DNA from: a virus
IMG/VR virus record: IMGVR_UViG_3300045922_001133
Span: 1-64,000 of that record
Direction: 5' to 3' (one strand)
DNA length: 64,000 nucleotides
In this document: positions 1 through 64,000 of the stretch, piece by piece
How positions within the stretch are numbered: position 1 is the first letter of the stretch
Layout: the number at the start of each line of letters is the position of its first letter
The notes under the pieces: generated by a model
Database searches by the model: none
What the model was told of the DNA's origin: nothing
What the model saw: only the letters and a program-made list of their open reading frames with translations
Translations under genes and position numbers: made by a program

Positions 1-265
1 TCTTCTTCTTCTTCTTGGGCGCCGCCGGGACCTTCGCCGCGGCAGCCTTCTTCGGCGCAGCCGCGGTCTTCTTGGCCGCCGTCTTCTTGGGAGACGCAGG
101 CGCCAAACCGAAGTGCTCGTCGATCGCGGCGCGCGCCTTCTCCTTGTCCGCGTCGGAGAGGGTCGTCGCCTTACCGACCGCTCGCCTGGCACCCGTCGCG
201 TTCACGTACTTGTTGGCCTTGAGCGCCTCCTTGAACGAGGCGAGCGACAGCTTGTCGTAGCTCAT
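1..265 (-). CDS. Histone H1-like, lysine/alanine-rich DNA-binding protein (C-terminus cut by window edge)
   Basis: The frame is open from an ATG at 263-265 to the window edge, so the C-terminus is missing. The start is supported by an AAGGAG site just upstream (about 270-276). The first ~55 residues form a small charged domain beginning MSYDKLSLASFKEALK. From about residue 60 the protein becomes a low-complexity tail of AKKTAAKKTAAAPKK type ending in a run of lysines. Tails like this occur in histone H1-like and HU-type proteins, where they neutralise DNA charge, so a DNA-condensing role is inferred. No catalytic motif is visible. Lys/Ala-rich tails also occur in ribosomal and structural proteins, so the function is only suggested. 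Confidence 0.7.
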   Translation of the reverse strand, partial: MSYDKLSLASFKEALKANKYVNATGARRAVGKATTLSDADKEKARAAIDEHFGLAPASPKKTAAKKTAAAPKKAAAAKVPAAPKKKKK

Positions 266-394
266 GTGATCTCCTTGTGGCCCTTCGCCACATGTCGTGC
301 CTCTCTCGGAGGGGCAGTCTCTGTGTCAAAGGAGTAGAACGGAAGATGACTCAGTTCAAGTCCTTCTTCACCGACGGTGTCTTGTTGTAACCGT

Positions 395-410
395 GACAGT
401 CTGCACTGTC
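395..410. promoter_or_regulatory. Short inverted repeat, possible operator, in the 266-519 intergenic stretch
   Basis: GACAGT at 395-400 and ACTGTC at 405-410 form a perfect 6-bp dyad with a 4-base spacer. It lies upstream of the histone-like gene and just past the 3' end of the gene at 520-918. The remainder of 266-519 holds no convincing gene; a 14-codon frame at 345-389 with an upstream AAGGAG is too short to support. The dyad could bind a dimeric regulator, but a repeat this short can occur by chance. Confidence 0.2.
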
Positions 411-519
411 TAGTACTCCATCGAACGGATGAAGCAGATCCGCTAGACCGCGGAAGTACAACTGACCGTCGTGTTCTGGCAAAGAAGAGCGGGGGTGGAC
501 CGCGACTCTCCGTTCACCT

Positions 520-918
520 TCACGGGGTGTTTCTTCCCGCTCTCATCAGCCATTCCTCAGCCTCCTTGGCGGGAACCTCGAGGGTGCTCTCATCGAAGTC
601 GAAGAGGACATCCTCGGGCCAGTCGAGTACCTCATCGCCGCGATACCAGATCTCCTGGCGTCCTCGGCTCTCTTCTTCCACACGCACGATCTGGGCCCCA
701 CCGAAGACGCGGGCGCAGCGACGCCCGCCAGGATCTTGGGCTTCGAACGCGAACCAGATGTAGTCCCCCGGCTCGGCCTTGAAGAGGGGAGCCGTCTTGG
801 GAACGAAGACCTCTCCCTCGACACGGAACTTGTAGAAGAGGAACCAGCTCTTCGTGTCGCCGTCTCCTGCGGGAGCGGCGGCTATCGGGTTCATCACGTA
901 CAAGTGGTGCTTGGGCAT
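520..918 (-). CDS. Hypothetical protein, 132 aa
   Basis: I do not recognise the family. The start at 918 has a strong leader, AGGAGAACTACATG, nearly the same as those in front of the capsid and tail tube genes, which suggests high expression. The protein is soluble and mixed alpha/beta by appearance, rich in aromatic and acidic residues, with the segments WFLFYKFRVEGEVFVPK near the N-terminus and DVLFDFDESTLEVPAKEAEE near the C-terminus. There is no signal peptide or membrane segment. It stands alone between the histone-like gene and the divergent endolysin gene, with 72 bp of shared upstream DNA where promoters for both directions may lie. Confidence 0.7.
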   Translation of the reverse strand: MPKHHLYVMNPIAAAPAGDGDTKSWFLFYKFRVEGEVFVPKTAPLFKAEPGDYIWFAFEAQDPGGRRCARVFGGAQIVRVEEESRGRQEIWYRGDEVLDWPEDVLFDFDESTLEVPAKEAEEWLMRAGRNTP

Positions 919-990
919 GTAGTTCTCCTGACTCGGTTCTTGTACCCGCGCTGTTCTCTTCTTTTCAAGGCAAGCCTATCCTCGCGGGAG

Positions 991-1779
991 ATGAGAATCC
1001 TCCGAGAAAACATGAGCGGCGTCGACGTTGTGGCCTGGCAGAACTTCCTGCGAGGTCGCGGCTTTTACATGGGAACGGCAGACGGGCACTTCGGACCGAG
1101 GACGAAGGAGGCCACGATGCTCTTCCAGAAAACGACCGGCACCGTCGCCGACGGCGTCGTCGGGAACCTCACGATGGCGGAAGCCCTGCGGCTGGGGTTC
1201 GCAGTCATGCAGGACATCGCCCGGCGCGTCGACGGCCCGAACTGGCCGCCCGTACCATCGAACCTCCGCCCGCTCGCGTCGACCTTCGACAAGCAGCAGA
1301 TCTTCGGCGCGTTCGACTACGATCCCGCCCCGCTGCCCGGAAACCCCGAGGCCATCCGCATCCGCGGAGACTGGGTCGAGAAGAACATCGTGCAGGTCCA
1401 CCTCCCGCAGCTCCAGGGCGTGAAGGGCGCGCCGCGCGACGGGAAGATCCCCTCCCACGTGAAAGCCGTCGACCAGCTCAAGACGCTCTTCCAGACGTGG
1501 GAAGAGCGCGGCTTCCTGCGGAACATCCTCTCCTGGGACGGAAGCTGGGCGCCGCGGTTCGTCCGAGGCAGCCGCACGCACCTCTCGAACCACGCCTGGG
1601 CGAGCGCGTTCGACATCAACGCGTCGCAGAACCCGCTCGGCTCCCAACCCGCGCTCGTTGGCAAACCCGGCTGCGTTCGCGAGATGGTCGAGATCGCCAA
1701 CGACTGCGGCTTCTACTGGGGCGGACACTTCAGTGGTCGTCCGGACGGCATGCACTTCGAGGTCGCGAAGATCTTGTAG
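991..1779 (+). CDS. Endolysin: peptidoglycan-binding domain plus M15-type (VanY-like) peptidase
   Basis: The 262-residue protein probably cleaves the peptide cross-links of host peptidoglycan at lysis. Residues 1-65 match a PG_binding_1 domain (ILRENMSGVDVVAWQNFLR, then GHFGPRTKEATMLFQ). The C-terminal half shows the D,D-carboxypeptidase/L-Ala-D-Glu peptidase signatures of family M15: SNHAWASAFDIN near residue 200 and GMHFEV near 253, which supply the zinc ligands and catalytic acid/base. I chose the ATG at 991 because it begins the binding domain; a second ATG at 1012 would cut it. No signal peptide or holin-like membrane segment is seen, so export would need a separate holin. Confidence 0.85.
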   Translation: MRILRENMSGVDVVAWQNFLRGRGFYMGTADGHFGPRTKEATMLFQKTTGTVADGVVGNLTMAEALRLGFAVMQDIARRVDGPNWPPVPSNLRPLASTFDKQQIFGAFDYDPAPLPGNPEAIRIRGDWVEKNIVQVHLPQLQGVKGAPRDGKIPSHVKAVDQLKTLFQTWEERGFLRNILSWDGSWAPRFVRGSRTHLSNHAWASAFDINASQNPLGSQPALVGKPGCVREMVEIANDCGFYWGGHFSGRPDGMHFEVAKIL

Positions 1780-1799
1780 ACCCACGGGAAAGCGCCCCG

Positions 1800-1922
1800 A
1801 TGGACTACAAGCAAGCCTGCGCCCGCCTTGAAGGGCCACGAAAGCAGACGTCGAAAAAGCTCGGCCACAAGCTGACGCTCTACTACTACGACAGCGCAAG
1901 CGCTCGCTCCCCTTTCTTTTAG
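1800..1922 (+). CDS. Small hypothetical protein, 40 aa
   Basis: A 40-residue frame beginning MDYKQACARLEG follows the endolysin stop by about 20 bases. It has a weak GGGAAAG sequence as possible ribosome site. The protein is basic in its middle (KQTSKKLGHK) and has a run of three tyrosines. It reads like a short phage protein, but no family can be assigned and short frames are common in high-GC DNA. Confidence 0.4.
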   Translation: MDYKQACARLEGPRKQTSKKLGHKLTLYYYDSASARSPFF

Positions 1923-1942
1923 CCCCTCGGTATGTTGGAGGA

Positions 1943-2311
1943 ATGCCGCGCTCGAAGAAGAGACGCAAGAAGAAGGGGCCGCCGAGGGGTGGCGTGCACG
2001 CCATCCTGCGCCTCGACCCAGCCGTGCTACAGCTTCTCCAGAAACTCAGGGGAGTCCTGAATGCAAAGCTCAAAGAAACAGGACGACAGGAGCTCTTCCT
2101 CTCCGACGTCATCGCTCTCGTTGTCTCCGACGCCGTTGTCGCCAACGCCGGAGACATTCAAGAAGAGTCAGGAGCGCTGGGACTCCATCGCCTCGCAGTT
2201 CAACTTGCCCCTCTCTTCGGAGCTGACGGGCTTGCCGCCAGTGGTCTTCCCAACGTTCCCGACGGTGCAGGAGCTCGCCGCTTCCGCCCAGCTCGCATCG
2301 CCTGGCACTAG
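1943..2311 (+). CDS. Hypothetical basic protein, overlaps the next gene in another frame
   Basis: The start has a perfect GGAGG two bases upstream (GGAGGAATG). The N-terminus is strongly basic (KKRRKKKGPPRGG) and is followed by a plausible helical segment up to about residue 60. From 2061 onward the DNA also encodes the next protein in a different frame, and the C-terminal half here (after about residue 65) looks less protein-like. The true product may be shorter, may shift frame into the next gene, or both proteins may be real. I do not recognise a family. Confidence 0.45.
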   Translation: MPRSKKRRKKKGPPRGGVHAILRLDPAVLQLLQKLRGVLNAKLKETGRQELFLSDVIALVVSDAVVANAGDIQEESGALGLHRLAVQLAPLFGADGLAASGLPNVPDGAGARRFRPARIAWH

Positions 2312-2660
2312 GCCGACGGGGCTCTTCGAAGAGCTGCTGCAATCGCGGCCGGAGGCGATCTACATCGATATCCTCGACCACCCCGAGAAGTTCGAGGACG
2401 GCGTGAAGGAGCTCGTCGAAGAGCTCGTCACCCACCGCCGCGAGCTCACCGCCCAGGAGCGCGAGCTCATGGACCGAGCGGTGCTCGACTTCCTCGCGAA
2501 GCCGAAGGACCAGCCAGCGCCGAAGCCCATGCCGAAGAAGGTCGACGAGCGGGCCGAGATGGCCGAGGCGCTCGACGAGGAGCTCCGCGCGGAGATTGTC
2601 GAGCCGCCTGCCGCGGCAGCGGCGAACAACGGAGAGCCGCCCGCCTTCTGGTGGCTCTGA
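2061..2660 (+). CDS. Hypothetical acidic helical protein, 199 aa
   Basis: The ATG at 2061 has an AGGGGAG site with good spacing. The first 30 residues are Ser/Pro-rich low-complexity sequence. The rest is acidic and helical, with repeated ELVEEL and EALDEELRAE-type stretches, an alanine-rich segment near the end and the terminal residues FWWL. It is the last gene of the short plus-strand group that starts with the endolysin and ends nine bases before a strong hairpin. No family is recognised. An internal scaffold-like or coiled-coil role would be a guess. Confidence 0.65.
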   Translation: MQSSKKQDDRSSSSPTSSLSLSPTPLSPTPETFKKSQERWDSIASQFNLPLSSELTGLPPVVFPTFPTVQELAASAQLASPGTRPTGLFEELLQSRPEAIYIDILDHPEKFEDGVKELVEELVTHRRELTAQERELMDRAVLDFLAKPKDQPAPKPMPKKVDERAEMAEALDEELRAEIVEPPAAAAANNGEPPAFWWL

Positions 2661-2668
2661 AAGAGAAA

Positions 2669-2694
2669 CGCCCTCGGTGCTTCCACCGAGGGCG
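2669..2694. terminator. Hairpin terminator between convergent gene blocks
   Basis: An 11-bp perfect stem (CGCCCTCGGTG / CACCGAGGGCG) with a CTTC tetraloop lies between the plus-strand gene ending at 2660 and the minus-strand virion block ending at 2719. There is no long T-tract on either side, so termination may be partial or may serve both directions. Confidence 0.8.
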
Positions 2695-2718
2695 CGCTCT
2701 ACCGCAGGTCACCGGAGA

Positions 2719-3408
2719 TCAGACCGTCGGGTCGTATTCGTAGTAGACGGCGTAGTCGTTCGTGCCGTTGGGCGCCGTCGCCGGGGTGTACGAGCTCTCG
2801 GCGGCGTTGAGCGTGCCGGTGGTGACCGCCGCGCCGGCAGCGACCTCGCGGATGATCACCGCGAGTCCTGCGCGCTCCTTCGGCTTCTTCGGCAGGTACA
2901 TCGCGCTACCGATACCGATCGAGACCGTCGCGTCGGTGCCATCGGCGGCCGGGTACTCGATCTTCTCGATGTCCGTCCAGAGCTTCGTGCCCGTCGCGAC
3001 CGTGGCCGTCTGCGCGAGGGTCACAGTCTCGGTCTGAGGGACGCCATTCGGGCCCTTACCGGTGATCGTCGCCGTCGCCGGCGCGTCCGACGGCGTGCTG
3101 CCGCCGGTCGTGAAGGTGAGATTGCGCGGCTCGTTCGCGAGCGTCGTGAGCCCGCCCGAGAGTAGGTCGGCCTTCGTCAGTACCACCGGCGCAGCGACCG
3201 TCGCCGTAGCCGCCTTGAGCAGCTCAGCACCGGCAGCGGCCGGGTTGGTGAACTCGACGACGGCGATGGCGGCCATCGGCTCGAGCTCGTCGTTGACGTC
3301 GTGGCGAAGGTCCGCGACCTCGCCCGCGACGCCACCGGACCCACGCAGAAGGTGAGGCTTCTGCGCGCGCTGCTTGCTCATCAAACCCGAACCCACTGAA
3401 GTCGACAT
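2719..3408 (-). CDS. Probable virion structural protein, last gene of the tail/head operon
   Basis: The 229-residue protein starts at the ATG at 3408, which has a GAGGA site; an upstream in-frame extension overlaps the neighbouring gene and lacks a ribosome site. After a basic start (MSKQRAQKPHLL) the body is rich in Thr, Ala, Gly and Val with beta-strand character, as in phage decoration, adaptor or fibre-like proteins. No catalytic motif is visible. Its place at the end of the virion operon, next to the terminator, is the main functional clue. Confidence 0.65.
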   Translation of the reverse strand: MSTSVGSGLMSKQRAQKPHLLRGSGGVAGEVADLRHDVNDELEPMAAIAVVEFTNPAAAGAELLKAATATVAAPVVLTKADLLSGGLTTLANEPRNLTFTTGGSTPSDAPATATITGKGPNGVPQTETVTLAQTATVATGTKLWTDIEKIEYPAADGTDATVSIGIGSAMYLPKKPKERAGLAVIIREVAAGAAVTTGTLNAAESSYTPATAPNGTNDYAVYYEYDPTV

Positions 3409-3418
3409 GGTGTCCTCA

Positions 3419-4552
3419 TTACATGAATGGCGTGCTGCGATCTGGCACACCGTACTGGTTTACCCCGTAGGCAGGAATAGCCCCACCTGCGTTGTACTGA
3501 GCCGCGTGTGGCTCACGCCCGAGTATCTCGAGACCCTTCTTCGCGCCGGCGTGAAGGGCGTAGAGGCCCGCGGCGCCCGCGGCGATCGCAGGGAGCTTCC
3601 ACTTCCACTTCCCATCAGCGAGACCGGTCCTCTGCCAGGCCTTCTGCAGATCGAACCCTTCCTCGCCGGGGGCTGAGGAACCGGCCGCGGCACCACCAGG
3701 GGGCGCGGCCTGCGCCGGCGGCGGCGGCGGCGGCTGGACTTGCTGCGCCGCAAGAGCCTGGCGCGCCCGGGCGCGCGCCTCATCGATGGCTTTGCCCTCG
3801 TTCAGCATGCGCCGGGTGTTCCCCTGGAAGAAAGAGCCCCGCGTGAGCGGCTCATGAGGAAGGGGCGGGGGCTTGGGGGTGAGGGCGTCGAACTTGGCCT
3901 GCAACCGGCCCGCCGAAGTGAAGTTTCTCTTGATGTAGCTCTTTGCCTTCGAGAGCGACTGCCCCACCACCCCAGGTTTCTGGACTGGAGTGACGCCCAT
4001 CTCCTTCGCCGCGCGCAGGAAGCGTGAAGTGGCACCAAAACCGCTCGCGGTCTGGGCCATGCTCTTCAGTCCCGTTCCGAATCCTTTGGCGACGTTACCG
4101 AGAACCTGGCCAATGCCAGCGTCCTTCTCGAGTGCGTAGTGCGCGAGATCGGAGCCGATTGCACTCGCCATCCGAACCATGCCCTCGTCCATACCGAGCG
4201 GGACGTCCTCACCCATGAGCTGCCGGGGGACGCCCTGGAGCGGCGCGCCGAGGCCCACGCCCTCGCCGCGCGCGGCCTGGAGCGCCAGCAGGATGAGGGG
4301 CATCCGGGTGTGCCGCGCGGCCTCGCGGACGGGGGCCATCTTCTGGTCCTCTATCATCCGGAAGATGTGGTTCATCCGCTCGGCCTGCGCCGAGAGCATC
4401 TCCTCGCGCAGGCGCGCGTTGCGCGCCCGGTTCGCCTCCAGGAGCCCAATCGCGAGGCGCGCAGCGAGCTCTTTCCCACCCGCGGCTTTCTCGAGGAGGA
4501 CGTCCTCGTTGCCGAAGGCATGAAGCAGGCGGAGGTCGGGGAGGTTCTTCAT
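3419..4552 (-). CDS. Hypothetical virion-cluster protein with Ala/Gly-rich and proline-rich segments, 377 aa
   Basis: The N-terminal ~100 residues are charged and helical. A glycine-rich central stretch (GIGQVLGNVAKGFGTGLKSM) is followed by a basic region and a poly-proline linker (VQPPPPPPAQAAPP) near residue 280. A short hydrophobic segment (LPAIAAGAAGLYALHAGA) lies near residue 335. This composition of helices, Gly/Ala patches and flexible linkers recurs in several proteins of this block. The gene overlaps the start of its upstream neighbour by four bases, which implies translational coupling. No known family is recognised; an internal virion or scaffold-type role is an inference from context. 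Confidence 0.65.
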   Translation of the reverse strand: MKNLPDLRLLHAFGNEDVLLEKAAGGKELAARLAIGLLEANRARNARLREEMLSAQAERMNHIFRMIEDQKMAPVREAARHTRMPLILLALQAARGEGVGLGAPLQGVPRQLMGEDVPLGMDEGMVRMASAIGSDLAHYALEKDAGIGQVLGNVAKGFGTGLKSMAQTASGFGATSRFLRAAKEMGVTPVQKPGVVGQSLSKAKSYIKRNFTSAGRLQAKFDALTPKPPPLPHEPLTRGSFFQGNTRRMLNEGKAIDEARARARQALAAQQVQPPPPPPAQAAPPGGAAAGSSAPGEEGFDLQKAWQRTGLADGKWKWKLPAIAAGAAGLYALHAGAKKGLEILGREPHAAQYNAGGAIPAYGVNQYGVPDRSTPFM

Positions 4553-4908
4553 TCGTCGGGGTCGAACGGCGGCGGTTTCGTGAGCAGGAGGATGTTCTGC
4601 AGATGCTGGCGGGCTTCGTGCTGGGTGGCGTTGAGCGCGGCGAGCTCCGGGGACTCGGTGAAGGTGGCGAGGTTCAGCGGGGTCGGCGGGATCGAGGCGG
4701 CGCGCTCGATGAAGTCGTCGGTCAGCGCGGCGAAGGCACCGGAGTCGAGCTCGTCATCGGCGGGGTGTTCCTCCGCGGCTTCGAGCGCGACGAGGCCGTC
4801 GATCAGCGCTTCGTCGGTCCCGGGAACTCCCCGGAGGTCGTACGGCGAGAACTCATGGCTCGAAGCCAGCCTTCGATATGCCCCAGGGCGCGACTGATCT
4901 CTTGCCAT
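4549..4908 (-). CDS. Hypothetical protein, 119 aa
   Basis: An acidic helical protein with no recognised domain. The only upstream ATG (4908) lies inside the end of the preceding gene, giving a 106-base overlap and only a weak ribosome site, so the true start may be internal. The C-terminal part (LNATQHEARQHLQNILLL) looks like a genuine amphipathic helix. It overlaps the next gene by four bases (ATGA) and is clearly within the virion operon. Confidence 0.55.
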   Translation of the reverse strand: MARDQSRPGAYRRLASSHEFSPYDLRGVPGTDEALIDGLVALEAAEEHPADDELDSGAFAALTDDFIERAASIPPTPLNLATFTESPELAALNATQHEARQHLQNILLLTKPPPFDPDE

Positions 4909-5342
4909 TGTTCTTGCTGTCCCTTCACGTGCTGCGTGAACGTCTCGTTGAGTTTCTTGATGGCCTCTTCGCAGTTCTGAACCCGGGCCTGAAGAGCGAG
5001 GAAGTTCTCGGTCAGCTTGCTCGTGAGTCGACGCTCCTCCCTGCGTTCCTTCCCTCGCCCCCTCAGCTCGCTGTACAGCGAATCGAACTCTTCGTTGACG
5101 TCCTTCTTGAGATCCTCGATCAGCTTTCTCAGCGCACCAATGTCTTCAGGGTACTTCTTCTCGAGCCACTTCTCCGTGTGATTCTTGACCCAGTCCTCAG
5201 TCTTGGGGAGCCGTTCACGTTCGATGGTACGGAGCCGGTCTTCGAGGTTCTTGGTGACCTTCCAAATCGTGCCCGCAACGCCGCCGACGCCGGACAGCAC
5301 CGGCGGGACGATCTTCCATGCGAGCTCGATGAGACCGGACAC
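4803..5342 (-). CDS. Coiled-coil protein with N-terminal hydrophobic segment, 179 aa
   Basis: Translation probably starts at GTG (5340-5342), seven bases after GGGAG; an ATG a little upstream is out of frame. Residues 7-28 (LAWKIVPPVLSGVGGVAGTIW) form a likely membrane or hydrophobic helix. The remainder is highly charged with heptad-like spacing (KKLIEDLKKDVNEEFDSL region, then EEAIKKLNETFTQHVKG) and should form a long coiled coil. It may be a rod-like virion component or a tail-associated membrane-contact protein. I do not recognise the family. Confidence 0.7.
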   Translation of the reverse strand: MSGLIELAWKIVPPVLSGVGGVAGTIWKVTKNLEDRLRTIERERLPKTEDWVKNHTEKWLEKKYPEDIGALRKLIEDLKKDVNEEFDSLYSELRGRGKERREERRLTSKLTENFLALQARVQNCEEAIKKLNETFTQHVKGQQEQWQEISRALGHIEGWLRAMSSRRTTSGEFPGPTKR

Positions 5343-5354
5343 TTCATGACTCCC

Positions 5355-5735
5355 TCAGCCAAGCAGCCACACGCGGACTCGGCCAGCTCCGGTGTACGCA
5401 ATGGACATCGAGGTGATGCCCGCCGAGGGTGTCGGCGAGCCGAAAGCGAAGAACCCGCCGGCCGAGAGCTCGACGGGCTTGTTGCCCCCGTTGATGGTGA
5501 CGTTGATCACGGGCGCGCCGACCGCGGGCTCGTAGACGACGAGCGCCGCCTTCGCGCCCGCCGCCGGCATCGTACCGAAGTCCACCGCCTGCGATCCCGC
5601 TCCCGCCGGAAAGCTGAACTCGAACTCGGCCTTCGAGTCGTACTGGTTCGAGATGCCGAAGGGCAGCGGCTCGAACGAGAGCCCGGGGGCTCCCGGCAGG
5701 TTCAGCTTCCCGTCGATGGAGAACGGAGTGCTCAT
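5355..5735 (-). CDS. Small beta-rich virion protein, 126 aa
   Basis: The ATG at 5735 overlaps the stop of the upstream tube-like gene (TGATG). The protein starts MSTPFSIDGKLNLPGAPG and has an alternating hydrophobic pattern typical of a beta sandwich (ALVVYEPAVGAPVINVTING). It has no charged helices or membrane segments. Its position just downstream of the tail sheath and tube genes suggests a tail-associated protein, but no family is recognised. Confidence 0.7.
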   Translation of the reverse strand: MSTPFSIDGKLNLPGAPGLSFEPLPFGISNQYDSKAEFEFSFPAGAGSQAVDFGTMPAAGAKAALVVYEPAVGAPVINVTINGGNKPVELSAGGFFAFGSPTPSAGITSMSIAYTGAGRVRVWLLG

Positions 5736-6508
5736 CAGCCGACGAGGCCCGGGAAGGTGACGTTGGCGCCGCCGGCGTTGCCGCCGTTGTTGCTGCCGCT
5801 CGAGATGAGTGCGAGCGCGGCGACCTGCACCGGCACGCAGCGCTCGAACTGCACGGCGACCTGCTCCTGTATGAGGACGCCATGGCTGTCGGTCGCCCAG
5901 GTGTGGTTCGGCAGGTAGCAGGCCTCGAAGTACACCGCGCCCAGGGTCTCCTGGTTGACGTCGCGGATGTACATCAGCATGCCGACCGGCTGCGCGAACA
6001 GGTCGGAGGCGAGGTTGAGGTAGATGTTCTCGTACCCCGGCGGAATGACGACGTCGTGCGGGTTCGCCATGACCTTCGCGCCCGCGTTCGGGAACATCGC
6101 CGGCACCAGCGTCGGCGGCACGAGGTCCTGGTAGTAGGCGTACAGGATCCGCAGGAGCGAGCTCCCGTGGTAGTACACCCGCCCGAGACCGATCTGCCCG
6201 ACCGTGCGGCCACCGATGAAGTAGCTGCGCTCCGACCCGATCTCGAAGAGGCGGGCGAAGTTGCGAGAGTGGCTGAGGGAGAAGTTCTGAACGATGCCGA
6301 TCGGGTAGACGATCTGGTTCGCTGCCTGCCCCGGTGCAGTCGCCCCGCCAATCGCGCCGGCAACCGCCGCCGCCCCACCGATGTTGGCGAGGCGCGGGGG
6401 ACCGGCGGCGAGCAGCGTAAACCCCGCGTTGGCGTAGGCGCCGTCGACGAGGCCGCCCTGAACGTACCCCGTGTACGGGGACCAATCACTGAAAGTGCCG
6501 CCGGCCAT
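5735..6508 (-). CDS. Probable tail tube protein, 257 aa
   Basis: This gene lies directly after the tail sheath gene, the normal place for the tube protein of contractile-tailed phages. The start has a strong leader (AAGGAGAACTACATG), fitting a major virion component. The core contains FSLSHSRNFARLFEIGSER and FIGGRTVGQIGLGRVYYHG, then a beta-rich C-terminal half ending in a Gly/Asn-rich tail. The length is larger than the ~160 residues of the T4 tube protein but fits larger phages. The identification rests on position and expression signals more than on a diagnostic motif. Confidence 0.65.
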   Translation of the reverse strand: MAGGTFSDWSPYTGYVQGGLVDGAYANAGFTLLAAGPPRLANIGGAAAVAGAIGGATAPGQAANQIVYPIGIVQNFSLSHSRNFARLFEIGSERSYFIGGRTVGQIGLGRVYYHGSSLLRILYAYYQDLVPPTLVPAMFPNAGAKVMANPHDVVIPPGYENIYLNLASDLFAQPVGMLMYIRDVNQETLGAVYFEACYLPNHTWATDSHGVLIQEQVAVQFERCVPVQVAALALISSGSNNGGNAGGANVTFPGLVG

Positions 6509-6558
6509 GTAGTTCTCCTTCGAGTTTTTCTTCTTACGGTATCAGACCGAACCGGCCC

Positions 6559-9500
6559 TCAGATGACGAGGGTGAGGCGGATGTAGTTGCAGGGGTACGG
6601 GACATCGAGCGTGACGTCGATGAGCACCGTGTCCGGCGCGTTCTCGTCCTGCACGATGTTGTTCATGTTCGCGCCGATGAGGACGCCGATGTCGGTCAGG
6701 AACTGGAGCAGGCCCTGAACGACGTGCCCGAGGCTGTCGAGGAAGCCCTGGGTGATGTTGAACCGTCCGATGTAGTTCTTCAGGCCGCTGCGCATGAACT
6801 TCGCGGTGAAGTCCACGACTTTCACGACCGAGTCCGTGCGGGTCTCGATCGAGGTCATGTCCGTCGTCAGCGCCATGCGTGACGTGAGGGGTGCGCCCTC
6901 GACGTCCTGCACGACGATGTAGTTGCCGCCGGCCGCGATGATGTTGAGCTGCTTCTCGGTGAAGTAGCCGTTCGAGCCGATGACCTTCGTGAACCCCGTC
7001 ATCGGGAAGTTCGTGAAGGACTGCTGCGGCGGCTGCTGACCGATCATGCCCGCGATGGCCGCGCACAGGTAGAAGCCGTCGACCTCCTGCTCGATACCGC
7101 CGATGGTCGCCGCCGCCTTGTCCGGGACGATCGACCAGAAGCGGCGGTTCAGGAAGGACTGGCCGAGATCCTGGTAGGTCTCCGCGATGCCCTGCTTGTC
7201 GAGGGTGCCGTCGGGCTGTGCGAGCGATGCTCCGCGGACGCGCACCGCGAACGGCTCATTGATGAGCGCGCTCGGGAGGGGCGGGTCGTTGAAGTCGGTC
7301 GTCGCGTAGAACCCGTCGTCGTTCTCGCCCGCGGCGAAGGTCGTCCGGATGGTGACCTGGCTGCCGGAGATGGAGGCGATGGAATACCGCTTGTTGTCCG
7401 ACGCGATGTCGATGAAGAGGCCCGAGGAGACGGGGATCGTCCCGACCGGGTTGATGCCGGCCGAGAGGACGAGCGCCGGGAGGTTCACGATGCCGGTGTC
7501 GAACACCGTGCCGCTCGAGCCGATCGTGTTGCCGCTGAGGCCCGACGCGACGAGCGTGTCGAGCTTCTTCGTGGGGGCGGAGAAGTTGAAGAGGCAGATG
7601 CGCTCTCCCTTCGCCGCCGGCGCGCTCATCGCGGTCACGTGGGTGTTGAATACCTGCGCGACCGCCTCGTCGTGGGTGAGCGGCGCGATCGCGTAGACCT
7701 CGTACGCCTCGAGGAACTCGGCGGCGCGGGTGAAGGCTTCGACCGTGCCGAACGGGGCGTCGGCGCTGATGGCGTCGACGCCGATGCCCTGGACCTGGCA
7801 GCCCGGCGCATTCTGGAGCGCGAACTGGAGGCCGAGCGCCAGCGGGTTGTTCACGTTCACCGGCGCGAGAAGGCTCTCGAGCTGGCTCGTGTTGTCGAGC
7901 TTCAGCAGGTTCGGATTCCGCGCGCGCGGCGAGACGTCCTGGCGGACCGCGCGGTACGACAGGTAGATCGGCGCCTTGCCCTCGAGCGGGTTGCCGATCG
8001 TGTCGCGGAGGAGGTCGTGCTTGAGCTGCGGGTCACCCTGGAGGTCGACCACGAGCTCGGGGTTCGGCCGCCCGCTGTTGCCCGGCGAGAGGTTCTTGGC
8101 GACCATCGTGAACTTGTCGCCGAGCGCGCTCGTGATCGGGATCTGCTTGTCGAGGCGGATGCGCGCGTTGTTGCCCCCGGGGGCGACCTGCGTGATGCGC
8201 CCGACGAGCGAGCCGTCGACGTAGAAGTCGTCGCCCGACGCCGGCGGGAACCCGCCGCCGTTGAAGCGGAAGAACTCCCCGCGCTGGTTCACGTCGAAGC
8301 CGAGGAGGAAGGCCGCCTCGTTCGAGCTCGCGGCAACCACCCGGACGTACGCCTTCTGGCCCACCGCCGCGGTGCCATTGAGACGGATGCGGAGCGCGCC
8401 GGAGACGACCTCCGCGGTGCCGTTCGCGCCGAGGGTGGTGTTGAGGGAGGTCGCAACGTCGCTCGCCGTGCTGCCCCCGGTGAGGCCGGAGAAGGTGTGC
8501 TCGACGATCGTCCCGTTGAGGTCGACCCGGAGCTTCTTCGTGTTGAGCGCGGTGAAGTCCGGTGCGATGTCCGCGAGAAGCCGCTGCCCCGTGACGCTCG
8601 GCACGAGGCCGAGGACCGGGAGAGCGGTGCCCTCGATGATCTTGAACGTGCTCTCCTCGCCGAGGATGTTGGAGGTGAGCACGAGCTGCTGGTTGCCGTT
8701 CGCCGTCGCCGTGAGCTGCCCGCCCCAGAACGCGTTGAGCTGGTCGAGGATCGCCGCCTGGTTCGCCGGCGCGTCGAAGACGAGGGTCTGCGGCTCGCGA
8801 CCGTTGACGCTCATCTTCAGGGTCAGGCCGTCGAGGTCGCCCGGGAGGGTGAGGCTCGAGAGGTCGACGAGGCCGGTCACGACCGCCGCCGTGCCCGGCG
8901 CCGTGAGGTTGTAGCCGGTGAGCTCGACGAGCGGGGAGACCGCGTCGCCGTTGCCGTCGTCCACGACCTTGATGCCGCTAGCGCCGCTCGCGGTGTTGTT
9001 CGGCGCGGCGAAGCCGAGCGGGGTGACCGCGGTGCCACCGATGATCTCCACCTTCGAGGAGGCGCCCTGCGTCTTCGACGTGATGCGGAGACCCGTGGAG
9101 ATGGAGCCGTAGACGCCGCCGAGCGCGTCGTTGAACTGCTGGACGAGCTCGTTTGCGGACTGCGGCTTGCCGAAGGTGACCGTGATCGGAGCGCCGCCGT
9201 CGAGCTTCACGAGGAGGGTCTTGTCGTCGACCGCGCCCGCGCCGTTGAGCGTGAGCCCGCCGATGCCGAGCGCGGCGTTCGCCGTGCCCGCGCCGACCGA
9301 GATGACGTCGCCGACCGCGCCCGTGATCCGGAGGTTCGTCGCGTTGATCGACGCCGTGACGCCGGGCCACGTCGATTCGATCGCCGCGAGGAGCGCCGCC
9401 TGGTTGGCCGCGTTCGTCGTGCCGTCCAGAGTGAGCGTCGTCGAGATGCCGTTCCGGACGAGGATGATCGTGAGGCCGTCGAGTGTTCCGCCGCCGCCGT

Positions 9501-10296
9501 AGAGCGCGCTATCGGTCGCATCGGTGTTGCCGGTGAAGAAGGCAGCCGTCGCGTAGGTGAGGCCCGCGAGCGCGACCGCGCCCGTGAGCTGCGCGGCCGT
9601 CCCATTCCCACCGCGGCGGAGGTAGCTCTGCGTGCGCGAGAGCTCGACGAGGTTCGTTCCCGAGCCCATCCCGAGGAAGACGCGGATGGAGGAGGCCTCG
9701 ATCGCGAGCTCGCTGAGGTTGCCCCGCGGGTCGGGGAAGGACGCCTGCGGGACCTTGAGGAAGTCCTGGTCGTAGGCGGTCGAGCCGACGAAGACGTAGC
9801 CAGCGACGAAGCCGAACGCCGCGAGGACCGACGGCGAGGTGGCCGGGCGGACTTCGATCGTCTGGAACTCGCCGACGCCGACGCTCTTGATGCGAAAGCC
9901 GTCGCCGACGACCTCGGCCGTCGCCTCGGTGACACCCTGCGCGAGGAAGGCGGCGAGGATTTGCTCGACCACCGCCGCCGGCGTGAGCGTCGCGCCGTCG
10001 AAGGTGACGGTGACGTCGGGGCCGTTGTTGATGGAGAGCACCAGGTCGTCGCCGTCGATCCCGGCGTACTGCGCCGGGTTCCCCGTGGCGTCCGCCGCGT
10101 GAAGAATCGCCGGGAGCGAGATGAGAGCGTCCGTGTTGATCTGGTTCCCGCCGCCGTCTGCCGGAACCAGAACGTCCACGATCTGCTTGCACACGCCCAC
10201 GACGCAAGGCACCAGGGTGGGCGTCACCACGGTCGGCGACGTCGACCGGAAAACCTGAATGACCTCGACTCCGGGACGCGGAAGTTCAGCCGCCAT
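6559..10296 (-). CDS. Tail sheath protein with five internal repeat domains, 1245 aa
   Basis: This is the contractile sheath that surrounds the tail tube. The N-terminus (RPGVEVIQVFRSTSPTVV) and the C-terminal domain ending in VPYPCNYIRLTLVI are typical of phage and T6SS-like sheath proteins, whose conserved C-terminal part forms the handshake interactions. A T4-type sheath has about 660 residues; this one has 1245. The excess comes from five related segments at about residues 84-168, 272-346, 360-430, 489-566 and 587-668, each running from an NG/DG turn with VTF or LVF to an LRI.S strand and a final LGF-type end. The start at 10296 has an AAGGAG site. Confidence 0.9.
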   Translation of the reverse strand: MAAELPRPGVEVIQVFRSTSPTVVTPTLVPCVVGVCKQIVDVLVPADGGGNQINTDALISLPAILHAADATGNPAQYAGIDGDDLVLSINNGPDVTVTFDGATLTPAAVVEQILAAFLAQGVTEATAEVVGDGFRIKSVGVGEFQTIEVRPATSPSVLAAFGFVAGYVFVGSTAYDQDFLKVPQASFPDPRGNLSELAIEASSIRVFLGMGSGTNLVELSRTQSYLRRGGNGTAAQLTGAVALAGLTYATAAFFTGNTDATDSALYGGGGTLDGLTIILVRNGISTTLTLDGTTNAANQAALLAAIESTWPGVTASINATNLRITGAVGDVISVGAGTANAALGIGGLTLNGAGAVDDKTLLVKLDGGAPITVTFGKPQSANELVQQFNDALGGVYGSISTGLRITSKTQGASSKVEIIGGTAVTPLGFAAPNNTASGASGIKVVDDGNGDAVSPLVELTGYNLTAPGTAAVVTGLVDLSSLTLPGDLDGLTLKMSVNGREPQTLVFDAPANQAAILDQLNAFWGGQLTATANGNQQLVLTSNILGEESTFKIIEGTALPVLGLVPSVTGQRLLADIAPDFTALNTKKLRVDLNGTIVEHTFSGLTGGSTASDVATSLNTTLGANGTAEVVSGALRIRLNGTAAVGQKAYVRVVAASSNEAAFLLGFDVNQRGEFFRFNGGGFPPASGDDFYVDGSLVGRITQVAPGGNNARIRLDKQIPITSALGDKFTMVAKNLSPGNSGRPNPELVVDLQGDPQLKHDLLRDTIGNPLEGKAPIYLSYRAVRQDVSPRARNPNLLKLDNTSQLESLLAPVNVNNPLALGLQFALQNAPGCQVQGIGVDAISADAPFGTVEAFTRAAEFLEAYEVYAIAPLTHDEAVAQVFNTHVTAMSAPAAKGERICLFNFSAPTKKLDTLVASGLSGNTIGSSGTVFDTGIVNLPALVLSAGINPVGTIPVSSGLFIDIASDNKRYSIASISGSQVTIRTTFAAGENDDGFYATTDFNDPPLPSALINEPFAVRVRGASLAQPDGTLDKQGIAETYQDLGQSFLNRRFWSIVPDKAAATIGGIEQEVDGFYLCAAIAGMIGQQPPQQSFTNFPMTGFTKVIGSNGYFTEKQLNIIAAGGNYIVVQDVEGAPLTSRMALTTDMTSIETRTDSVVKVVDFTAKFMRSGLKNYIGRFNITQGFLDSLGHVVQGLLQFLTDIGVLIGANMNNIVQDENAPDTVLIDVTLDVPYPCNYIRLTLVI

Positions 10297-10316
10297 CTGC
10301 TAGCTCCTTTTTCACT

Positions 10317-11201
10317 TCACACCTTGAACGATGTACTCGTGACGGCCGTAACCGGCGCATCCGATTGTTCCACGGTGCCCCTTTGAATGGGAAGTACGCG
10401 TCCCCCCATCGAGGGAGGACGAAGCCCCGCGCGATACGGATGTGCGGGCCGAATTACAACCTGCTTCGCGGGATTCAGCGGGTGCGGCACCTTGTGTTCT
10501 TCCACCCCCGGAGCAGAAGTATCGACCTTGTGGCCGGTGACCGGGCCCTTGGAGAGAAAGGTCATGCCGCGCGCGCGAAGCGTGAAGCCGATCTGATCGA
10601 CGATCTCCTTGTTGAGTGGAGTGAAGACCGACGTCCGATGGAACTGGAAGGGCAGCGACGCGGTCGTGGCGTACCACTCATCAGCGCTGTCCGCGACCAC
10701 GAGCGAGCCCGCGGGCGACGGCGCGCCGACGACGAACTGCCGACCGATCTCGAAGAAGCCCGCCTTCATGAGCATCTCGCGGTGCATCCAGAGCTGCTCG
10801 GCGATGAGCCACGCGAGGTCTTCGCTCTCGACGTCGATGCGAGAGCAGACGTTCACGTTCATGATGCCGGAAATGAGGACCGACTTCTTCTTCTGCCCGG
10901 TCTCGAACTTGTAGTCGAGGAGGTCGTCGTGCCCGAGCGTATTCGACTGCACCGGGCCACGAGTGAAGTTCACCGCCGGGCGCTTGCCGACGACGTCGCC
11001 GTGGATGACGTTCTCGTCGGTGATGTAGATCTCCGTCTCATGCGGTACGGGGTGCCACCGATACGAGCCGGCGGGCGCGGCGGAGAAGAGCCCCTGGACG
11101 AAAGAGACGTATAGCGTGCGGACCTGACGAAGCGCGTGCGCCCGCCAGTCGTCCTGCGGGAAGTCACCCTCCGCGCGCGTCGTCTGAATCTTCGAGGACA
11201 T
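10317..11201 (-). CDS. Probable tail-completion/terminator or neck protein, 294 aa
   Basis: It is encoded immediately upstream of the tail sheath. A central region with kPAVNFTRGPVQSNTLG, a segment about SVLISGIMNVNVCSRIDVES and an amphipathic helix DLAWLIAEQLWMHREMLM resembles the layout of tail-terminator proteins, which cap the tube before head joining. The C-terminal third is a basic, proline-rich extension (PHPLNPAKQVVIRPAHPYR). Position and layout make a tail-completion role reasonable, but I see no single diagnostic motif. The start overlaps the preceding gene by 38 bases. Confidence 0.55.
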   Translation of the reverse strand: MSSKIQTTRAEGDFPQDDWRAHALRQVRTLYVSFVQGLFSAAPAGSYRWHPVPHETEIYITDENVIHGDVVGKRPAVNFTRGPVQSNTLGHDDLLDYKFETGQKKKSVLISGIMNVNVCSRIDVESEDLAWLIAEQLWMHREMLMKAGFFEIGRQFVVGAPSPAGSLVVADSADEWYATTASLPFQFHRTSVFTPLNKEIVDQIGFTLRARGMTFLSKGPVTGHKVDTSAPGVEEHKVPHPLNPAKQVVIRPAHPYRAGLRPPSMGGRVLPIQRGTVEQSDAPVTAVTSTSFKV

Positions 11202-11472
11202 CCCGTATTGCCTTCTGCTCCCGGGCCTTGTGCATAGCGTACGCGATGCCTGCGCCCGTACCCAACAGGGGCGCCGCGAGGAGGAGGTAGTTCTTCGGGA
11301 TGCTCTTGCCGGTGAGGCTGTTGTACGCCTTGTTCGCGAGGTACCCCGCGCCCATACCCGCAGCGGTGCCGGCGCCGTACGCCAGGGCGCCGCCTCCGAT
11401 GATCTTCCCGAGCTCGAGGTACTTCTTCGCGTCGGCGATCTTGAGCAGCTCTTCGGCGAATCCGGGGTACAT
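11164..11472 (-). CDS. Small membrane-like Gly/Ala-rich protein, about 102 aa
   Basis: The ATG at 11472 overlaps the stop of the upstream gene (TGATG); an in-frame GTG lies one codon earlier. It begins MYPGFAEELLKIADAKKYLE, a short helix also seen in varied form in other proteins of this block. Two hydrophobic segments follow: a Gly-zipper-like one (IIGGGALAYGAGTAAGMGAG) and YLLLAAPLLGTGAGIAYAM. The C-terminus is charged. Holins are small two-helix membrane proteins, but location in the middle of the virion operon and the shared N-terminal helix favour a virion-associated membrane protein. Confidence 0.6.
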   Translation of the reverse strand: MYPGFAEELLKIADAKKYLELGKIIGGGALAYGAGTAAGMGAGYLANKAYNSLTGKSIPKNYLLLAAPLLGTGAGIAYAMHKAREQKAIRDVLEDSDDARGG

Positions 11473-12374
11473 CACTTCACCCCCGGGTCGGTGTACGTCG
11501 TGCCGTAGAGGGAGAAGATCTTCGGGATCTCCTCGTCCTCGAAGTTCGAGAGGTTGTGCGGGTTGGTGAAGTTCCGCGCCGGCGAGAGCCAGAGGTCCTT
11601 GAGCGCTTCACCCATGTTGAGCGGGATGTTGTACTCGACGTCGCTCTGAGGAATGCGATGGAGCTGGAGCTCGTAGTGAACCGGCGACCGGACCTGCTCG
11701 GTCTGGTTCACCGCGACGACGCGCCAACGGATGTTCTCCGCTTCGATGAGGAGGTCGCGCGGCTTCACGTTGCCGATGTTCACGATGCGCGCGCTCGTGT
11801 TGAGCTGCTGCGTCGTACCGACCTGCGTGACGATTTCCCTCTTCGTGTCCTGCGCATCAATCTGCGCGAAGACCTCGATCGGGTGGAGGTAGCCGCGGGT
11901 GAAGCCCGTGTCAAAGCAGAGCGTGCATCCCGAGCGCGTACGCTTCTGCAGCGTCTGGTGCCAGCAAGTGCAGCGCTGTCCGAACGTGCGGACGGGAAGA
12001 AGCCAGCAGCGACGCCCAGTGAACTCGCGAAAGAGGAGCGCCATGTGCCGGCGTAGCTCCTTCGCGATGAGGTCGGCTTCCGCCTCCTGCAGCACAGGGC
12101 CGTAGTCCTTGAAGTCACCGCTCGGAACATGGGTGACGCGGACGACGTAGTGAAGCGCCCGGAACGCGTTGAACGGCTTCGTGAAGCGATCGTAGAAGAT
12201 GAAGCGGTCCTGAAAGGGCGACGAGAGCTTGTCCCAAGGGCCCGCCGCGGACTCCGAACGCAAGATCTCGAACTGGTAGTCGAGGACATCCTCCGCGGTG
12301 TCCTTGATCTGCCAGGTGATCTCGGTGAAGTCGACGTCGAGCGACCTCACCTTGATGCGCGAGACCTCCAACAT
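11472..12374 (-). CDS. Virion neck/connector protein with FN3-like N-terminus and zinc-ribbon motif, 300 aa
   Basis: Residues 1-95 show the alternating pattern and YVVRVTHVPSGDFKD ending typical of a fibronectin type III-like fold. Residues 133-162 contain CTC, then SGCTLCFDTGFTRGY, so C135/C137 and C150/C153 can bind zinc; a C..CxGTGxxGGYxxP pattern is known in proteins of large-phage neck regions. The rest is beta-rich and ends with NFTNPHNLSNFEDEEIPK. It sits between scaffold-like and tail-completion genes with start/stop overlaps on both sides. A head-tail connector role is inferred. Confidence 0.6.
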   Translation of the reverse strand: MLEVSRIKVRSLDVDFTEITWQIKDTAEDVLDYQFEILRSESAAGPWDKLSSPFQDRFIFYDRFTKPFNAFRALHYVVRVTHVPSGDFKDYGPVLQEAEADLIAKELRRHMALLFREFTGRRCWLLPVRTFGQRCTCWHQTLQKRTRSGCTLCFDTGFTRGYLHPIEVFAQIDAQDTKREIVTQVGTTQQLNTSARIVNIGNVKPRDLLIEAENIRWRVVAVNQTEQVRSPVHYELQLHRIPQSDVEYNIPLNMGEALKDLWLSPARNFTNPHNLSNFEDEEIPKIFSLYGTTYTDPGVK

Positions 12375-13390
12375 CAGACCTCGAGGGCCCGCGCCGCGTT
12401 GTAGAACCGGGCCGCCGCCTTCATGCGCTGAACGTTGTTCTTCCCCGGGAGCACGCGCCCGCGAGCCGCGTCGAGGCGATCGAGCGCGCGCATCGCGTGC
12501 GCCCGGAGCGGAGCGTTCTCGGGGAGCGGCGGCTTCGGCATGACGGAGTACTGCGTCGGGTTCTCGGCCTTCCCGATCGCGCCGCGCGCCCTGTCCGCAA
12601 GGCTCTTCACGTAGCTGGCGGTGGCATCGGTGAAGCTCTTGCCGCGCGGGCCCGACATCCGCATCCCGATACCTTTCGCGGCGGCGCCGGCCCCGGCGCC
12701 GAGACCTGCGCCCACGAGCGCACCGCCGAGACGGTTGTCCTTGCCACCGGCGAGCGCGCCGACACCCGCGCCGATGCCGGCGCCGACGAGCTTCGGGTTC
12801 GCCTTCGCGATCGAGAGCGCGGCGTTCAGCATGTTCGAGCCGAGCTTGTCCATGAGGTCGGACAGGTGGACGCCCTGCCGCGCGAGCGCGAGCCCCTTGC
12901 CCGCCTTGGCGAAGGAGAGCTTCTGCGGCTCGGCGTCAGGCCCGGCGTCGCCAGGCGCGCCGGCACCTTGGGCCTCGTCGTTCGGGACAACCGCCATCGG
13001 CTGCTCGGGACCTTTCGTCGGCGCCACAGAGCCGTCGCGCTGCGCCGCGACGAGGTCGAGGTCGAGCATCTTCTTCTGGAGGCGGATCTGGTCGCGCGCC
13101 CGGTAGATCGCGTCGCTCTGCTCGTGCGGCGCGGTCTGGGCGACCTCCAACTCGAGCTCAGCCTTCTCGAGCGCGAGCGCCTGGTCGAAGAGGGGCGTGC
13201 CCTTGTACTTCTCGAGCCAGGTCCGGCCTTCTTCGTCGGGCGAGCACTCGGCGAACGATAGCTTCACCTCCCCGGACGCGAGCTTGCGGAGGTCCTCCTC
13301 CGGCAGCGTGGAGAGGACGTTCGCGAGCTTCACACTCTCCGACTGACGGAGCTCGTGGTCGTAGGCAACGGTGAGAAAGGTATCGAGCAT
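12374..13390 (-). CDS. Virion-cluster protein with Gly-zipper membrane-like region, 338 aa
   Basis: I place the start at 13390 because the CGAGG site is correctly spaced for it and not for the ATG six bases upstream. The N-terminal part is helical and acidic and includes SVKLANVLSTLPEEDLRKLA. After an Ala/Gly/Pro linker near residue 145, residues about 200-245 form a strongly glycine-patterned hydrophobic stretch (LVGAGIGAGVGALAGGK then LVGAGLGAGAGAAAK). The C-terminus is basic. Three or more proteins in this operon share this Gly-zipper design. A virion-internal or membrane-interacting protein is possible; no family is recognised. Confidence 0.65.
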   Translation of the reverse strand: MLDTFLTVAYDHELRQSESVKLANVLSTLPEEDLRKLASGEVKLSFAECSPDEEGRTWLEKYKGTPLFDQALALEKAELELEVAQTAPHEQSDAIYRARDQIRLQKKMLDLDLVAAQRDGSVAPTKGPEQPMAVVPNDEAQGAGAPGDAGPDAEPQKLSFAKAGKGLALARQGVHLSDLMDKLGSNMLNAALSIAKANPKLVGAGIGAGVGALAGGKDNRLGGALVGAGLGAGAGAAAKGIGMRMSGPRGKSFTDATASYVKSLADRARGAIGKAENPTQYSVMPKPPLPENAPLRAHAMRALDRLDAARGRVLPGKNNVQRMKAAARFYNAARALEV

Positions 13391-13392
13391 GG

Positions 13393-16137
13393 TCATCCTC
13401 GGATGGTGTGGGCGAGTTCACGGATTATCGGGCCGGCCGTCGAGCCGGCCCGGGCGCCGAGCGCGGCGCCGAGAGCGATGGCCGCAGTCGGGTGCTTCTG
13501 CGCGAGCTCGCCGGCGGCGAGGCGCATCTTCGCCTGCGCGATGTTGAGGGCGTTGCCGAAGCTGCCCGATCCGGACTGCTCGGCGGCCTCGAGCTTCTGC
13601 ACCTTGCTCCGGAGCTTTTCGTTCGAGGCCCCACGCGACCGGTTCTCGATCGCTGTGACGCCGGCGCCGATACCGGCGCCGACGAGTCCGCCGATGAGCC
13701 GATCGCGCAAGGCAGCCTCTTTGTACTCCGGCGTCTCGCCGGGAGCGGACTCCGAGTACCCGATCTCCGCCGCCGGCGAAGAAGAGGGGTCGCTCGCAGT
13801 CGGGCTCACGCCGGGGCCATCCTTGCCCGGCGTAGAAGAGCCCGGCGGGGTGCCGGCGTCGCCGCTCGCCGCCGGCGTCCCTGCCTGGTTCCCTCCCGGG
13901 TCCTGACCGCCCATGAGCGCCTGTTCCTGAGCCTGCTGATCGGCCGCAGCCTGATACGCAGAGCCACCCGCCTCCATCGTCGTCGACGGCGGGAGCTGGG
14001 TGTTCACGATCCCCATGAGCTGCTGCTTCAGCCCCTGCATCGCGTCGCGCATCTGCGTCGCGAGCTGCTGCTGCTGCAGTGTCTCGTTCGAAGCCGCGAG
14101 CGACTTCTGCATCGCAGCCGCCGCCGCGGCGTTCGCCGCGTTGACCTGCTGCATCGCCTGCTCCTGGATCTGCTGCGCCTGGGCGAGCGCCTGCTGGTTC
14201 ATCTCCGAGCTCATGGCGACCTGCTCCTGGAGCTGCTGGACCTGCTGCTCTGCCGCCTGAAGGCGCTGCATCGCCTCGATGAAGCGCTCGCGGTAGTACA
14301 TTCTCTCCGCGGCATCCTGCGCCTGCTGCGCGGCGCTTTCCTCGGCGAGGTAGGCCTCGAGCTCGTTGGCCTCTTCACCCCCGGGCACCGGCGGCGCCGT
14401 CGGCGCGCCGCCCATCTCGGAAAGCGCGCGCTTGAACCGCTCGGCGAGCTTGGTGTGCTGGCCGGCGGCGGGGCCGGAAAGCGGGGGAGGGGGAGGGGGA
14501 GGCGGCAGGACCTTGCCCTGGGCCGCGTCGGGCAACCCCTCCGACTTCTTCTCCTTAAGAGGGCCCTTCGCCTTTCGACGAGCCCTCTGTAGGGCCGCGA
14601 GCGCGGCGATGGTGCCCACGCCGATCGCGGCGGGGGCGGTGCCGGGGCCGAGGGGGCCCTTGGGGCCGAGGAGGCCCTTCGCCTTTCGACCAACCCTCCG
14701 TACCTTTCGACCAACCCTCAGCGCCGCGGTCGCGGCGCTGTCAGCCGCGTTCCGCATGGAGGTACTGAAGGTCTTGTACTTCTTACCGGTCGGCGTCGCC
14801 CGAAGCTCCCGAAGGAGGTCCTCGGCCGAAGGCCCCTTGGCCGCCGCTTCCTTGAGGTTCCCCTCGAGGTCCATCTCGGGGACGAAGACCGTAGGCGACT
14901 TTGAGGCGAGCGCGAGCTTCATCGCCGCGCCGTGGTAGCGGAGCGTGTCGGGGTGGAAGCGCTCGACGCGGGCGGAGGCCTTCTTCTCCTTGGGAACACG
15001 CGTCCGGACGGAGATCGGGCCGAGCTTCAGGCGCTCCTTGTATTGCGAAGGATCGTCCAACCAAGCCATGTCGCTCTCGATCCGGTCCATCTCCTTCTCT
15101 GCTTTTTCCCCACGAAGGACACGGATGAACGCCGTCTTCGCGGCAACAGCAGCGGTGTCGACAGCCTCGTCAGGCGCAGCAGCCGTCTTCGCCTTGCCCT
15201 CGGACTTCTTCTTGTGGTGAACGGCGTGCGCCGCGTGCGCGCCGCCTATCGCGCCGCCGACGGCGCCGAGCGCTGCCAGGAGAGCCTTCTCTCGCGGGGA
15301 CATCTTGATGCCGAGCGCCTTCGAGCCGTAGATGGTGCCGCCAGTCAGGGCGCCGAGCGCGGCGCCGCGAAGTGCCGGATGCTTCTCATCCCCTTCGGTC
15401 ATGAGACCGCCGGCGAGCGCGCCGTAGCCGGAACCGGGGAGCGGGTTCAAGAAGCCGTGGCCGAGCGCGTAGGGCTGAACCTCCTCGAACGAGGCGGCCG
15501 TCTTGCCCTCCGGAGCGGCCTCCGGGGTGACCACCGCTTCCTCGGCGGCCCCCGCCTGGGGGTCGACCACCGCCGGGGGCGTGCCCGCCGTCGCCGCGGT
15601 CTCCGCGTGGGGGAGGAGCTGCCAGAGCTCGTCGAGGTGCTCCTGTTCCTTCGTGAGGTACTCCTCGATCTTGAAGCGCGTCGGGTTGTCCTCTCCGACG
15701 AGCTTCCGGAGATGCTGCCAGTTCGCGATGCCTTCCTGCTCCATCTGGATCATCGTCTTGATGATCTCGACGGGGTCAGAGCTTGGCGGGGGCGCGGGGA
15801 TGTCCGGGACTTCGACCGCGCCCCCGAGAACGCTCATCCGCCGGAGGAGGAACTCCGCGTGCTCGGTCTCGTGCTGGGCGTGGTGTTGGAGCTCCTGCGC
15901 GATCGAGTGGTGCGCGAGGTCCCGCAACGACTGCGAGTACACGATGTACGCATAGTGCGTCTTGAGCTCGTTCTGCACCATGAGCGCCATGTGCTCGAGG
16001 ACTTCCTCGATGGGGGCAGCGAACTGCCCCTCTAGCACGCCCGTCTCGTCTGGAGCCGCGGTCTTCAGCTTCAGGAAGAAGGCAGCGGCCTCGTGAAGCG
16101 GGATACCGTTCTCGATTTTGAACACGGTGCTCATCAT
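13393..16137 (-). CDS. 914-aa virion-cluster protein with N-terminal ferritin-like diiron domain
   Basis: Residues about 45-175 have the four-helix ferritin/bacterioferritin ligand pattern: E57 in QNELKTHYAY, E90 and H93 in HETEHAEFLLRRMSVLGG, E133 (or E135) in QMEQEG, and E164 and H167 in KEQEHLDEL. That gives the E, ExxH, E, ExxH set that binds two irons. The remaining ~740 residues contain Gly-rich hydrophobic stretches, a basic region (GRKVRRVGRKAKGLLG), poly-proline, and a Gln-rich coiled coil about residues 590-720 (AAEQQVQQLQEQVA). KTA peptides recur (EGKTAAS, KAKTAAA, AAKTAF). It lies among neck and scaffold-like genes; an in-frame ATG at 16134 is an equally good start. Iron oxidation or storage is known for the fold; here the function is inferred. 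Confidence 0.75.
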   Translation of the reverse strand: MMSTVFKIENGIPLHEAAAFFLKLKTAAPDETGVLEGQFAAPIEEVLEHMALMVQNELKTHYAYIVYSQSLRDLAHHSIAQELQHHAQHETEHAEFLLRRMSVLGGAVEVPDIPAPPPSSDPVEIIKTMIQMEQEGIANWQHLRKLVGEDNPTRFKIEEYLTKEQEHLDELWQLLPHAETAATAGTPPAVVDPQAGAAEEAVVTPEAAPEGKTAASFEEVQPYALGHGFLNPLPGSGYGALAGGLMTEGDEKHPALRGAALGALTGGTIYGSKALGIKMSPREKALLAALGAVGGAIGGAHAAHAVHHKKKSEGKAKTAAAPDEAVDTAAVAAKTAFIRVLRGEKAEKEMDRIESDMAWLDDPSQYKERLKLGPISVRTRVPKEKKASARVERFHPDTLRYHGAAMKLALASKSPTVFVPEMDLEGNLKEAAAKGPSAEDLLRELRATPTGKKYKTFSTSMRNAADSAATAALRVGRKVRRVGRKAKGLLGPKGPLGPGTAPAAIGVGTIAALAALQRARRKAKGPLKEKKSEGLPDAAQGKVLPPPPPPPPLSGPAAGQHTKLAERFKRALSEMGGAPTAPPVPGGEEANELEAYLAEESAAQQAQDAAERMYYRERFIEAMQRLQAAEQQVQQLQEQVAMSSEMNQQALAQAQQIQEQAMQQVNAANAAAAAAMQKSLAASNETLQQQQLATQMRDAMQGLKQQLMGIVNTQLPPSTTMEAGGSAYQAAADQQAQEQALMGGQDPGGNQAGTPAASGDAGTPPGSSTPGKDGPGVSPTASDPSSSPAAEIGYSESAPGETPEYKEAALRDRLIGGLVGAGIGAGVTAIENRSRGASNEKLRSKVQKLEAAEQSGSGSFGNALNIAQAKMRLAAGELAQKHPTAAIALGAALGARAGSTAGPIIRELAHTIRG

Positions 16138-16601
16138 TCTCCCTCCGGAGCGGGCTCCTCGACGATAACCGCGATCTGCGTGCCGACGCCGAACGCTTGA
16201 ACGAGGCAGGGCGCCGGCGTGCCGGGCGCGCCGTACACCAGGGTCTTGCCGCCGCCCTCGTCGCTGAAGCCGAGGAGGGCGTGTCCCTTCGGATCACCCG
16301 GTTCGGCGAGCTCGACGCCGGCGGCAGTGACCGAGGTGAAGGCGATGCCACGGTCCACCTGCGTGACGAGGAGGCCGCTGACGGCGCCCTCGAGCTGAGA
16401 CTTGATCTCGGCGAAGGTGAGGCCGCCGTCGGCGCGATCGCCCTCGACGAAGGTGTACTCCACCGCGTCGGGCTGGACGAACTTCACCTTCGTCCCAACG
16501 AGCCCGTAGACGACCGGCGGGAGCGGCTTGCCCACCAGAGTCCCCGCGAGGAACCGGTTCATCTCGTCGAGGCTGTTGAACTTGTAGGTCTTGAGCGCCA
16601 T
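16134..16601 (-). CDS. Small virion protein related in pattern to the sheath repeats, 155 aa
   Basis: The protein begins MALKTYKFNSLDEMNRFLAG and continues with VVYGLVGTKVKFVQPDAVEYTF, then TFAEIKSQLEGAV, a beta strand and a final ALLGF. This strand-helix-strand-LGF order matches the five inserted repeats of the tail sheath. The stop codon overlaps the start of the ferritin-domain gene. The ribosome site is GGAGAAG at a slightly long distance. A role as a small capsid or tail-decorating module is plausible but unproven. Confidence 0.65.
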   Translation of the reverse strand: MALKTYKFNSLDEMNRFLAGTLVGKPLPPVVYGLVGTKVKFVQPDAVEYTFVEGDRADGGLTFAEIKSQLEGAVSGLLVTQVDRGIAFTSVTAAGVELAEPGDPKGHALLGFSDEGGGKTLVYGAPGTPAPCLVQAFGVGTQIAVIVEEPAPEGE

Positions 16602-16641
16602 GGGTCAGTTCTTCTCCGTCAGCTCAGTGGCACCAGAAAGA

Positions 16642-17139
16642 TCAATATGCTGCGTACGTGGAATTCACCACCCAGTACTCACTCGACACGCCCATGTTCG
16701 ACGACCCCAGAATACCCTCGATGTTGAGAGCGACCTTCACCCTCTGCTTCATCTGGTCGGTGGTCGCCTTGAAGTACTGAAGCCATCGCATCAGTTCCGG
16801 CGCCTTGTCGTTGACGCCGACAGTGATGCCGCCGTTCGAGTAGTTGATGTGGTTCCGCACCTGTAGCATCGCGACCGATTCGAGGATCGAGATGACCGTC
16901 ATGCGGAGCATGAGGTTGTGCTGGTTCCTGTAGAGCAGGTCGTCGAGGGTGAGCGTCGTGAAGGGCGGCGTGCCGTTGAAATCGGCGAGGGCGTCCATGA
17001 TGGCCCAGGCGATCTGCCGGTCCGTCGATTCGACGCCCGCGATGAGCCGGTTCAGCTCAGGGAAGTCGCGCAAGAAGAGGCGGACCAACTGAACGAAGTC
17101 CCTGGTCGTCTGCGACACACCCGGCAATCCCTGAATCAT
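16642..17139 (-). CDS. Conserved-looking head/neck structural protein, 165 aa
   Basis: The start at 17139 has a GAGGAG site. The sequence is compact and looks well constrained: TTRDFVQLVRLFLRDFPELN, DRQIAWAIMDALADFN, then TPPFTTLTLDDLL and the C-terminal SSEYWVVNSTYAAY. It is mainly helical with two short beta parts. It resembles uncharacterised virion proteins found near the capsid genes of large myoviruses, though this comes from memory of the pattern and not from a search. It lies between a charged 215-residue protein and the 155-residue beta protein; head completion is a reasonable guess. Confidence 0.7.
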   Translation of the reverse strand: MIQGLPGVSQTTRDFVQLVRLFLRDFPELNRLIAGVESTDRQIAWAIMDALADFNGTPPFTTLTLDDLLYRNQHNLMLRMTVISILESVAMLQVRNHINYSNGGITVGVNDKAPELMRWLQYFKATTDQMKQRVKVALNIEGILGSSNMGVSSEYWVVNSTYAAY

Positions 17140-17155
17140 CGCGGGCTCCTCTCGC

Positions 17156-17803
17156 TCAGCGGTTCTTCTTCGACTTGTCCTTCTTCGACGAGCTCTTCGC
17201 CTCGGAGGACTTCTCCTCCGCCTGGGCGACGGCCTCGGTACCCTCCGCGGACTCCTCGCTGGACTTCTCCAGGCCGGCGAGGGTCTCGAGCGGCTGGTCC
17301 ACGGGGAGAACGACGTCGGCGGCGGGGTCTCCGAGCTCGAGAAGCCCCGGAGCGGGGTCAGAGGCCTCGGGCGGAAGAACCGGGTTGTCCGTCGCAGCGA
17401 CGGGCGGCTCGACCGGCATCGTGAACTCCTTCGGCGGGGCGACCTCGCGCGGGTGGACATTCATGTTGTGGCCGGTGGGCTTGTCGTTGTTCGCGCTATC
17501 GAGCGGAGGCTCGGGGCGCGGGTTCGGAAGAGGAACCGACGGAGCCGCCGGAAAGCGGTCGTCGTAGAGGTTCACGACGCGATCATCCATCGTCGTGACG
17601 TAGAGGATGCCCTCCTTCTCCTTCGTGCGGAACTCCTCGATGTGCTGCTTGAGCTGCTCGAGGCTGATCTGGACGGGGCGACCGCGCACGAGACGGCGCG
17701 TGCCGTTCATGATGAACTGCTTCAGCCCGCCATGCGTGGGCCGCTCTGCGCGCTGAAGACGCGTCGCGGTATCGCGCGCGCCGTTGTGGACCTTGAAGTT
17801 CAT
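17156..17803 (-). CDS. Head-cluster protein with disordered Pro/Glu/Ser/Lys-rich C-terminus, 215 aa
   Basis: Start at 17803 with CAGGAGAG upstream. Residues 1-85 form a possible small domain (ILYVTTMDDRVVNLYDDRF) and the rest is a long low-complexity tail, first proline-rich, then acidic, ending in KSSSKKDKSKKNR. Gene order immediately downstream of the major capsid gene suggests a capsid-associated protein whose tail contacts DNA or other head proteins. No family is recognised. Confidence 0.65.
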   Translation of the reverse strand: MNFKVHNGARDTATRLQRAERPTHGGLKQFIMNGTRRLVRGRPVQISLEQLKQHIEEFRTKEKEGILYVTTMDDRVVNLYDDRFPAAPSVPLPNPRPEPPLDSANNDKPTGHNMNVHPREVAPPKEFTMPVEPPVAATDNPVLPPEASDPAPGLLELGDPAADVVLPVDQPLETLAGLEKSSEESAEGTEAVAQAEEKSSEAKSSSKKDKSKKNR

Positions 17804-17828
17804 ACTCGGCTCTCCTGGTGGTGAAAAG

Positions 17829-17869
17829 TCGAAGGGCGCCGGCGCGTTACCAGCACCGACGCCCTTCGA
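17829..17869 (-). terminator. Hairpin terminator downstream of the major capsid gene
   Basis: A 10-bp perfect stem (TCGAAGGGCG / CGCCCTTCGA) encloses 21 bases. It lies 26 bases past the stop of the capsid gene and before the next gene of the operon. It lacks a T-tract in the minus-strand direction, so it may act as a partial terminator or as an mRNA-stabilising 3' hairpin that raises capsid transcript levels. Confidence 0.6.
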
Positions 17870-17894
17870 TGATTCGCCGGGTGGTCTATCCCGG

Positions 17895-19016
17895 TCAGTA
17901 GGTGTTGACCTGCGGGAACTTGAGGCCGGCGTCCACGCGGTTGTTCACCGCGCCGATGGCCTCCTCGGAGACCGGGATGAAGTTCTCGAGGAGCGCGTCC
18001 GCGTTCGTCACCGGGTTGGCGTCGGCGGAGTAGAGCTCCAACTTGCGGCAAGCCGCGATGTTGATGATCCCCATGCCGATGTCCTCCCAGGCCTGGAACG
18101 TGATGAGGTTCGCGATCTTGTCGATGTAGAACTTCGTCGCGTTCAAGACATAGAACTTCCCGAAGAACTCCGGCTTCGTGAAGCAGTACACGTTGCCCGG
18201 ACGGAGGATGTCCGTCTTGATGGTGCGGACGTACGGCCGGCCCATCAGGGTGTTGTACTTGTAGCCGTCGACGGCCGTCTCCGACTGGAGGCGATCGCCG
18301 AAGTCCTCGACCGTCCACTGGAGAAGGTCGTCCCAGTCGACCTCCGTCATCAAGAGACGCTCCGCCCGGAGGCGGTTGCCGTCGAGCATCTTGAAGAGCC
18401 GGACGATGTCCGGGCGCTGGACGGGGCGAACGACCGCGTCGTTGGTCGTCGCGGTGCGAGCGAGCTCTCCCTTCGCGACCGAGAACTCGACCGGCGGCGA
18501 GTTCTGGATCGCCGAGGCGTTGAGCGCCGCCGGCGTACCGCCGTTCGCCTCCACCTGGAGCGCCTGGACGGCCGCCTCCACGTGGATGATGAACTCGCGG
18601 TCCTCGACCTCCTGGATGTCCTTCACCGAGTTCTCCTCGATGATCTTGGTGATGGGCATCTCGTAGGCGAGAAGCTCCTGCTCCGTCTTCTGGAAGATCT
18701 CGCTCGCGATCGTGAAGAACGCGATCTCGGCCTTCGGGCCGCGGATGAAGCGGGCCTTCGGCTGGCCGCGGAAGGTGACGCTCATTGCGCGCGAGCGGGG
18801 CTCGACATCGACGATCTTCACCAGGGTGTCGTGGTTGACCGACCGCTGGCAATCGGCGCGGGTAACCTGTTCCGGTGGCAGGATCTTGCGGGCGAAGGAG
18901 ACCTCGCGCAGGCGGTCGCGGATGTACGCGCCGCCGTACTCGGCGATCTTTTCCTTGCCCTCGGCCGACCCGAGCTTGGTCGCGAAGAGGTCGTTCAGAA
19001 CACGGGGGGAAACCAT
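17895..19016 (-). CDS. Major capsid protein, 373 aa
   Basis: The length, position and composition match an HK97-fold major head protein. A charged helical N-terminal arm (residues 1-60) is followed by a beta-rich core with an E-loop-like segment (SRAMSVTFRGQPKARFIRGPK), a long spine-like helix (AEIAFFTIASEIFQKTEQEL), and a C-terminal domain with MGRPYVRTIKTDIL and GMGIINIAACRKLELYSA. The leader AAGGAGAACAACACATG is among the strongest in the window. A hairpin follows the gene. It is flanked by scaffold-like genes upstream and head proteins downstream, as expected for the capsid module. The N-terminal arm is not obviously a long cleaved scaffold. Confidence 0.85.
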   Translation of the reverse strand: MVSPRVLNDLFATKLGSAEGKEKIAEYGGAYIRDRLREVSFARKILPPEQVTRADCQRSVNHDTLVKIVDVEPRSRAMSVTFRGQPKARFIRGPKAEIAFFTIASEIFQKTEQELLAYEMPITKIIEENSVKDIQEVEDREFIIHVEAAVQALQVEANGGTPAALNASAIQNSPPVEFSVAKGELARTATTNDAVVRPVQRPDIVRLFKMLDGNRLRAERLLMTEVDWDDLLQWTVEDFGDRLQSETAVDGYKYNTLMGRPYVRTIKTDILRPGNVYCFTKPEFFGKFYVLNATKFYIDKIANLITFQAWEDIGMGIINIAACRKLELYSADANPVTNADALLENFIPVSEEAIGAVNNRVDAGLKFPQVNTY

Positions 19017-19061
19017 GTGTTGTTCTCCTTCTTCTTCCTTCTGGTTCTTGCCCGGGTTGCC

Positions 19062-19604
19062 TCAGGTCGTGCCGTTCTGAACGGCCCAGCCCGAGATGAA
19101 CCGGAGCCGGCCGCCGTTGGAAGCGGGGAGACGAGTGACGTAACCGACGATCGGGACGTTCGAGGTGAACGCCCGGCCGACGAGACCGGAGTAGTTGCGA
19201 CTGCCGAGGGTGATCGTCATGACGCTCAGCGGCTGGAGCATCGTGTTGATGGCCGCGTTGCCGGAGCCGTTGATGTTCGCGGCGACGTCGAAGATACGCG
19301 TCTCGAACTCGTACTGACCGAGCAGGAGGATGGGCATCTTGCGCTCCGCCATCGCCTGGACGTCGTAACGCCCACGCTCGGCGAAGAGGGGAAACGAAAG
19401 CGTCGTCGCCGCGTCGCCGACGGTCGTCACGTTCGTAGCGCGCACGAGCTTGCCGCTGGAGTTGAACGTCACCCACTCGCCGTCCACGAGGCAGACCGCG
19501 TTGTCGGGGCTCGCCAGGGTGGGGTCGGCCAGGGGGACGTCACGCCGGTGGATCGACTCGATGGGCGACACCGGCTCGAAGTTGACCTTCTGCACCGTAG
19601 ACAT
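19062..19604 (-). CDS. Capsid-associated (decoration-like) protein, 180 aa
   Basis: It is encoded just upstream of the capsid gene with the same strong leader (AGGAGAACAACCACATG), suggesting many copies per virion. The sequence is beta-rich throughout (AVCLVDGEWVTFNSSGKLV and PIVGYVTRLPASNGGRLRF) with no helical charged stretch, resembling small head-decoration or structural proteins. No enzyme motif is present. The match to a specific decoration family cannot be made by eye. Confidence 0.7.
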   Translation of the reverse strand: MSTVQKVNFEPVSPIESIHRRDVPLADPTLASPDNAVCLVDGEWVTFNSSGKLVRATNVTTVGDAATTLSFPLFAERGRYDVQAMAERKMPILLLGQYEFETRIFDVAANINGSGNAAINTMLQPLSVMTITLGSRNYSGLVGRAFTSNVPIVGYVTRLPASNGGRLRFISGWAVQNGTT

Positions 19605-19654
19605 GTGGTTGTTCTCCTATTCCTTCGTTGCTGCTGACGCAGGTCGGGACGGCG

Positions 19655-20020
19655 TCAGCCGATGCCGCCCAGGATGAATCGTTCGAACTCCGACGGACCG
19701 CCGGAGGTGTGTCCCTCGTCGCTCGTGAGGTGGGCGATCTTCTGGCCCATGTTCGGGCCCACGAGATCGACCGCCTCCGCGATCTTCTCGAGGCGACCGC
19801 TTGCGGCGGCCTTCTCGAGCTGATCGACGAGATCCTTGATAGGGACGTCGAGGCTGATGCCCTTCTCGTGCATCGCATGCGCGACCTTCTCGGCCTCTTC
19901 CCGCTGCATGCGCGCCTGGGCCTCCTTCTTCCAGAAGTCCCGCTCCGCCGCGAGCTTGCGGAGGGTTTCGGGGACCTGGGAGAGGACCAACTGCACCTGC
20001 TCTGCGCTCAACTTCTTCAT
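19655..20020 (-). CDS. Small helical scaffold-like protein, 121 aa
   Basis: The protein is almost all helix: an N-terminal QVQLVLSQVPETLRKLAAER segment, a charged coiled-coil middle (KKEAQARMQREEAEKVAHAM) and a C-terminal GGPSEFERFILGGIG. It lies four bases from the gene upstream, and both precede the capsid genes, as expected for scaffold or core proteins. It contains the LEKAAASGRLEKIAEA stretch, another variant of the KTA/KIA peptides of this block. The family is not recognised. Confidence 0.65.
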   Translation of the reverse strand: MKKLSAEQVQLVLSQVPETLRKLAAERDFWKKEAQARMQREEAEKVAHAMHEKGISLDVPIKDLVDQLEKAAASGRLEKIAEAVDLVGPNMGQKIAHLTSDEGHTSGGPSEFERFILGGIG

Positions 20021-20023
20021 GGC

Positions 20024-21028
20024 TCAGCCCGCCTTCTTGGCGGTAGACTCCGCCATCTTCTTGAGGAGGGCCCGCGCCGCGGCCGTCTTGACCTGGCCGG
20101 AGGACGAGATCTTCACGCCGGCCTCGCCCGTGTGAGCGAACGCCTTCTGGAGCGTGTTGTCCGTCGCCGACGTGAGCGCGGGCTCGTTGAAGTACTGCTT
20201 CAGCTCCGCCTTGCGGGGAGCGTACGCCGTGCCCTTCTTGTAGTCCTTCGCTGCCTCGTTCGAATGAACGAGGGAGCGGGGACCCTGCGGGGCGCCGGCG
20301 GCGGGTTGACCGCCGGGCTCCTCGGACGCCGACGTCTCCGGGGGGACCGCGGCGCCGGCGGAGATCTTCGCCGGGTTGATCGCGTCCTCGGCGACCTTCG
20401 TGGACGCGAGGAAGTAGTCGACGAGCGTGGCGGGGGCCGAGGCCTCCTTCTTGTCGTCATCCTTCTTCGCGAACGGGGGCGCCTTCTTGCCGTCGCCCTT
20501 CTTCGGCGGGCACTCGGCCGCCTTCACGCCGGCGAGCTTCGCGAGCCGCGCGCGCGTGATGTCGGTGACGCCCGCCGTCTTGCCCTTGCCGCCACTGAGC
20601 GCGGTGGTCTGGGTGCCGGGGACATGGTGGTGCGCCGTGTTCTCCATCTGGGTCGCGGCGCCGGCGACGGCCTTCTGGGTGCCGGGGTGCTGCGGGGGCT
20701 GGGCGTGGCCCTTCCCCTGGCCCGACGGCGTGAAGACCTGGGTCTGGCTCTGCTGCGACGCGCTCACGCCGTCGGGCGGAACCGCGGAGTTCGAGGCCGC
20801 CTTCACGATCTCGGGAAGCGCGTACTCGACGGCGTTCGCGAGCTTGATCGCGAACTCCGTGGAGACGGTCTCCTCGTCGAGGGCAGCGGGGGCGGAAGCT
20901 TCCTTGGCGGTGCCCTCCGAGAGGCCCACCTGACGCGCACCCTCGGCCGCGATCGCGGCGGCGCGAGCGTCCTTGGAAAGCGCCTCCTTGACGAGGTCCT
21001 GGATGAGGGGGCGGGACGTCATGTTCAT
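20024..21028 (-). CDS. Scaffold/core-like protein with KTA peptides, 334 aa
   Basis: The protein is low in aromatic residues and high in Ala, Lys, Pro and Gly, like phage internal scaffolds. Helical N-terminus (RPLIQDLVKEALSKDARAAA) and C-terminus (KTAAARALLKKMAESTAKKA) flank flexible linkers. Short peptides recur: AKEASAPAALDEE, GKTAGVTDI, KKEASAPATLVDY and VKTAAARALL. These repeats may be cleavage or docking sites. The start at 21028 has AAGGA; a second ATG lies two codons in. It sits directly before the 121-residue helical gene and the capsid gene. Confidence 0.65.
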   Translation of the reverse strand: MNMTSRPLIQDLVKEALSKDARAAAIAAEGARQVGLSEGTAKEASAPAALDEETVSTEFAIKLANAVEYALPEIVKAASNSAVPPDGVSASQQSQTQVFTPSGQGKGHAQPPQHPGTQKAVAGAATQMENTAHHHVPGTQTTALSGGKGKTAGVTDITRARLAKLAGVKAAECPPKKGDGKKAPPFAKKDDDKKEASAPATLVDYFLASTKVAEDAINPAKISAGAAVPPETSASEEPGGQPAAGAPQGPRSLVHSNEAAKDYKKGTAYAPRKAELKQYFNEPALTSATDNTLQKAFAHTGEAGVKISSSGQVKTAAARALLKKMAESTAKKAG

Positions 21029-21072
21029 GTTCGGGTTCCTTGGGGCGAGACGTCGGAATCTGAAGCGGTGAG

Positions 21073-21100
21073 GGGCCGGACCCCGGAAGGAGTCCGGCCC
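21073..21100 (-). terminator. Hairpin between two scaffold-like genes
   Basis: A 9-bp perfect stem (GGGCCGGAC / GTCCGGCCC) with a 10-base loop lies just past the stop of the 339-residue gene. No T-tract follows, so it may attenuate or stabilise mRNA more than fully terminate. Confidence 0.6.
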
Positions 21101-21108
21101 GGATGGGT

Positions 21109-22128
21109 TCAGCTCTCCCAGGTGACCGGGTAGCCCGCCGCCTCGAGGTACTCGAGCGCGCGGACGTCGACGGCGCTGTCAACGTCGATCGCCGCGGCGA
21201 CCTTCTCGCTCTCGCCGAGCAGGTCGAGGGTGTGAACCGCAGCGACCCTCTCGGCCGCCTGATCCAGGTCCCAGCCTGCCTCGGCTGCCTTCTCGACCGC
21301 CGCCACGAGCGCGAGCTCGTCGATGGCGCTCGACTCCTTCTTCCGGCCCGCGTACATCGCCGCGCCGGCGCCAGCCGCCGCCGCGCCCGCAGCGCCGAGA
21401 CCCGCGCGCGTCATCGTGACCTTCTTGGCCTCCGACTTCGCCGCCGGCACGTACTTCTTCGCGAGCGCCTGCCAGCCTGTCTGCGTGCTCGAGCCGCGCT
21501 CCTTCGCCTCGCGGGCGGAGCGGATCGCGGTCTCGGCCCTGGCCTTGAGATCCTTCGCCTTCGACCCGGTGACGAGCTCGTCGACGCGCTTGGCCGCGTC
21601 GCCGCCGTAGCGCTTCGCCTTGCCGGCGAGGTACTTGCCCTTGTCGAGCGCCTTGGCGAGCTGCGGGGGCATCGCTGCCTCCTTGCTCTCCTCGATCTCC
21701 GGGATCTCGCCCGGGTCCATCTCGGCCTCGGCCGAGGCCTCCTTGGAGATCTCGCGGAGCTCGGCGACGAGCGAGTGCGCCATGACCTTACCGAGGAAGG
21801 TCGCCTCGGCCATCTTGGCCATGGCTTCCTTCTTCTCGGCAAGCTCCCGAGCCGCCTCTTCCTTCTTGGCGTCCCCGTCCTCGTCCTCGTCCTCCTTGTC
21901 ATCCTCGCCCGCGGTCTTCTCGTAGCCGTCGAACGTGGCGTTCCAGAGGGTGGCGATCTGGTCCTCGGAGAGCTTGTCGAGGTCAATGCCGTTGTCCGCC
22001 GCGAGCTTGCAGAAAAGCTCCATCTGGGCGGTCTTCTCCGCCTCGGCGTCGGGGGCATCCGTCGTGTCGTTGACGAAAGCGGTCTTGGTGTTGCCGAAGT
22101 ACTCGGCGAGGAACTGGTCCATGGCCAT
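21109..22128 (-). CDS. Acidic scaffold/core-like protein with one hydrophobic segment, 339 aa
   Basis: The start region (MAMDQFLAEYFGNTKTAFVN) carries a KTA peptide, and further copies appear in EKTAQMELFCKLA and YEKTAGEDD. A very acidic stretch (DDKEDEDEDGDAKKEEAA) near residue 78 is followed by long Ala/Glu/Lys helices and a Gly/Ala hydrophobic run (LGAAGAAAAGAGAAMYAG) near residue 255. The middle segment LDKLSEDQIATLWNATF looks constrained. The gene lies between the intein-bearing protease-like gene and the other scaffold-like genes. A core or scaffold protein role is inferred. Confidence 0.65.
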   Translation of the reverse strand: MAMDQFLAEYFGNTKTAFVNDTTDAPDAEAEKTAQMELFCKLAADNGIDLDKLSEDQIATLWNATFDGYEKTAGEDDKEDEDEDGDAKKEEAARELAEKKEAMAKMAEATFLGKVMAHSLVAELREISKEASAEAEMDPGEIPEIEESKEAAMPPQLAKALDKGKYLAGKAKRYGGDAAKRVDELVTGSKAKDLKARAETAIRSAREAKERGSSTQTGWQALAKKYVPAAKSEAKKVTMTRAGLGAAGAAAAGAGAAMYAGRKKESSAIDELALVAAVEKAAEAGWDLDQAAERVAAVHTLDLLGESEKVAAAIDVDSAVDVRALEYLEAAGYPVTWES

Positions 22129-22158
22129 GATCTTGTCCTGTTCTAGATGGGGGTTCGG

Positions 22159-25100
22159 TCACGTGTTCCTCGAGGGGAATCCCCTCTCCACGCCGGCTCT
22201 CGCCTGTTTGGTATCGGGTTCAGCCTGCTCGTCAATGAAGGCCCGATTGAGGTACTCCACCGAGAGCGGACTGAAGACTTCTTCTGGGCTCGCACTGGAA
22301 AGCTTACGGAACTCGGACGCCGAAGAGGAAGAGACCCCCTTCAACAAGTCCTGCGTGTGAGCTGTTAGTTCCATGAGCTGATCGCGGTACGAGTTGTACG
22401 CAGCACCAATCTTACGCAGCAGATCAGAAGAAAGGGAAGAACACCCCCTCTTCTCCTTGGGCGCTGAAGTGATGCCCCAGAGCAGCCGACGCTCGAGGGC
22501 TGGAGCGATGGCAGACCGCTCCATCAAGAAGGGCAGGAGCAGTCGAACAAGAGCGGGGATGAAGTCCTTCGAATCGAGCTTCAACGGCGCTCGCTCGTGC
22601 GTCTTCGGGAACACCTCGCCCAGCATGTCGAGCTCGTCGGCGACGTCGGGAGCACCGAGCTGCACGAGGATGATGCGCTGGAACTCGCGCGGTCGAAGAA
22701 CGATGCCGAGGCCGCCCGTCGACGCGAGAGCGCCCTTCAAGTCGCCCCGGCCCATCAGGTTCAAGAGGTCCCGGGGTAGATCCTGCTCGGCCGCGTTGAG
22801 CGCTGGGATCGCCTTGCCCGCGAACTGCGAGGGGATGACGTCCTTGATGATCTCGCTCTTCTTCGCCTTCGCGTTCTTCCCGAAGGCGGCCTCGAAGACG
22901 AGGTCTTCGAGCGCAGACGCAGTCTTCACCTGCGACGGCTCTTCGCTGTAGCCGAGCTTCTCGGCCATCTCGGCGCTCGGGCCGATGTCCCAGAAGGCGC
23001 TCGGACCGGAGGCGATCTTCATCATCGTCTTGGCCGTCTTGTCGGCGCCGATGAAGACGAACGAGATGTCGAAGAAGCGCGGGTAGTCGTTGTAGACGAA
23101 GACCTTCCTGCCGTCGGGCAGGATGCGGTTCATCTGCTTCTTGGCGTGGTCGCAGTTGTGCACTGCGTACGAGCCGGCAACGTACGAGTGGTCGTCCTCG
23201 ACCTCGAAATTGTAAAGCGGCCCGTCGTACTCCTCGTAGGTCAGCTTGCGAATCGACGTCGCGAGGTAGCCGTTCCAGAGAAAGAGCTTCGATTGCTGGG
23301 CGACTTCTTGCTGCCGTCGCCCTTCGCGGATGGCGAGAGCGGCATCCCCCGAGAAGCTGACGTACCAGATGGTTTGGTCCCCGTAATTGGTTCGACGGGC
23401 ATAGCGGTGAAGCGAGCCGACGACGCCGCAACAGGCGGCGAGAAGCTGCATCTGCTTGGCGAGTTCAAGTGAAGAGGTCGCGACGCGCAACACACCCTTG
23501 CGCTCATCGTAAGAACCATCGCCGACGGCCCAACCGCGGAGGACCTGATGACAGAACGCCTGCCCCATCTGCCAGACAGCAGGAGACAGGGACTTGGTAC
23601 GGCTACCCCTGCCTCCATGCTGCAGTAGCCACTCCGCGACGCGACGGCTGTTGATGCGTAGCTCAAGCGCGTTCTTGTCGCTGTAGGCACGGTACTTCTC
23701 CGTACACCCCGGGTCCATCGCCTTAGCCGCCAAAGCTGCCTCTTCGAGCAGACTTCTTTCCGAGCCATGGACGGTGAAGCGAACCGACTTGGGGTAGGTG
23801 ACACCTGTACTGAAGTTGACGCCGCCCTCGGCCAGGTAGAGCCCGAGCAGGAAGCCGTACGCCGCATCCATCGGCGATTCGTCGGTTAGGCGCGGTAGGG
23901 GGCACAGCACAATGTCCCCTACCTGCAGGTCACCTGCATGGACCCAATCAAGGCGCTCTTGCAGGCTCTGCTCTCGCGCCTTCTTCTTGCGAGGCCTGGC
24001 TGAGAGGAACGGGTGGTTGTCCGTGGCTTGGACAGGCAAAAATCCCCAGGCGTCGATGCCAACGAGTACCGACGGACCCCTACTCGGCAGTAGCTGCGTG
24101 ACCGGTTTGCCTACGCCCTTGTGTGTCAGGACTTCGTCGCCGACGTTGATGTCCTCGATGTTCTTGGTTGACCCATCCGCTAGCAGGATCGGGGTACCCG
24201 GCGGGAAACAGTAGTCCGCGCGCGTGATGGAGAGACCACGGATCTTGTGCTTGTTCTTGTGGAAGGCGAGGACGGCTTCGCCCGGGTGCTTATGCTTCTT
24301 CGGGTCGAACGTCGCCTGCGCCTCGCGATAGAGCTTCCAGTCGAGGCAGATCGAGCAATTGTGAACTGCCCGACCCTCCGCTACGTAGCTCTCGTCCCGG
24401 TCGACGGAGAGGTTGAAGACCTCGACGTCGCCGTCAAGTTCCTCGACAGCCTTTACTGGCGTGAGCCAGTACCCGTTCCAGAAGAAAGACTGCGGAGATT
24501 CCCACCCGACATCGACTGGCGTGACCTTCGTAGAGCGCCCCAAGAACTTCTGACTTTGGGCAGTCGACAGGACGAGGTACCAGAACTCCGAGTTCACACC
24601 GAAACTGGAGTTCGTGCCGGCGAAGCACACGGTCGCCGTGATGCCCTCCGACAACAGAAGTCGCTGAACGTCGAGCAGAAGTCCTCGATTCACCGATGCG
24701 ATACGGATCTGACCCCTCGCATCGAAGGAACCATCCGTATCGATGTACCCCGCGACGAGCTCGAGCTTCGCTTCACGAGACCAGTAGAACACCTCCTCGT
24801 TGAGGTGCTTCCCGTGAGATGTGCGCCCGCCCCACTTCTGGAGCCACGCCGCGAGGGACTGATCGTACACCGAAACGATGTGCGCCTTTCGATCATTACC
24901 CGCGTCGTAGACGTTGGGCTCGTTCGCAGCACCAGCCTCGACAATCGTACGAAAAAGACGCTGAAGATGCGCGGTCTCCTCTGAACCAACCGAGAACCCG
25001 AAACCCACATCCCGGTAGTCGCCGTCTTTCCTCTTTCCCGTGCGCTGCCGGATGATGTAGCCGTCGCCGAGGTAGTAGCCGAGGAGACGTGCTTGTGCGG

Positions 25101-26058
25101 GCGTGACGTCATACTCCGCACGCCTCGTTGAGGGCACCGGAGTAGCGAGGTAGTCCCCAGGCTTCAGCGTCTCAGCGGCGGCCCAGACGAGCTCGAACTC
25201 GGGCGCCTTTCCGCACCGCTTGCACGTTGCGCTGTCCGAGAAAGAATGCCGGAGCCTGTTCCCGTTCGCCGAGCCCTTGCACGTGCGCACCTGTTCTCGG
25301 CGAAGGACCAGGAACGGGTGGTTGTCCGTGGCGTCGATACGGGGAAGACCGGATGCGGTGATGCGGACGAGGCCCTCGGCCTCCCGACGCATCATCTGGC
25401 GGACCTCCCGGTACGCGCCCGTGTGAGAAAGAACAAAGTCGCCGACCCGAATCTGCTCGATCGGCTTCTGCCCGTCGCGTGTGCGCACCAGCGTTCCCGC
25501 CGGAAAGCACGTATCGTACGGAACTTTGCAGCCCATCGACACGTCCGGGAACATGCCGGCGATGAGCTTGTCCCAGACCTGCGCGCCGCCGTACTGAAGG
25601 CACTTGTCCTTGTCGCAGCGGGTGACGAGCTCGACGCGCTTCATCCTGTCGTTCCACGCCGCGAGCTCCACCTCACCGAACGCGCGCGACGCGTCCTTGT
25701 TCCGGTGGTGGGCGTACGGGTGGGCGAAGTAGAACGTCGGGAAGCCGTACGGCCAATCCTTCGCGCGGATCTTGTCGATAACCGGGTTGCCGTCCCACCT
25801 GTCGGGGCGGTGCATGAGCGCCGCCTCGGGAAAGTAGTCGCCGTTGATGTTCGAGCCGAAGTACTCGCCAGCCCCCATCGCGTTGACGAGGTTGTAGACG
25901 GCATCCGGGCGAGGCCGGAGGCTGTCGATGTACCGGACGACTTCGGGCAGCAGGGAGCTGGCGGTCTTCTCCAGCGCCCCGTCTGTGGTGCGGTTGAAAA
26001 GCGGGACAACGGTGGGCCCCGCTTCCGTCTCCCCTCGAAAGAAGCTGACCTTCAGCAC
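22159..26058 (-). CDS. Prohead-protease-like virion protein interrupted by two inteins, 1299 aa precursor
   Basis: Removing residues 184-567 and 617-968 leaves a host protein of about 563 aa. Its first part reads GAGEYFGSNINGDYFPEAA, then FAHPYAHHRNKDASRAFGEV (possible catalytic His) and FPDVSMGCKVPYD (possible Ser), an order seen in prohead proteases and related capsid-maturation proteins. Across the splice sites it has YDT-CSIC and RADY-CDH, a probable metal-binding Cys/His cluster. The C-terminal ~330 residues continue with PRFFDISFVFIGADKTA and a KTASALEDLVFEAAFG peptide. Gene order (terminase, this gene, scaffold-like genes, capsid) fits a maturation protease; the protease identity is inferred, the inteins are clear. 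Confidence 0.75.
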   Translation of the reverse strand: MLKVSFFRGETEAGPTVVPLFNRTTDGALEKTASSLLPEVVRYIDSLRPRPDAVYNLVNAMGAGEYFGSNINGDYFPEAALMHRPDRWDGNPVIDKIRAKDWPYGFPTFYFAHPYAHHRNKDASRAFGEVELAAWNDRMKRVELVTRCDKDKCLQYGGAQVWDKLIAGMFPDVSMGCKVPYDTCFPAGTLVRTRDGQKPIEQIRVGDFVLSHTGAYREVRQMMRREAEGLVRITASGLPRIDATDNHPFLVLRREQVRTCKGSANGNRLRHSFSDSATCKRCGKAPEFELVWAAAETLKPGDYLATPVPSTRRAEYDVTPAQARLLGYYLGDGYIIRQRTGKRKDGDYRDVGFGFSVGSEETAHLQRLFRTIVEAGAANEPNVYDAGNDRKAHIVSVYDQSLAAWLQKWGGRTSHGKHLNEEVFYWSREAKLELVAGYIDTDGSFDARGQIRIASVNRGLLLDVQRLLLSEGITATVCFAGTNSSFGVNSEFWYLVLSTAQSQKFLGRSTKVTPVDVGWESPQSFFWNGYWLTPVKAVEELDGDVEVFNLSVDRDESYVAEGRAVHNCSICLDWKLYREAQATFDPKKHKHPGEAVLAFHKNKHKIRGLSITRADYCFPPGTPILLADGSTKNIEDINVGDEVLTHKGVGKPVTQLLPSRGPSVLVGIDAWGFLPVQATDNHPFLSARPRKKKAREQSLQERLDWVHAGDLQVGDIVLCPLPRLTDESPMDAAYGFLLGLYLAEGGVNFSTGVTYPKSVRFTVHGSERSLLEEAALAAKAMDPGCTEKYRAYSDKNALELRINSRRVAEWLLQHGGRGSRTKSLSPAVWQMGQAFCHQVLRGWAVGDGSYDERKGVLRVATSSLELAKQMQLLAACCGVVGSLHRYARRTNYGDQTIWYVSFSGDAALAIREGRRQQEVAQQSKLFLWNGYLATSIRKLTYEEYDGPLYNFEVEDDHSYVAGSYAVHNCDHAKKQMNRILPDGRKVFVYNDYPRFFDISFVFIGADKTAKTMMKIASGPSAFWDIGPSAEMAEKLGYSEEPSQVKTASALEDLVFEAAFGKNAKAKKSEIIKDVIPSQFAGKAIPALNAAEQDLPRDLLNLMGRGDLKGALASTGGLGIVLRPREFQRIILVQLGAPDVADELDMLGEVFPKTHERAPLKLDSKDFIPALVRLLLPFLMERSAIAPALERRLLWGITSAPKEKRGCSSLSSDLLRKIGAAYNSYRDQLMELTAHTQDLLKGVSSSSASEFRKLSSASPEEVFSPLSVEYLNRAFIDEQAEPDTKQARAGVERGFPSRNT
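23155..24210 (-). mobile_element. Intein 2 of the protease-like gene (LAGLIDADG-like, 352 aa)
   Basis: Residues 617-968 of the precursor. It begins CFPPGTPILLADGSTKNIED, has block B ATDNHPFL and ends SYVAGSYAVHN followed by Cys +1. The endonuclease region is more diverged: FLLGLYLAEGG and LRGWAVGDGSY stand where LAGLIDADG motifs are expected, and the first has Glu in place of Asp, so cleavage activity may be reduced. Only 49 host residues separate it from intein 1. Confidence 0.92.
24358..25509 (-). mobile_element. Intein 1 of the protease-like gene (LAGLIDADG type, 384 aa)
   Basis: Residues 184-567 of the precursor. It begins CFPAGTLVRTRDGQKPIEQI (block A), has block B ATDNHPFLV with the conserved His, and ends SYVAEGRAVHN followed by Cys +1. 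Two LAGLIDADG-like motifs (LLGYYLGDGY and LVAGYIDTDGSF) indicate a homing endonuclease domain that looks intact. A CKRC zinc-knuckle-like insert lies near residue 279. All class-1 splicing residues are present. Confidence 0.93.
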
Positions 26059-26062
26059 GGGA

Positions 26063-26680
26063 TTACTGCTGCCCGCCGGCCGGGCCGCCCTGCCGCCGTC
26101 CGAAGTGAGAGAGCGGCCGCTGTCCGAAGTGAGAGCGCGCGACCGGGCCGTCCTGCTGCTGCTGCTGCTGCTGCTGCTGTACAGAGTGAGAGCGCGCGCC
26201 CGGGCCGCCCTGCTGCTGCCGTTGTACGAAGTGAGAGCGCGCGACCGCGCTCGCGTCGTCCGCCAAGCGATCGATAAGCGAGGGGAACGCGTCGCGGTGG
26301 CTGAGGGTCTGGGCGAGGATGCCGCCCGCGTTCATCGGGTTCTCGACCATCTGACGCATGTACGTCCCGGCGACGATCGGGTCCCTCGCGAACGCCGGGT
26401 TCATCGTGTGGAGCGACGTGAACATCTGGTTGAAGCGGCGCGGGTCCGCCTGATGATAGTCGTGCAGGTCGGGGTTGTACTCGAGCATCTGCTTGAACGC
26501 GCGGGACTTCGTCGCCGCGTTCAGGAGCGCCTTCGCGGCGATGGCGCCCACGCCGATCGTGGCGGTGGCGGCCCCGGCGCCGAGGCCATGGACCATCGCC
26601 TTGCCGAACTGATCATGGAAGCCCGCGGTCTTCTCCGCGGGGCCGAACTCTTCGAGGAACTCGTCGACCGGCGTGCTCAT
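26063..26680 (-). CDS. Virion-cluster protein with Gln-rich ARSHF repeats at its C-terminus, 205 aa
   Basis: The N-terminus (VDEFLEEFGPAEKTAGFHDQ) carries the KTA peptide common in this block. A Gly/Ala hydrophobic segment follows (residues 31-50). Residues 66-120 look conserved in style (MLEYNPDLHDYHQADPRRF, then MFTSLHTMNPAFARDPIVAG). The last 60 residues are a tandem repeat with copies of ARSHF/ARSHS near residues 147, 162 and 181, a shorter LSHF at 190, and a run of nine glutamines. Start overlaps the upstream stop (TGATG) with GGGAGG. Unknown function, likely a head protein. Confidence 0.7.
   Translation of the reverse strand: MSTPVDEFLEEFGPAEKTAGFHDQFGKAMVHGLGAGAATATIGVGAIAAKALLNAATKSRAFKQMLEYNPDLHDYHQADPRRFNQMFTSLHTMNPAFARDPIVAGTYMRQMVENPMNAGGILAQTLSHRDAFPSLIDRLADDASAVARSHFVQRQQQGGPGARSHSVQQQQQQQQQDGPVARSHFGQRPLSHFGRRQGGPAGGQQ
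26081..26242 (-). repeat. Coding tandem repeat (ARSHF/Q units) with a CTG microsatellite
   Basis: A unit around GAAGTGAGAGCGCGCGACCG on the plus strand recurs three to four times at about 26100-26242, separated by CTG-rich runs that encode polyglutamine. Unit spacing is uneven and the array is inside a coding frame, so it is a protein repeat and could expand or contract by slippage. Confidence 0.7.
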
Positions 26681-27921
26681 CAGTAGCCTCCCATCCCGCC
26701 GTAACCCTGAGCCTCCATCTGAAGCTCGAGCTCCTTCCGGTTGTATTCCGGCGTGCCCGGGACCGCGCCGAGCACGGTCCGCTTCACGCCCTGGAACATG
26801 GGGTCGTACTTCAGGGTCCGGCGGTAGGTCTCGTGCGCGCCGATGGCGGGCGCCGCGTAGACCATGCCCTTGGCGATGGTCCCGAGGGCCTTGCCCTTGC
26901 CCTCGCCCAGGAGCTTCTCGCCGAGCACCGCGCCCCCGTGCCCGGCCTTGTTCGCCGCGCGCTGGAGCAGGTTGAGACCCTGCGGGAGAAGACCCTCCTT
27001 GCCCGCGTGCTTCAGAACCTCGTTCACCTCGATGAGGCCTTCGCCGGTCGCCTGCTGGATCTCGCGCGTCTCGGCGAGCTTGGAGAGGACCTCGCAGAGG
27101 TCCTTGAAGTCGGCGACGAGCGGGTGCTCCTCGTTCGGAATGCCGACGTGGGCGACCTTCTGGAGTGACTCGGCGACGGCCTCACCGTTCGCGAAGACGC
27201 CGTTCTCGATGAGCTGCGGGATGATCGCGCGGAAGGCGACCTTCACGTAGGCCTCGCTCGGGGCGAAGCGGTTCCAGATCTCGGCGACCTCGCTGAGCGC
27301 GGTGCCCGAGAGAGCGGCCTGCTTCACGTTGTGGAACGTGCGATCGCGCAGGTCGCTGAACATGTTCTCGAGGGTCGAGAGCTGCGCGGTCGCCTGCTCG
27401 AACGCGCTCGCGAGCTTGTCGCGGAGCTCGATGGTGTTCGCCATCGGCTCGGCGAGGGGGAGCGCGGTCTCCCGGACGCCGAACGCCTCGAAGAGGAGCG
27501 CGTCCTCCGCAGCGGAGGCCGTCTTGTCCCTGGCCGAGCTCGTCTTCTCGGCCGGGGGCTGGTTGTAGTCCCCGGTCCCCGGGTCGAAGACGGAGCCGCC
27601 ACCGCCGTCGTTCAGATCCTGGAGAACGACCGCGGGGCTCGCAGGGCCGCCAGGCCCGAAGTCGACGACCTTGCTCGCGGCGCCCTCCTTCCGGAATTGC
27701 GTGAGGTAAGCTTCGGTGTTCGCGAACTCGATGACGCGCTTCACCTGCTCCGGAGAGAGCCCGGCGTGCTTCACCGTCGCGACGACGGCGTCGTTCAACG
27801 TCTTCGCGCGCCCCTCGCACCAAAGCGACGAGGCCTTCTTGCCCAGAACTTCGAGGTGCTCGCCGGAGACTGCCTTCGCGTTGAGCTGCTGAAGAAGGCC
27901 GTAGTGCGGGAGATCGGACAT
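26680..27921 (-). CDS. Head-cluster protein, 413 aa, with KTASAAED peptide
   Basis: I chose the ATG at 27921, which has AGGAGAG at proper spacing; an upstream extension lacks such a site. The N-terminal 80 residues are helical (LSPEQVKRVIEFANTEAYL). A flexible glycine-rich linker leads to KTASAAEDALLFEAFG (residues 133-148), almost the same as a peptide in the neighbouring protease-like protein. The middle is helical, and the C-terminus has a proline-containing KYDPMFQGVKRTVLGAVPGT segment. It overlaps the next gene. No family is recognised; a head protein processed or bound with its neighbours is the best reading. Confidence 0.65.
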   Translation of the reverse strand: MSDLPHYGLLQQLNAKAVSGEHLEVLGKKASSLWCEGRAKTLNDAVVATVKHAGLSPEQVKRVIEFANTEAYLTQFRKEGAASKVVDFGPGGPASPAVVLQDLNDGGGGSVFDPGTGDYNQPPAEKTSSARDKTASAAEDALLFEAFGVRETALPLAEPMANTIELRDKLASAFEQATAQLSTLENMFSDLRDRTFHNVKQAALSGTALSEVAEIWNRFAPSEAYVKVAFRAIIPQLIENGVFANGEAVAESLQKVAHVGIPNEEHPLVADFKDLCEVLSKLAETREIQQATGEGLIEVNEVLKHAGKEGLLPQGLNLLQRAANKAGHGGAVLGEKLLGEGKGKALGTIAKGMVYAAPAIGAHETYRRTLKYDPMFQGVKRTVLGAVPGTPEYNRKELELQMEAQGYGGMGGY

Positions 27922-27967
27922 TCTGCTCTCCTGGGGACACACAAGAAGTACCATGCGGGAGAAAACC

Positions 27968-28648
27968 ATGGGAAGCACGGACCTGTACGTCACGCCGGCA
28001 GAAGCCGCTGAACTCCTCGGCGTATCCGTGGAGATGGTGCACGTCTACGACCGCAAGCAGCTCCTCGAGGCGTACTACCCAAACGGGCGAAAGGCCGGGA
28101 AGCGATTCCTCGCCGAGGACGTCTACGCGCTCGTCGAGCTCCGGCAGGAGCACAAAGGGGACTTCCTCCGAAGGCTTCCGCAGATCGCGATGCGCGCGGT
28201 CGTCACGAGCCGGCGTGTCGAGAAGCGCCTCGACGAGCTCATGCAGTTCCTGGGGTTGAACGACGTGGTCCTCCCCCTCGACGCCACTTCCATCGCACTG
28301 CTGCACTTCCAGGTCGAGAAGGCACTGGCACAGCCGCGCGTCGAAGACCAGCAGGAGCTTCTCGACTGGGCGAAGAAGCTCCTCGCGATCAACGAAGAGT
28401 ACCTCGACCTCGTGAAGCTGCATCTCGGCGACGAGTACCCCTGGAAGCCGTACCTGGACCTGGCGCGGAAGCTCTCGGAGGCATGCGGGGGACGGCAGCG
28501 CAGCTTCCTCGAGCACGCGCGGGCGAACCTCCGGAACGTGGCCTACTTCTACGAGCGCTCGTGGCGCGGGCCGAAGGAGGCCGAGAAGCTGTTCCCGGGG
28601 GAACGCTACTCCGGCCGACTCCTTCGGCGCGTGCTGACGGACGCCTAG
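27968..28648 (+). CDS. MerR-like helix-turn-helix regulator, 226 aa
   Basis: Residues 6-55 match a MerR/excisionase-type winged helix: YVTPAEAAELLGVSVEMVHV for the helix-turn-helix and YYPNGRKAGKRFLAEDVYAL for the wing and next helix. The remaining ~170 residues are helical and could be a dimerisation or effector part (LDATSIALLHFQVEKALAQP). Start at 27968 has GGGAG. It is the only plus-strand gene between 2719 and 32820 and is divergent from 27921 with 46 bases between, where it may act. Its stop overlaps the terminase stop on the opposite strand (CTAG). It may regulate head genes; the target is unknown. Confidence 0.8.
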   Translation: MGSTDLYVTPAEAAELLGVSVEMVHVYDRKQLLEAYYPNGRKAGKRFLAEDVYALVELRQEHKGDFLRRLPQIAMRAVVTSRRVEKRLDELMQFLGLNDVVLPLDATSIALLHFQVEKALAQPRVEDQQELLDWAKKLLAINEEYLDLVKLHLGDEYPWKPYLDLARKLSEACGGRQRSFLEHARANLRNVAYFYERSWRGPKEAEKLFPGERYSGRLLRRVLTDA

Positions 28649-31600
28649 CCCTGATAGAGCGGTCCGGTGTAACCGGAGTACTGCGGGCCGACGTTCTCGT
28701 ACTCCCTCTTCGGCGCGATGATGTCCGGACGCGGGCGCACGATCATCGACCCGAGGAAGCAGTAGAGAATCGAGTGGAACGAGTCATCCGGGCGGTCCGG
28801 GCGGTGCTGGTACTGGATCATCCGCAGCGTCTCGTTGTACTCGCTGAAGATGTTCAGCATGTCCTGCGCGTAGGGCTGGTGGAACTCCTCCCAGCGGGGG
28901 AACTCGAACTGCCCGCGCTTAATAGCGGCGAAGATGTCGCTCATCACCTCGGTGCGGTGCACGAGGAAGCGGGCGAGCCGATCGTCGCGGTAGACCTTCT
29001 TCTTCACGCGAGCCTGGTATTGGAACTTGTGGAAGCGCGCGGGACCGAACTCGCGGACGAGGACGTTGTTGCTCGCGAAGCCGCCGCCGTAGTCGGCAGC
29101 GATGATGCGGCAGTTGAAGGCCCGGATGATGGCGACGATCTTCGAGATCTGGATCTGCGGGTCGACGTCCTCGCCGGTGAATCGGTGAATCCAGAAGATG
29201 CGGAACCGATGCCCCTCGTAGTATCCGAGCGACATCACGGTGTAGCTGTTCTCGCCGGTGTTGCCTTGGTACGAGATGCAGCCGTTGCGCTCCGTGACGA
29301 TGTAACCCGTCGGAACAGAGCAGCAGTACACCTTGCCGTTGTATGGCACCCGCTCAACCGAAGAAGACGGCGTGTTGAGCTGGTAGTCCCTGCCCTCGGA
29401 CCAGGACACCCGCCACTGCGCTTTGCGGTTCCCGTTCGCCTCCTTGTGGGGACGAAGTACGGCGCGAAGCCCGAGTCGGATGCAGATCTCCTGGAAGTCT
29501 TCGCAGAGCCCCTTCGAGGTGGAATAGAAACTTCCGCCGGTGTTGCCGGGCCGAGGATCGATAGAACCATCACCGCCGACCATCGCACGCCAGAGAATCC
29601 AGAGCTGGCGCTGGCTGAGCCGAAGGAACTCACGCGGGATACGCTTCTCTGCTCCCGTACGCCCTACGTTCTCGGCGTACCAGTGCCAGTACTGCTTGCC
29701 GTAGATGGTCCAGTTGACGTCACCCGTCTTCGGGTTCAGGAACGCCTTGTACGGTATCTGCATCCGATCGAGGCATGCCTGAATCCGTTCGCAGACGTGC
29801 GCGTTGACCGTTCTCCGTTGAGACATCTTCAGGCACGAGGGCCTGTCACCGTCGAAACAGAGGCCACCTTCGGTCACGAGGTACCCGAGGAGCTCAAGCC
29901 AGTCGTCCATCGAGAACGTGCGTTCGTCCGAACCGGAGTACCCGGGGCTGATCGGGAGGCCGGGCAGGGTAAAGTAAGGTACTTCTTCACCACGCCATGT
30001 GACCGAACCCACGAACTTCACGTTGCCGCCGCGCTTCACGGTCTCGCCGGCCGCTTCCGTGACCCACTTCCCGCTGGGCAGAGGGTTCACCCGCATCCGA
30101 TGGGTGTCGGTCACCATGAGATCAAGACCATCGCGCGTCTTGAAGTGAAGAAGTGGCCTGTCCCAGTCTCGGATGGTCCGGACCTTCGGGGTCACGAACG
30201 TCATCTCCCGCGTGTCCGGATCCCACTGCGCAACCTTGTCGTCGGCCTTCAGGTCGCGGAAGTACTTGAAGCCAGTCTCGGTGAGGATGCGCGTCTCTTC
30301 GTCATGGCAGCCCCAGTCGATGCCGGCGAAGACTTCCGTCCCGTTGAGCAGCATCTTCCGCGTGCGCTCGACGGCGTCGGGGTGCATCGTGAGCTGCGGA
30401 TTGCAGCAGTCCTTGATCTGCCCCATCGTCAGCGGACGAAGGCCCGAGTCGTACGAGATGCCGAGCACCTCGTTGTAGAACTTGTCGCGAGAGTAGCGGC
30501 TGTAGTCGAGGAGGATCTCGTCCCAGGGCCGCCAGGGGACCATGAGCTGCGGGATGCGGTAGCTCTCGAAGATGCCGTCAGCGACCATCTGCGCCCACTG
30601 CGCCTTCTCGTGCATCGGGTTGATGAGCGACCCGCACTTCTCGCAGATGAGACCCTTGCGACCGATGTTCTTCTCCGAAAGCACGTTCCAGTGCATCCCG
30701 GTCTCGCCGCCGTGCTTGTCGCAGGGGACGACCCACTCGCCCTGCGTCGACATCGGCTTGCCGTCTTTCGACACGCCGGAGCGGTAGTACTCGATGGGGT
30801 TGTCGAGGCCCTTTGGCGTACCGGCGTAGATGAACCGCCTCATCTGCTCCGGCGCGTGGGACGTGCACTGCTCGATGACGGGGATGTTGTCCGCTATGAT
30901 GTCCTGGAGCTCGTCGAGCGCGAGCAGCCAGGCAGGGATGCCTCGAGTGTTGTGGATGAACATCCCGTCGACGAGGTAGTTCTCCGTCTCGCTCACGGTC
31001 AGGTCGTAGGTCTGAGCCTCGCCCGCCGGGTCGATGCTTGTGATGCGCGCCCATCCAAGCTCGCTTTCGGCGAGGCTGGTGAGGTAGGCGTCCTCGAGCT
31101 TCCGGGCAATCTCGGCGAGGACGCGGCGACCGATCGACGTCTTCGTGTTGCCAGGACGGAGCTGGATCTTGTGCTTCATCCACGCCGAATGGGTCGTCAG
31201 ACCGTGGGCGCGTTTGAGGTAAGCGCGGAGATCGGCATAGGAAAGCGGGATGCGGTCGGCGTCGTCCTTCTTCCTGCTGACCAGGCACGCGGCCTGGTAC
31301 ACGGACGCAAAGGCTTCCTCCTTGCCGAGGACGGGGATCTGCTCACAGAAGGCCTTCACGGAGGCCGCGGAGCGGATCGACAGGACGTAGGCGCCCTGGG
31401 CTCCCGCCGTAGACGGCTTCTTCTGGCGGCTGACCCAGGAGACAACGCCGAACCGAAGGAGAAGGACCTTCAGGTCGTGCAGAAGTCCGAGCGAGTTGGA
31501 TGCATAGCCGATCTCGAACTGCCGTCGTGAGCTCAAGCTCGCCCAGCCATCCGTCGCATAGATCGCCCCGAGCAGGGCAGCTACCTGCGCTTCGTTCCCG

Positions 31601-32820
31601 GTGAAGAAAGCAGAAGGCACGCGCTTGGTCGCGTGGTTCTGGCCAATGAGGCCAAGCTCCCGGAGGCGCTTCTTGTAGCCCTGGATACCTCCAAAGATTC
31701 CCTGCCGCTTGGTCTCGCTTTCGACCCAGTGGGCGCGGTTGCTGTCCTGGAGTTTCCCGAGCTTGGCTCCGAGGGCCTGGGCGCACCGCTGAAAATCGGA
31801 CATGACGACCGGGCAGCCGTTGAAGAAGGCCACCCCGTTGAACGTCGTCAGCGAGCCGTCTCCCAAGAGGTAGCCCACAAGGCGGTACTCCTCGATGGGA
31901 ATCTCGTTACCGCTACCGTGCGCGGAGCGGCGGGGCACAGCGACGTAGTCCCCGACGTGAAGGTCTTTGACCTGTCGCCAGCCGTTCCACGTCAGGAGAG
32001 GCTGGTTGTCCGTACACGTCGTCTCTGCCCCAGCTTCGAGGCGAACGGTGAAGACGGGGCGTCGACCTTGGTAGACGACGTCCTCGAGCTGGGCAGGGAC
32101 CGGCTTGAGGGCTTCGGGATCGGCAGACCAAACCCAGCGGCCCACGTAGCTCGCCGGGTCGTCGTAGATCTCCTTCAGGGTCGCGACCGCACCATCCGTG
32201 AAGTGCACGCGCGTGCTGCCGATCGCGCAACGGTCGGCGTTGAGGAACGCGTAGCGCATCGTGATCTTGGCGCGGTTCACGAACTGCTTCTCGAGGATGT
32301 TCATCGAGAGCGCGTTCGTCGTGTACGCCTTCAAGATCGGACTGGTCTCGATCGGCTCCTTGATACGGTCGCTCGAGAAGGTCTTCGTCTGCGTCGCTGA
32401 CGGCGAGACGTATAGCGTCTTGTAGCCGGGGATGAGGCAGGAGTACGTCAGGATGATGTTGCCGAGGAGCGTCGACTTCTCGACCTGGCGCCCGCAGAAG
32501 AGCAGCACGCGCTTCGCCGGCGTGTTGTAGGGCCGCTTCATGTGACGGCGGCCCTCGAACGTGAAGTTCTCGTAGCCCGTGCCGTCCGCCTTCGGCATGC
32601 GGAAGGCGAACTCGGTGAACTGGCTTGGATAGATCGCGGGGATCTTCTCGAGCTTCTTCGCCTTGAACTCGATGTCGAGGAAGTCCTCGAAAGGCTCGGG
32701 CTCGGGCATCCAGGGCATGCCGTCCTGCATGCACTGGAGCTCTTCGTCGGTGAACTCGACGGGGTCGAGATCCTCCTCCCCCGGCGGCTGCCTCTCGATG
32801 TCTCTCTGGACCGCGTACAT
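28645..32820 (-). CDS. Terminase large subunit interrupted by two inteins, 1391 aa precursor
   Basis: The DNA-packaging motor. After removal of residues 198-624 and 838-1187 the host protein is about 614 aa, the usual length. ATPase: Walker A is FCGRQVEKSTLLG (about 108-120) and Walker B is WLLALDEL (631-638). A coupling-like YAGTPKG follows near 665. C-H-C-C pattern (C700, H703, C726, C729) suggests a zinc ribbon. RNase H-fold nuclease: D835 in AGIDWG, D1243 in IIAADYGGG and D1345/D1346 in PDDSFHS. Walker A has Glu where many P-loops have Gly, as in several large-phage terminases. The gene faces the MerR-like gene and is well separated from the portal gene. Confidence 0.93.
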   Translation of the reverse strand: MYAVQRDIERQPPGEEDLDPVEFTDEELQCMQDGMPWMPEPEPFEDFLDIEFKAKKLEKIPAIYPSQFTEFAFRMPKADGTGYENFTFEGRRHMKRPYNTPAKRVLLFCGRQVEKSTLLGNIILTYSCLIPGYKTLYVSPSATQTKTFSSDRIKEPIETSPILKAYTTNALSMNILEKQFVNRAKITMRYAFLNADRCAIGSTRVHFTDGAVATLKEIYDDPASYVGRWVWSADPEALKPVPAQLEDVVYQGRRPVFTVRLEAGAETTCTDNQPLLTWNGWRQVKDLHVGDYVAVPRRSAHGSGNEIPIEEYRLVGYLLGDGSLTTFNGVAFFNGCPVVMSDFQRCAQALGAKLGKLQDSNRAHWVESETKRQGIFGGIQGYKKRLRELGLIGQNHATKRVPSAFFTGNEAQVAALLGAIYATDGWASLSSRRQFEIGYASNSLGLLHDLKVLLLRFGVVSWVSRQKKPSTAGAQGAYVLSIRSAASVKAFCEQIPVLGKEEAFASVYQAACLVSRKKDDADRIPLSYADLRAYLKRAHGLTTHSAWMKHKIQLRPGNTKTSIGRRVLAEIARKLEDAYLTSLAESELGWARITSIDPAGEAQTYDLTVSETENYLVDGMFIHNTRGIPAWLLALDELQDIIADNIPVIEQCTSHAPEQMRRFIYAGTPKGLDNPIEYYRSGVSKDGKPMSTQGEWVVPCDKHGGETGMHWNVLSEKNIGRKGLICEKCGSLINPMHEKAQWAQMVADGIFESYRIPQLMVPWRPWDEILLDYSRYSRDKFYNEVLGISYDSGLRPLTMGQIKDCCNPQLTMHPDAVERTRKMLLNGTEVFAGIDWGCHDEETRILTETGFKYFRDLKADDKVAQWDPDTREMTFVTPKVRTIRDWDRPLLHFKTRDGLDLMVTDTHRMRVNPLPSGKWVTEAAGETVKRGGNVKFVGSVTWRGEEVPYFTLPGLPISPGYSGSDERTFSMDDWLELLGYLVTEGGLCFDGDRPSCLKMSQRRTVNAHVCERIQACLDRMQIPYKAFLNPKTGDVNWTIYGKQYWHWYAENVGRTGAEKRIPREFLRLSQRQLWILWRAMVGGDGSIDPRPGNTGGSFYSTSKGLCEDFQEICIRLGLRAVLRPHKEANGNRKAQWRVSWSEGRDYQLNTPSSSVERVPYNGKVYCCSVPTGYIVTERNGCISYQGNTGENSYTVMSLGYYEGHRFRIFWIHRFTGEDVDPQIQISKIVAIIRAFNCRIIAADYGGGFASNNVLVREFGPARFHKFQYQARVKKKVYRDDRLARFLVHRTEVMSDIFAAIKRGQFEFPRWEEFHQPYAQDMLNIFSEYNETLRMIQYQHRPDRPDDSFHSILYCFLGSMIVRPRPDIIAPKREYENVGPQYSGYTGPLYQG
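29260..30309 (-). mobile_element. Terminase intein 2 (LAGLIDADG-like, 350 aa), just after the nuclease Asp
   Basis: Residues 838-1187, starting CHDEETRILTETGFKYFRDL right after AGIDWG and ending RNGCISYQGN with Thr +1. Block B is VTDTHRMRV with His. The penultimate residue is Gly, not His. Endonuclease-like motifs are LLGYLVTEGG and WRAMVGGDGSID, the first with Glu. Such GN-ended inteins are known in phage terminases. Confidence 0.92.
30949..32229 (-). mobile_element. Terminase intein 1 (LAGLIDADG type, 427 aa), just before Walker B
   Basis: Residues 198-624 of the precursor, starting CAIGSTRVHFTDGAVATL and ending YLVDGMFIHN, with Thr +1. Block B reads TCTDNQPLL, with Gln in place of the usual His. 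Endonuclease motifs are LVGYLLGDGSL and LLGAIYATDGWAS, so the homing domain appears complete. It splits the segment between LNADR and TRGIPAWLLALDE of the ATPase domain. Confidence 0.92.
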
Positions 32821-32836
32821 GCTATCCCTAACTCAG

Positions 32837-33112
32837 ATGTACCCGCCAAAGAGGACCGACGACGTCACCGTGTGGCTCGAGGGACTTCTCGCTTCGTTGG
32901 GCCGCGCGGGCCTCGAGTACGGGAACGACATCGGGCTCGATGAAACGGCAGAGGGCTACGAAGTGACCATACGCCTTCAAGCCCCCATCCCCAAGGAGGG
33001 GTGGGAGCCGCTGAAGGCGTACATACCGTCCTACAGTATCCAGGCCGGGTGGTTCGTCGAAGACCTGCGTCAGACGAGAAGGGTGTTGACCTTCAAGGCG
33101 TCCAAGGCCTGA
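32837..33112 (+). CDS. Small hypothetical protein, 91 aa
   Basis: The frame MYPPKRTDDVTVWLEGLLAS starts 16 bases from the divergent terminase start. The sequence (YEVTIRLQAPIPKEGWEPLK, SYSIQAGWFVEDLRQTRRVL) looks like a compact alpha/beta protein with a strong coding character. No Shine-Dalgarno site is seen, so it may be leaderless or start elsewhere. Its 3' end overlaps the convergent gene by 43 bases. No family is recognised. Confidence 0.5.
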   Translation: MYPPKRTDDVTVWLEGLLASLGRAGLEYGNDIGLDETAEGYEVTIRLQAPIPKEGWEPLKAYIPSYSIQAGWFVEDLRQTRRVLTFKASKA

Positions 33113-33549
33113 TCGAGCTTCTCGAGGAAGGCGTTCGCGCGATCCTCCGGCGCAAGGCCGTGGCCGAAGCCCGAGCAGCGGAGCCACCACGACTTGAGCT
33201 CGTAGTCGTCGATGTACTGCGCCGCGAGGCGCTCGGGGCCGGCCTGGAAGTAGCTGCGCGCGACGACATCGAGCGTCCGTGCGAAGCTGTCGAGCCAGTA
33301 CTTCCGGACCTTGTCCTCGAAGTCCTTCAACCGGGCGGGGAACTCGGCGAGCTTTTTAGCCGTCTCGATGACCTCGGGCGGCAAGAAGAAGTGGAAGATG
33401 AGGTCGCCGTCTTCGACCGCGAACTCCGCCCGGAACGTGGTGTAGTCGTTCACCTGAGTGAAGCGAATGGGCTCGACGTTCTGGGCACCCTGCTGTTTCA
33501 GCGTCTCCGTCGCCTGGTCACCCGTCATCGACGCCAGCTGGAAGTTCAT
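33070..33549 (-). CDS. Hypothetical structural-cluster protein, 159 aa
   Basis: The ATG at 33549 has a strong AAGGAG. The start overlaps the end of the upstream gene by 32 bases. The protein begins MNFQLASMTGDQATETLKQQ, with strands (DYTTFRAEFAVEDGDLIFHF), a long helix and two closely placed aromatic segments (DDYELKSWWLRC). Probably a soluble domain of about 150 residues. It is the last gene of the minus-strand baseplate/polymerase block. No function can be read. Confidence 0.65.
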   Translation of the reverse strand: MNFQLASMTGDQATETLKQQGAQNVEPIRFTQVNDYTTFRAEFAVEDGDLIFHFFLPPEVIETAKKLAEFPARLKDFEDKVRKYWLDSFARTLDVVARSYFQAGPERLAAQYIDDYELKSWWLRCSGFGHGLAPEDRANAFLEKLDQALDALKVNTLLV

Positions 33550-34468
33550 GAGCGATCTCCTTCGGGCCCGTGTCCGTGGTGAAGCTCCCTCCACCGGCCG
33601 TCAGGGCATGTACCGTTGGAATAGCATCATCCGCCGTACGGAGAGCAATAGAAGCGAGCTGCTTGTGGAGGTCCTCGTCGGGCTTGGCGATGTCCTTGAG
33701 CACCGCGGTCATCTTCTCCGCGACGATGGCGAAGTTCAGGGCGTTGCTGGCGGCGCCCTTACCGTTCGACATGAGCTCCTCAGCCGTGCGGATCGCGGCG
33801 AACTTCTGCGCCTGCGCGATGATGACGGCGACGTCGAGGTTCGACGGCATGATGCCCATCTTCATCTGCGAGAGCATCGCGGAGATGGGCGAGAAGGGCA
33901 GGTCGGCCGCCAACTTCCGGGAGTCGTTGTAGTACGCCCGCTTCATCAGGTCGTACTGCCGCCTGATCTCGGGATCGGCGTGGTGTTCGAGCTGGGCGTA
34001 GCGGAGCTGGAGAAGCGCGCGGAGCTCGGTCGCGTCGAGGAGCTGCAGGTTCCAGAAGAACGCGCGGTAGCGCTCGATGACGGTAGGCGTGCACGTGAAC
34101 CGGTAGCGGCGAGTCGTCATGAGCGCGATCGCCTGGGAGGGGGCACCGGAGATGAGGCTCGCCTCGACGAACTCCTTGACCCGCGGGAGCTCGAGGATCT
34201 TGAACGCCTTCCGCGCCGCGTCATCGGCGTGGAAGATCGAGTGGAGCCCGTTCATGTACAGGAAGTGCGACGACCGCTGATGGTTCGGGTCGAACGGGTA
34301 GAACGGAGTCGGCGGCGTGAGGGTCGCCCGAAGACGCGACAAGTACCAGTTGCCCAGGTAGTCGACCTGGGCAAACTGGCAGATCTCGATGATCTGGGCG
34401 TCGGTGTACTTCTTCGGGTGAAGGATGAGGTACTTGAGGTACACCTCCGCCGGGCTGCGGCGGATCAT
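33518..34468 (-). CDS. Structural-cluster protein, helical, 316 aa
   Basis: Start at 34468 (MIRRSPAEVYLKYLILHPKK) overlaps the upstream stop (ATGA). The protein is largely helical with many Tyr, Phe and Arg: FLYMNGLHSIFHADDAARKA, RRYRFTCTPTVIERYRAFFW and RYAQLEHHADPEIRRQYDLM. The C-terminal 60 residues look flexible. It may be a baseplate or wedge component given the gene order (spike, then several structural genes), but no family is recognised. Confidence 0.65.
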   Translation of the reverse strand: MIRRSPAEVYLKYLILHPKKYTDAQIIEICQFAQVDYLGNWYLSRLRATLTPPTPFYPFDPNHQRSSHFLYMNGLHSIFHADDAARKAFKILELPRVKEFVEASLISGAPSQAIALMTTRRYRFTCTPTVIERYRAFFWNLQLLDATELRALLQLRYAQLEHHADPEIRRQYDLMKRAYYNDSRKLAADLPFSPISAMLSQMKMGIMPSNLDVAVIIAQAQKFAAIRTAEELMSNGKGAASNALNFAIVAEKMTAVLKDIAKPDEDLHKQLASIALRTADDAIPTVHALTAGGGSFTTDTGPKEIAHELPAGVDDG

Positions 34469-36831
34469 GAACGGGTGAACGCGAGGGTTTTGAGGCCCTC
34501 GATGGTCTCCTCGAGCGCGCGAATGCACTTCTCGAGCGCGGGCACCGGGATGTCCTGAAGCCCGAGGCGTGCGGCGATGAGGAGCTCGCAGAGGCGCTCC
34601 TGGACCTTGTCGATCTGCGGCAAGTACCCGACGAACGTGGTGATGTTCTCCGGGTTGATGAAACCGAGCGAGAGGACGGTGTCGACGGCGACGGGGTCGG
34701 GGAGGTAGGCAGCTTCCTTCACAAGGTCCTGGCGGACGACCGGCATCGAAGCAAGCTTCGCGCCGTACGCGGCGACGGCGCCGTCGAGCGCCTCCTTCAT
34801 CGGGACGAGCCGCCGGCCGACCTTCACCGTCACCGGCTTCTGCGTCGCGATCGCCTCCGCGAGCTTCGACGTCGCGTAGGTCAGGTCGGTGCCGAGGCCG
34901 CCGAGGAGGAAGAGCGCGTCGTCGAGCGAGATGAACGAGCGCTCGTCACGCGCGATCTTCGCGAGATAGGGGCTCTCGAGCGTGAAGCTGTTGTCGCTGC
35001 CGGCGCGCACAACGACCGAGGCGAGCTGCTGCATCGCCTCCTTCTGCTGCCCCCATGCGCCGAGCTCGGAGACGAGCTCGACTTCCTCCTTGTCGCCGAG
35101 CGAGAGCCAGACGAAATCCGCCGGGATGAGGCAGACGCCGTCGACTTCCTGCGGGATCTTGAGACCGCCGCCGTCCTGAACGGAGAGCATCATCTGCCGG
35201 CCGTCGTAGGTCTCGACCTGGTACTGCTGCGTATCGACGGAGGCGTAGCCCGCCTTCACCGTGAAAGGGATGGTCGCCTCGCAGGCACCGTTGAGGACGC
35301 GGACGAAACAGCCGTGGCCCTGAGGAGTGTCGCCGAGCGGGAGCTCGGGGACGTCCTCGGTGAGGCGCTCGCCGACGATCGCCTCCTGCACCGCGGCGTG
35401 GACGCCGTCGGTGAAGAGCGCGATCGGAAGCGGCGTGCCGTTCGTGTCGAAGAGGTTCGGGAAGACAAACCCGGAGAGCTCGGTGCCGTCGGTCGACTTC
35501 ACCCTGTAGAAGCCGTAGCCCGAGATGAGCTCGGCGCGGTTCTCCTCCGGGCTAGCCTGGACACCCTCGCCGTCGGTCATCGTCACGGAGCCGGAGAGGT
35601 CGGCTGCGAGAACGACCTTCTCCCCGAAGCGCTTTACCGCCTCGCCGCGGTCGATCTCCTCGACGCTCGGCGCCCACGCGCGGTGGCTCGCCTGCTTCAC
35701 CGAGTAGCCCTCGGCCTCCTTGCGGAGCTGGACGATGGAGGGGGTGAGGTTGTCGAGGACGCTCGAGGTCTTCGCCCACTCGTTCTCGTTCGGCTCGAAG
35801 GAAAACAGCCTCTGGATGGCGTCGTGGGTCGCGTGCGCGTTCTTCACGTACGCCGCCTGGAGGCTCTTGTCGAAGCGGTCGGTGAAGGCGACGTAGTCGG
35901 CCACCTCGATCGTCGGAAGAATCGCCTCGAGGATCGAGCCGGTCTTCTCCTTGTGCTTCTTGTACAGATGATGGCCGAGTGCTGCCGCCGCCGCAGCGGC
36001 ACTGACTGCGCCAAGGACTTTCCCGGGCTTCTCGGCCTTCTCGATGAAGGATTCGAGCGCCGTACGCTTGTACGCCGGCAGCGGCGGGATGGGTGCGTCA
36101 GCCGCCTTTACCAGGTTCGGCGTCATCGACTTGATGGTGTTCGTCGTCGGGAGCGTGGCCTGCGCGTTCGGGACGCCGGCGGCGCTCGCCGTCTTCTTCC
36201 CCTTGAGCGTCTTCTGCCCCTTGAGCTTGGCGACGTCCGCCGGCGAGAGGCCGAGGACCTTCTCGAGCTTCGCGTGGAAGTGGTCCTGCGTCGGGAGCTC
36301 GCCGCCCGAGGCGGCGGCCTTGCCCATGCCGGCCTGGCCGACCATACCGCCGCCGCCGAAGCCGTAATTCTGGCGGTACGGCGGGTAGAGCTGCCCGACC
36401 ATCGACATGTCGCCCGGCGTCCTGCCGGTGACGTCGAACGCCTGCGGGCGGAAAAGCGCCTGGCGAAGCCGGCCCTCGGTGAGCGGGAGCGCCCTCGAAT
36501 CCGCGGTGACGAGGACGTCGAAGGGCATGAGCTTCCGGTCTTTGATGATGACCGGGATGCGCACCTGCTGGATGCCGATCACCCGCATCTGCTCGGGCGA
36601 GAGGCCCTGCTGGACCTCGGACTTGTTCTGCACCCCGACGTGACCGAAGCCGTAACCGCGCTCGGCGTCGACCTTGTCCATCACGACCTGCGGGTCGAAG
36701 TCCGCGATGTACGGAACCTGCTTGAAGAGCTCCTGCAGGATCTCGTTCGGCCACGCGTTCGCGTCCTCCGGGAGAGCAACTTCGGCAGCGGACTTCTCGA
36801 GCGTGGCGCTGGGCTGGATGTACAAGTCCAT
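34465..36831 (-). CDS. Large virion structural protein with KTA peptides, 788 aa
   Basis: Start at 36831 with GGAGAG. The N-terminal ~190 residues form a domain (LPEDANAWPNEILQELFKQV, VIGIQQVRIPVIIKDRKLMP). A linker region holds KKTASAAGV, an AKAEKPGKVLGAVSAAAAAA-like hydrophobic stretch, EKTGSILEAIL and AKTSSVLDNL. The C-terminal ~350 residues are beta-rich and well folded in appearance (RAELISGYGFYRVKSTDGTE; PADFVWLSLGDKEEVELVSE). It lies between the Ala-rich protein and the helical 316-residue protein in the spike/baseplate operon. A baseplate or internal virion protein is likely; exact identity unknown. Confidence 0.7.
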   Translation of the reverse strand: MDLYIQPSATLEKSAAEVALPEDANAWPNEILQELFKQVPYIADFDPQVVMDKVDAERGYGFGHVGVQNKSEVQQGLSPEQMRVIGIQQVRIPVIIKDRKLMPFDVLVTADSRALPLTEGRLRQALFRPQAFDVTGRTPGDMSMVGQLYPPYRQNYGFGGGGMVGQAGMGKAAASGGELPTQDHFHAKLEKVLGLSPADVAKLKGQKTLKGKKTASAAGVPNAQATLPTTNTIKSMTPNLVKAADAPIPPLPAYKRTALESFIEKAEKPGKVLGAVSAAAAAAALGHHLYKKHKEKTGSILEAILPTIEVADYVAFTDRFDKSLQAAYVKNAHATHDAIQRLFSFEPNENEWAKTSSVLDNLTPSIVQLRKEAEGYSVKQASHRAWAPSVEEIDRGEAVKRFGEKVVLAADLSGSVTMTDGEGVQASPEENRAELISGYGFYRVKSTDGTELSGFVFPNLFDTNGTPLPIALFTDGVHAAVQEAIVGERLTEDVPELPLGDTPQGHGCFVRVLNGACEATIPFTVKAGYASVDTQQYQVETYDGRQMMLSVQDGGGLKIPQEVDGVCLIPADFVWLSLGDKEEVELVSELGAWGQQKEAMQQLASVVVRAGSDNSFTLESPYLAKIARDERSFISLDDALFLLGGLGTDLTYATSKLAEAIATQKPVTVKVGRRLVPMKEALDGAVAAYGAKLASMPVVRQDLVKEAAYLPDPVAVDTVLSLGFINPENITTFVGYLPQIDKVQERLCELLIAARLGLQDIPVPALEKCIRALEETIEGLKTLAFTRS

Positions 36832-36841
36832 GATCTCTCCG

Positions 36842-37489
36842 TCAGACCAGTAGGGTAGCCTGAATGCCCGCCCACGCGGAGGGGGCCTTGGTCACAAGAA
36901 GTACACCGTAGACGGTCTCACCCGGAAGGATTGTGTCCGAGCCGAGGGAGAGACCGGTGGAGAAGTCTGCGTTGATCGCCGCGCCGGCGGCGCTCATCTG
37001 GATGTTCTCCCACGAGATGACGAAGACGGGGCCGGCGGAGAGCGCGGAGGCGAGAGAGCCCGCGAACGACACCGCGGGGATCTTCGCCGCGATGCCCGCC
37101 TGGATGAGCGCCTCGATGCCGCCGATCTGTACACCGAGCGTCGCGGAGAACGCAGCGAGCGCGGAGAGCTGGGCGCCGACCTCGAGGGAGACCGCCGGGA
37201 TCGCGCCGGAGAGCGCGAGGTTGATGGTGGCGGAGAGGACGGCAATGCCCGCGAGCGCGGCGGCGAAGCCGGCATAGGGATTCGAGATCCCGAGACTGAT
37301 GTCGAGCGATGCCTGGAGCGCGGCAGAGAGCTGCGCGGAGAGGTTCGCCGAAAGCGCGCCGAGGCCAAGCGACCCGAAGAGGGTGAAGTCGATCTGCGCG
37401 AGCAGCGGATTCAGGACGGCGAGCGAGCCGGCGGCGGCGACGTTGATGTCGACGAGCGTGCCCGCGAAGACTGCGCCGTTGTACGCCAT
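36842..37489 (-). CDS. Ala/Leu/Ser-rich repetitive structural protein, 215 aa
   Basis: Start at 37489 with GAGGAG. Nearly the whole chain is made of Ala, Leu, Ser, Ile and Gly with few charges: residues 40-150 alternate LSAQLSAALQASL-type and SGAIPAVSLEVGAQLSAL-type segments, giving a quasi-repeat of about 20-25 residues. It could form a stacked helical or beta-solenoid-like rod. It comes directly after the spike gene, so a baseplate or tail-tip part is possible. The C-terminus (SWENIQMSAAGAAINADF, then VYGVLLVTKAPSAW) is more ordinary. Confidence 0.65.
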   Translation of the reverse strand: MAYNGAVFAGTLVDINVAAAGSLAVLNPLLAQIDFTLFGSLGLGALSANLSAQLSAALQASLDISLGISNPYAGFAAALAGIAVLSATINLALSGAIPAVSLEVGAQLSALAAFSATLGVQIGGIEALIQAGIAAKIPAVSFAGSLASALSAGPVFVISWENIQMSAAGAAINADFSTGLSLGSDTILPGETVYGVLLVTKAPSAWAGIQATLLV

Positions 37490-37495
37490 GGCTCC

Positions 37496-38692
37496 TCAGG
37501 TCAGGACCGTCGGCGCCCCCGTGATGACCGTGCCGAAGAGCACGAGCGGCGGCGAGCCGGGGATGGGGACAGGGGTGTAGGGGATCATGACCTGCACCAT
37601 CGAGCCGAGGTGCGCGACGGGCTTGGCGCCGGGACCGAGGCGGACGACACCGCCCTTCAGGTGCGCGAACGCACCGCCGTCGATGGTCGCGCCGTTCTTC
37701 GCCGTGACAGAGTACTCCGCCTCGGTCTTGAACTGGATGCCTTCATCGGCGGAGATGTGGAGGCGCTTCGCGGTCCGAAGAACGATGCTCCCCTTCGCGC
37801 GGAGGAGGACGTTCCCGGCCTTGTCGAAGAAGAAGCGGAAGACCTGCGAGCTCTTCGCTCCGGGCTCCTGCGCGCCGCTCTGCGGGTTGAACCCACCAGG
37901 AGCGACGACGACCTCGCACATGATGAAGTTCTCTTTGGTCCCCATCCCGAGCTGGTTGATGTCGCCGGCGGCGCCGTCGTCGGGTTCCACCATCAGGTCG
38001 GTGCACTTGCCTATCTTCACGCGGACGTCCGCGCTCTTGTCGTTCGCGTAGACGCGGAACGAGTGGGTGTACTCCGTAGGGAGCTTGTCGAGGTTCGCGC
38101 CGGTCTGCACGCTCCAGAGGATGGATCCGCCAGCGTTGTGGTGAGCGTAGTTCTCGCTCACGTCCATGATGAAGTTGTTCAGCGGAATGTAGATGCGCTG
38201 AGCGAGCTCGGTTGAGCCGAGCTGGAGGACGCCGCCGCGATGGAGGATGACGAAGTTGTCGTCGCGCGTGCGGAAGAGGATGTCGCCGGGCTTCACGCGC
38301 GGCCGACCGCCGGCGAAAGACGCACCAACGGACGAGCGGTTCGGCTTCGAGTGGCTCGTCGTGCCCTTCTCCGCATCCGCCGCTGCGAGGTCGACGTTCT
38401 CGACCGGCATGATGAACGTCGAGACGTAGGGCGGGCTCGAGTCACTCGGGAGCGTGACCATGCACTTCGCCCCGATCTCCGGAAAGATGCTCATGCCCTC
38501 CCCGTTCGAGTAGTGCATGTACGGGCTTCCGACCTGGATGTCGAAGTACTTCTTCCGGTCGAACTGGGTGACGACGTCGACCGTCCAGTTCACCAGGTTG
38601 AGGCCCACGACTTTCCCTTGAACCACCTGCGCGGCGACGTTGCCGGCCTGGCTCGTGAAGGAAGTTCGGAACCGCGGAGTGCCCTCGCCCAT
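37496..38692 (-). CDS. Baseplate spike/hub-like protein with OB-fold N-terminal domain, 398 aa
   Basis: Residues 20-95 fit the OB-fold domain of gp5/VgrG-like spike proteins: VQGKVVGLNLVNWTVDV, then IQVGSPYMHYSNGEGM and FPEIGAKCMVTLPSD. The middle and C-terminal part are beta-rich with repeated short strands (ILFRTRDDNFVILHRGGVLQ, LHISADEGIQFKTEAEYSVT), as in a needle-like beta helix. The C-terminus is hydrophobic. It starts four bases after the RNA polymerase stop without its own Shine-Dalgarno site, so it is probably translationally coupled. Puncturing of the host envelope is the role known for the family. Confidence 0.65.
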   Translation of the reverse strand: MGEGTPRFRTSFTSQAGNVAAQVVQGKVVGLNLVNWTVDVVTQFDRKKYFDIQVGSPYMHYSNGEGMSIFPEIGAKCMVTLPSDSSPPYVSTFIMPVENVDLAAADAEKGTTSHSKPNRSSVGASFAGGRPRVKPGDILFRTRDDNFVILHRGGVLQLGSTELAQRIYIPLNNFIMDVSENYAHHNAGGSILWSVQTGANLDKLPTEYTHSFRVYANDKSADVRVKIGKCTDLMVEPDDGAAGDINQLGMGTKENFIMCEVVVAPGGFNPQSGAQEPGAKSSQVFRFFFDKAGNVLLRAKGSIVLRTAKRLHISADEGIQFKTEAEYSVTAKNGATIDGGAFAHLKGGVVRLGPGAKPVAHLGSMVQVMIPYTPVPIPGSPPLVLFGTVITGAPTVLT

Positions 38693-38695
38693 GCG

Positions 38696-41600
38696 TCAGT
38701 AGTGGTGCTCCGGGACGTTCTTCAGGTGACCGAAGCCCGGACGCAGGTGATGGGCCCGCGTGAGCCCAAGCTCGGCGCCGTAGGCGATGGCAGGGATGGG
38801 GTGAGTGCCGTGGATGTTCGACCGGCTTCCGAGGGCGGCTGCCTCCGCAATGGTCGATCGCAGCTTCTGGTGCTGCAGCTTCGCCATCCAGTCCTCCTGG
38901 AGCGAAAGCGGCATCATGTTGATGCCCTTCAGGACGGGCGTGTGCTCGATCGGGCGTCGGCCGGCCTTCACAAGCTCGCTGTTCTGCTTCTGGACGACGG
39001 ACAAGGGCTGGAACTCCCCGCGAAGAACACCGACGGCGTCCCCGGGGTGGACCACCTTGGTGAGGTTCGACATCGCCTTCACGACGGTCTCGATGTGCCG
39101 GCGCTTGATCCCCTCATCCTTGTACAGGTCGTACATCTCCGAGACCAGGTGGTTCTGCACCTTGTCGATACTACCAGTCGCCTTGTAAAGGTCGTGGGGG
39201 TTCACGAACGTCCGGGCCGGGTCGGAGAGCGGTGAGCCCGCGGTGACGTACTGCCCGACCTTGAGCCCAGTCCAATTCGAGCTCCCGTAGGGCTGATGAA
39301 GCGGGTGGCCGGCGGCGTCCTTGCCGACGAAGTGCTTCTTGCCATTGATGTAGACATTCGCGCCCGTTGACGTCGGTTCGATCTTCTCGATCTTGCCGCT
39401 CGTCATCGCGAGGCTCGCCGCGTTGGGGATCTTCTTCGGCAGCATGGTGAGCTGCTCGAAACGCGCGAAGCTGTTCAGGAGCTTCCCGCCCGACTGCTCG
39501 ACGACGCCACCGGTGTGGAAGCTCTTCAGGGTGAGCTGCACCGCGCGCTCGCCGACGGCGTGCGCCGCGTGGATGCCTGCGTTCGTCCCGACATCGTGGA
39601 AGTCCCCGTGCGATCCGACGCCGAGGCACTTCTGGCAGATACCCTTCTCGTGCTCGCACTTCAGCGGGCTCCGGACGAGGAGCTTGGCGTTCTTGTCGAC
39701 CGCCTTGATCTGTCCCGTAATGTCCGGAGTGAGCACGGTGCCCGCCTTCACGTGGAGCTTGCCGTGCGTGAAGTCCTGCGCGAGCACCCGGTCGTGGATG
39801 TCCTTCTCGTGGACGCCCATCGCGATCCCGCGCGTGGTACCGCAGTCCTTGCTGCCCACGAGGAGGTCCATCGTGTTGTTCATGAGGAGCTTCGACATGT
39901 AGCCGGGCTCCTGGACCTCCTGGACCTTGAGCACGGAGCCGCGGCGAGCGCCGTGCATCTGCGTCCAGTACGAGCCGACGTCGAGGCCCTCGGAGTAGCT
40001 CTTCGTGACCGGCATGGGGATGACCCGGTCGGAGGAGTCCTTCAGCAGCATCGGCGCGAGGACCATCTGCTTGTACTGGTCCCACCCAGGCTTCACGCCC
40101 GCCTTGTACATCGTGAAGAGATTCGTCGGCTTCTTCTCGAGCTTCTTCTCGTGAAGGGCCTTCATCTCCTGGTCGGCCTTCGAGTAGATGGCGACGATCC
40201 GCCGGTTCTTCTCTGCCTCGGGGAGAGGCGAGCTCCGGATCGCCGCAGCCTCCTTGTCGGCCTTCGAGAGCACTTGGTTTCGGACGGTCTTGTCGGCGGC
40301 GAAGTCCGCGAGCCCGAGGGAGTGCGTCCCGATCGGGACGAAGACGTTCTTCTTCGGGTCGGTGAGGTTCGCGATCGTCGTGTGTGGCAGCGGAACGGCG
40401 ACGGCGCCGAAGGACGCGTCGTTACCGAGGTCCTTCAGCCTGTTCACCGCGCGGTCGAAGTCCGCCTTGTGGTCCTTGCCGAGGCGGGTGAGCAGCCCCT
40501 CGAGGCCCTTCTTGTCGAGCCGGTGGTCGAGGTTGTAGAGGATGTCGTCCTGCATCGCCGGCGGCAACGCGGTCGAGAGAAGCACACGACCCGGCGTCGT
40601 CTTCTTGCCGTTCAGCGAGACGACATCATCGTGCTTGAGCTTGCCCTGGCGAACCGCGTCGAGCACGGCGCCGGGGTTCGAGAAGCTCTTGCCGGTGTCC
40701 TTGCCGGTAAGCGAGAGCTTGTAGATGCCGAGCGCGCTCTCGAGCGTCGGGCTGAAGGCGATCTTGCCGGTGCTCTCTGCGAAGAGGTTCTGCGTCGGCT
40801 TCATCTTGTGCGCCTCGTTCACCGCCTCACGGGAGATGGGAACGAAGACGCTCATCGTGTTGGACAAGACCACCCCGTCAACGGACATGAAGGTCTCGAA
40901 GCCGGGTACGGTCAAGTCGTAACCGTTCTCAACGATGCCAGTCTTTTCGAAGGACACAACACGGTCCCAGCGAACTCCCATGTCACGCGCAAGACAAGAC
41001 CATCGCCAGAAACACTCGTTCTCGCTGGGAAGGGTTGGAATACGGTCGAGAATCTCCAGAGCGGAAGAACGAGACACGTACTCCCGATCCATCGCGTTTG
41101 ACAAAACCACATACACGGACTGACCGAGCGAGGTTCCAATGCGATCCCGGAGCTGCTTCGCCACTCCACGCGGCGTCGGGATGATGTCCAACCGCGCATG
41201 AGCCTGTTTCCGGGAAGGACAAGGCCCTTGAATGAAGGAACGGAATGCCTCCGCCTTCTTTACGTGATTGAGGGGCAGCTCCCCGAGGGTGTGAAAGTCC
41301 ACGGTCGAGAAGTTTACCGTCCAAACAGGCTGCTTCTTCAGCGTTTTGCCCGCGGTCATCTTCGCCCGAACAGAAAGAGAACGGGCGAGGGACACAACTT
41401 CATAGGCCAGTCGCGTACTTGTCGTACTGAGGCTGATGAGGTACTGCGGCTTGTCCTTGGCATTGCTGACGCTGATCGACCCATCCGTGTCGATCAACCC
41501 AGCAAGTAGGCCGAGGCGGAAGTCCCGCGGAGCCGTCAGGAAGAAGGGCGGAAGGTGCTTCTGCGCGGCACCGTGGCCGATCAACGGCGCGATGAACTTG

Positions 41601-44600
41601 GCGGCGGCCGTCGAGTTCACCACGTAACGACGACTCTCGACCGATTCCCCGAAGTCCCCACCAATACGCTCGGTAAGAGACACCAAAGGGATCTCCTTGA
41701 ACAGCGCGAGAAGATCTTGCGTAAAGCCAACAGCAACACTGCTCTCGGCGGCAGCGATAGCCACCCCCTTCAAGGTGCCATTGGCACGAACAACCCAACC
41801 ATCCCCGACCAGCGTACCGAGAAGCCGACCCGCTCGAGCATCGAGGTCGAAGGAAGCGCGAAGACGATCATCGCCTTCTGGCAGGGGGAGAGCCCGACGC
41901 GACGTCTTTACTTCCCCGTCCGCCATGACGGGAACAAACAAGCCCAAAGACTCACTCGGGCGCCTCCGCACGAAGTTGAGGTCAGAGTCGAGACCGTAAA
42001 CCGCTCGCGGGTCGTCGTCGGTAACGATCTGGCGACCCGACGCCAACGTCACGATCTCCACCAAGCGGCCCGTGTGCCTCGACCAATAGCGCACGTCAGC
42101 AAGAGTCAACTTCTTCGTTTGCTCGTCGAAGGCAAGAACCTGAAGGCCCTCAGGCACAGGATGGAAGTCGATGTGACCTTGGGTGACCTTCTCTTCAGCG
42201 TGGGGGAAGTCCGCCAGGTCGCAGAAGTAGAAGTCCCCCTGGAACACGTACCCAACGAGCTCATGAAACCACGCGGCCATCTCCGGCCCCACCTTTCGAA
42301 GAGACCACCACAGGGCATCCGGCCACGGCGCCTCTCCAAGGTGGGTAGCACGGACTTTCCCTTGGGCAAGTCCGCGTTGCATGACAGAATCGCGGACAAA
42401 CAGGACTACTTGACCAAGTTGCTGGTCGCCGTCGAAGTCAGCGTTGAAGCCGCCGCAGACGAGCGGGTGGATCTTGATGGCGTTGCCCTCGACAGCCTTC
42501 GCCTGGAAGGCCTGCACCGAGTACTTGTGCAGCGCCGGGTCTCGCTTCAGGAGCACCGGACGCTCCTCCATCACCTTGTCGAGCGCGCGCCAGACGGGTT
42601 CGCTCCTCTGCGCGAGCATCTTCTGGGCGTCGAGCGGCGTCGGCGCGGCGCCCATCTCCTGAAGCTTCTTCACGACGAAGGGCCGGAAGAGGTCGAGCGC
42701 GTGCGTCTTCGGCAGACCGACCTCGTCGAGGCCGAGCGCAGGCTCGGGGACGATCGTCGAGCGCATCGTGAGATCCTGGCGCTTCTGGACGAGAGCGCGC
42801 TGGAAGAACCCGCTCTTCGGGCTCGCACCGGAGAGCATGTGGAGCAAGCCCTTGTGCTCCGCGTCCTTGTACGGGATGCCGTAGCCGATGATGGCCTTCA
42901 CGCCATCGTAGAGGTTCCGGCGAAGCTCGCTCTTCCGGCTCTCGGTGAAGTTCCGGAGGATGGTCGGGTCCTTGAGCTGGTCGTTGACCTGCGCGAAGTC
43001 CGAGTAGAGCTGGTTGATGTCGGCGTACTTGATGTTGCCGTCTTGCATCAACGACGCGGGGCGCATCACTGGCGGGATGACCGGGATGTTCTTCAGGATG
43101 TACGCCTCGTGCGGCTTCATCCCGAGCTGGTCGAGGGCCCTGAGGTACTTCACCTTCTTCAGGAGCGGGTCGACGTCGGCAGCCTTCGCGTTGTTGAGCG
43201 CGGTCTGCGCCTTCGAGAGCTCTTTCTTCACGTCGATCTGCTTGAGCATGTGCTCGATCGCGTGACCACCCGTGAAGACGCCCTTGCCGAGGTTAGCGAG
43301 CGTGCCGTTCGGATGGATACCCTTCTCACCGGCGATGACAGCGTTGAAGTCCTTCTGCGATAGCCCGGTGAGCACGCGGATGGGCGTCTCGAAGAGGGGG
43401 TTCGGCACCGGCTCGGCGAGCGGGATGCGCGACCACTTCGTGCCGCCGTGACCACCGGTGAGCTTCTCGTCGAAGAGGCCGCCCGGCCGCGGCTTGAGCT
43501 CGCCGGTATTCTTGTCGATCTTCGCCTCGAGCCGCTCGCCCGGCCTCGGCAGGACGCGATCGCCGGTGAGCTCGAGGATGTGCTTGTCGGTGAGCGGCGA
43601 GAGGACGAACTCGTGGCCCTTCTTCTCGATGTTCACGCCGGCGCCGCGAAGCAGGTCCTCGAACTTCTTGAAGGCGAACGTGGGCTTCGGCGTCGGCAGC
43701 GGCTCGCCCGTCTGGATGGCCTTCCACACCTGGTTGTGCTGGCTCGGCCAGCGCTTCGCCTCGTTCGTCTGCGGGTCCGGGCCTTCGCCCTTCCACGTCT
43801 GCATCTCGCGCAGGTTTGCCTTCGCGCCGTGCGCGAGGAGCGCGTACATGCCGAGCGTGCCGATGCGCTGCCCGGTCTTCGGCTGCAAGTTGATGTCGTA
43901 CTTGTCCGTGGAGGGCAGACCCGGGAGGCCCATGCCCGGCGCGACGGCGACCTTCTTGTCAACCTGGTGGACGAGCTTGAGAATGTGCTGCTTGCCGACA
44001 AGGGCCTTGCCGAGCGGCTGCCCCGTGACCGGATCGTAGATATCCTCCTGGTCGGAGAGGCCGTGCTTCTTCAGCTCGGCCTGCACGTGCGCGACCATGT
44101 CGGCGTCCTTCTGGAACGACGGCGCGACATAGGACTTGCCGAGCTTCTCGGCGATCTTCGACGCGGCAGTCTCGAGGACCTGGCCGACGTTCATGCGCCC
44201 GGGCACACCCGACGGATTGAGCGCGACCTCGATGTGCTTGCCGTCCTTCGTGCGGGGCATCTCCTTGTCCGGGAGGATCATCGTGACGATGCCCTTGTTG
44301 CCGTAGCGGCCCGCGATCTTGTCGCCGACCTGCATCGGCTCGATGGTCTTCACGTGGACCTGGATGCCGTCCTTGCTCCTCGTGATGCCAACGACCTCGC
44401 CTTCCCCTTCACCGTCCCAGCGGAGGCTCTTGTCGGTGTGCGTGCCGGTGATGCTCTTGCGGATCGCGGCGACGCCCGTGCGGTCCTTGATCTCGAAGGG
44501 CTTCACGGCGAGGATGAGCGGGTCGCCTGGGCGCACGCGCGCGCCGATCTTCGGCAGGCCGTCCTCCCCGATGTGCTCCATCTGGTCCTTCTTGAAGAGG

Positions 44601-46633
44601 CCCGGATGATGGATCTCGAACTTCCGACGCCCGAGGATGGTCTTCTCGTCGACAGCGAGCACCGGCTTGTAGAGGTGCACCGAGGCGAGCTTCTTCGCCG
44701 CGCTCTCCGAGATGACGACGCCGTCCTCGAAGTTGTAGCCCTTGAACGGGATGTACGCGACGCGGAGATTCGTCCCGAGAGCGAGGGTGCCGTTCTTCGA
44801 GAAGTTCGTGTCGGCGATGACCTGCCCCGCCTTCACGCGGTCACCGACCTTCACCGTCGGTGTCGAGTGGAGAACGCTCTTCGCGTCGTTGAGCGGGTAG
44901 TTGTTGTAGATGTGGACCTCGCGGATCTTGCCATCCTTACCCTTGAGCACGATGGCGTCCGACTTCACCGCGTGAACGACACCATCGATGGGTGCCTGGT
45001 GAGACGCCTGCGTCCCGAGCACGCGCTCGAACGAGTTCATGTTCGGCTTGTCGACGCCCGTCGAGACCTGAACGAGCGGCTCCTCGCGATGGAGGAGCGA
45101 GATGGCCTGCTCGATGTGGCGACTCGCCATCGACGCGCGGTTGCCTGACGTGTTCCCGAGGAACGGGATCAGGTTCGACGTCATGTTGAAGAGCTGGCTC
45201 GGGTGGCGCATCACGTAGTGCGCGTCGTCGAACTTCCCGTCCTTCATCTCGTTGTTCGGCCCGACGATCTTCACCGTCGATCCGATCGGCCTCGGCTTGC
45301 CGTTCTCCCACTTCACCTGATCGGGGAGAACGACGTTCTTCGTCACGAAGTCGCCGGGGGAGACGAGCTCGGTCTGCTGCGTCTTCAAGTTGTAGAGCGG
45401 GATCTTCGGCTCGTTGCCGACCTTCTTCACGCCGAGCGGCAGGCGAAGCGTCACGCCGGTCTTCGAGCCCTCGGGCGTGTGGATCGGGTCGAGGAAGCCG
45501 AGGTGCGACGGGTTGACGAACTTCGCTTCGTCGGTGATCGACTTCTCGCTCTTGATGCCGCCGGGACCCATGATGGTCGTCTGGAGCGAGCTCGAGACCA
45601 TCTCCACAGGGTTGATCTGCGTGGCGATGCGCGCGGCGCTGTTCTTGTGGAACGTCTGCTTGATCGGGTCGTTGAAGAGGTCGAACTTGACGATGTCCCG
45701 GATGTCGTTCGCCTGGTTGATCTTGCGCGCGGTCTTCGCCGATATGACCTTCGCCGCGCCCCTGAGCTTGTCGAACACGAAGTCGCCAGCGGAGCGGAGG
45801 TCCTTGAACATGAGGCTGTCGCGGTCGTCCTCCGGGTGACCACTCTGGACCTTCATCAACTTCTGCGCTGCGAGAAGTAGCGCTTCACCGTTCACGTGGT
45901 CGATGGGCTTGCCGAGCGTGAGCGCCGTCGCCTCGGGGCGCATCTTCGACCCAACGAACGTCTCGTAGAGGTGCTTCTCCGCGATCTCCTTCGAGGGCGG
46001 AGCCTCGCGGCGGTCCGTCTTGTAGAACTTCTCCACCGTGCCGGCGACGCCGCGAGCGTTCTTGTTCGCTTCGAACACCTCCTTGCCGAGCGCCTTCTCG
46101 ATCGTGTGGTCGTCGAGACCCATCACCTTGAAGATCGGGTACGCCGGAAGCTTCGCCTTGTTGTACTCGATGACGAACTGCTTCGTGCCCGGATCGAACA
46201 CCATGTCGAACGGCGTCTTGTTCGCGACGTTGAAACGAGTCTCGAGCTCGCCGTTCTGGCGACGCCGTGTGTAGGCGCCGGGCTTGAGCTGCCACTGGTT
46301 GTCGATCTGGTACTCCTGCCCATCGAGGATGTAGGAGTAGCGCTGCGTCTGCTTCGGGATCTCCGCGAGGCGGATACGACGGCGGTCGACCGTCTTCCCG
46401 GTGATGTTGTCGACGAGCTCGAGCTCGCCGAAGACGGGCACGGCGTACGACCCACCCTCGACCTTCGCCTTGTGCTGCAACCGCAGGTCGTCGGGGTGAA
46501 GATCATCCTTCACTTCGATCTTCTTCAGGTAGAGCGTCTGGAGCTTTCCCTTGATCGGGAAGTGGCTCTGGATGCCCTCAATCGTCCTGTCGCGGAAGTG
46601 AGCGAACGCCTCCGCCGGATCCAGGTAGGCCAT
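38696..46633 (-). CDS. Single-chain DNA-directed RNA polymerase, fused beta and beta-prime, with an intein
   Basis: A 2645-residue chain; without the 522-residue intein about 2123 aa. Beta signatures: HLGFLDPIHTPEG (377-389), FKGYNFEDGVVISE (about 630), YGNKGIVTMILPDKEMP (about 775) and LNPSGVPGRMNVGQVLE. Beta-prime signatures: GLFDEKLTGGHGGTKW with IPLAEPVPNPL (about 1050), NADFDGD metal triad (1397-1403), CEHEKGICQKC zinc site and AVGERAVQLTLKSFHTGG, the trigger/bridge region (about 2365). I chose the ATG at 46633, where the conserved sequence begins. No alpha or omega homologue is visible in the window. Whether the enzyme is packaged in the virion or made early cannot be read from the sequence. 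Confidence 0.95.
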   Translation of the reverse strand: MAYLDPAEAFAHFRDRTIEGIQSHFPIKGKLQTLYLKKIEVKDDLHPDDLRLQHKAKVEGGSYAVPVFGELELVDNITGKTVDRRRIRLAEIPKQTQRYSYILDGQEYQIDNQWQLKPGAYTRRRQNGELETRFNVANKTPFDMVFDPGTKQFVIEYNKAKLPAYPIFKVMGLDDHTIEKALGKEVFEANKNARGVAGTVEKFYKTDRREAPPSKEIAEKHLYETFVGSKMRPEATALTLGKPIDHVNGEALLLAAQKLMKVQSGHPEDDRDSLMFKDLRSAGDFVFDKLRGAAKVISAKTARKINQANDIRDIVKFDLFNDPIKQTFHKNSAARIATQINPVEMVSSSLQTTIMGPGGIKSEKSITDEAKFVNPSHLGFLDPIHTPEGSKTGVTLRLPLGVKKVGNEPKIPLYNLKTQQTELVSPGDFVTKNVVLPDQVKWENGKPRPIGSTVKIVGPNNEMKDGKFDDAHYVMRHPSQLFNMTSNLIPFLGNTSGNRASMASRHIEQAISLLHREEPLVQVSTGVDKPNMNSFERVLGTQASHQAPIDGVVHAVKSDAIVLKGKDGKIREVHIYNNYPLNDAKSVLHSTPTVKVGDRVKAGQVIADTNFSKNGTLALGTNLRVAYIPFKGYNFEDGVVISESAAKKLASVHLYKPVLAVDEKTILGRRKFEIHHPGLFKKDQMEHIGEDGLPKIGARVRPGDPLILAVKPFEIKDRTGVAAIRKSITGTHTDKSLRWDGEGEGEVVGITRSKDGIQVHVKTIEPMQVGDKIAGRYGNKGIVTMILPDKEMPRTKDGKHIEVALNPSGVPGRMNVGQVLETAASKIAEKLGKSYVAPSFQKDADMVAHVQAELKKHGLSDQEDIYDPVTGQPLGKALVGKQHILKLVHQVDKKVAVAPGMGLPGLPSTDKYDINLQPKTGQRIGTLGMYALLAHGAKANLREMQTWKGEGPDPQTNEAKRWPSQHNQVWKAIQTGEPLPTPKPTFAFKKFEDLLRGAGVNIEKKGHEFVLSPLTDKHILELTGDRVLPRPGERLEAKIDKNTGELKPRPGGLFDEKLTGGHGGTKWSRIPLAEPVPNPLFETPIRVLTGLSQKDFNAVIAGEKGIHPNGTLANLGKGVFTGGHAIEHMLKQIDVKKELSKAQTALNNAKAADVDPLLKKVKYLRALDQLGMKPHEAYILKNIPVIPPVMRPASLMQDGNIKYADINQLYSDFAQVNDQLKDPTILRNFTESRKSELRRNLYDGVKAIIGYGIPYKDAEHKGLLHMLSGASPKSGFFQRALVQKRQDLTMRSTIVPEPALGLDEVGLPKTHALDLFRPFVVKKLQEMGAAPTPLDAQKMLAQRSEPVWRALDKVMEERPVLLKRDPALHKYSVQAFQAKAVEGNAIKIHPLVCGGFNADFDGDQQLGQVVLFVRDSVMQRGLAQGKVRATHLGEAPWPDALWWSLRKVGPEMAAWFHELVGYVFQGDFYFCDLADFPHAEEKVTQGHIDFHPVPEGLQVLAFDEQTKKLTLADVRYWSRHTGRLVEIVTLASGRQIVTDDDPRAVYGLDSDLNFVRRRPSESLGLFVPVMADGEVKTSRRALPLPEGDDRLRASFDLDARAGRLLGTLVGDGWVVRANGTLKGVAIAAAESSVAVGFTQDLLALFKEIPLVSLTERIGGDFGESVESRRYVVNSTAAAKFIAPLIGHGAAQKHLPPFFLTAPRDFRLGLLAGLIDTDGSISVSNAKDKPQYLISLSTTSTRLAYEVVSLARSLSVRAKMTAGKTLKKQPVWTVNFSTVDFHTLGELPLNHVKKAEAFRSFIQGPCPSRKQAHARLDIIPTPRGVAKQLRDRIGTSLGQSVYVVLSNAMDREYVSRSSALEILDRIPTLPSENECFWRWSCLARDMGVRWDRVVSFEKTGIVENGYDLTVPGFETFMSVDGVVLSNTMSVFVPISREAVNEAHKMKPTQNLFAESTGKIAFSPTLESALGIYKLSLTGKDTGKSFSNPGAVLDAVRQGKLKHDDVVSLNGKKTTPGRVLLSTALPPAMQDDILYNLDHRLDKKGLEGLLTRLGKDHKADFDRAVNRLKDLGNDASFGAVAVPLPHTTIANLTDPKKNVFVPIGTHSLGLADFAADKTVRNQVLSKADKEAAAIRSSPLPEAEKNRRIVAIYSKADQEMKALHEKKLEKKPTNLFTMYKAGVKPGWDQYKQMVLAPMLLKDSSDRVIPMPVTKSYSEGLDVGSYWTQMHGARRGSVLKVQEVQEPGYMSKLLMNNTMDLLVGSKDCGTTRGIAMGVHEKDIHDRVLAQDFTHGKLHVKAGTVLTPDITGQIKAVDKNAKLLVRSPLKCEHEKGICQKCLGVGSHGDFHDVGTNAGIHAAHAVGERAVQLTLKSFHTGGVVEQSGGKLLNSFARFEQLTMLPKKIPNAASLAMTSGKIEKIEPTSTGANVYINGKKHFVGKDAAGHPLHQPYGSSNWTGLKVGQYVTAGSPLSDPARTFVNPHDLYKATGSIDKVQNHLVSEMYDLYKDEGIKRRHIETVVKAMSNLTKVVHPGDAVGVLRGEFQPLSVVQKQNSELVKAGRRPIEHTPVLKGINMMPLSLQEDWMAKLQHQKLRSTIAEAAALGSRSNIHGTHPIPAIAYGAELGLTRAHHLRPGFGHLKNVPEHHY
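40859..42424 (-). mobile_element. RNA polymerase intein inside NADFDGD...(T)MSVFVP, 522 aa
   Basis: Host sequence reads NADFDGD, then the insert QQLGQVVLFVRD... to DGVVLSN, then TMSVFVPIS. Counting residues against the bacterial motif places the insert between Asp 1403 and Thr 1926. LAGLIDADG motifs are RLLGTLVGDGWV and LLAGLIDTDGSI. Block B is VTDDDPRAVYG (no His), block F/G is YDLTVPGFETFMSVDGVVLSN-like with Ser as the penultimate residue, and the first residue appears to be Gln. The endonuclease and C-terminal blocks are clear; the N-terminal blocks are atypical. Confidence 0.85.
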
Positions 46634-46734
46634 GGGGGCAGGGTACTCCACGCCGCGGAAACGCAGCAAGACGCGCACACGCAGAGAGATAAGGACTTCG
46701 AGGGCGCACACGAAACGCCGCCCTGGGAGTCGTC

Positions 46735-46842
46735 ATGAATCAGGCACGCAAACCCGAAGAAGAAGAGAACGAGAACGAGAACGAGGACAGCAAGGGGAAG
46801 CGGTTCGAAGACGACATCGACCGCTTGTACAACCCGAAGTGA
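46735..46842 (+). CDS. Tiny acidic protein, 35 aa
   Basis: ATG at 46735 with GGGAG seven bases upstream; the 35 residues are highly charged (KPEEEENENENEDSKGK, then RFEDDIDRLYNPK). Its stop overlaps the next ATG (TGATG), which supports real translation. It is the first gene of the plus-strand group divergent from the RNA polymerase gene. Function unknown. Confidence 0.55.
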   Translation: MNQARKPEEEENENENEDSKGKRFEDDIDRLYNPK

Positions 46843-47036
46843 TGTGGCGCTTCATCTTGGCGAGCTTCACGGCAGGCTTCGTGAACGGCCTGTACGTATG
46901 GGTCACCGGGACGCTGGAGGAGGCAGAGCAACAAGATGATCGTGAACCCGTTCCAGCGAAAGGAGATGCTGGCGACGTACGCGGGGACCCGCATTCTCCA
47001 GATGGACTTCGGTCTCGTAGGAACGGTTGTCACTGA
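46842..47036 (+). CDS. Small single-pass membrane protein, 64 aa
   Basis: ATG at 46842 overlaps the preceding stop (TGATG). Residues 1-21 (MWRFILASFTAGFVNGLYVWV) are a likely membrane helix, then an acidic and charged tail. The last 100 bases overlap the next gene in another frame, and the tail after about residue 32 looks less constrained, so the product could be shorter in practice. Possibly an envelope-associated or lysis-related protein; no family recognised. Confidence 0.45.
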   Translation: MWRFILASFTAGFVNGLYVWVTGTLEEAEQQDDREPVPAKGDAGDVRGDPHSPDGLRSRRNGCH

Positions 47037-47526
47037 CCCGTTCAACCAGTACCGACGATGGCGCATCGATGGTCTGTATGCGCCGACCGGCCATCGTGCC
47101 ATCGATGGCATCCGGGCGAAGCTCGTTGACGACAAGAGCTTCGTCACCTTCATCAACCAGATGGACCTCGAGGTCCTCCTGGGGATGGGAAGGCCGGGCG
47201 AGACGTGTCGCTGGTCCGGACGGAAGTACGCTGCACCTGGAGACAGCGACTTCTACGGCATGTTCGTTGACGACGATGACCTCGTCGACGACCTCTACGA
47301 CCGCGAGCTCTTGCTGCGCGGGGTAAGCGACGCTGGCGTGCTCCACAACAACACCGAGCTCCTTCGCAGGGTACACCTCGAGGAGAAAGTCGACGTGGAA
47401 GAGCTCTGGCTGCTGCTCTGGGACGGTGACCCGGAGACGGGCATCAGTCCGGACATCCGGTTCGAGACCGTCGAGCGGCGATGGAGCCGAGTCGAGCGAG
47501 TGAGGGCGCCATGGGACTGTATATGA
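46936..47526 (+). CDS. Hypothetical acidic protein, 196 aa
   Basis: ATG at 46936 preceded by GGAGGAGG at a rather long distance. The protein contains PFNQYRRWRIDGLYAPTGHR, an acidic segment (FVDDDDLVDDLYDRELLL) and two Trp-rich parts near the C-terminus. It looks like a soluble alpha/beta protein. It lies between small genes and the zinc-finger gene in the operon that leads to the MoxR ATPase. No function can be assigned. Confidence 0.65.
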   Translation: MIVNPFQRKEMLATYAGTRILQMDFGLVGTVVTDPFNQYRRWRIDGLYAPTGHRAIDGIRAKLVDDKSFVTFINQMDLEVLLGMGRPGETCRWSGRKYAAPGDSDFYGMFVDDDDLVDDLYDRELLLRGVSDAGVLHNNTELLRRVHLEEKVDVEELWLLLWDGDPETGISPDIRFETVERRWSRVERVRAPWDCI

Positions 47527-48119
47527 GAGAACAACGGGGATGGATCCCCAAAGAAGAAGAAGAAGAAGAAGAAGAAGACGAGGAGGAGGAGGAGGAGGAG
47601 GACGAGATCCCGCCGCACCGGCGCACGGGGCGCGAATGCGACTGCTGCGGCGAGGGCCTGGTCTATTGCGACGAGGTCTTCGTGCTCGAGGTCGTTGAAG
47701 CGGCCCGGGAAAACGGCCGGATCTTCCACGACATCCTCCGAGACGAAGAGGGGGACTACCTCTACCGTCCCTACATGATGCACATCGAATGCTGGGAAGA
47801 AGTACTCGAGTGCATCGACGAAGCGATCGCCGACCAGCCGCCGATGAAAGCAAAAGAAGCCATCTTGAAGTGCTCGCGGTGTGAGAGCGCCATCGGTAAC
47901 TTCGAGCCGTTTGTGGCCTCGACGTTCGGAGAGATCGGCGTCTCGGGCAGGAGCCCCTCGGGGAAACCGAGCGCGGTCTTCCAGCCGATGTCGGACATCA
48001 CGCCGGTCTGTCTCTTGTGCATCGCGCACGTAGCGGAAGACCACCTGGATGAATGGGAGGAGCTCCTCGAGTCACTCCCCGAGATCGAATACCCGGAAGG
48101 AGAGCAGGAAGATGAGTGA
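47511..48119 (+). CDS. Cys-rich protein with polyglutamate run and two zinc-finger-like sites, 202 aa
   Basis: I favour the ATG at 47511 (GAGGG five bases upstream); 47481 and 47523 are alternatives. A run of about 20 Glu/Asp codons, DNA simple repeat GAA/GAG at about 47552-47605, is followed by CDCCGEGLVYC, a later CSRC, and CLLC, which could bind two zincs with the HIEC segment. Stop overlaps the start of the MoxR gene by eight bases, so the two are coupled. It may be an adaptor or regulator for the AAA+ ATPase; this is inference from context only. Confidence 0.65.
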   Translation: MGLYMREQRGWIPKEEEEEEEEDEEEEEEEDEIPPHRRTGRECDCCGEGLVYCDEVFVLEVVEAARENGRIFHDILRDEEGDYLYRPYMMHIECWEEVLECIDEAIADQPPMKAKEAILKCSRCESAIGNFEPFVASTFGEIGVSGRSPSGKPSAVFQPMSDITPVCLLCIAHVAEDHLDEWEELLESLPEIEYPEGEQEDE

Positions 48120-49481
48120 CATCGTCCCGATCGAGAAGCTGCTGTCTGTGGCCTTGCTCGTTCCAATGAGCGACCCCAACGACAAGGACTGCAAGTGGGG
48201 GCTCAACGTGATGCTCTGGGGTGACCCGGGCATCGGCAAGAGCGACCGCGTCGAGGCGGCAAGCGCGATGGTCGGCCTGCCGCCGCGCACGGTCTACGCC
48301 GCGACGACGCAGCCGGAGGACGTCTCCGGCGCCGCGTTCCCGAACACGACCAAGGGCCTCGCGATGTTCGAGGCCGCCATCGAGGGCATCATCGAAGAGC
48401 TCGGCTCCGACGACTTCGAGAGCGAGCTCGAGAGCACGGGGTTCCTCTCGAGCATCGTGAAGAAGCTCGTGAAGCCGCGCGCGACGAAGGTGCTTCAGCG
48501 CATGCTCGCTGCAGCGAAGCGCTACGGCGGCTCGTCGACGGTCCTCGAACCGCTCCTGCCGGGCGTCTCGGACCTCATGGTCGACGGGTGCGGCGTGCTC
48601 TTCCTCGACGAGCTCTCCTGCGCGCGTCCGGCCGTCCAGGGTGCCTACCTCGGCGTCGCGCTCACCCGGCGCGTCGCCGGGCGGCAGCTCCCTGGCGGAG
48701 TCCGCATCATCGCGGCGGGCAACCCGCCGGAGAGTGCGGCGGGCGGCTGGGAGCTCGAACCGCCGATGGCGAACCGCTTCTGCCACTTCGAGGTGAAGGT
48801 CCCCTCCGTCGAGGAGTGGAACGAGTGGCTCATCAACGAGAGCGGCCACCGCCTCGAGCCGATCGAGGAGGGCGAGCTCCGCGTGAAACAGAGGTGGGCC
48901 GACGAGTGGCCGATCGTGAAGGGCCAGTTCGCTGGCTTCATGCGGTCGGGCGGGGCGAAGCTCCACGACATCCCGCCGGAAGGGCACAAGTCCCGCGGGC
49001 GCGCGTGGCCCTCGCCGCGCACGTGGGTCTTCAGCGCGCGGGCAGCGGCGACGTGCCGGTGCCTCGGGCTCGGCGACGACGTGCGTGACGCCTTCATCGA
49101 AGGATGCGTCGGTCCCGGCCCGGCGATGGCGTTCTCCGCGTGGGCCGCGAACGCGGACCTGCCGACGCCGCAGGACATGATCCGGAACGGGTGGACGCCC
49201 GACAAGCGACGCCTCGACCGCACGATCGCGGCGTACACCGGGCTCATCTCCTACGTGAAGGGCAGGCCCACGATGGAGAAACGCCTCGAGGTCGCCCCCG
49301 GCGCGTGGAGGTGCATCCGGCAGTCCGCGGACGCCGGCATGCTCGACATCACGCTGCCGATGGCGCAGCAGCTCGTCCGGGAGCGCCTCGACTCGAAAGC
49401 GGGCCCGGAGATCGCGGCCGAATGCAAACCCGTCCTTTCCCGTCTCGCGAAGGCAGGAATGGCCAACTTCCTCCAGGACAT

Positions 49482-49485
<4 letters not shown>
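48112..49485 (+). CDS. MoxR-type AAA+ ATPase, 457 aa
   Basis: ATP-driven remodelling protein. Walker A is WGDPGIGKS (36-44), Walker B is GVLFLDEL (about 161-168), and sensor 1 is RIIAAGNPPE (about 201). Start at 48112 has GGAGAGCAGGAAG upstream; the longer frame beginning at 48049 lies inside the previous gene. Long helical insert about residues 85-140 (VKPRATKVLQRMLAAAKRYG) is typical of the AAA+ class with insertions. It overlaps the VWA gene by four bases (ATGA); MoxR/VWA pairs assist in metal-cofactor insertion or complex assembly in bacteria. The phage substrate is unknown. Confidence 0.85.
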
Positions 49486-50978
<1,493 letters not shown>

Positions 50979-51033
50979 CCGAAGCACTGAGAGTGAAGGA
51001 ACTCCCGTTCCCTCGCTGGTGCACGTAGGCGGA

Positions 51034-51060
51034 GAAGACCCCGAAAGGGGCCTTCTTTTT
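51034..51060 (+). terminator. Rho-independent terminator after the MoxR/VWA operon
   Basis: GAAGACCCC, a GAAA tetraloop and GGGGCCTTC form a stem with a single A-C mismatch, followed directly by TTTTT (51056-51060). It ends the plus-strand operon 55 bases after the VWA stop and just before the convergent portal gene. Confidence 0.9.
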
Positions 51061-51076
51061 AGCTCCGCGTCGAAGA

Positions 51077-53104
51077 CTAGACGATCGCGGCTTCCCTTCG
51101 CGGCGGTCGCTGCTCGGGCAGAGGCTTCATGTTGATCTGCGAAGCTGCCGCTCCGGCGGCGCCGAGCCCGGGCTGCGCTGCCTCCGCGCGCTGCACCGTG
51201 ACGCCCATCTGCCTCAGCATCTGGACGACGAGGTCGGCGAGCTCGGGCGACTGCATCGCGAGGTTCTCGACAGCCTGCTGCTGTTGCTGCGGGGCCATGC
51301 CGGCGATGACCTTCGCCTGCATCACCGCCAGCGTCGGGAGGTCGACGGCGCCCGCCTGCCCCGGCTGCATCCGCTGCCCCTCGTTGAGGCCGGACTGGAG
51401 CTCGGGCAGGCCGCCCTGCGTCGCCATCTCGCCCTGCGGCTGCTCAGTCTGGATCACACCGCCAGCCTCCTGGCCGCCGACGGTGCCCGCGCCCATCGCC
51501 TCGGGGCCTCCGGGCTCCCCCGGCGCCGCGCCGGTCCCCATCGCCTCGATCTGCACCTGCTGCGCCTTGATCTGGTACTTCGCCATGATGAGCTGCTGCT
51601 CGCCCTGGATCTCCGCCATCGCGAGCTGCTGCTTCTTCGTCGCGGCGAGGCGCGACGCCGTCTCCTTCTCCATGATGAGGTTCTCCTCCGCCTGGTCGTA
51701 GTCGCACCCCGCGAGGAGCGTCGTGTCGGAGAGCTTGCCCGCCTGGTTGAGGTTCAGGTCGAAAGCCTTTCGCTGGATGTCGTCGGCCATCTTGAACGGC
51801 TTGAAGCGCGGCGTCGCCATCGGCCAGCGAAGGAAGTTCGCCACCTCCCGCATCACCCAGCGCGTTAGCGCCTTGTGCCGGAGGATGAAGCCGATGAACT
51901 GGTTCTCGAGCATGCGCATCGAGACGTTCGTGCCGGCATAGCTCATGCCGCCCTTGATGAACTCGATGGGCACAGTCATGCCGTTGAGGATCTGCTCCGA
52001 CCAATGCGCGATCTCCTGCGTCATCAGGAGAGCCCTGCCGTCACCGCCAATGGTCTGGTTGCCGATCGGAAGCGGGAGGATCGGGATGTAGTTCGGGTCG
52101 TAGCGCCAGCGCGCGATCTCTGCGGCGACGTGCTCGCGCCAGTCGACGAGATTGATCGTCGTGAACGGATCGCTCGTGCCGCTCGCGGCCTGCGGGAAGA
52201 TGATGCGCAGCGGCACAATGTGCTCGAGGAGGATGGCCTCCTGCGCCTTCTTCATGATCTGGAGGTAGAAGACGTCCTTCAGGACGGGGAGGAGAAGCGG
52301 GATGCCCCAACCCCGGTCGTGCGTCGCGATCGTCGGACGCCGCATGTGGAAGAGGTTGTCCTTCGAGAAGACGATGCCCTTCTGCTGGCGGAGCGCGGCG
52401 ATGAAGACCTGCGGGATGCCCTCGAGGACGTCCTTCTTCCCGATGACGATGTCGTTCCGAACGGTCGCCGGGATGGTGTAGAAGTACGTGTACTCTCCCG
52501 TGATGTCGTTGTAGGTGATCTCGATGTCCTCCGGGTTCCAGCGGATCAACTTGATGCCGCTCGGGTTCCGGAAGTAGATGTCCTCCGCGTGCGCGTCACC
52601 GATGATGGAGCACTTCGGACACGTAAGGCGGAAGTTGTAGTTCGTGAAGACCCAGTTCGCGCGGATCTTGTCCGCCGGCGCGGAAAAGCCGCAACTCGTG
52701 CACTTCAGGTACTTCTTGAACGGGTAGCCGATCGAGATGAACGCGTTTCCGTAGGTGTGGTAGTCGAGACCAACCTCGACCTGGAACGCACGAAACCGGA
52801 GGTGGTCCTGGAAGTAGTCGGACCACTTCTTCGAGACATCCTTGTTCTCGTGGTCGATGATGAGGTCGGTGACCGGGTACTCGGAGAGCTTGAAGACGAC
52901 CGCGTTGATGAGCGGGTTCGTCAGGAAGTAGTACCGGCACCACCGGAACATCTGCTTGATCGTGGTCGGCAGATAAGTGTGCGCGATGTCGAAGAACGGC
53001 GACGGGTAGTTGATCCCCGTGGTCGAACCGTTCTGGATGCGTCCACGCGTCGGGCTGAAACGCAACGGTGACGACGCAGACCCGAAGCCGCCAAAACCCA
53101 TCAT
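51077..53104 (-). CDS. Portal protein with zinc-ribbon insertion and long Gln/Gly-rich C-terminus, 675 aa
   Basis: The portal ring through which DNA enters and leaves the head. Recognisable parts: MFRWCRYYFLTNPLINAVVF, LDYHTYGNAFISIGYPFKKY, PEDIEITYNDITGEYTYFY, and a stem/wing region with LLMTQEIAHWSEQIL and MRMLENQFIGFILRHKALTR. C135, C138, C162 and C165 (CTSC...CPKC) form a zinc ribbon inside the N-terminal half. The last ~170 residues are Gln, Gly and Ala-rich and probably flexible. Start at 53104 overlaps the preceding stop (ATGA). It is 18 kb away from the terminase gene, an unusual arrangement for the pair. Confidence 0.85.
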   Translation of the reverse strand: MMGFGGFGSASSPLRFSPTRGRIQNGSTTGINYPSPFFDIAHTYLPTTIKQMFRWCRYYFLTNPLINAVVFKLSEYPVTDLIIDHENKDVSKKWSDYFQDHLRFRAFQVEVGLDYHTYGNAFISIGYPFKKYLKCTSCGFSAPADKIRANWVFTNYNFRLTCPKCSIIGDAHAEDIYFRNPSGIKLIRWNPEDIEITYNDITGEYTYFYTIPATVRNDIVIGKKDVLEGIPQVFIAALRQQKGIVFSKDNLFHMRRPTIATHDRGWGIPLLLPVLKDVFYLQIMKKAQEAILLEHIVPLRIIFPQAASGTSDPFTTINLVDWREHVAAEIARWRYDPNYIPILPLPIGNQTIGGDGRALLMTQEIAHWSEQILNGMTVPIEFIKGGMSYAGTNVSMRMLENQFIGFILRHKALTRWVMREVANFLRWPMATPRFKPFKMADDIQRKAFDLNLNQAGKLSDTTLLAGCDYDQAEENLIMEKETASRLAATKKQQLAMAEIQGEQQLIMAKYQIKAQQVQIEAMGTGAAPGEPGGPEAMGAGTVGGQEAGGVIQTEQPQGEMATQGGLPELQSGLNEGQRMQPGQAGAVDLPTLAVMQAKVIAGMAPQQQQQAVENLAMQSPELADLVVQMLRQMGVTVQRAEAAQPGLGAAGAAASQINMKPLPEQRPPRREAAIV

Positions 53105-54189
53105 GCGCTGAAGCCCTCACCCGCGCCCAACTGCCCAGCGGCGCGATCGGAGATGTATCGTTCGCCGGCGACGGCCTGTCCGCTGTCGGCGGTGAGATCG
53201 GCGGGGCCCGGAGGAGGCGGGGGCAAGAGCTTGCCTTTTCCTCGCCCCGCGGCGCGCCCGATGGCGCCGCCGGCGCGCGAGAGCGCGGTGCCGGCGACCA
53301 TCTGACCCGTCATCGTGAGCGGGGAGAGGAGAAAGCCCCCGGCGGTCTGCGCGAGGCTCCGGCCGATGCGCTCGCCCTTCGAGCCGCCCTGCGCGTCGGG
53401 CTCGTCCTTGCTCCACACGGCGCTCGCGAGCTCGGCCGCCGGGAGGCCGACCGTGAGGGCCTTCATCGCGGGGCTCATGCCCTTCCACTGGTCGTTCACC
53501 GCGGTCCGGAGGACCTCGCCGACGGGACGATCGCGGAGCGCCTTGACGTAGCCAGGGATGGACGTGAGCCCCATCTCCTCGGCCTTGCGCCCCGCGTCGT
53601 AGGCGGCGCGCGCGTTCTCGAGGCGCTTCTGCGCGCCCTCGACAGCGGAACGGCCCATCGCGCGATCGACGAGCGACGCCTTGCCCTTACCGGCACGCGC
53701 GGCGAAGAGCTCCTGCTCCGCCTGCCGGACCGCGCCGAGCCGCGGGGACGCGCCGTGCCCGATCTCGGCGAGCCCACCCTTCGGCTTCCAGCCAGTGAAA
53801 GTGTGCACCTGCCGCTGCCCGAAGTTGGCGCCGGGCAGATTCTTGAGGGCATTCCGGAACTTCTCGCCTGCCGCGGGGTTGATGGCGCCCGTCGCGCCGC
53901 CGACGCCCGCACCGATCGCGCCGCCGATGAGAGCTCCCCGGCCCGCGCCGGCCATGCCGTGGGCGAGGCTCCCGCCGAGGGCCTCGGCGATGCTCGCGCC
54001 CTGCGCGCGCTCCTCGCGGAACTTTCTTCCCCCCTGGACGGCCGCGCCGATGAGGGCACCCCCAGCGGCGCCGACACCGCCGCCGGCCCCGAGCGCGCCG
54101 AGCGCGGAGGAGATGCGGGGGCTGAAGCTGAAGGCGAGCTTCAACTCCCCTCGCAACCCCTCAAGAAGTTGTTCGGACAGCTCAGGCAT
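53101..54189 (-). CDS. Gly-zipper virion-cluster protein, 362 aa
   Basis: The start (MPELSEQLLEGLRGELKLAF) is followed by long Gly/Ala hydrophobic stretches: GALGAGGGVGAAGGALIGAA and GALIGGAIGAGVGGATGAI. The middle has charged helices, then a second hydrophobic part and poly-proline (LLPPPPPGPAD). It starts eight bases before the end of the upstream gene and overlaps the portal start. The same design is seen in the proteins at 12374-13390 and 13393-16137. Known families are not recognised; an internal or membrane-interacting virion protein is likely. Confidence 0.65.
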   Translation of the reverse strand: MPELSEQLLEGLRGELKLAFSFSPRISSALGALGAGGGVGAAGGALIGAAVQGGRKFREERAQGASIAEALGGSLAHGMAGAGRGALIGGAIGAGVGGATGAINPAAGEKFRNALKNLPGANFGQRQVHTFTGWKPKGGLAEIGHGASPRLGAVRQAEQELFAARAGKGKASLVDRAMGRSAVEGAQKRLENARAAYDAGRKAEEMGLTSIPGYVKALRDRPVGEVLRTAVNDQWKGMSPAMKALTVGLPAAELASAVWSKDEPDAQGGSKGERIGRSLAQTAGGFLLSPLTMTGQMVAGTALSRAGGAIGRAAGRGKGKLLPPPPPGPADLTADSGQAVAGERYISDRAAGQLGAGEGFSA

Positions 54190-54967
54190 GTCCCACCAAG
54201 GGTAGCTGATCTCGGAGTAGAGCTCGATTCTCCTCGACCGCGCTCTCGATGAGAAGAAGCCGGCGCATCTGCTCGCCGAGAATGGTCTCCCCGAGGGGCG
54301 GCATGCGCTTCGTCCGCTTGTAGTTCGCCCAGGCCTCGGCGACCTCCGACGTGTTCACGACGTAGCCGTCATCGTCGACGACTACGAAGTTGAGCGGCTC
54401 GAGCGGGTAGAAGACGCCCTCGAACTTGAAGACCTGAGCGAGGAACGTCTTCACCTCGCTCGACCACTCGACGTCGTCGCGGACCTTCTGCGCGGTGTAG
54501 ACGGAGACGGCCGCCTGGGCGAGCGTCGGGACCTGGAGGTTCTCGAAGTCGGGGAAGAGGCCGTTGAGGGCCGCGGTCACCCAGGTGAAGACCTCCCAAC
54601 GCTCCCAGAACGTGTCGACGAGGTGGAGCGTCCGGCACGCCTGGATCTTCGCCATGTTGAGGTCGGAGACCTCGGTGGTCTTGAAGTCCTGAGGGATGCG
54701 GTACTCGAGGGTCTCGGGTTCCCAGAGGAGGAAGTCCGGACCATACTTCTTGAGCAGGAAGAGGTCGAGGACGAGAGGATGCGCGTCAGGATGCCGGAAG
54801 AAATTGAATACGGTCACGTTGCCGACACTCGCGCGCGGCGCCGCATGCTTCTCTTCTTCCGGCTCCTCGACGGTCTCTATCTGCTCGGTCGGTTCGTCGT
54901 CCGCCTGCGCCGGAAGGTTCGCCGCGGCAGCCGCTAGCCGAGCTGCGAGCTTGTCGATGTCGAGCAT
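54182..54967 (-). CDS. Head/neck-cluster protein, 261 aa
   Basis: I place the start at the ATG at 54967; a GTG two codons earlier is possible, and no good Shine-Dalgarno site is seen for either, so it may be coupled to the upstream stop. The body is well folded in appearance: HPDAHPLVLDLFLLKKYGPD, FLLWEPETLEYRIPQDF, TFWERWEVFTWVTAALNGL and a C-terminal helix bundle. The first 50 residues are acidic and low-complexity. The conserved look fits a core virion protein. No family name can be given. Confidence 0.65.
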   Translation of the reverse strand: MLDIDKLAARLAAAAANLPAQADDEPTEQIETVEEPEEEKHAAPRASVGNVTVFNFFRHPDAHPLVLDLFLLKKYGPDFLLWEPETLEYRIPQDFKTTEVSDLNMAKIQACRTLHLVDTFWERWEVFTWVTAALNGLFPDFENLQVPTLAQAAVSVYTAQKVRDDVEWSSEVKTFLAQVFKFEGVFYPLEPLNFVVVDDDGYVVNTSEVAEAWANYKRTKRMPPLGETILGEQMRRLLLIESAVEENRALLRDQLPLVGHA

Positions 54968-54969
54968 GA

Positions 54970-56331
54970 TCACACTGGGGAGTTTTCGGTCGCCATCCGG
55001 ATGAGGAGCTTCTTCTGATCGACCGGGAGGCTCTTGTAGATGCCCACCGGGTCTTTGCAGAACTCCTCGCAGAAGTCATCCCCGAACGTGCTCTTGAGCC
55101 CCGGCTTGTTCGACTTCAGGCGCTCGAGGTCCGCGGCGGTGACGTAGTAGTTGCCGATGATGTCGGTGAACGTCTTCTTCTCGTCCTCCGCCGTCTTGTC
55201 GAAGCCGAAGGTCGACGCGAACGGATCGGGCACGTCACGGTCGTAGTAGGCCGCGACGCCGGCGGCCTTGTCGAGCTCGCCGAGCACCACCGCGTACTCC
55301 TCCGGCGGCATAAGCGCGGCGCTCTTCACGAGCTCGTCGTAGAGGCCGCGCAAGTCCGCGTCGTCGATGAGCGCCTTACGCGCGTCGATCGCGAACTGGA
55401 GCTCGATCGCCGAGGCGTACTTCTCGGAGCCGTACTTGCGGGCCTCGTCGCTCACGGGGATGCCAAGCTCCTGCGCGCGCTTCACCATGTTCACGCAGTA
55501 CTCGTGGCGCTCCGCCGGCGAGAAGCACTTGCCGTACTCGTCGAAGTACGCGCTCGCGCGCTTCACCTGCTCGTAGCTGTCGAGCGGGTACCTCTCACCG
55601 AGAGCGTAGCGGCTGGCCTTCTTCACGGTCGTCTGGGTCATGGCTTCTTTCTCGGTGACGTCGACGACCGGGCGGAGATGGGCGGTCTTCTTCACCACGG
55701 CCTTCGTCGGCTCGGCCTTCGCGGTTGTATCGCAGGACAGGGGCATCGAGCTCGTGCCGACGACCTCTGCAACGTGCTCCATCCCACCAGACATCGCGGC
55801 AAGTCCGCCAGCGGCGCCACCCATCGCCTCGCCGGCGCGGACCTTGGCGAGGTTCGCCTTGATGTTCTGGCTGGTGCCCTTCGCAACCGAGGGGACCTTC
55901 ATCGCGGTCAACGCGGCGCCGACGGGGTTCTTCGCCGCGGAGCGAAGAGCCATCCCCGCGAGGCCGGCCTCCTTCTCGAGCTCCTCCGGAACATCGAGAC
56001 CGTACCAACCGCACGCCACCTTGAGGTTCTCGGCGGCCACCTGACGTGCTTCCGCCGGAAGCTTGTGCGCGTTCTTGAGGAAGTAGAGCACCGAGAGCGC
56101 CGTGTTGCCCTCATCGATACAGGCGAACTTGCGGAGCTTCTCCTCGCCGTTCAGGAGAACGAGCGCGAACACGTCGTCCGGGAGACGAGAGCGCTCGTCG
56201 GCCGTGACCACGTGGGCCTGCTTGACGAAGTTGGGGATCTCGTCGCTCGAGGCGAACATCGTCCGGAGAACTTCGCCACCCACGTCGTCGTAAACGTCGA
56301 GAACAAGGCCGCTCGTCTGCATGGAGGCCAT
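54970..56331 (-). CDS. Virion-cluster protein with KTA peptides and paired Cys, 453 aa
   Basis: I choose the ATG at 56331 (MASMQTSGLVLDVYDDVGGE), where the constrained sequence starts; a longer frame upstream is not supported. The N-terminal 130 residues look like a folded domain. Short repeated peptides occur further on: VKKTAHLRPV, VKKASRYALG, VKRASAYFDE, VKSAALMPPE, DKAAGVAAY and FDKTAEDEKK. The C-terminal part has FCEEFCKDPVGIYK. It is the first gene of the portal operon and is divergent from 56411 with 79 bases between. A head protein or protease substrate is possible. Confidence 0.65.
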   Translation of the reverse strand: MASMQTSGLVLDVYDDVGGEVLRTMFASSDEIPNFVKQAHVVTADERSRLPDDVFALVLLNGEEKLRKFACIDEGNTALSVLYFLKNAHKLPAEARQVAAENLKVACGWYGLDVPEELEKEAGLAGMALRSAAKNPVGAALTAMKVPSVAKGTSQNIKANLAKVRAGEAMGGAAGGLAAMSGGMEHVAEVVGTSSMPLSCDTTAKAEPTKAVVKKTAHLRPVVDVTEKEAMTQTTVKKASRYALGERYPLDSYEQVKRASAYFDEYGKCFSPAERHEYCVNMVKRAQELGIPVSDEARKYGSEKYASAIELQFAIDARKALIDDADLRGLYDELVKSAALMPPEEYAVVLGELDKAAGVAAYYDRDVPDPFASTFGFDKTAEDEKKTFTDIIGNYYVTAADLERLKSNKPGLKSTFGDDFCEEFCKDPVGIYKSLPVDQKKLLIRMATENSPV

Positions 56332-56410
56332 CTTACCCGCACCGACCAAGCCGCGGAAGAAGACGGCATAAGGACCTCGAAGGTGGAAGAGATCTACCTC
56401 CAGGAGAACA

Positions 56411-57040
56411 ATGGTCGATCTGTCGAGAGAGGATCCACCGGACTGCTTCGGCAAGCTCTGGGATCCGAAAGCGAAGGAATGCACGGGTGGCATGGACCCG
56501 GCGTTCACCGACGAGAACGGCTCTCACGTTCGCGAGAAGTGCATCTTCTTCGAGTCATGCGGAGCTCGACTTCAAGCATCACGAATGGAGCCGGCGAGGA
56601 GCCTCATCGACCCCAAGAGCCTGCTCAAGAACACGCCCCCTCTTCTCAGTCCGGCGAATCCGCCTAGCCAGACGAGCCAGTTCGTCGAACGGTTCATAAC
56701 CGCAGTGGCCAACCGCCCAGTACAACAAGTACAACAAGCGGCCCCGGCCTCCATGAACCAACCCCCCAGGCCGCTATATCTTCCACCCCCGGTGATCCCG
56801 CAAGGGGTCCCAGTGGCGGGCTACCAGGCGATGATGCCGGTCAACTACCAGATGCCGGGGTACCTCTCGGTCCCTGAACAACGCTATCCGACGGAGTCGT
56901 TCTGGAAGTTCCTCGGAAGAACCGTCTTACGGTCGATAGGGAAGAGCTTGGGCCACTCGATCGCCCACCTCTTCGACACGGTCCCGCTCGGTACTCAACC
57001 CCCTCCCGAGGTGCATGTCGATCACACCGGGAGGGGCTGA
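56411..57040 (+). CDS. Conserved-looking zinc-binding protein with Pro/Gln-rich middle, 209 aa
   Basis: ATG at 56411 has CCAGGAGAACA. Residues 1-52 hold C12, C24, C44 and C50 (DCFGKLWDPKAKECTGGMDP ... EKCIFFESCG), a probable zinc site. The middle is Pro, Gln and Met-rich (NQPPRPLYLPPPVIPQGVPV), and the C-terminus forms a helix (FWKFLGRTVLRSIGKSLGHS). Transcription ends in the hairpins that follow. It may bind nucleic acid, but no function is certain. Confidence 0.7.
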   Translation: MVDLSREDPPDCFGKLWDPKAKECTGGMDPAFTDENGSHVREKCIFFESCGARLQASRMEPARSLIDPKSLLKNTPPLLSPANPPSQTSQFVERFITAVANRPVQQVQQAAPASMNQPPRPLYLPPPVIPQGVPVAGYQAMMPVNYQMPGYLSVPEQRYPTESFWKFLGRTVLRSIGKSLGHSIAHLFDTVPLGTQPPPEVHVDHTGRG

Positions 57041-57048
57041 AAAAAGAT

Positions 57049-57121
57049 CGCGAACCCCTGGACCCCCCCCACCCCCATTCCAATGGGTCAGGGGGGGGTC
57101 CAGACCCTCGCGGTAATTTTT
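57049..57121 (+). terminator. Strong rho-independent terminator (very long G/C stem)
   Basis: CTGGACCCCCCCC (57058-57070) pairs perfectly with GGGGGGGGTCCAG (57091-57103). An outer CGCGA/TCGCG (57049-57053 with 57108-57112) extends it and the loop contains a further CCCATT/AATGGG dyad. A TTTTT tract follows at 57117-57121. Confidence 0.85.
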
Positions 57122-57123
57122 CT

Positions 57124-57163
57124 CCCATCTCTCTCTCAAGAATAGATCTACCTGAGAGATGGG
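57124..57163. terminator. Second intergenic hairpin, possibly bidirectional
   Basis: CCCATCTCTC (57124-57133) pairs with GAGAGATGGG (57154-57163), loop 20 bases. T-rich DNA precedes it and AAAAATAAGGCTTTTT follows, so it could stop transcription in either direction. Confidence 0.65.
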
Positions 57164-57209
57164 AAAAATAAGGCTTTTTCTCTCCGAAAATCGATCGCCA
57201 CAAAAACCT

Positions 57210-57265
57210 GCTCCCCTTTTTGGGCTCTCCTCGGAGCCTCCCAAGGAGACCCCAAAAAGGGGAGC
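57210..57265. repeat. Third intergenic hairpin, 15-bp perfect stem plus inner stem
   Basis: GCTCCCCTTTTTGGG (57210-57224) pairs with CCCAAAAAGGGGAGC (57251-57265), and TCTCC/GGAGA extends the stem inward. It lies just before the HNH-like gene. No gene is supported in 57041-57293; the stretch is occupied by the three structured elements. Confidence 0.75.
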
Positions 57266-57293
57266 CACTTGCTACGGACGAACCCATAGAGAT

Positions 57294-57626
57294 ATGACCC
57301 ACCGGGTACATCTCCGAAAGGATCTGACCGGGGAAGCCTCCGGACGGCTCACCGTTCTAGGCATCTCCGAGAGAACAAGAAGCGGGACCATATGGCGTTG
57401 CCGATGCTCCTACGGGACTGAGGTGAGGGTCTACTCGTTCAACCTCACCAGGGGCCAACAGGTCTCTTGTGGCTGCTTCGAGAACTTCTTGAGGGACATG
57501 GGACCTCGCCCAGCCCCCAAGCTCACGATCGAGCGCAAGAACAACAACGGGCCGTACGCTCCCTGGAATTGCCGATGGGCTACCCGGAAAGAGCAGAGGA
57601 GAAACGATGCGCGTCGTCCGGCGTGA
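57294..57626 (+). CDS. HNH homing endonuclease-like protein with an apparent internal deletion, 110 aa
   Basis: Free-standing HNH endonucleases of this kind have an N-terminal DNA-binding part ending in SCGC, a middle with the first catalytic His and a TYxxWxxMxxRC region, and a C-terminal DNNGxYxPxNCRWAT motif. Here GRLTVLGISERT...WRCRCSYG and QQVSCGC are followed directly by ENFLRDMGPRP and NNNGPYAPWNCRWATRKEQ. The usual ~60-residue middle with the catalytic His is missing. It overlaps the helicase gene by 20 bases. Probably an inactive relic or a DNA-binding remnant. Confidence 0.75.
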   Translation: MTHRVHLRKDLTGEASGRLTVLGISERTRSGTIWRCRCSYGTEVRVYSFNLTRGQQVSCGCFENFLRDMGPRPAPKLTIERKNNNGPYAPWNCRWATRKEQRRNDARRPA

Positions 57627-59880
57627 TCCCGATAAGGGCTATGTCGATTGCATGTTCTGGGTCCCGAAGAAGTACATCCCGGTCGAGGCAACGAAGGCCG
57701 CCCTGACCTTCTCGACCATGACCGATCGGGTCCAGCGGTTCCTCACGCTCTGGCAGGAGACCGAGCACCACTTGCTCATTCCCCGAGAGTTTTGGGACCC
57801 CGCCTCACAGCCCTTCCCCGTGGTCGACTGTCGGCCAACCCAGTACCCAAAGACCCGCGTCTCGAGCCGCATCCAGCTCGACCTCAAGTCGAATTTCAAG
57901 GAGACGACCCAGCGAGACGCCGTTGCCGCGATGCAGAAGGCTCGAGGTGGGATCCTTCAGCTCGCGTGCGTTTCTGGGGACACCGTCCTCAACATCAACC
58001 GGGCCAAGGTCGGGAAGAAGATCACCATCGCGCAGCTCTACAAGAAGCTGCACGAGAGCACTCGGGTGGACCACTCCATCCCGACGTACATCCGGGCGAA
58101 GAAGGAAGAGGGCATCGGCCTTCACCTTGTCGAGGACGTCATCTACCGAGGTAAGCGGCAGACGTACGAGATTCGCACCGCAGACGGCAAGAAGCTCCGT
58201 CTGACCCGAGACCATCAAGTTCTGACGCCGACGGGGTTTCGATCGATCGATGAAGGACTCAGTGTGGGCTCTGAAGTCCTAGTGGATTCCAAGGATGGGA
58301 ACCCGAAGAACAACAACATCGACAACCTCGAGGTCCTGCCCCGTGCGGATCATGGCCGCGCGCACGGGAATGCGAAGTACTTCCGCTTCGGGGAAGTACA
58401 GGTCACCCGCATCACGTCGATGCGCGCTCATGGCATCGAAGACGTCTACGACGTCGTTTGCGCAGACCCTCACCACAACTTCGTGGCCAACGGCATCATT
58501 GTCCACAATTGCGGTAAAGGTAAGACAGTGTGTGCTCTCGAGCTCATCGCCCGAGAGGGCGTACCCGCGCTCATCATTGTCGACAACACTCAGCTCCTCG
58601 AGCAGTGGACGAAGGAGATCCACCGGCATCTCGACGTCCCCGGTGGCGTAGGAACGGTCGCCAGCGGGAAGTTCGATTGGAAGAAGGACGTCGTCGTCGC
58701 GACGTACCACACGATCGCGAACATCGCCGACGACATGCCCGAAGAGATGCGCCGACACTTCGGGCTCGTCATCTGGGACGAGGCCCACCACATGGCGGCC
58801 CCGACCTGGATGAAGTCAGCGGACCTCTTCCCGTGCAAGCGCATCGGCCTCACGGCCACCCCCGAGCGCATCGACGGGATGCACGTCGTCTACGACTTCC
58901 ACCTCGGCCCGGTCCTCTACAAGGACCTCGTCCAAGAGCTGAAGCCGCAGATCTTCTTCACCTGGACGGGCCTCGAGGTCGACACGACCGACCCGAAGGT
59001 GAGGGCGCAGGTCTGCGACGTGAACGGGGAGCTCCACACGTCGATGCTCTCCAGCTACTTTGGTCAGTGGCGCACGCGGCTCGACTTCATCTTGAACGAG
59101 GTGAGGCTCGCGGCGCAGGCGGGGCGAAAGATCCTCGTGCTCTCGTACTCGGTCGCCGAGCTCGTGAACATGTACGCGATCTGGAACAACGACCCCGAGC
59201 TCTACACGGACATCCCTGACCCGACGCCGCAAGATGTGGGCGAGACGCTCCAGCCGCAGCAGCTTGACGAGCGCACGATGCGGAGGCTGTACAAGAAGCT
59301 TGGCGAGCTCAACGGCATCCTCGCCAACCCGGCGCTCCCTCTCGACCAGAAGCACGGGGCGCAGATGCACAAGAACGACATCCTCGAGAGGCTGAAGCGG
59401 CACGAGGTCTGGAAGAAGATCGAGAACGAGCGCGAGAAGCGTCAGCGCTCGTACGTGAAGGACCGTCTCGAGATGCACGCGAACGGATCCGCCGGCCTCA
59501 TGATCGGTAAGATCAAGCCGAAGGAGCGGGCGCGTATGCTCGCGGAGAAGCAGGTCACCTTCGCCATCATGAAGTACGGGCGAGAGGGCCTCGACGAGCA
59601 GTCGCTCGACACAGTCTTCGTGTGCGAGCCGATGAGTCAGAAGAACGCGCTCCAGCAGCTCATGGGACGCGTGCTTCGCATCAAGGCGGGGAAGAAGCAG
59701 CCGATCGTCATGTTCTTCGAGGACAACATCGGCCCGATGATTGGAATGTGCACGAATCTCCGACGGCACCTGAGATCTTGGCCGCTTGAAGAAGGGGGCC
59801 CATTCGAGTACACGCTGGTCGGTCACCCAAGAAAAGGACAAGGAAGACCAACATGGGGAGTAGCAACAACGGCAACATGA
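57607..59880 (+). CDS. SF2 (DEAH-box) DNA helicase, UvsW-like, with a small intein, 757 aa precursor
   Basis: After removal of residues 121-301 the helicase is about 576 aa. P-loop ACGKGKTV (C302 to V308), motif II IWDEAHH (about 386), motif III LTATPERIDG (about 414), and the second RecA domain with GREGLDEQSLDTVFV and QLMGRVLRIKAG (about 684) are clear. N-terminal ~110 residues precede the ATPase core (FKETTQRDAVAAMQ, a Q-motif-like entry). Start has GAGGAGAAACG. Branched-DNA remodelling at replication forks or recombination is the usual job of this family in phages. It begins the replication and repair operon. Confidence 0.9.
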   Translation: MRVVRRDPDKGYVDCMFWVPKKYIPVEATKAALTFSTMTDRVQRFLTLWQETEHHLLIPREFWDPASQPFPVVDCRPTQYPKTRVSSRIQLDLKSNFKETTQRDAVAAMQKARGGILQLACVSGDTVLNINRAKVGKKITIAQLYKKLHESTRVDHSIPTYIRAKKEEGIGLHLVEDVIYRGKRQTYEIRTADGKKLRLTRDHQVLTPTGFRSIDEGLSVGSEVLVDSKDGNPKNNNIDNLEVLPRADHGRAHGNAKYFRFGEVQVTRITSMRAHGIEDVYDVVCADPHHNFVANGIIVHNCGKGKTVCALELIAREGVPALIIVDNTQLLEQWTKEIHRHLDVPGGVGTVASGKFDWKKDVVVATYHTIANIADDMPEEMRRHFGLVIWDEAHHMAAPTWMKSADLFPCKRIGLTATPERIDGMHVVYDFHLGPVLYKDLVQELKPQIFFTWTGLEVDTTDPKVRAQVCDVNGELHTSMLSSYFGQWRTRLDFILNEVRLAAQAGRKILVLSYSVAELVNMYAIWNNDPELYTDIPDPTPQDVGETLQPQQLDERTMRRLYKKLGELNGILANPALPLDQKHGAQMHKNDILERLKRHEVWKKIENEREKRQRSYVKDRLEMHANGSAGLMIGKIKPKERARMLAEKQVTFAIMKYGREGLDEQSLDTVFVCEPMSQKNALQQLMGRVLRIKAGKKQPIVMFFEDNIGPMIGMCTNLRRHLRSWPLEEGGPFEYTLVGHPRKGQGRPTWGVATTAT
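57967..58509 (+). mobile_element. Helicase intein (HNH-like, 181 aa) in the P-loop
   Basis: Residues 121-301: starts CVSGDTVLNINRAKVGKKIT, block B LTRDHQVLT with His, ends HNFVANGIIVHN, Cys +1. The insert between blocks is only ~70 residues and has GNPKNNNIDNLEVLPRADHG, an HNH-like signature with spaced Asn and His, but the leading His-His is replaced (SKDG). All splicing residues are present; nuclease activity is doubtful. Confidence 0.93.
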
Positions 59881-60368
59881 CGGACCTCGACATCAACGAC
59901 TGGGTCGTCGTGAGCACCCCGGGCGGGCGGTACTTCGGGCGCATCGCCGGGGACCTGAACAAGAGCAACATCGGCGGCGTCACCGACCTCGCCGTCGATC
60001 CGGAGAGGTTGAAGGCGTTCCGGCAGAGGGTCGTCGAGGCGGTGAGCAACGGCGACTGCATCGAGCTCTGCCCGGCGCTCGATTTCCTCGCGCCGCTCCG
60101 GCCGGTGCAGACGCCGCAGGGCACGGCGATGCAGCGTGACCCGATCGTCGTGCCGATCGACTTCACCGTGCACGAGACGTCGGTCTTCGTGAAGGCGGCG
60201 TCGATCTACTTCTGCGCCGACCTGAAAGACGCGGACAAGAAGACGTATAAGGAGCTCGCTACCGCGGGACTACGATCCGCTCTCGAAGCACGCGCCGCAG
60301 CCAGCGGCCTGATGCTCGCGAGTGGTCCGGTTCCGCCGAGCGGAAAGGTTGTCCCATCGCGTGGTTGA
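59853..60368 (+). CDS. Hypothetical protein, 171 aa
   Basis: Start at 59853 (AGGAAG upstream) overlaps the helicase end; a second ATG at 59877 is possible. The sequence has a short N-terminal beta domain (DWVVVSTPGGRYFGRIAG), a helical middle (KAFRQRVVEAVSNGDCIEL), and a C-terminal charged helix ending in an Ala-rich tail. It sits between helicase and uracil-DNA glycosylase genes. No family recognised. Confidence 0.65.
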   Translation: MGSSNNGNMTDLDINDWVVVSTPGGRYFGRIAGDLNKSNIGGVTDLAVDPERLKAFRQRVVEAVSNGDCIELCPALDFLAPLRPVQTPQGTAMQRDPIVVPIDFTVHETSVFVKAASIYFCADLKDADKKTYKELATAGLRSALEARAAASGLMLASGPVPPSGKVVPSRG

Positions 60369-61221
60369 TGCACGGAAGCCCTTGCCGCTGCTGCACAACG
60401 AGTGGTCGTCGTGCACGGCATGCGCGCTCGGGCAGCGGAGGCAGGCGGTCGGCGGCGCCTTTGTCGCTGGACACGGTACCCCCGGCGGGATCATGTTCAT
60501 CGGCGAGGGTCCCGGCCGCCATGAAGAAGAACAAGGACTACCCTTCGTCGGGCCGTCCGGGCAGCTCCTGAGAGACGCGCTCCGGAAGCTCGCGTTCACC
60601 CACTTCTACATCACGAACATCGTCGCGTGTCGCGCGTGCGAGCCGATCATCGACCCGGCGACGAACACGCCGAAGATCCGGAAGGGCAAGTACGGGCGGC
60701 CCGACGAGATCATCTACCGCGACTGCCCGCCAAAGCCACTCGAGATTCAGGCGTGCATGCCCCGGCTCTACGAGGAGATTTACCTCGTCGACCCTGTGCT
60801 CATCGTCACGCTCGGGGGCACTGCGACCGAAGCGCTCCTCCGGCGCAACGTCGCCATCACGAACGCGCGCGGACGGACGGAGGCCATCTCCATCCCCGGG
60901 GCGACCGCGCGCGCGGTGCACACGGAGAAGAAGAAGGTCTGGGGCCGCAAGGTCCACGGTGAGATGAAGTTCCCCATCGAGCAGAACGAGGTGAAGTACC
61001 TCGTGCTGCCGACGCTTCACCCCGCATACGTTCTTCGCAAGATCGGCGACCGTGGTGCGCACAGCCCCATCCGCCAGTTCGGCGACGACCTCCGCGCGGC
61101 GGTGAAGATCTACGAGTGGTACATGATCAACGTGCGAGGCGTCGATCCTGTGTCGTTCCAGCACTCGGACGCGGATCTTTCGAACATCGGAGCGGAATAT
61201 GACGACGAAGAAGGTGGCTGA
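60361..61221 (+). CDS. Uracil-DNA glycosylase, family 4-like, 286 aa
   Basis: Removes uracil from DNA during base-excision repair. Motif 1 region is MFIGEGPGRHEEEQGLPFVG with GPSGQLLRDAL; the second conserved site is LVLPTLHPAYVLR (about 220). Cys residues C18, C21 and C90/C93, with a later Cys in a PLEIQACMPRLYEE segment, fit the 4Fe-4S cluster of this family. I place the start at the GTG at 60361, eight bases before the previous stop; another GTG at 60322 is possible. The C-terminal 60 residues are acidic. The position in a phage replication operon suggests repair of phage DNA. Confidence 0.8.
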   Translation: MVDARKPLPLLHNEWSSCTACALGQRRQAVGGAFVAGHGTPGGIMFIGEGPGRHEEEQGLPFVGPSGQLLRDALRKLAFTHFYITNIVACRACEPIIDPATNTPKIRKGKYGRPDEIIYRDCPPKPLEIQACMPRLYEEIYLVDPVLIVTLGGTATEALLRRNVAITNARGRTEAISIPGATARAVHTEKKKVWGRKVHGEMKFPIEQNEVKYLVLPTLHPAYVLRKIGDRGAHSPIRQFGDDLRAAVKIYEWYMINVRGVDPVSFQHSDADLSNIGAEYDDEEGG

Positions 61222-61624
61222 GACCGACATCCCCGAGGTGATGCACTTCCTCGCGGTGAAAAAGCAGATCGATGACCTGAAGGAAGGCTACCCCGAGGTC
61301 TTCGAACGCCTCAGGCAGCTCCAGCAGGACTACAACCAGGCGCTCGAGGCCGCTGAGAAGGCGGTGCGCGGCAGGCAGGTCTCCTGCGGCCCGTTCCACC
61401 TCTACCAGTGGCAGACGTCGCTCGACGCCGAGAAGCTCTACGAGGAGCTCGGCAGGGACGAGTTTCTCAAGGTCGGGGGGAAGATCCAGACGGTCACCAC
61501 CTACGACCTCGACAAGAACAAGTTCGAGGCCCATGTCACCGCCGGCACCATCCCCAAGGAGGTCGTCGACGTCGTGAAGAAGGTCTCGCCCCGCTACAAG
61601 AAGCCCGAGAAGATCAACGTCTGA
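61199..61624 (+). CDS. Hypothetical protein, 141 aa, helical N-terminus
   Basis: ATG at 61199 with GGAGCGG upstream; overlaps the glycosylase end by 23 bases. The first 60 residues are helical (VMHFLAVKKQIDDLKEGYPE and LRQLQQDYNQALEAAEKAV), followed by a possible beta domain (SCGPFHLYQWQTSLDAEKLY). The C-terminus is basic. It belongs to the replication operon and may be an accessory protein. Not recognised. Confidence 0.65.
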   Translation: MTTKKVAETDIPEVMHFLAVKKQIDDLKEGYPEVFERLRQLQQDYNQALEAAEKAVRGRQVSCGPFHLYQWQTSLDAEKLYEELGRDEFLKVGGKIQTVTTYDLDKNKFEAHVTAGTIPKEVVDVVKKVSPRYKKPEKINV

Positions 61625-61953
61625 TGCGTCCGGCGAAGTTCGACGCGATCCGCGTCGCGGAGATCTCGGTGAACTTCCTCGAGACGCCCGCCGCGGTCAC
61701 CGCGAAAGCGGCCTTCGTGAACACGAAGTCGGGGGCGACACACGGCTGGACCACAGGCAAGCGGTGGTCCGACGAGACGATGGCGAAGCTTGTGGAGCTT
61801 CGTGAGCTCATGGAGCGCGATCTTTCCGCGGTGCACTTCGAAGATGGTGCCTTCCCGGGCTCACCTACAACATCTAGTGGCAGCCTTCGCGAAGGCTTCC
61901 AGGGATTGGGGGAACACCTCGGGACGCTAGAAGAAGAGGTCCCGCAAGGCTGA
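61624..61953 (+). CDS. Hypothetical protein, 109 aa
   Basis: Start overlaps the preceding stop (TGATG at 61623-61626). The first 75 residues (AIRVAEISVNFLETPAAVTA, TKSGATHGWTTGKRWSDETM) look folded and end in a helix; the last 30 are Gly/Ser-rich. No function can be assigned. It ends 115 bases before the DnaB-like gene. Confidence 0.6.
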   Translation: MRPAKFDAIRVAEISVNFLETPAAVTAKAAFVNTKSGATHGWTTGKRWSDETMAKLVELRELMERDLSAVHFEDGAFPGSPTTSSGSLREGFQGLGEHLGTLEEEVPQG

Positions 61954-62005
61954 CGCGCCTGTTGACATCGAGCCTTCTGACACGTCAGGTTGGGAGGCCC
62001 CTCTA

Positions 62006-62043
62006 CGCCCCGCTCTCCGCCTACCCAAGCCAAGAGCGGGGCG
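62006..62043 (+). terminator. Hairpin upstream of the DnaB-like gene, terminator or attenuator
   Basis: CGCCCCGCTCT (62006-62016) pairs perfectly with AGAGCGGGGCG (62033-62043), loop 16 bases, followed by T-rich DNA (TTGTTCGTTT). It ends 14 bases before the Shine-Dalgarno of the next gene. A TTGACA at 61962-61967 could be a -35 box, but no good -10 follows. Confidence 0.65.
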
Positions 62044-62067
62044 TTGTTCGTTTCACCTGGAGGCGCA

Positions 62068-63477
62068 ATGGCCAGTGCGGAAATGCAGTTGGTCTGCAAG
62101 ATCATCAAGACAGGAGAACTGAAGAAAGTCATCGAGTGGGGGATCACGGAAGACGACTTCCTCATGCTGGAGACGAAAGCGATCTACCAGCAGCTCATCG
62201 CCACCTACTCGGCGACCGAGACCTCGGGCTCCGTCATCGGCCCGCGGCTCGCGCAGACGAAGTTCCCGCAGCTCAATCTCGACGACGTCGATGAGTCCGT
62301 GACGCTCGAACACCTCTGCAAAGAGGTCCGCGATCGACGGCTTTCGAAGATCGTGAAGGAACAGGCGCAGCGGGCGATCGAGATCGCCGACATCAACCCG
62401 CTCGAAGGGCTCGCAGCGATGCAGATCGCCGTCGGAGAGATTCTCCGCCTCGACGCGGGGAAGAACACCGACGTCGACTTCGGCACGGGCATGGAGATGG
62501 TCGCGCAGCAGTACGAGCTCGCGGTCAACGGGGGCGCGTTCGGGCGACTCGCGTGGCCGTGGCTTCCTGTCCAGGACGAGACGATGGGCATCCAGGAGGA
62601 TGACTTCATCGTCTTCTACGGCCGCCCGAAGTCGATGAAGTCCTGGGTCCTCTCCTTTCTCATCGCTTGGGCGGTAGGCCTCGCACCGCAGACCGTGCGC
62701 GTCCTCGTCTACACGAAAGAGATGACGCCGAAGAACATCTACCAGCGAGTCGCGGCGTGCCTCGCTGGCCTGCCGTACTCCGACCTCCGCAAGGGCAAGC
62801 TCACGCCCGAGCAGTGGGCGAACTTGCGGTGGTGGGTAGACGTAGCGAAAGAGCTCGCCGGACAGAACCGGCTCATCGTGCTCTCGGCGAAAGACGCGGC
62901 CGGGCACGATACCATCCAGTGGCTCCGCTCGAAGATCGAGAAGTACGCCCCCGAGGTCTGCTTCATCGACGGGCTCTACCTCATGACTCCGGAGAACCCG
63001 AAGATCGTGAAGGACAATGAGCGCGTCGCGAGCATCTCGCGTGCGTGCCGCCAGATGATCTTCGACACGAAGGTCCCCGTCATCGCGACGATGCAAGCGA
63101 ACCGCAAGGCAGCCCAGCACGGGCGTGCCGAGCTCGACGAGATCGCGTTCTCCGACGCCATCTCGCAGGACTGCACGATGGCCGCTCGCGTCATCAAGGA
63201 CAAGCTGGCGCCGACCATCTCGGTCGTCATCGGCGGCTCGCGCGAGTTCCACATGCCGGGCTTCCGCATCAAGGCCGTTCCGGCGTCGGACTTCTCGTTC
63301 GACAGCATCCTTAGCGAGGCCGACATCCTCAACGCGAAGAGCCTCGACAACCCTGACGATCCGAACGCCGGCAGGGGCGGGAGGAAGCCACCAAACAAGA
63401 TGGTGCACGACGCCAAGAAGGCGGAAGAGAAGAGGCAGTTCGACAAGCAGTACAACGAAGCTCTGGCGAACATGTGA
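62068..63477 (+). CDS. DnaB-like replicative helicase, 469 aa
   Basis: RecA-fold helicase. P-loop is FYGRPKSMKSW (GRPKSMKS from about residue 185), not the classical GxxxxGK, and Met-Lys-Ser keeps the key lysine. YTKEMTPKNIYQRVAA, CFIDGLYLM (motif II-like) and VIATMQANRKAAQHG support the DnaB/T4 gp41 type. N-terminal ~140 residues are helical and could be the primase-binding collar. The ATG at 62068 has TGGAGG at good distance; a longer frame from 61990 lacks it. It is followed immediately by the primase gene (TGATG overlap). Confidence 0.85.
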   Translation: MASAEMQLVCKIIKTGELKKVIEWGITEDDFLMLETKAIYQQLIATYSATETSGSVIGPRLAQTKFPQLNLDDVDESVTLEHLCKEVRDRRLSKIVKEQAQRAIEIADINPLEGLAAMQIAVGEILRLDAGKNTDVDFGTGMEMVAQQYELAVNGGAFGRLAWPWLPVQDETMGIQEDDFIVFYGRPKSMKSWVLSFLIAWAVGLAPQTVRVLVYTKEMTPKNIYQRVAACLAGLPYSDLRKGKLTPEQWANLRWWVDVAKELAGQNRLIVLSAKDAAGHDTIQWLRSKIEKYAPEVCFIDGLYLMTPENPKIVKDNERVASISRACRQMIFDTKVPVIATMQANRKAAQHGRAELDEIAFSDAISQDCTMAARVIKDKLAPTISVVIGGSREFHMPGFRIKAVPASDFSFDSILSEADILNAKSLDNPDDPNAGRGGRKPPNKMVHDAKKAEEKRQFDKQYNEALANM

Positions 63478-64000
63478 TGCTCGAAGACGAGGTGTTCAAC
63501 GTCGCGAGCCGGTTCCTTCGCAAGATCCGGCGCGGCGCGAACAGCGAGATCTCCGCCATCTGCCCCTTCCACCGGAAGGCGGACGGCTCGGAAGAAAAGC
63601 ACCCGTCCTTCACGATGAACCTGTCGAAGGGCGTCTACTACTGCCACACGTGCCACGAGCGCGGGAACATGCGCACGTTCCTCAAGAACATGGGGGTCGG
63701 GCTCACGGTCCTGCACAACCAGTACGCGCCGCTGCTCGAAGCGCTCCAGAAGAACCACGTCGCGCCGACATTCAACCCGACGCAGGCGCGGCACATCGTC
63801 ACCGAGACGCCCCTCCCGGAGGCCATCCTCGGCCTGTTCGAGAAGTGCCCTCTGCCGATGGTCGACCCGGACTACCGTCTCAACGAAGACGATCCCGTCT
63901 ACGACGAAGCACTCCTCCAGAAGTACGACATCGGGTTCGACGAGGTCCACGGGCGTATCACGTTTCCGCTCCGCGATCTCGCCGGCAACCTCATGGGAAT
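63477..64000 (+). CDS. DNA primase, CHC2 zinc-finger type (3' end outside the window)
   Basis: Translation starts at 63477, overlapping the helicase stop (TGATG). Residues 29-59 hold the CHC2 zinc ligands: CPFH (C29, H32), PSFTMNLSKGVYYCHTC (C56, C59), ending ERGN. The remainder up to the window edge (about 174 residues) leads into the start of the TOPRIM-adjacent region (DIGFDEVHGRITFPLRDLAG), as in bacterial and phage primases. It synthesises RNA primers for lagging strands together with the DnaB-like helicase. Confidence 0.88.
   Translation, partial: MLEDEVFNVASRFLRKIRRGANSEISAICPFHRKADGSEEKHPSFTMNLSKGVYYCHTCHERGNMRTFLKNMGVGLTVLHNQYAPLLEALQKNHVAPTFNPTQARHIVTETPLPEAILGLFEKCPLPMVDPDYRLNEDDPVYDEALLQKYDIGFDEVHGRITFPLRDLAGNLMG

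Follow-up and report, generated by a model that had tools for sequence, protein, structure and literature searches.

A ferritin-like diiron domain in a putatively head-associated protein of large uncultured tailed phages

What is the role of a ferritin-like diiron domain in a 914-aa phage protein encoded among virion genes? To our knowledge, iron chemistry within phage particles is mostly conjecture. In the open-access literature searched for phage ferritin in a virion or head setting, this fusion was not described. The analysis presented here suggests that some phages may build an iron-handling enzyme into their particles or load it into them. Furthermore, one phage group offers a natural comparison of intact, ligand-less and domain-less versions of the same protein. 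This makes a virion-borne ferroxidase and its purpose directly testable.

The gene, its protein and its phage group

The window, i.e. the whole stretch of 64,000 nucleotides analysed, is drawn from a virus record that has a length of 66,280 bases and belongs to class linear. The following features are used below:

17895..19016, minus strand: major head (capsid) protein, anchor for comparison (phrog_2522, E = 1.3e-9; capsid of Salmonella phage Arash, 29.5% identity)
13393..16137, minus strand: 914-aa ferritin-domain protein (ORF and translation; orthologs sit likewise downstream of the capsid gene)
16054..16104, minus strand: conserved N-terminal leader IPLHEAAAFFLKLKTAA, residues 12-28 (ortholog sequences and alignment)
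15613..16011, minus strand: ferritin-like diiron four-helix domain, residues 43-175 (PF00210, AlphaFold2, VIA, invariant ligands)
15496..15504, minus strand: K-T-A motif, residue 212, C-terminal to the ferritin domain (sequence)
15208..15480, minus strand: Gly/Ala-rich hydrophobic segments, residues 220-310 (sequence)
13978..14376, minus strand: Gln/Ala-rich predicted coiled coil, residues 588-720 (C-terminal alignment)
13396..13722, minus strand: conserved C-terminal module with two Gly-zipper-like segments, residues 806-914 (C-terminal alignment)
12374..13396, minus strand: next gene, 340 aa (weak glycine-zipper match; K-x-A near the N-terminus)
6559..10296, minus strand: tail sheath protein, C-terminal match (phrog_279, E = 2.4e-7)

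The earlier note had assigned the domain to residues 45-175 (15613-16005, minus strand) and the gene to the region between capsid and tail genes. Both statements hold: The coordinates are exact and fall within an intact 914-aa ORF, and this ORF lies between the capsid gene and the tail sheath, which is matched in the C-terminal part of its ORF. The remainder of the protein had been described as 'Gly-rich hydrophobic, proline-rich and coiled-coil', and this is correct. The ORF is uninterrupted. Its ATGATG start is preceded by GGAGGGAGA, a good ribosome-binding site, and shares an ATGA overlap with the stop codon of the preceding gene. GC3 amounts to 0.86, and the GC content by codon position is typical of the neighbouring genes. 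Between 12000 and 20000, no Rfam match for a structured RNA was found.

The leader is common to orthologs with and without the ferritin domain in the alignment. In the copies read, it takes the form IPLxEAAxFFxxLK at the start of the proteins encoded at this position. The domain is an optional insert behind the leader, i.e. relatives either have it or lack it between leader and remainder. Helix D of the domain is followed by a proline-rich linker. A coiled coil is present in most aligned orthologs, ferritin or not, and is not recognisable in relative L014. Coiled coil, proline-rich stretch and Gly-zipper-like C-terminal module form the end of nearly all aligned full-length proteins at this position. 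This is best explained by a modular protein composed of leader, optional cargo domain, Gly-rich hydrophobic segments, coiled coil and Gly-zipper C-terminus.

A search of viral contigs with the capsid protein yielded 153 related stretches. Of these, 80 loci were retained, several of them on contigs of 120-196 kb. The phages with this gene position are a group of large uncultured, contractile-tailed phages of about 190 kb. By capsid, the nearest named phage is Arash. The gene order capsid, g215, connector-like gene, g155, ferritin-protein position, g340, g300, g103, g294 and sheath is conserved across the group, although some small genes are not recognised in some loci. In all relatives with both genes mapped, the gene at the ferritin position is located downstream of the capsid gene. 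An ortholog of the 914-aa protein was not found in Arash, where the connector gene is directly followed by the g300 homologue. A single-sequence search with the full-length protein gave no match in isolated phages or viral contigs, and the domain alone gave none among isolated phages. This means that the relatives found are uncultured, not that others are absent. As to a cellular source of the domain, the one genome scan returned solely a phage contig of the group (L098, JAKPDW010000082.1). Binning had placed L098 in a Myxococcota (Deltaproteobacteria) MAG, which hints weakly at the host.

Some further genes of the window are of note. A single ORF of 2671 aa (38696-46711, minus strand) combines beta (Rpb2) and beta-prime (Rpb1) RNA polymerase domains with a homing-endonuclease domain, probably an intein. 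Arash has two separate genes annotated as RNA polymerase beta. Intein or homing-endonuclease domains are present in at least four genes (22159-26058, 28645-32820, 38696-46711 and 57607-59880), a high load for one phage. They comprise terminase, RNA polymerase, a ResIII-type helicase and a 1299-aa head-region protein, perhaps the portal, which carries two. On the plus strand, 49104-50978 encodes a DUF2201 putative metallopeptidase with a VWA-like domain, a MoxR/VWA-type companion gene.

Fold, diiron ligands and variants of the domain

Residues 54-175 match PF00210 (Pfam Ferritin) with 57.9 bits and E = 1.4e-15 at a curated cut-off of 24.5 bits. The isolated domain as query scores 63.8 bits. In the PDB, a single-sequence search finds bacterioferritins and ferritins at E values of about 3e-6. 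A profile of nine phage copies retrieves the DPS-like protein PA4880 as best match (E = 1.4e-11) and, in addition, many ferritins and bacterioferritins. Structure prediction, one of the checks named in the earlier note, returned a four-helix bundle: AlphaFold2 with the nine phage sequences places four long helices at 14-44, 48-75, 93-118 and 124-145 (model numbering) with a pLDDT of 90.6 and a pTM of 0.85. The model shows the long B-C crossover of this fold. VIA-align superimposes it on Thermotoga ferritin with a Z score of 18.9 (rmsd 2.1, 138 residues), on PA4880 with 18.7, on mini-bacterioferritin with 18.5 and on E. coli bacterioferritin with 18.2 (138-140 residues aligned for Thermotoga ferritin, PA4880 and E. 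coli bacterioferritin). Z scores of 18-19 are well above the warning level of the tool for helical bundles.

The diiron ligands E57, E90, H93, E133, E164 and H167 form the bacterioferritin-type set E, ExxH, E, ExxH within a single chain. None of the six varies in the nine-sequence set, and this still holds when the distant relatives L094, L095 and L097 are added. For the third glutamate, the earlier note had offered E133 or E135. As L002 has D and L076 has Q at position 135, whereas position 133 is invariant in the intact copies, E133 was retained as ligand and E135 rejected. Outside the ligands, the domain varies: Members of the intact group are 55-68% identical to the copy in the window. For six of seven intact-domain pairs, dN/dS ranges from about 0.05 to 0.33, the lowest value belonging to a pair with saturated dS; the seventh pair, L011/L014, is near-identical (dS 0.01) and hence uninformative. 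Judged from these sequences, the domain is under purifying selection. Thus, the bacterioferritin-type diiron domain of the earlier note is strongly supported by the predicted bundle, the ligands invariant in intact relatives and the purifying selection. Computation supports both fold and diiron site well. Occupancy by two irons and oxidation of Fe(II) would follow from the conservation of the ligands.

The relatives display three states of the domain. On a quick capsid tree of 61 rows, some of which are near-copies of each other, 38 rows are without the domain, 15 (window included) have domain and ligands, and seven have lost the ligands. In L096, one of these seven, only H93 is changed (to D). 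The three states require at least 10 changes on this tree, and its starred branches enforce at least four changes between presence and absence. Seven relative records of 186-196 kb do not contain a ferritin match anywhere. Distances between domains and between capsids are correlated only in part (Mantel r 0.48, p 0.02). Therefore, pure vertical inheritance of the domain was rejected, and both inheritance and exchange are likely.

The five ligand-less domains compared retain six of 30 ligand positions, but 91 of 145 further positions at which the intact copies do not vary (Fisher p = 3e-5; the rows are not independent). A ligand-less domain is nevertheless predicted as the same bundle with a pLDDT of 89.0 and a Z score of about 18, using an alignment that included intact copies. 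This means that the fold can outlive the metal site. Since the domain is optional and sometimes ligand-less, the protein can do without iron chemistry. The six or seven relatives that keep a bundle without ligands are what one would expect if the domain were a structural module, i.e. a ferritin-derived four-helix dimerising bundle that aids protein assembly and whose iron binding is incidental or ancestral. However, a purely structural role would not hold six ligands invariant in the intact group while the rest of the domain varies. We consider this explanation rather unlikely.

Head association and possible roles

Does the 914-aa protein belong to the head? Relative to shuffled sequences, the motif K-[TLEIV]-A is 2- to 9-fold enriched across orthologs in the capsid protein, the scaffold-region proteins, the orthologs of the 914-aa protein and g340/g103. 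In the sheath, g294 and g300, its frequency is close or equal to the expected one, and it is likewise unenriched in g155 and g215. These counts are inflated by homology, as in gconn, where 8 times the expectation apparently stems from one conserved site. In a slightly wider form, the motif is present 52 times in the minus-strand proteins of the window versus 16 +/- 4 expected, an about threefold excess. K-[TLEIV]-A or a close K-x-A variant flanks the ferritin domain in most orthologs that could be judged and is rarely located inside it. In many orthologs, K25 and the K-T-A at residue 212 bracket the domain. Most orthologs have the conserved leader followed by K-x-A; the motif is short and has no strong flanking consensus. 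In 19655-22128, 13393-16137, 11164-13396 and their relatives, K-[T/L/I/V/E]-A often lies close to the N-terminus, where it follows a short helix (MDQFLAEYFGNTKTAF, VDEFLEEFGPAEKTAGF).

The motif may mark targeting or head-protease sites. Its distribution resembles that of head-protease substrates, and we propose cleavage at K-x-A by analogy. A prohead protease was not recognised among the window genes scanned. All prohead proteases studied cut an N-terminal propeptide off the capsid protein; the internal proteins of T4 have short N-terminal capsid-targeting sequences, are cleaved and ejected (PMC7411985). In addition, ferritin genes recur in head clusters of two unrelated phages. In L097, a different lineage in which no capsid protein of the window's phage group was found, the gene of a ferritin-domain protein with all ligands (4364-5455) precedes the portal gene by a few bases. 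Ahead of its bundle, this protein has a PDxTGxLEGQF stretch in common with the window protein. L110 carries a standalone bacterioferritin-like gene (7986-8462), its ligands intact, between a portal/endolysin pair and a head maturation protease. As both were retrieved with ferritin-pattern searches, they demonstrate recurrence, not its rate. Gene position, the head-type motif and these two cases lend moderate support to a head-associated product. Indirectly, they also speak for the localisation of the domain in the phage particle that the earlier note had suggested.

As possible roles, the earlier note had put forward protection of DNA, use of host iron and a part in entry. The reading to which we tentatively lean is that of a diiron ferroxidase module on a head-associated, probably ejected protein that guards phage DNA from iron and peroxide. 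The domain, computed as a ferritin four-helix fold with six diiron ligands in one chain, would bind two irons and oxidise Fe(II) with O2 or H2O2. The leader would guide the protein into the head, where the domain might be released by proteolysis at the flanking K-T-A. This step is based on gene position, the motif common to head proteins and the recurrence in other head clusters. Fe(II) and peroxide would then be removed near the phage DNA, either in the capsid or soon after ejection, resulting in less Fenton damage. The benefit of the module may vary with host and habitat, which would explain its gain, loss or decay. A more specific form of this proposal is doubtful in our view: Here, the ferroxidase would be a cargo brought into the head by the leader, freed at K-T-A by the head protease and scavenging iron or peroxide for the packaged or ejected genome, while the slot carries something else or stays empty in other phages. 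Comparison of the sequences counts against the leading proposal: With about 38 relatives lacking the domain and six or seven having lost the ligands, the chemistry is dispensable.

Standalone Dps-like proteins and manganese catalases have been found in phages and linked to oxidative stress tolerance (PMC8008677; PMC6669764). Proposed to aid hosts under oxidative stress, such genes are precedents for a late-expressed ferroxidase that would serve the infected cell by iron storage or peroxide removal for the host. The L110 gene stands alone within its head cluster, and late expression may suffice there. By contrast, the published cases are free enzymes, whereas here the domain is fused to a coiled-coil/Gly-zipper protein in a morphogenesis cluster. 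An action in the infected cell seems improbable to us, although it is, together with a structural role of the bundle, the main competitor of the head proposal.

Alternatively, the product might belong to the neck or tail, as its gene has head-tail connector-like genes on one side and the tail sheath on the other. Exposed there, iron would aid adsorption or entry via iron-uptake receptors (Ferrojan Horse idea). Iron binding in phages has been discussed for tails, e.g. for the tail fibre of an Alteromonas phage, in which iron-binding domains are predicted (PMC11705849). However, the K-x-A pattern groups the 914-aa protein with head and not with tail proteins, searches of Pfam and PHROGs did not reveal a receptor-binding or fibre domain, and buried diiron sites do not present iron to receptors. 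Taken together, we regard such a role of the iron in adsorption or entry as very unlikely. Finally, the idea that a helical phage protein resembles ferritin by chance or composition can be discarded with near certainty: The ligand spacing, which arises in 469 of 20,000 shuffles of the whole protein (about 2%), is by itself not decisive, but the profile match at E of about 1e-15, the predicted fold at Z 18-19 and the conservation of six invariant ligands carry the case.

Likeness to known systems

Which known proteins does the phage domain resemble? With bacterioferritin (E. coli 1bcf, mini-Bfr 9qq4) it has the four-helix bundle and the intrachain E, ExxH, E, ExxH set in common. It differs in its low identity of about 18-25% and in being embedded in a 914-aa protein. 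Furthermore, the haem-binding methionine of bacterioferritin, which follows the helix-B glutamate (M52 in E. coli), is replaced by T91 after E90. This residue is not methionine in the aligned intact relatives of the window's clade and is methionine in L046. Bacterioferritins also have a short helix E and assemble into a cage of 24 subunits; helix E is not present in the modelled stretch, which ends behind helix D. Since the haem-ligand methionine is absent and the model has no helix after helix D, the domain is not filed as a bacterioferritin.

PA4880 (8w1d) and the Sulfolobus DPSL (2clb) have a bacterioferritin-like di-metal site as found in the phage domain, but both occur as free dimers or dodecamers, whereas the phage domain is fused. 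DPSL proteins (thioferritins) are marked by a conserved cysteine pair in addition to the Bfr-like diiron site. Residues 1-180 of the window protein contain no cysteine, and thus lack this pair. In canonical Dps proteins, two subunits share the ferroxidase site, and the B-C loop contains a short helix. The phage ligands are intrachain, and the model has no helix in this loop (model residues 76-92). NCBIfam Dps models reach E values of 0.004-0.006 only, far below the cut-off. The phage domain is a member of the ferritin superfamily with the bacterioferritin diiron set and without canonical Dps features.

The standalone phage Dps-like proteins of Lactobacillus plantarum phages and 'Gratiaviridae' also belong to the ferritin superfamily, and oxidative protection is their proposed role. 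However, the Lactobacillus phage genes are separate and located near replication genes, the 'Gratiaviridae' proteins are free enzymes, and neither is a fusion in a head cluster. In BFVD, ferritin-like folds are present in longer proteins of uncultured Caudovirales (A0A6J7WVS4, 498 aa; A0A6J7WPK9, annotated as prohead protease). A few of these proteins are named prohead protease. Their identity amounts to about 7-15%, none matches at E <= 0.001, and the protein names are automatic.

With the T4 internal or ejection proteins, the 914-aa protein has a short N-terminal leader before a cargo domain and a candidate cleavage motif in common (PMC7411985). The window protein carries K-x-A in place of T4-type sites, and the likeness seen is one of layout. 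Encapsulins with ferritin-like cargo provide a conceptual parallel. They have an HK97-fold shell and a short terminal loading peptide. They differ from the phage case, in which packaging is putative, in the type of ferritin and in the shell. If the cargo proposal is true, a redox enzyme is among the cargoes that phages load into their particles, and protein engineers would have a natural cargo slot in a large capsid at hand. A head-packed ferroxidase would then be the viral counterpart of the encapsulin-ferritin compartments, and its cargo slot would be swappable.
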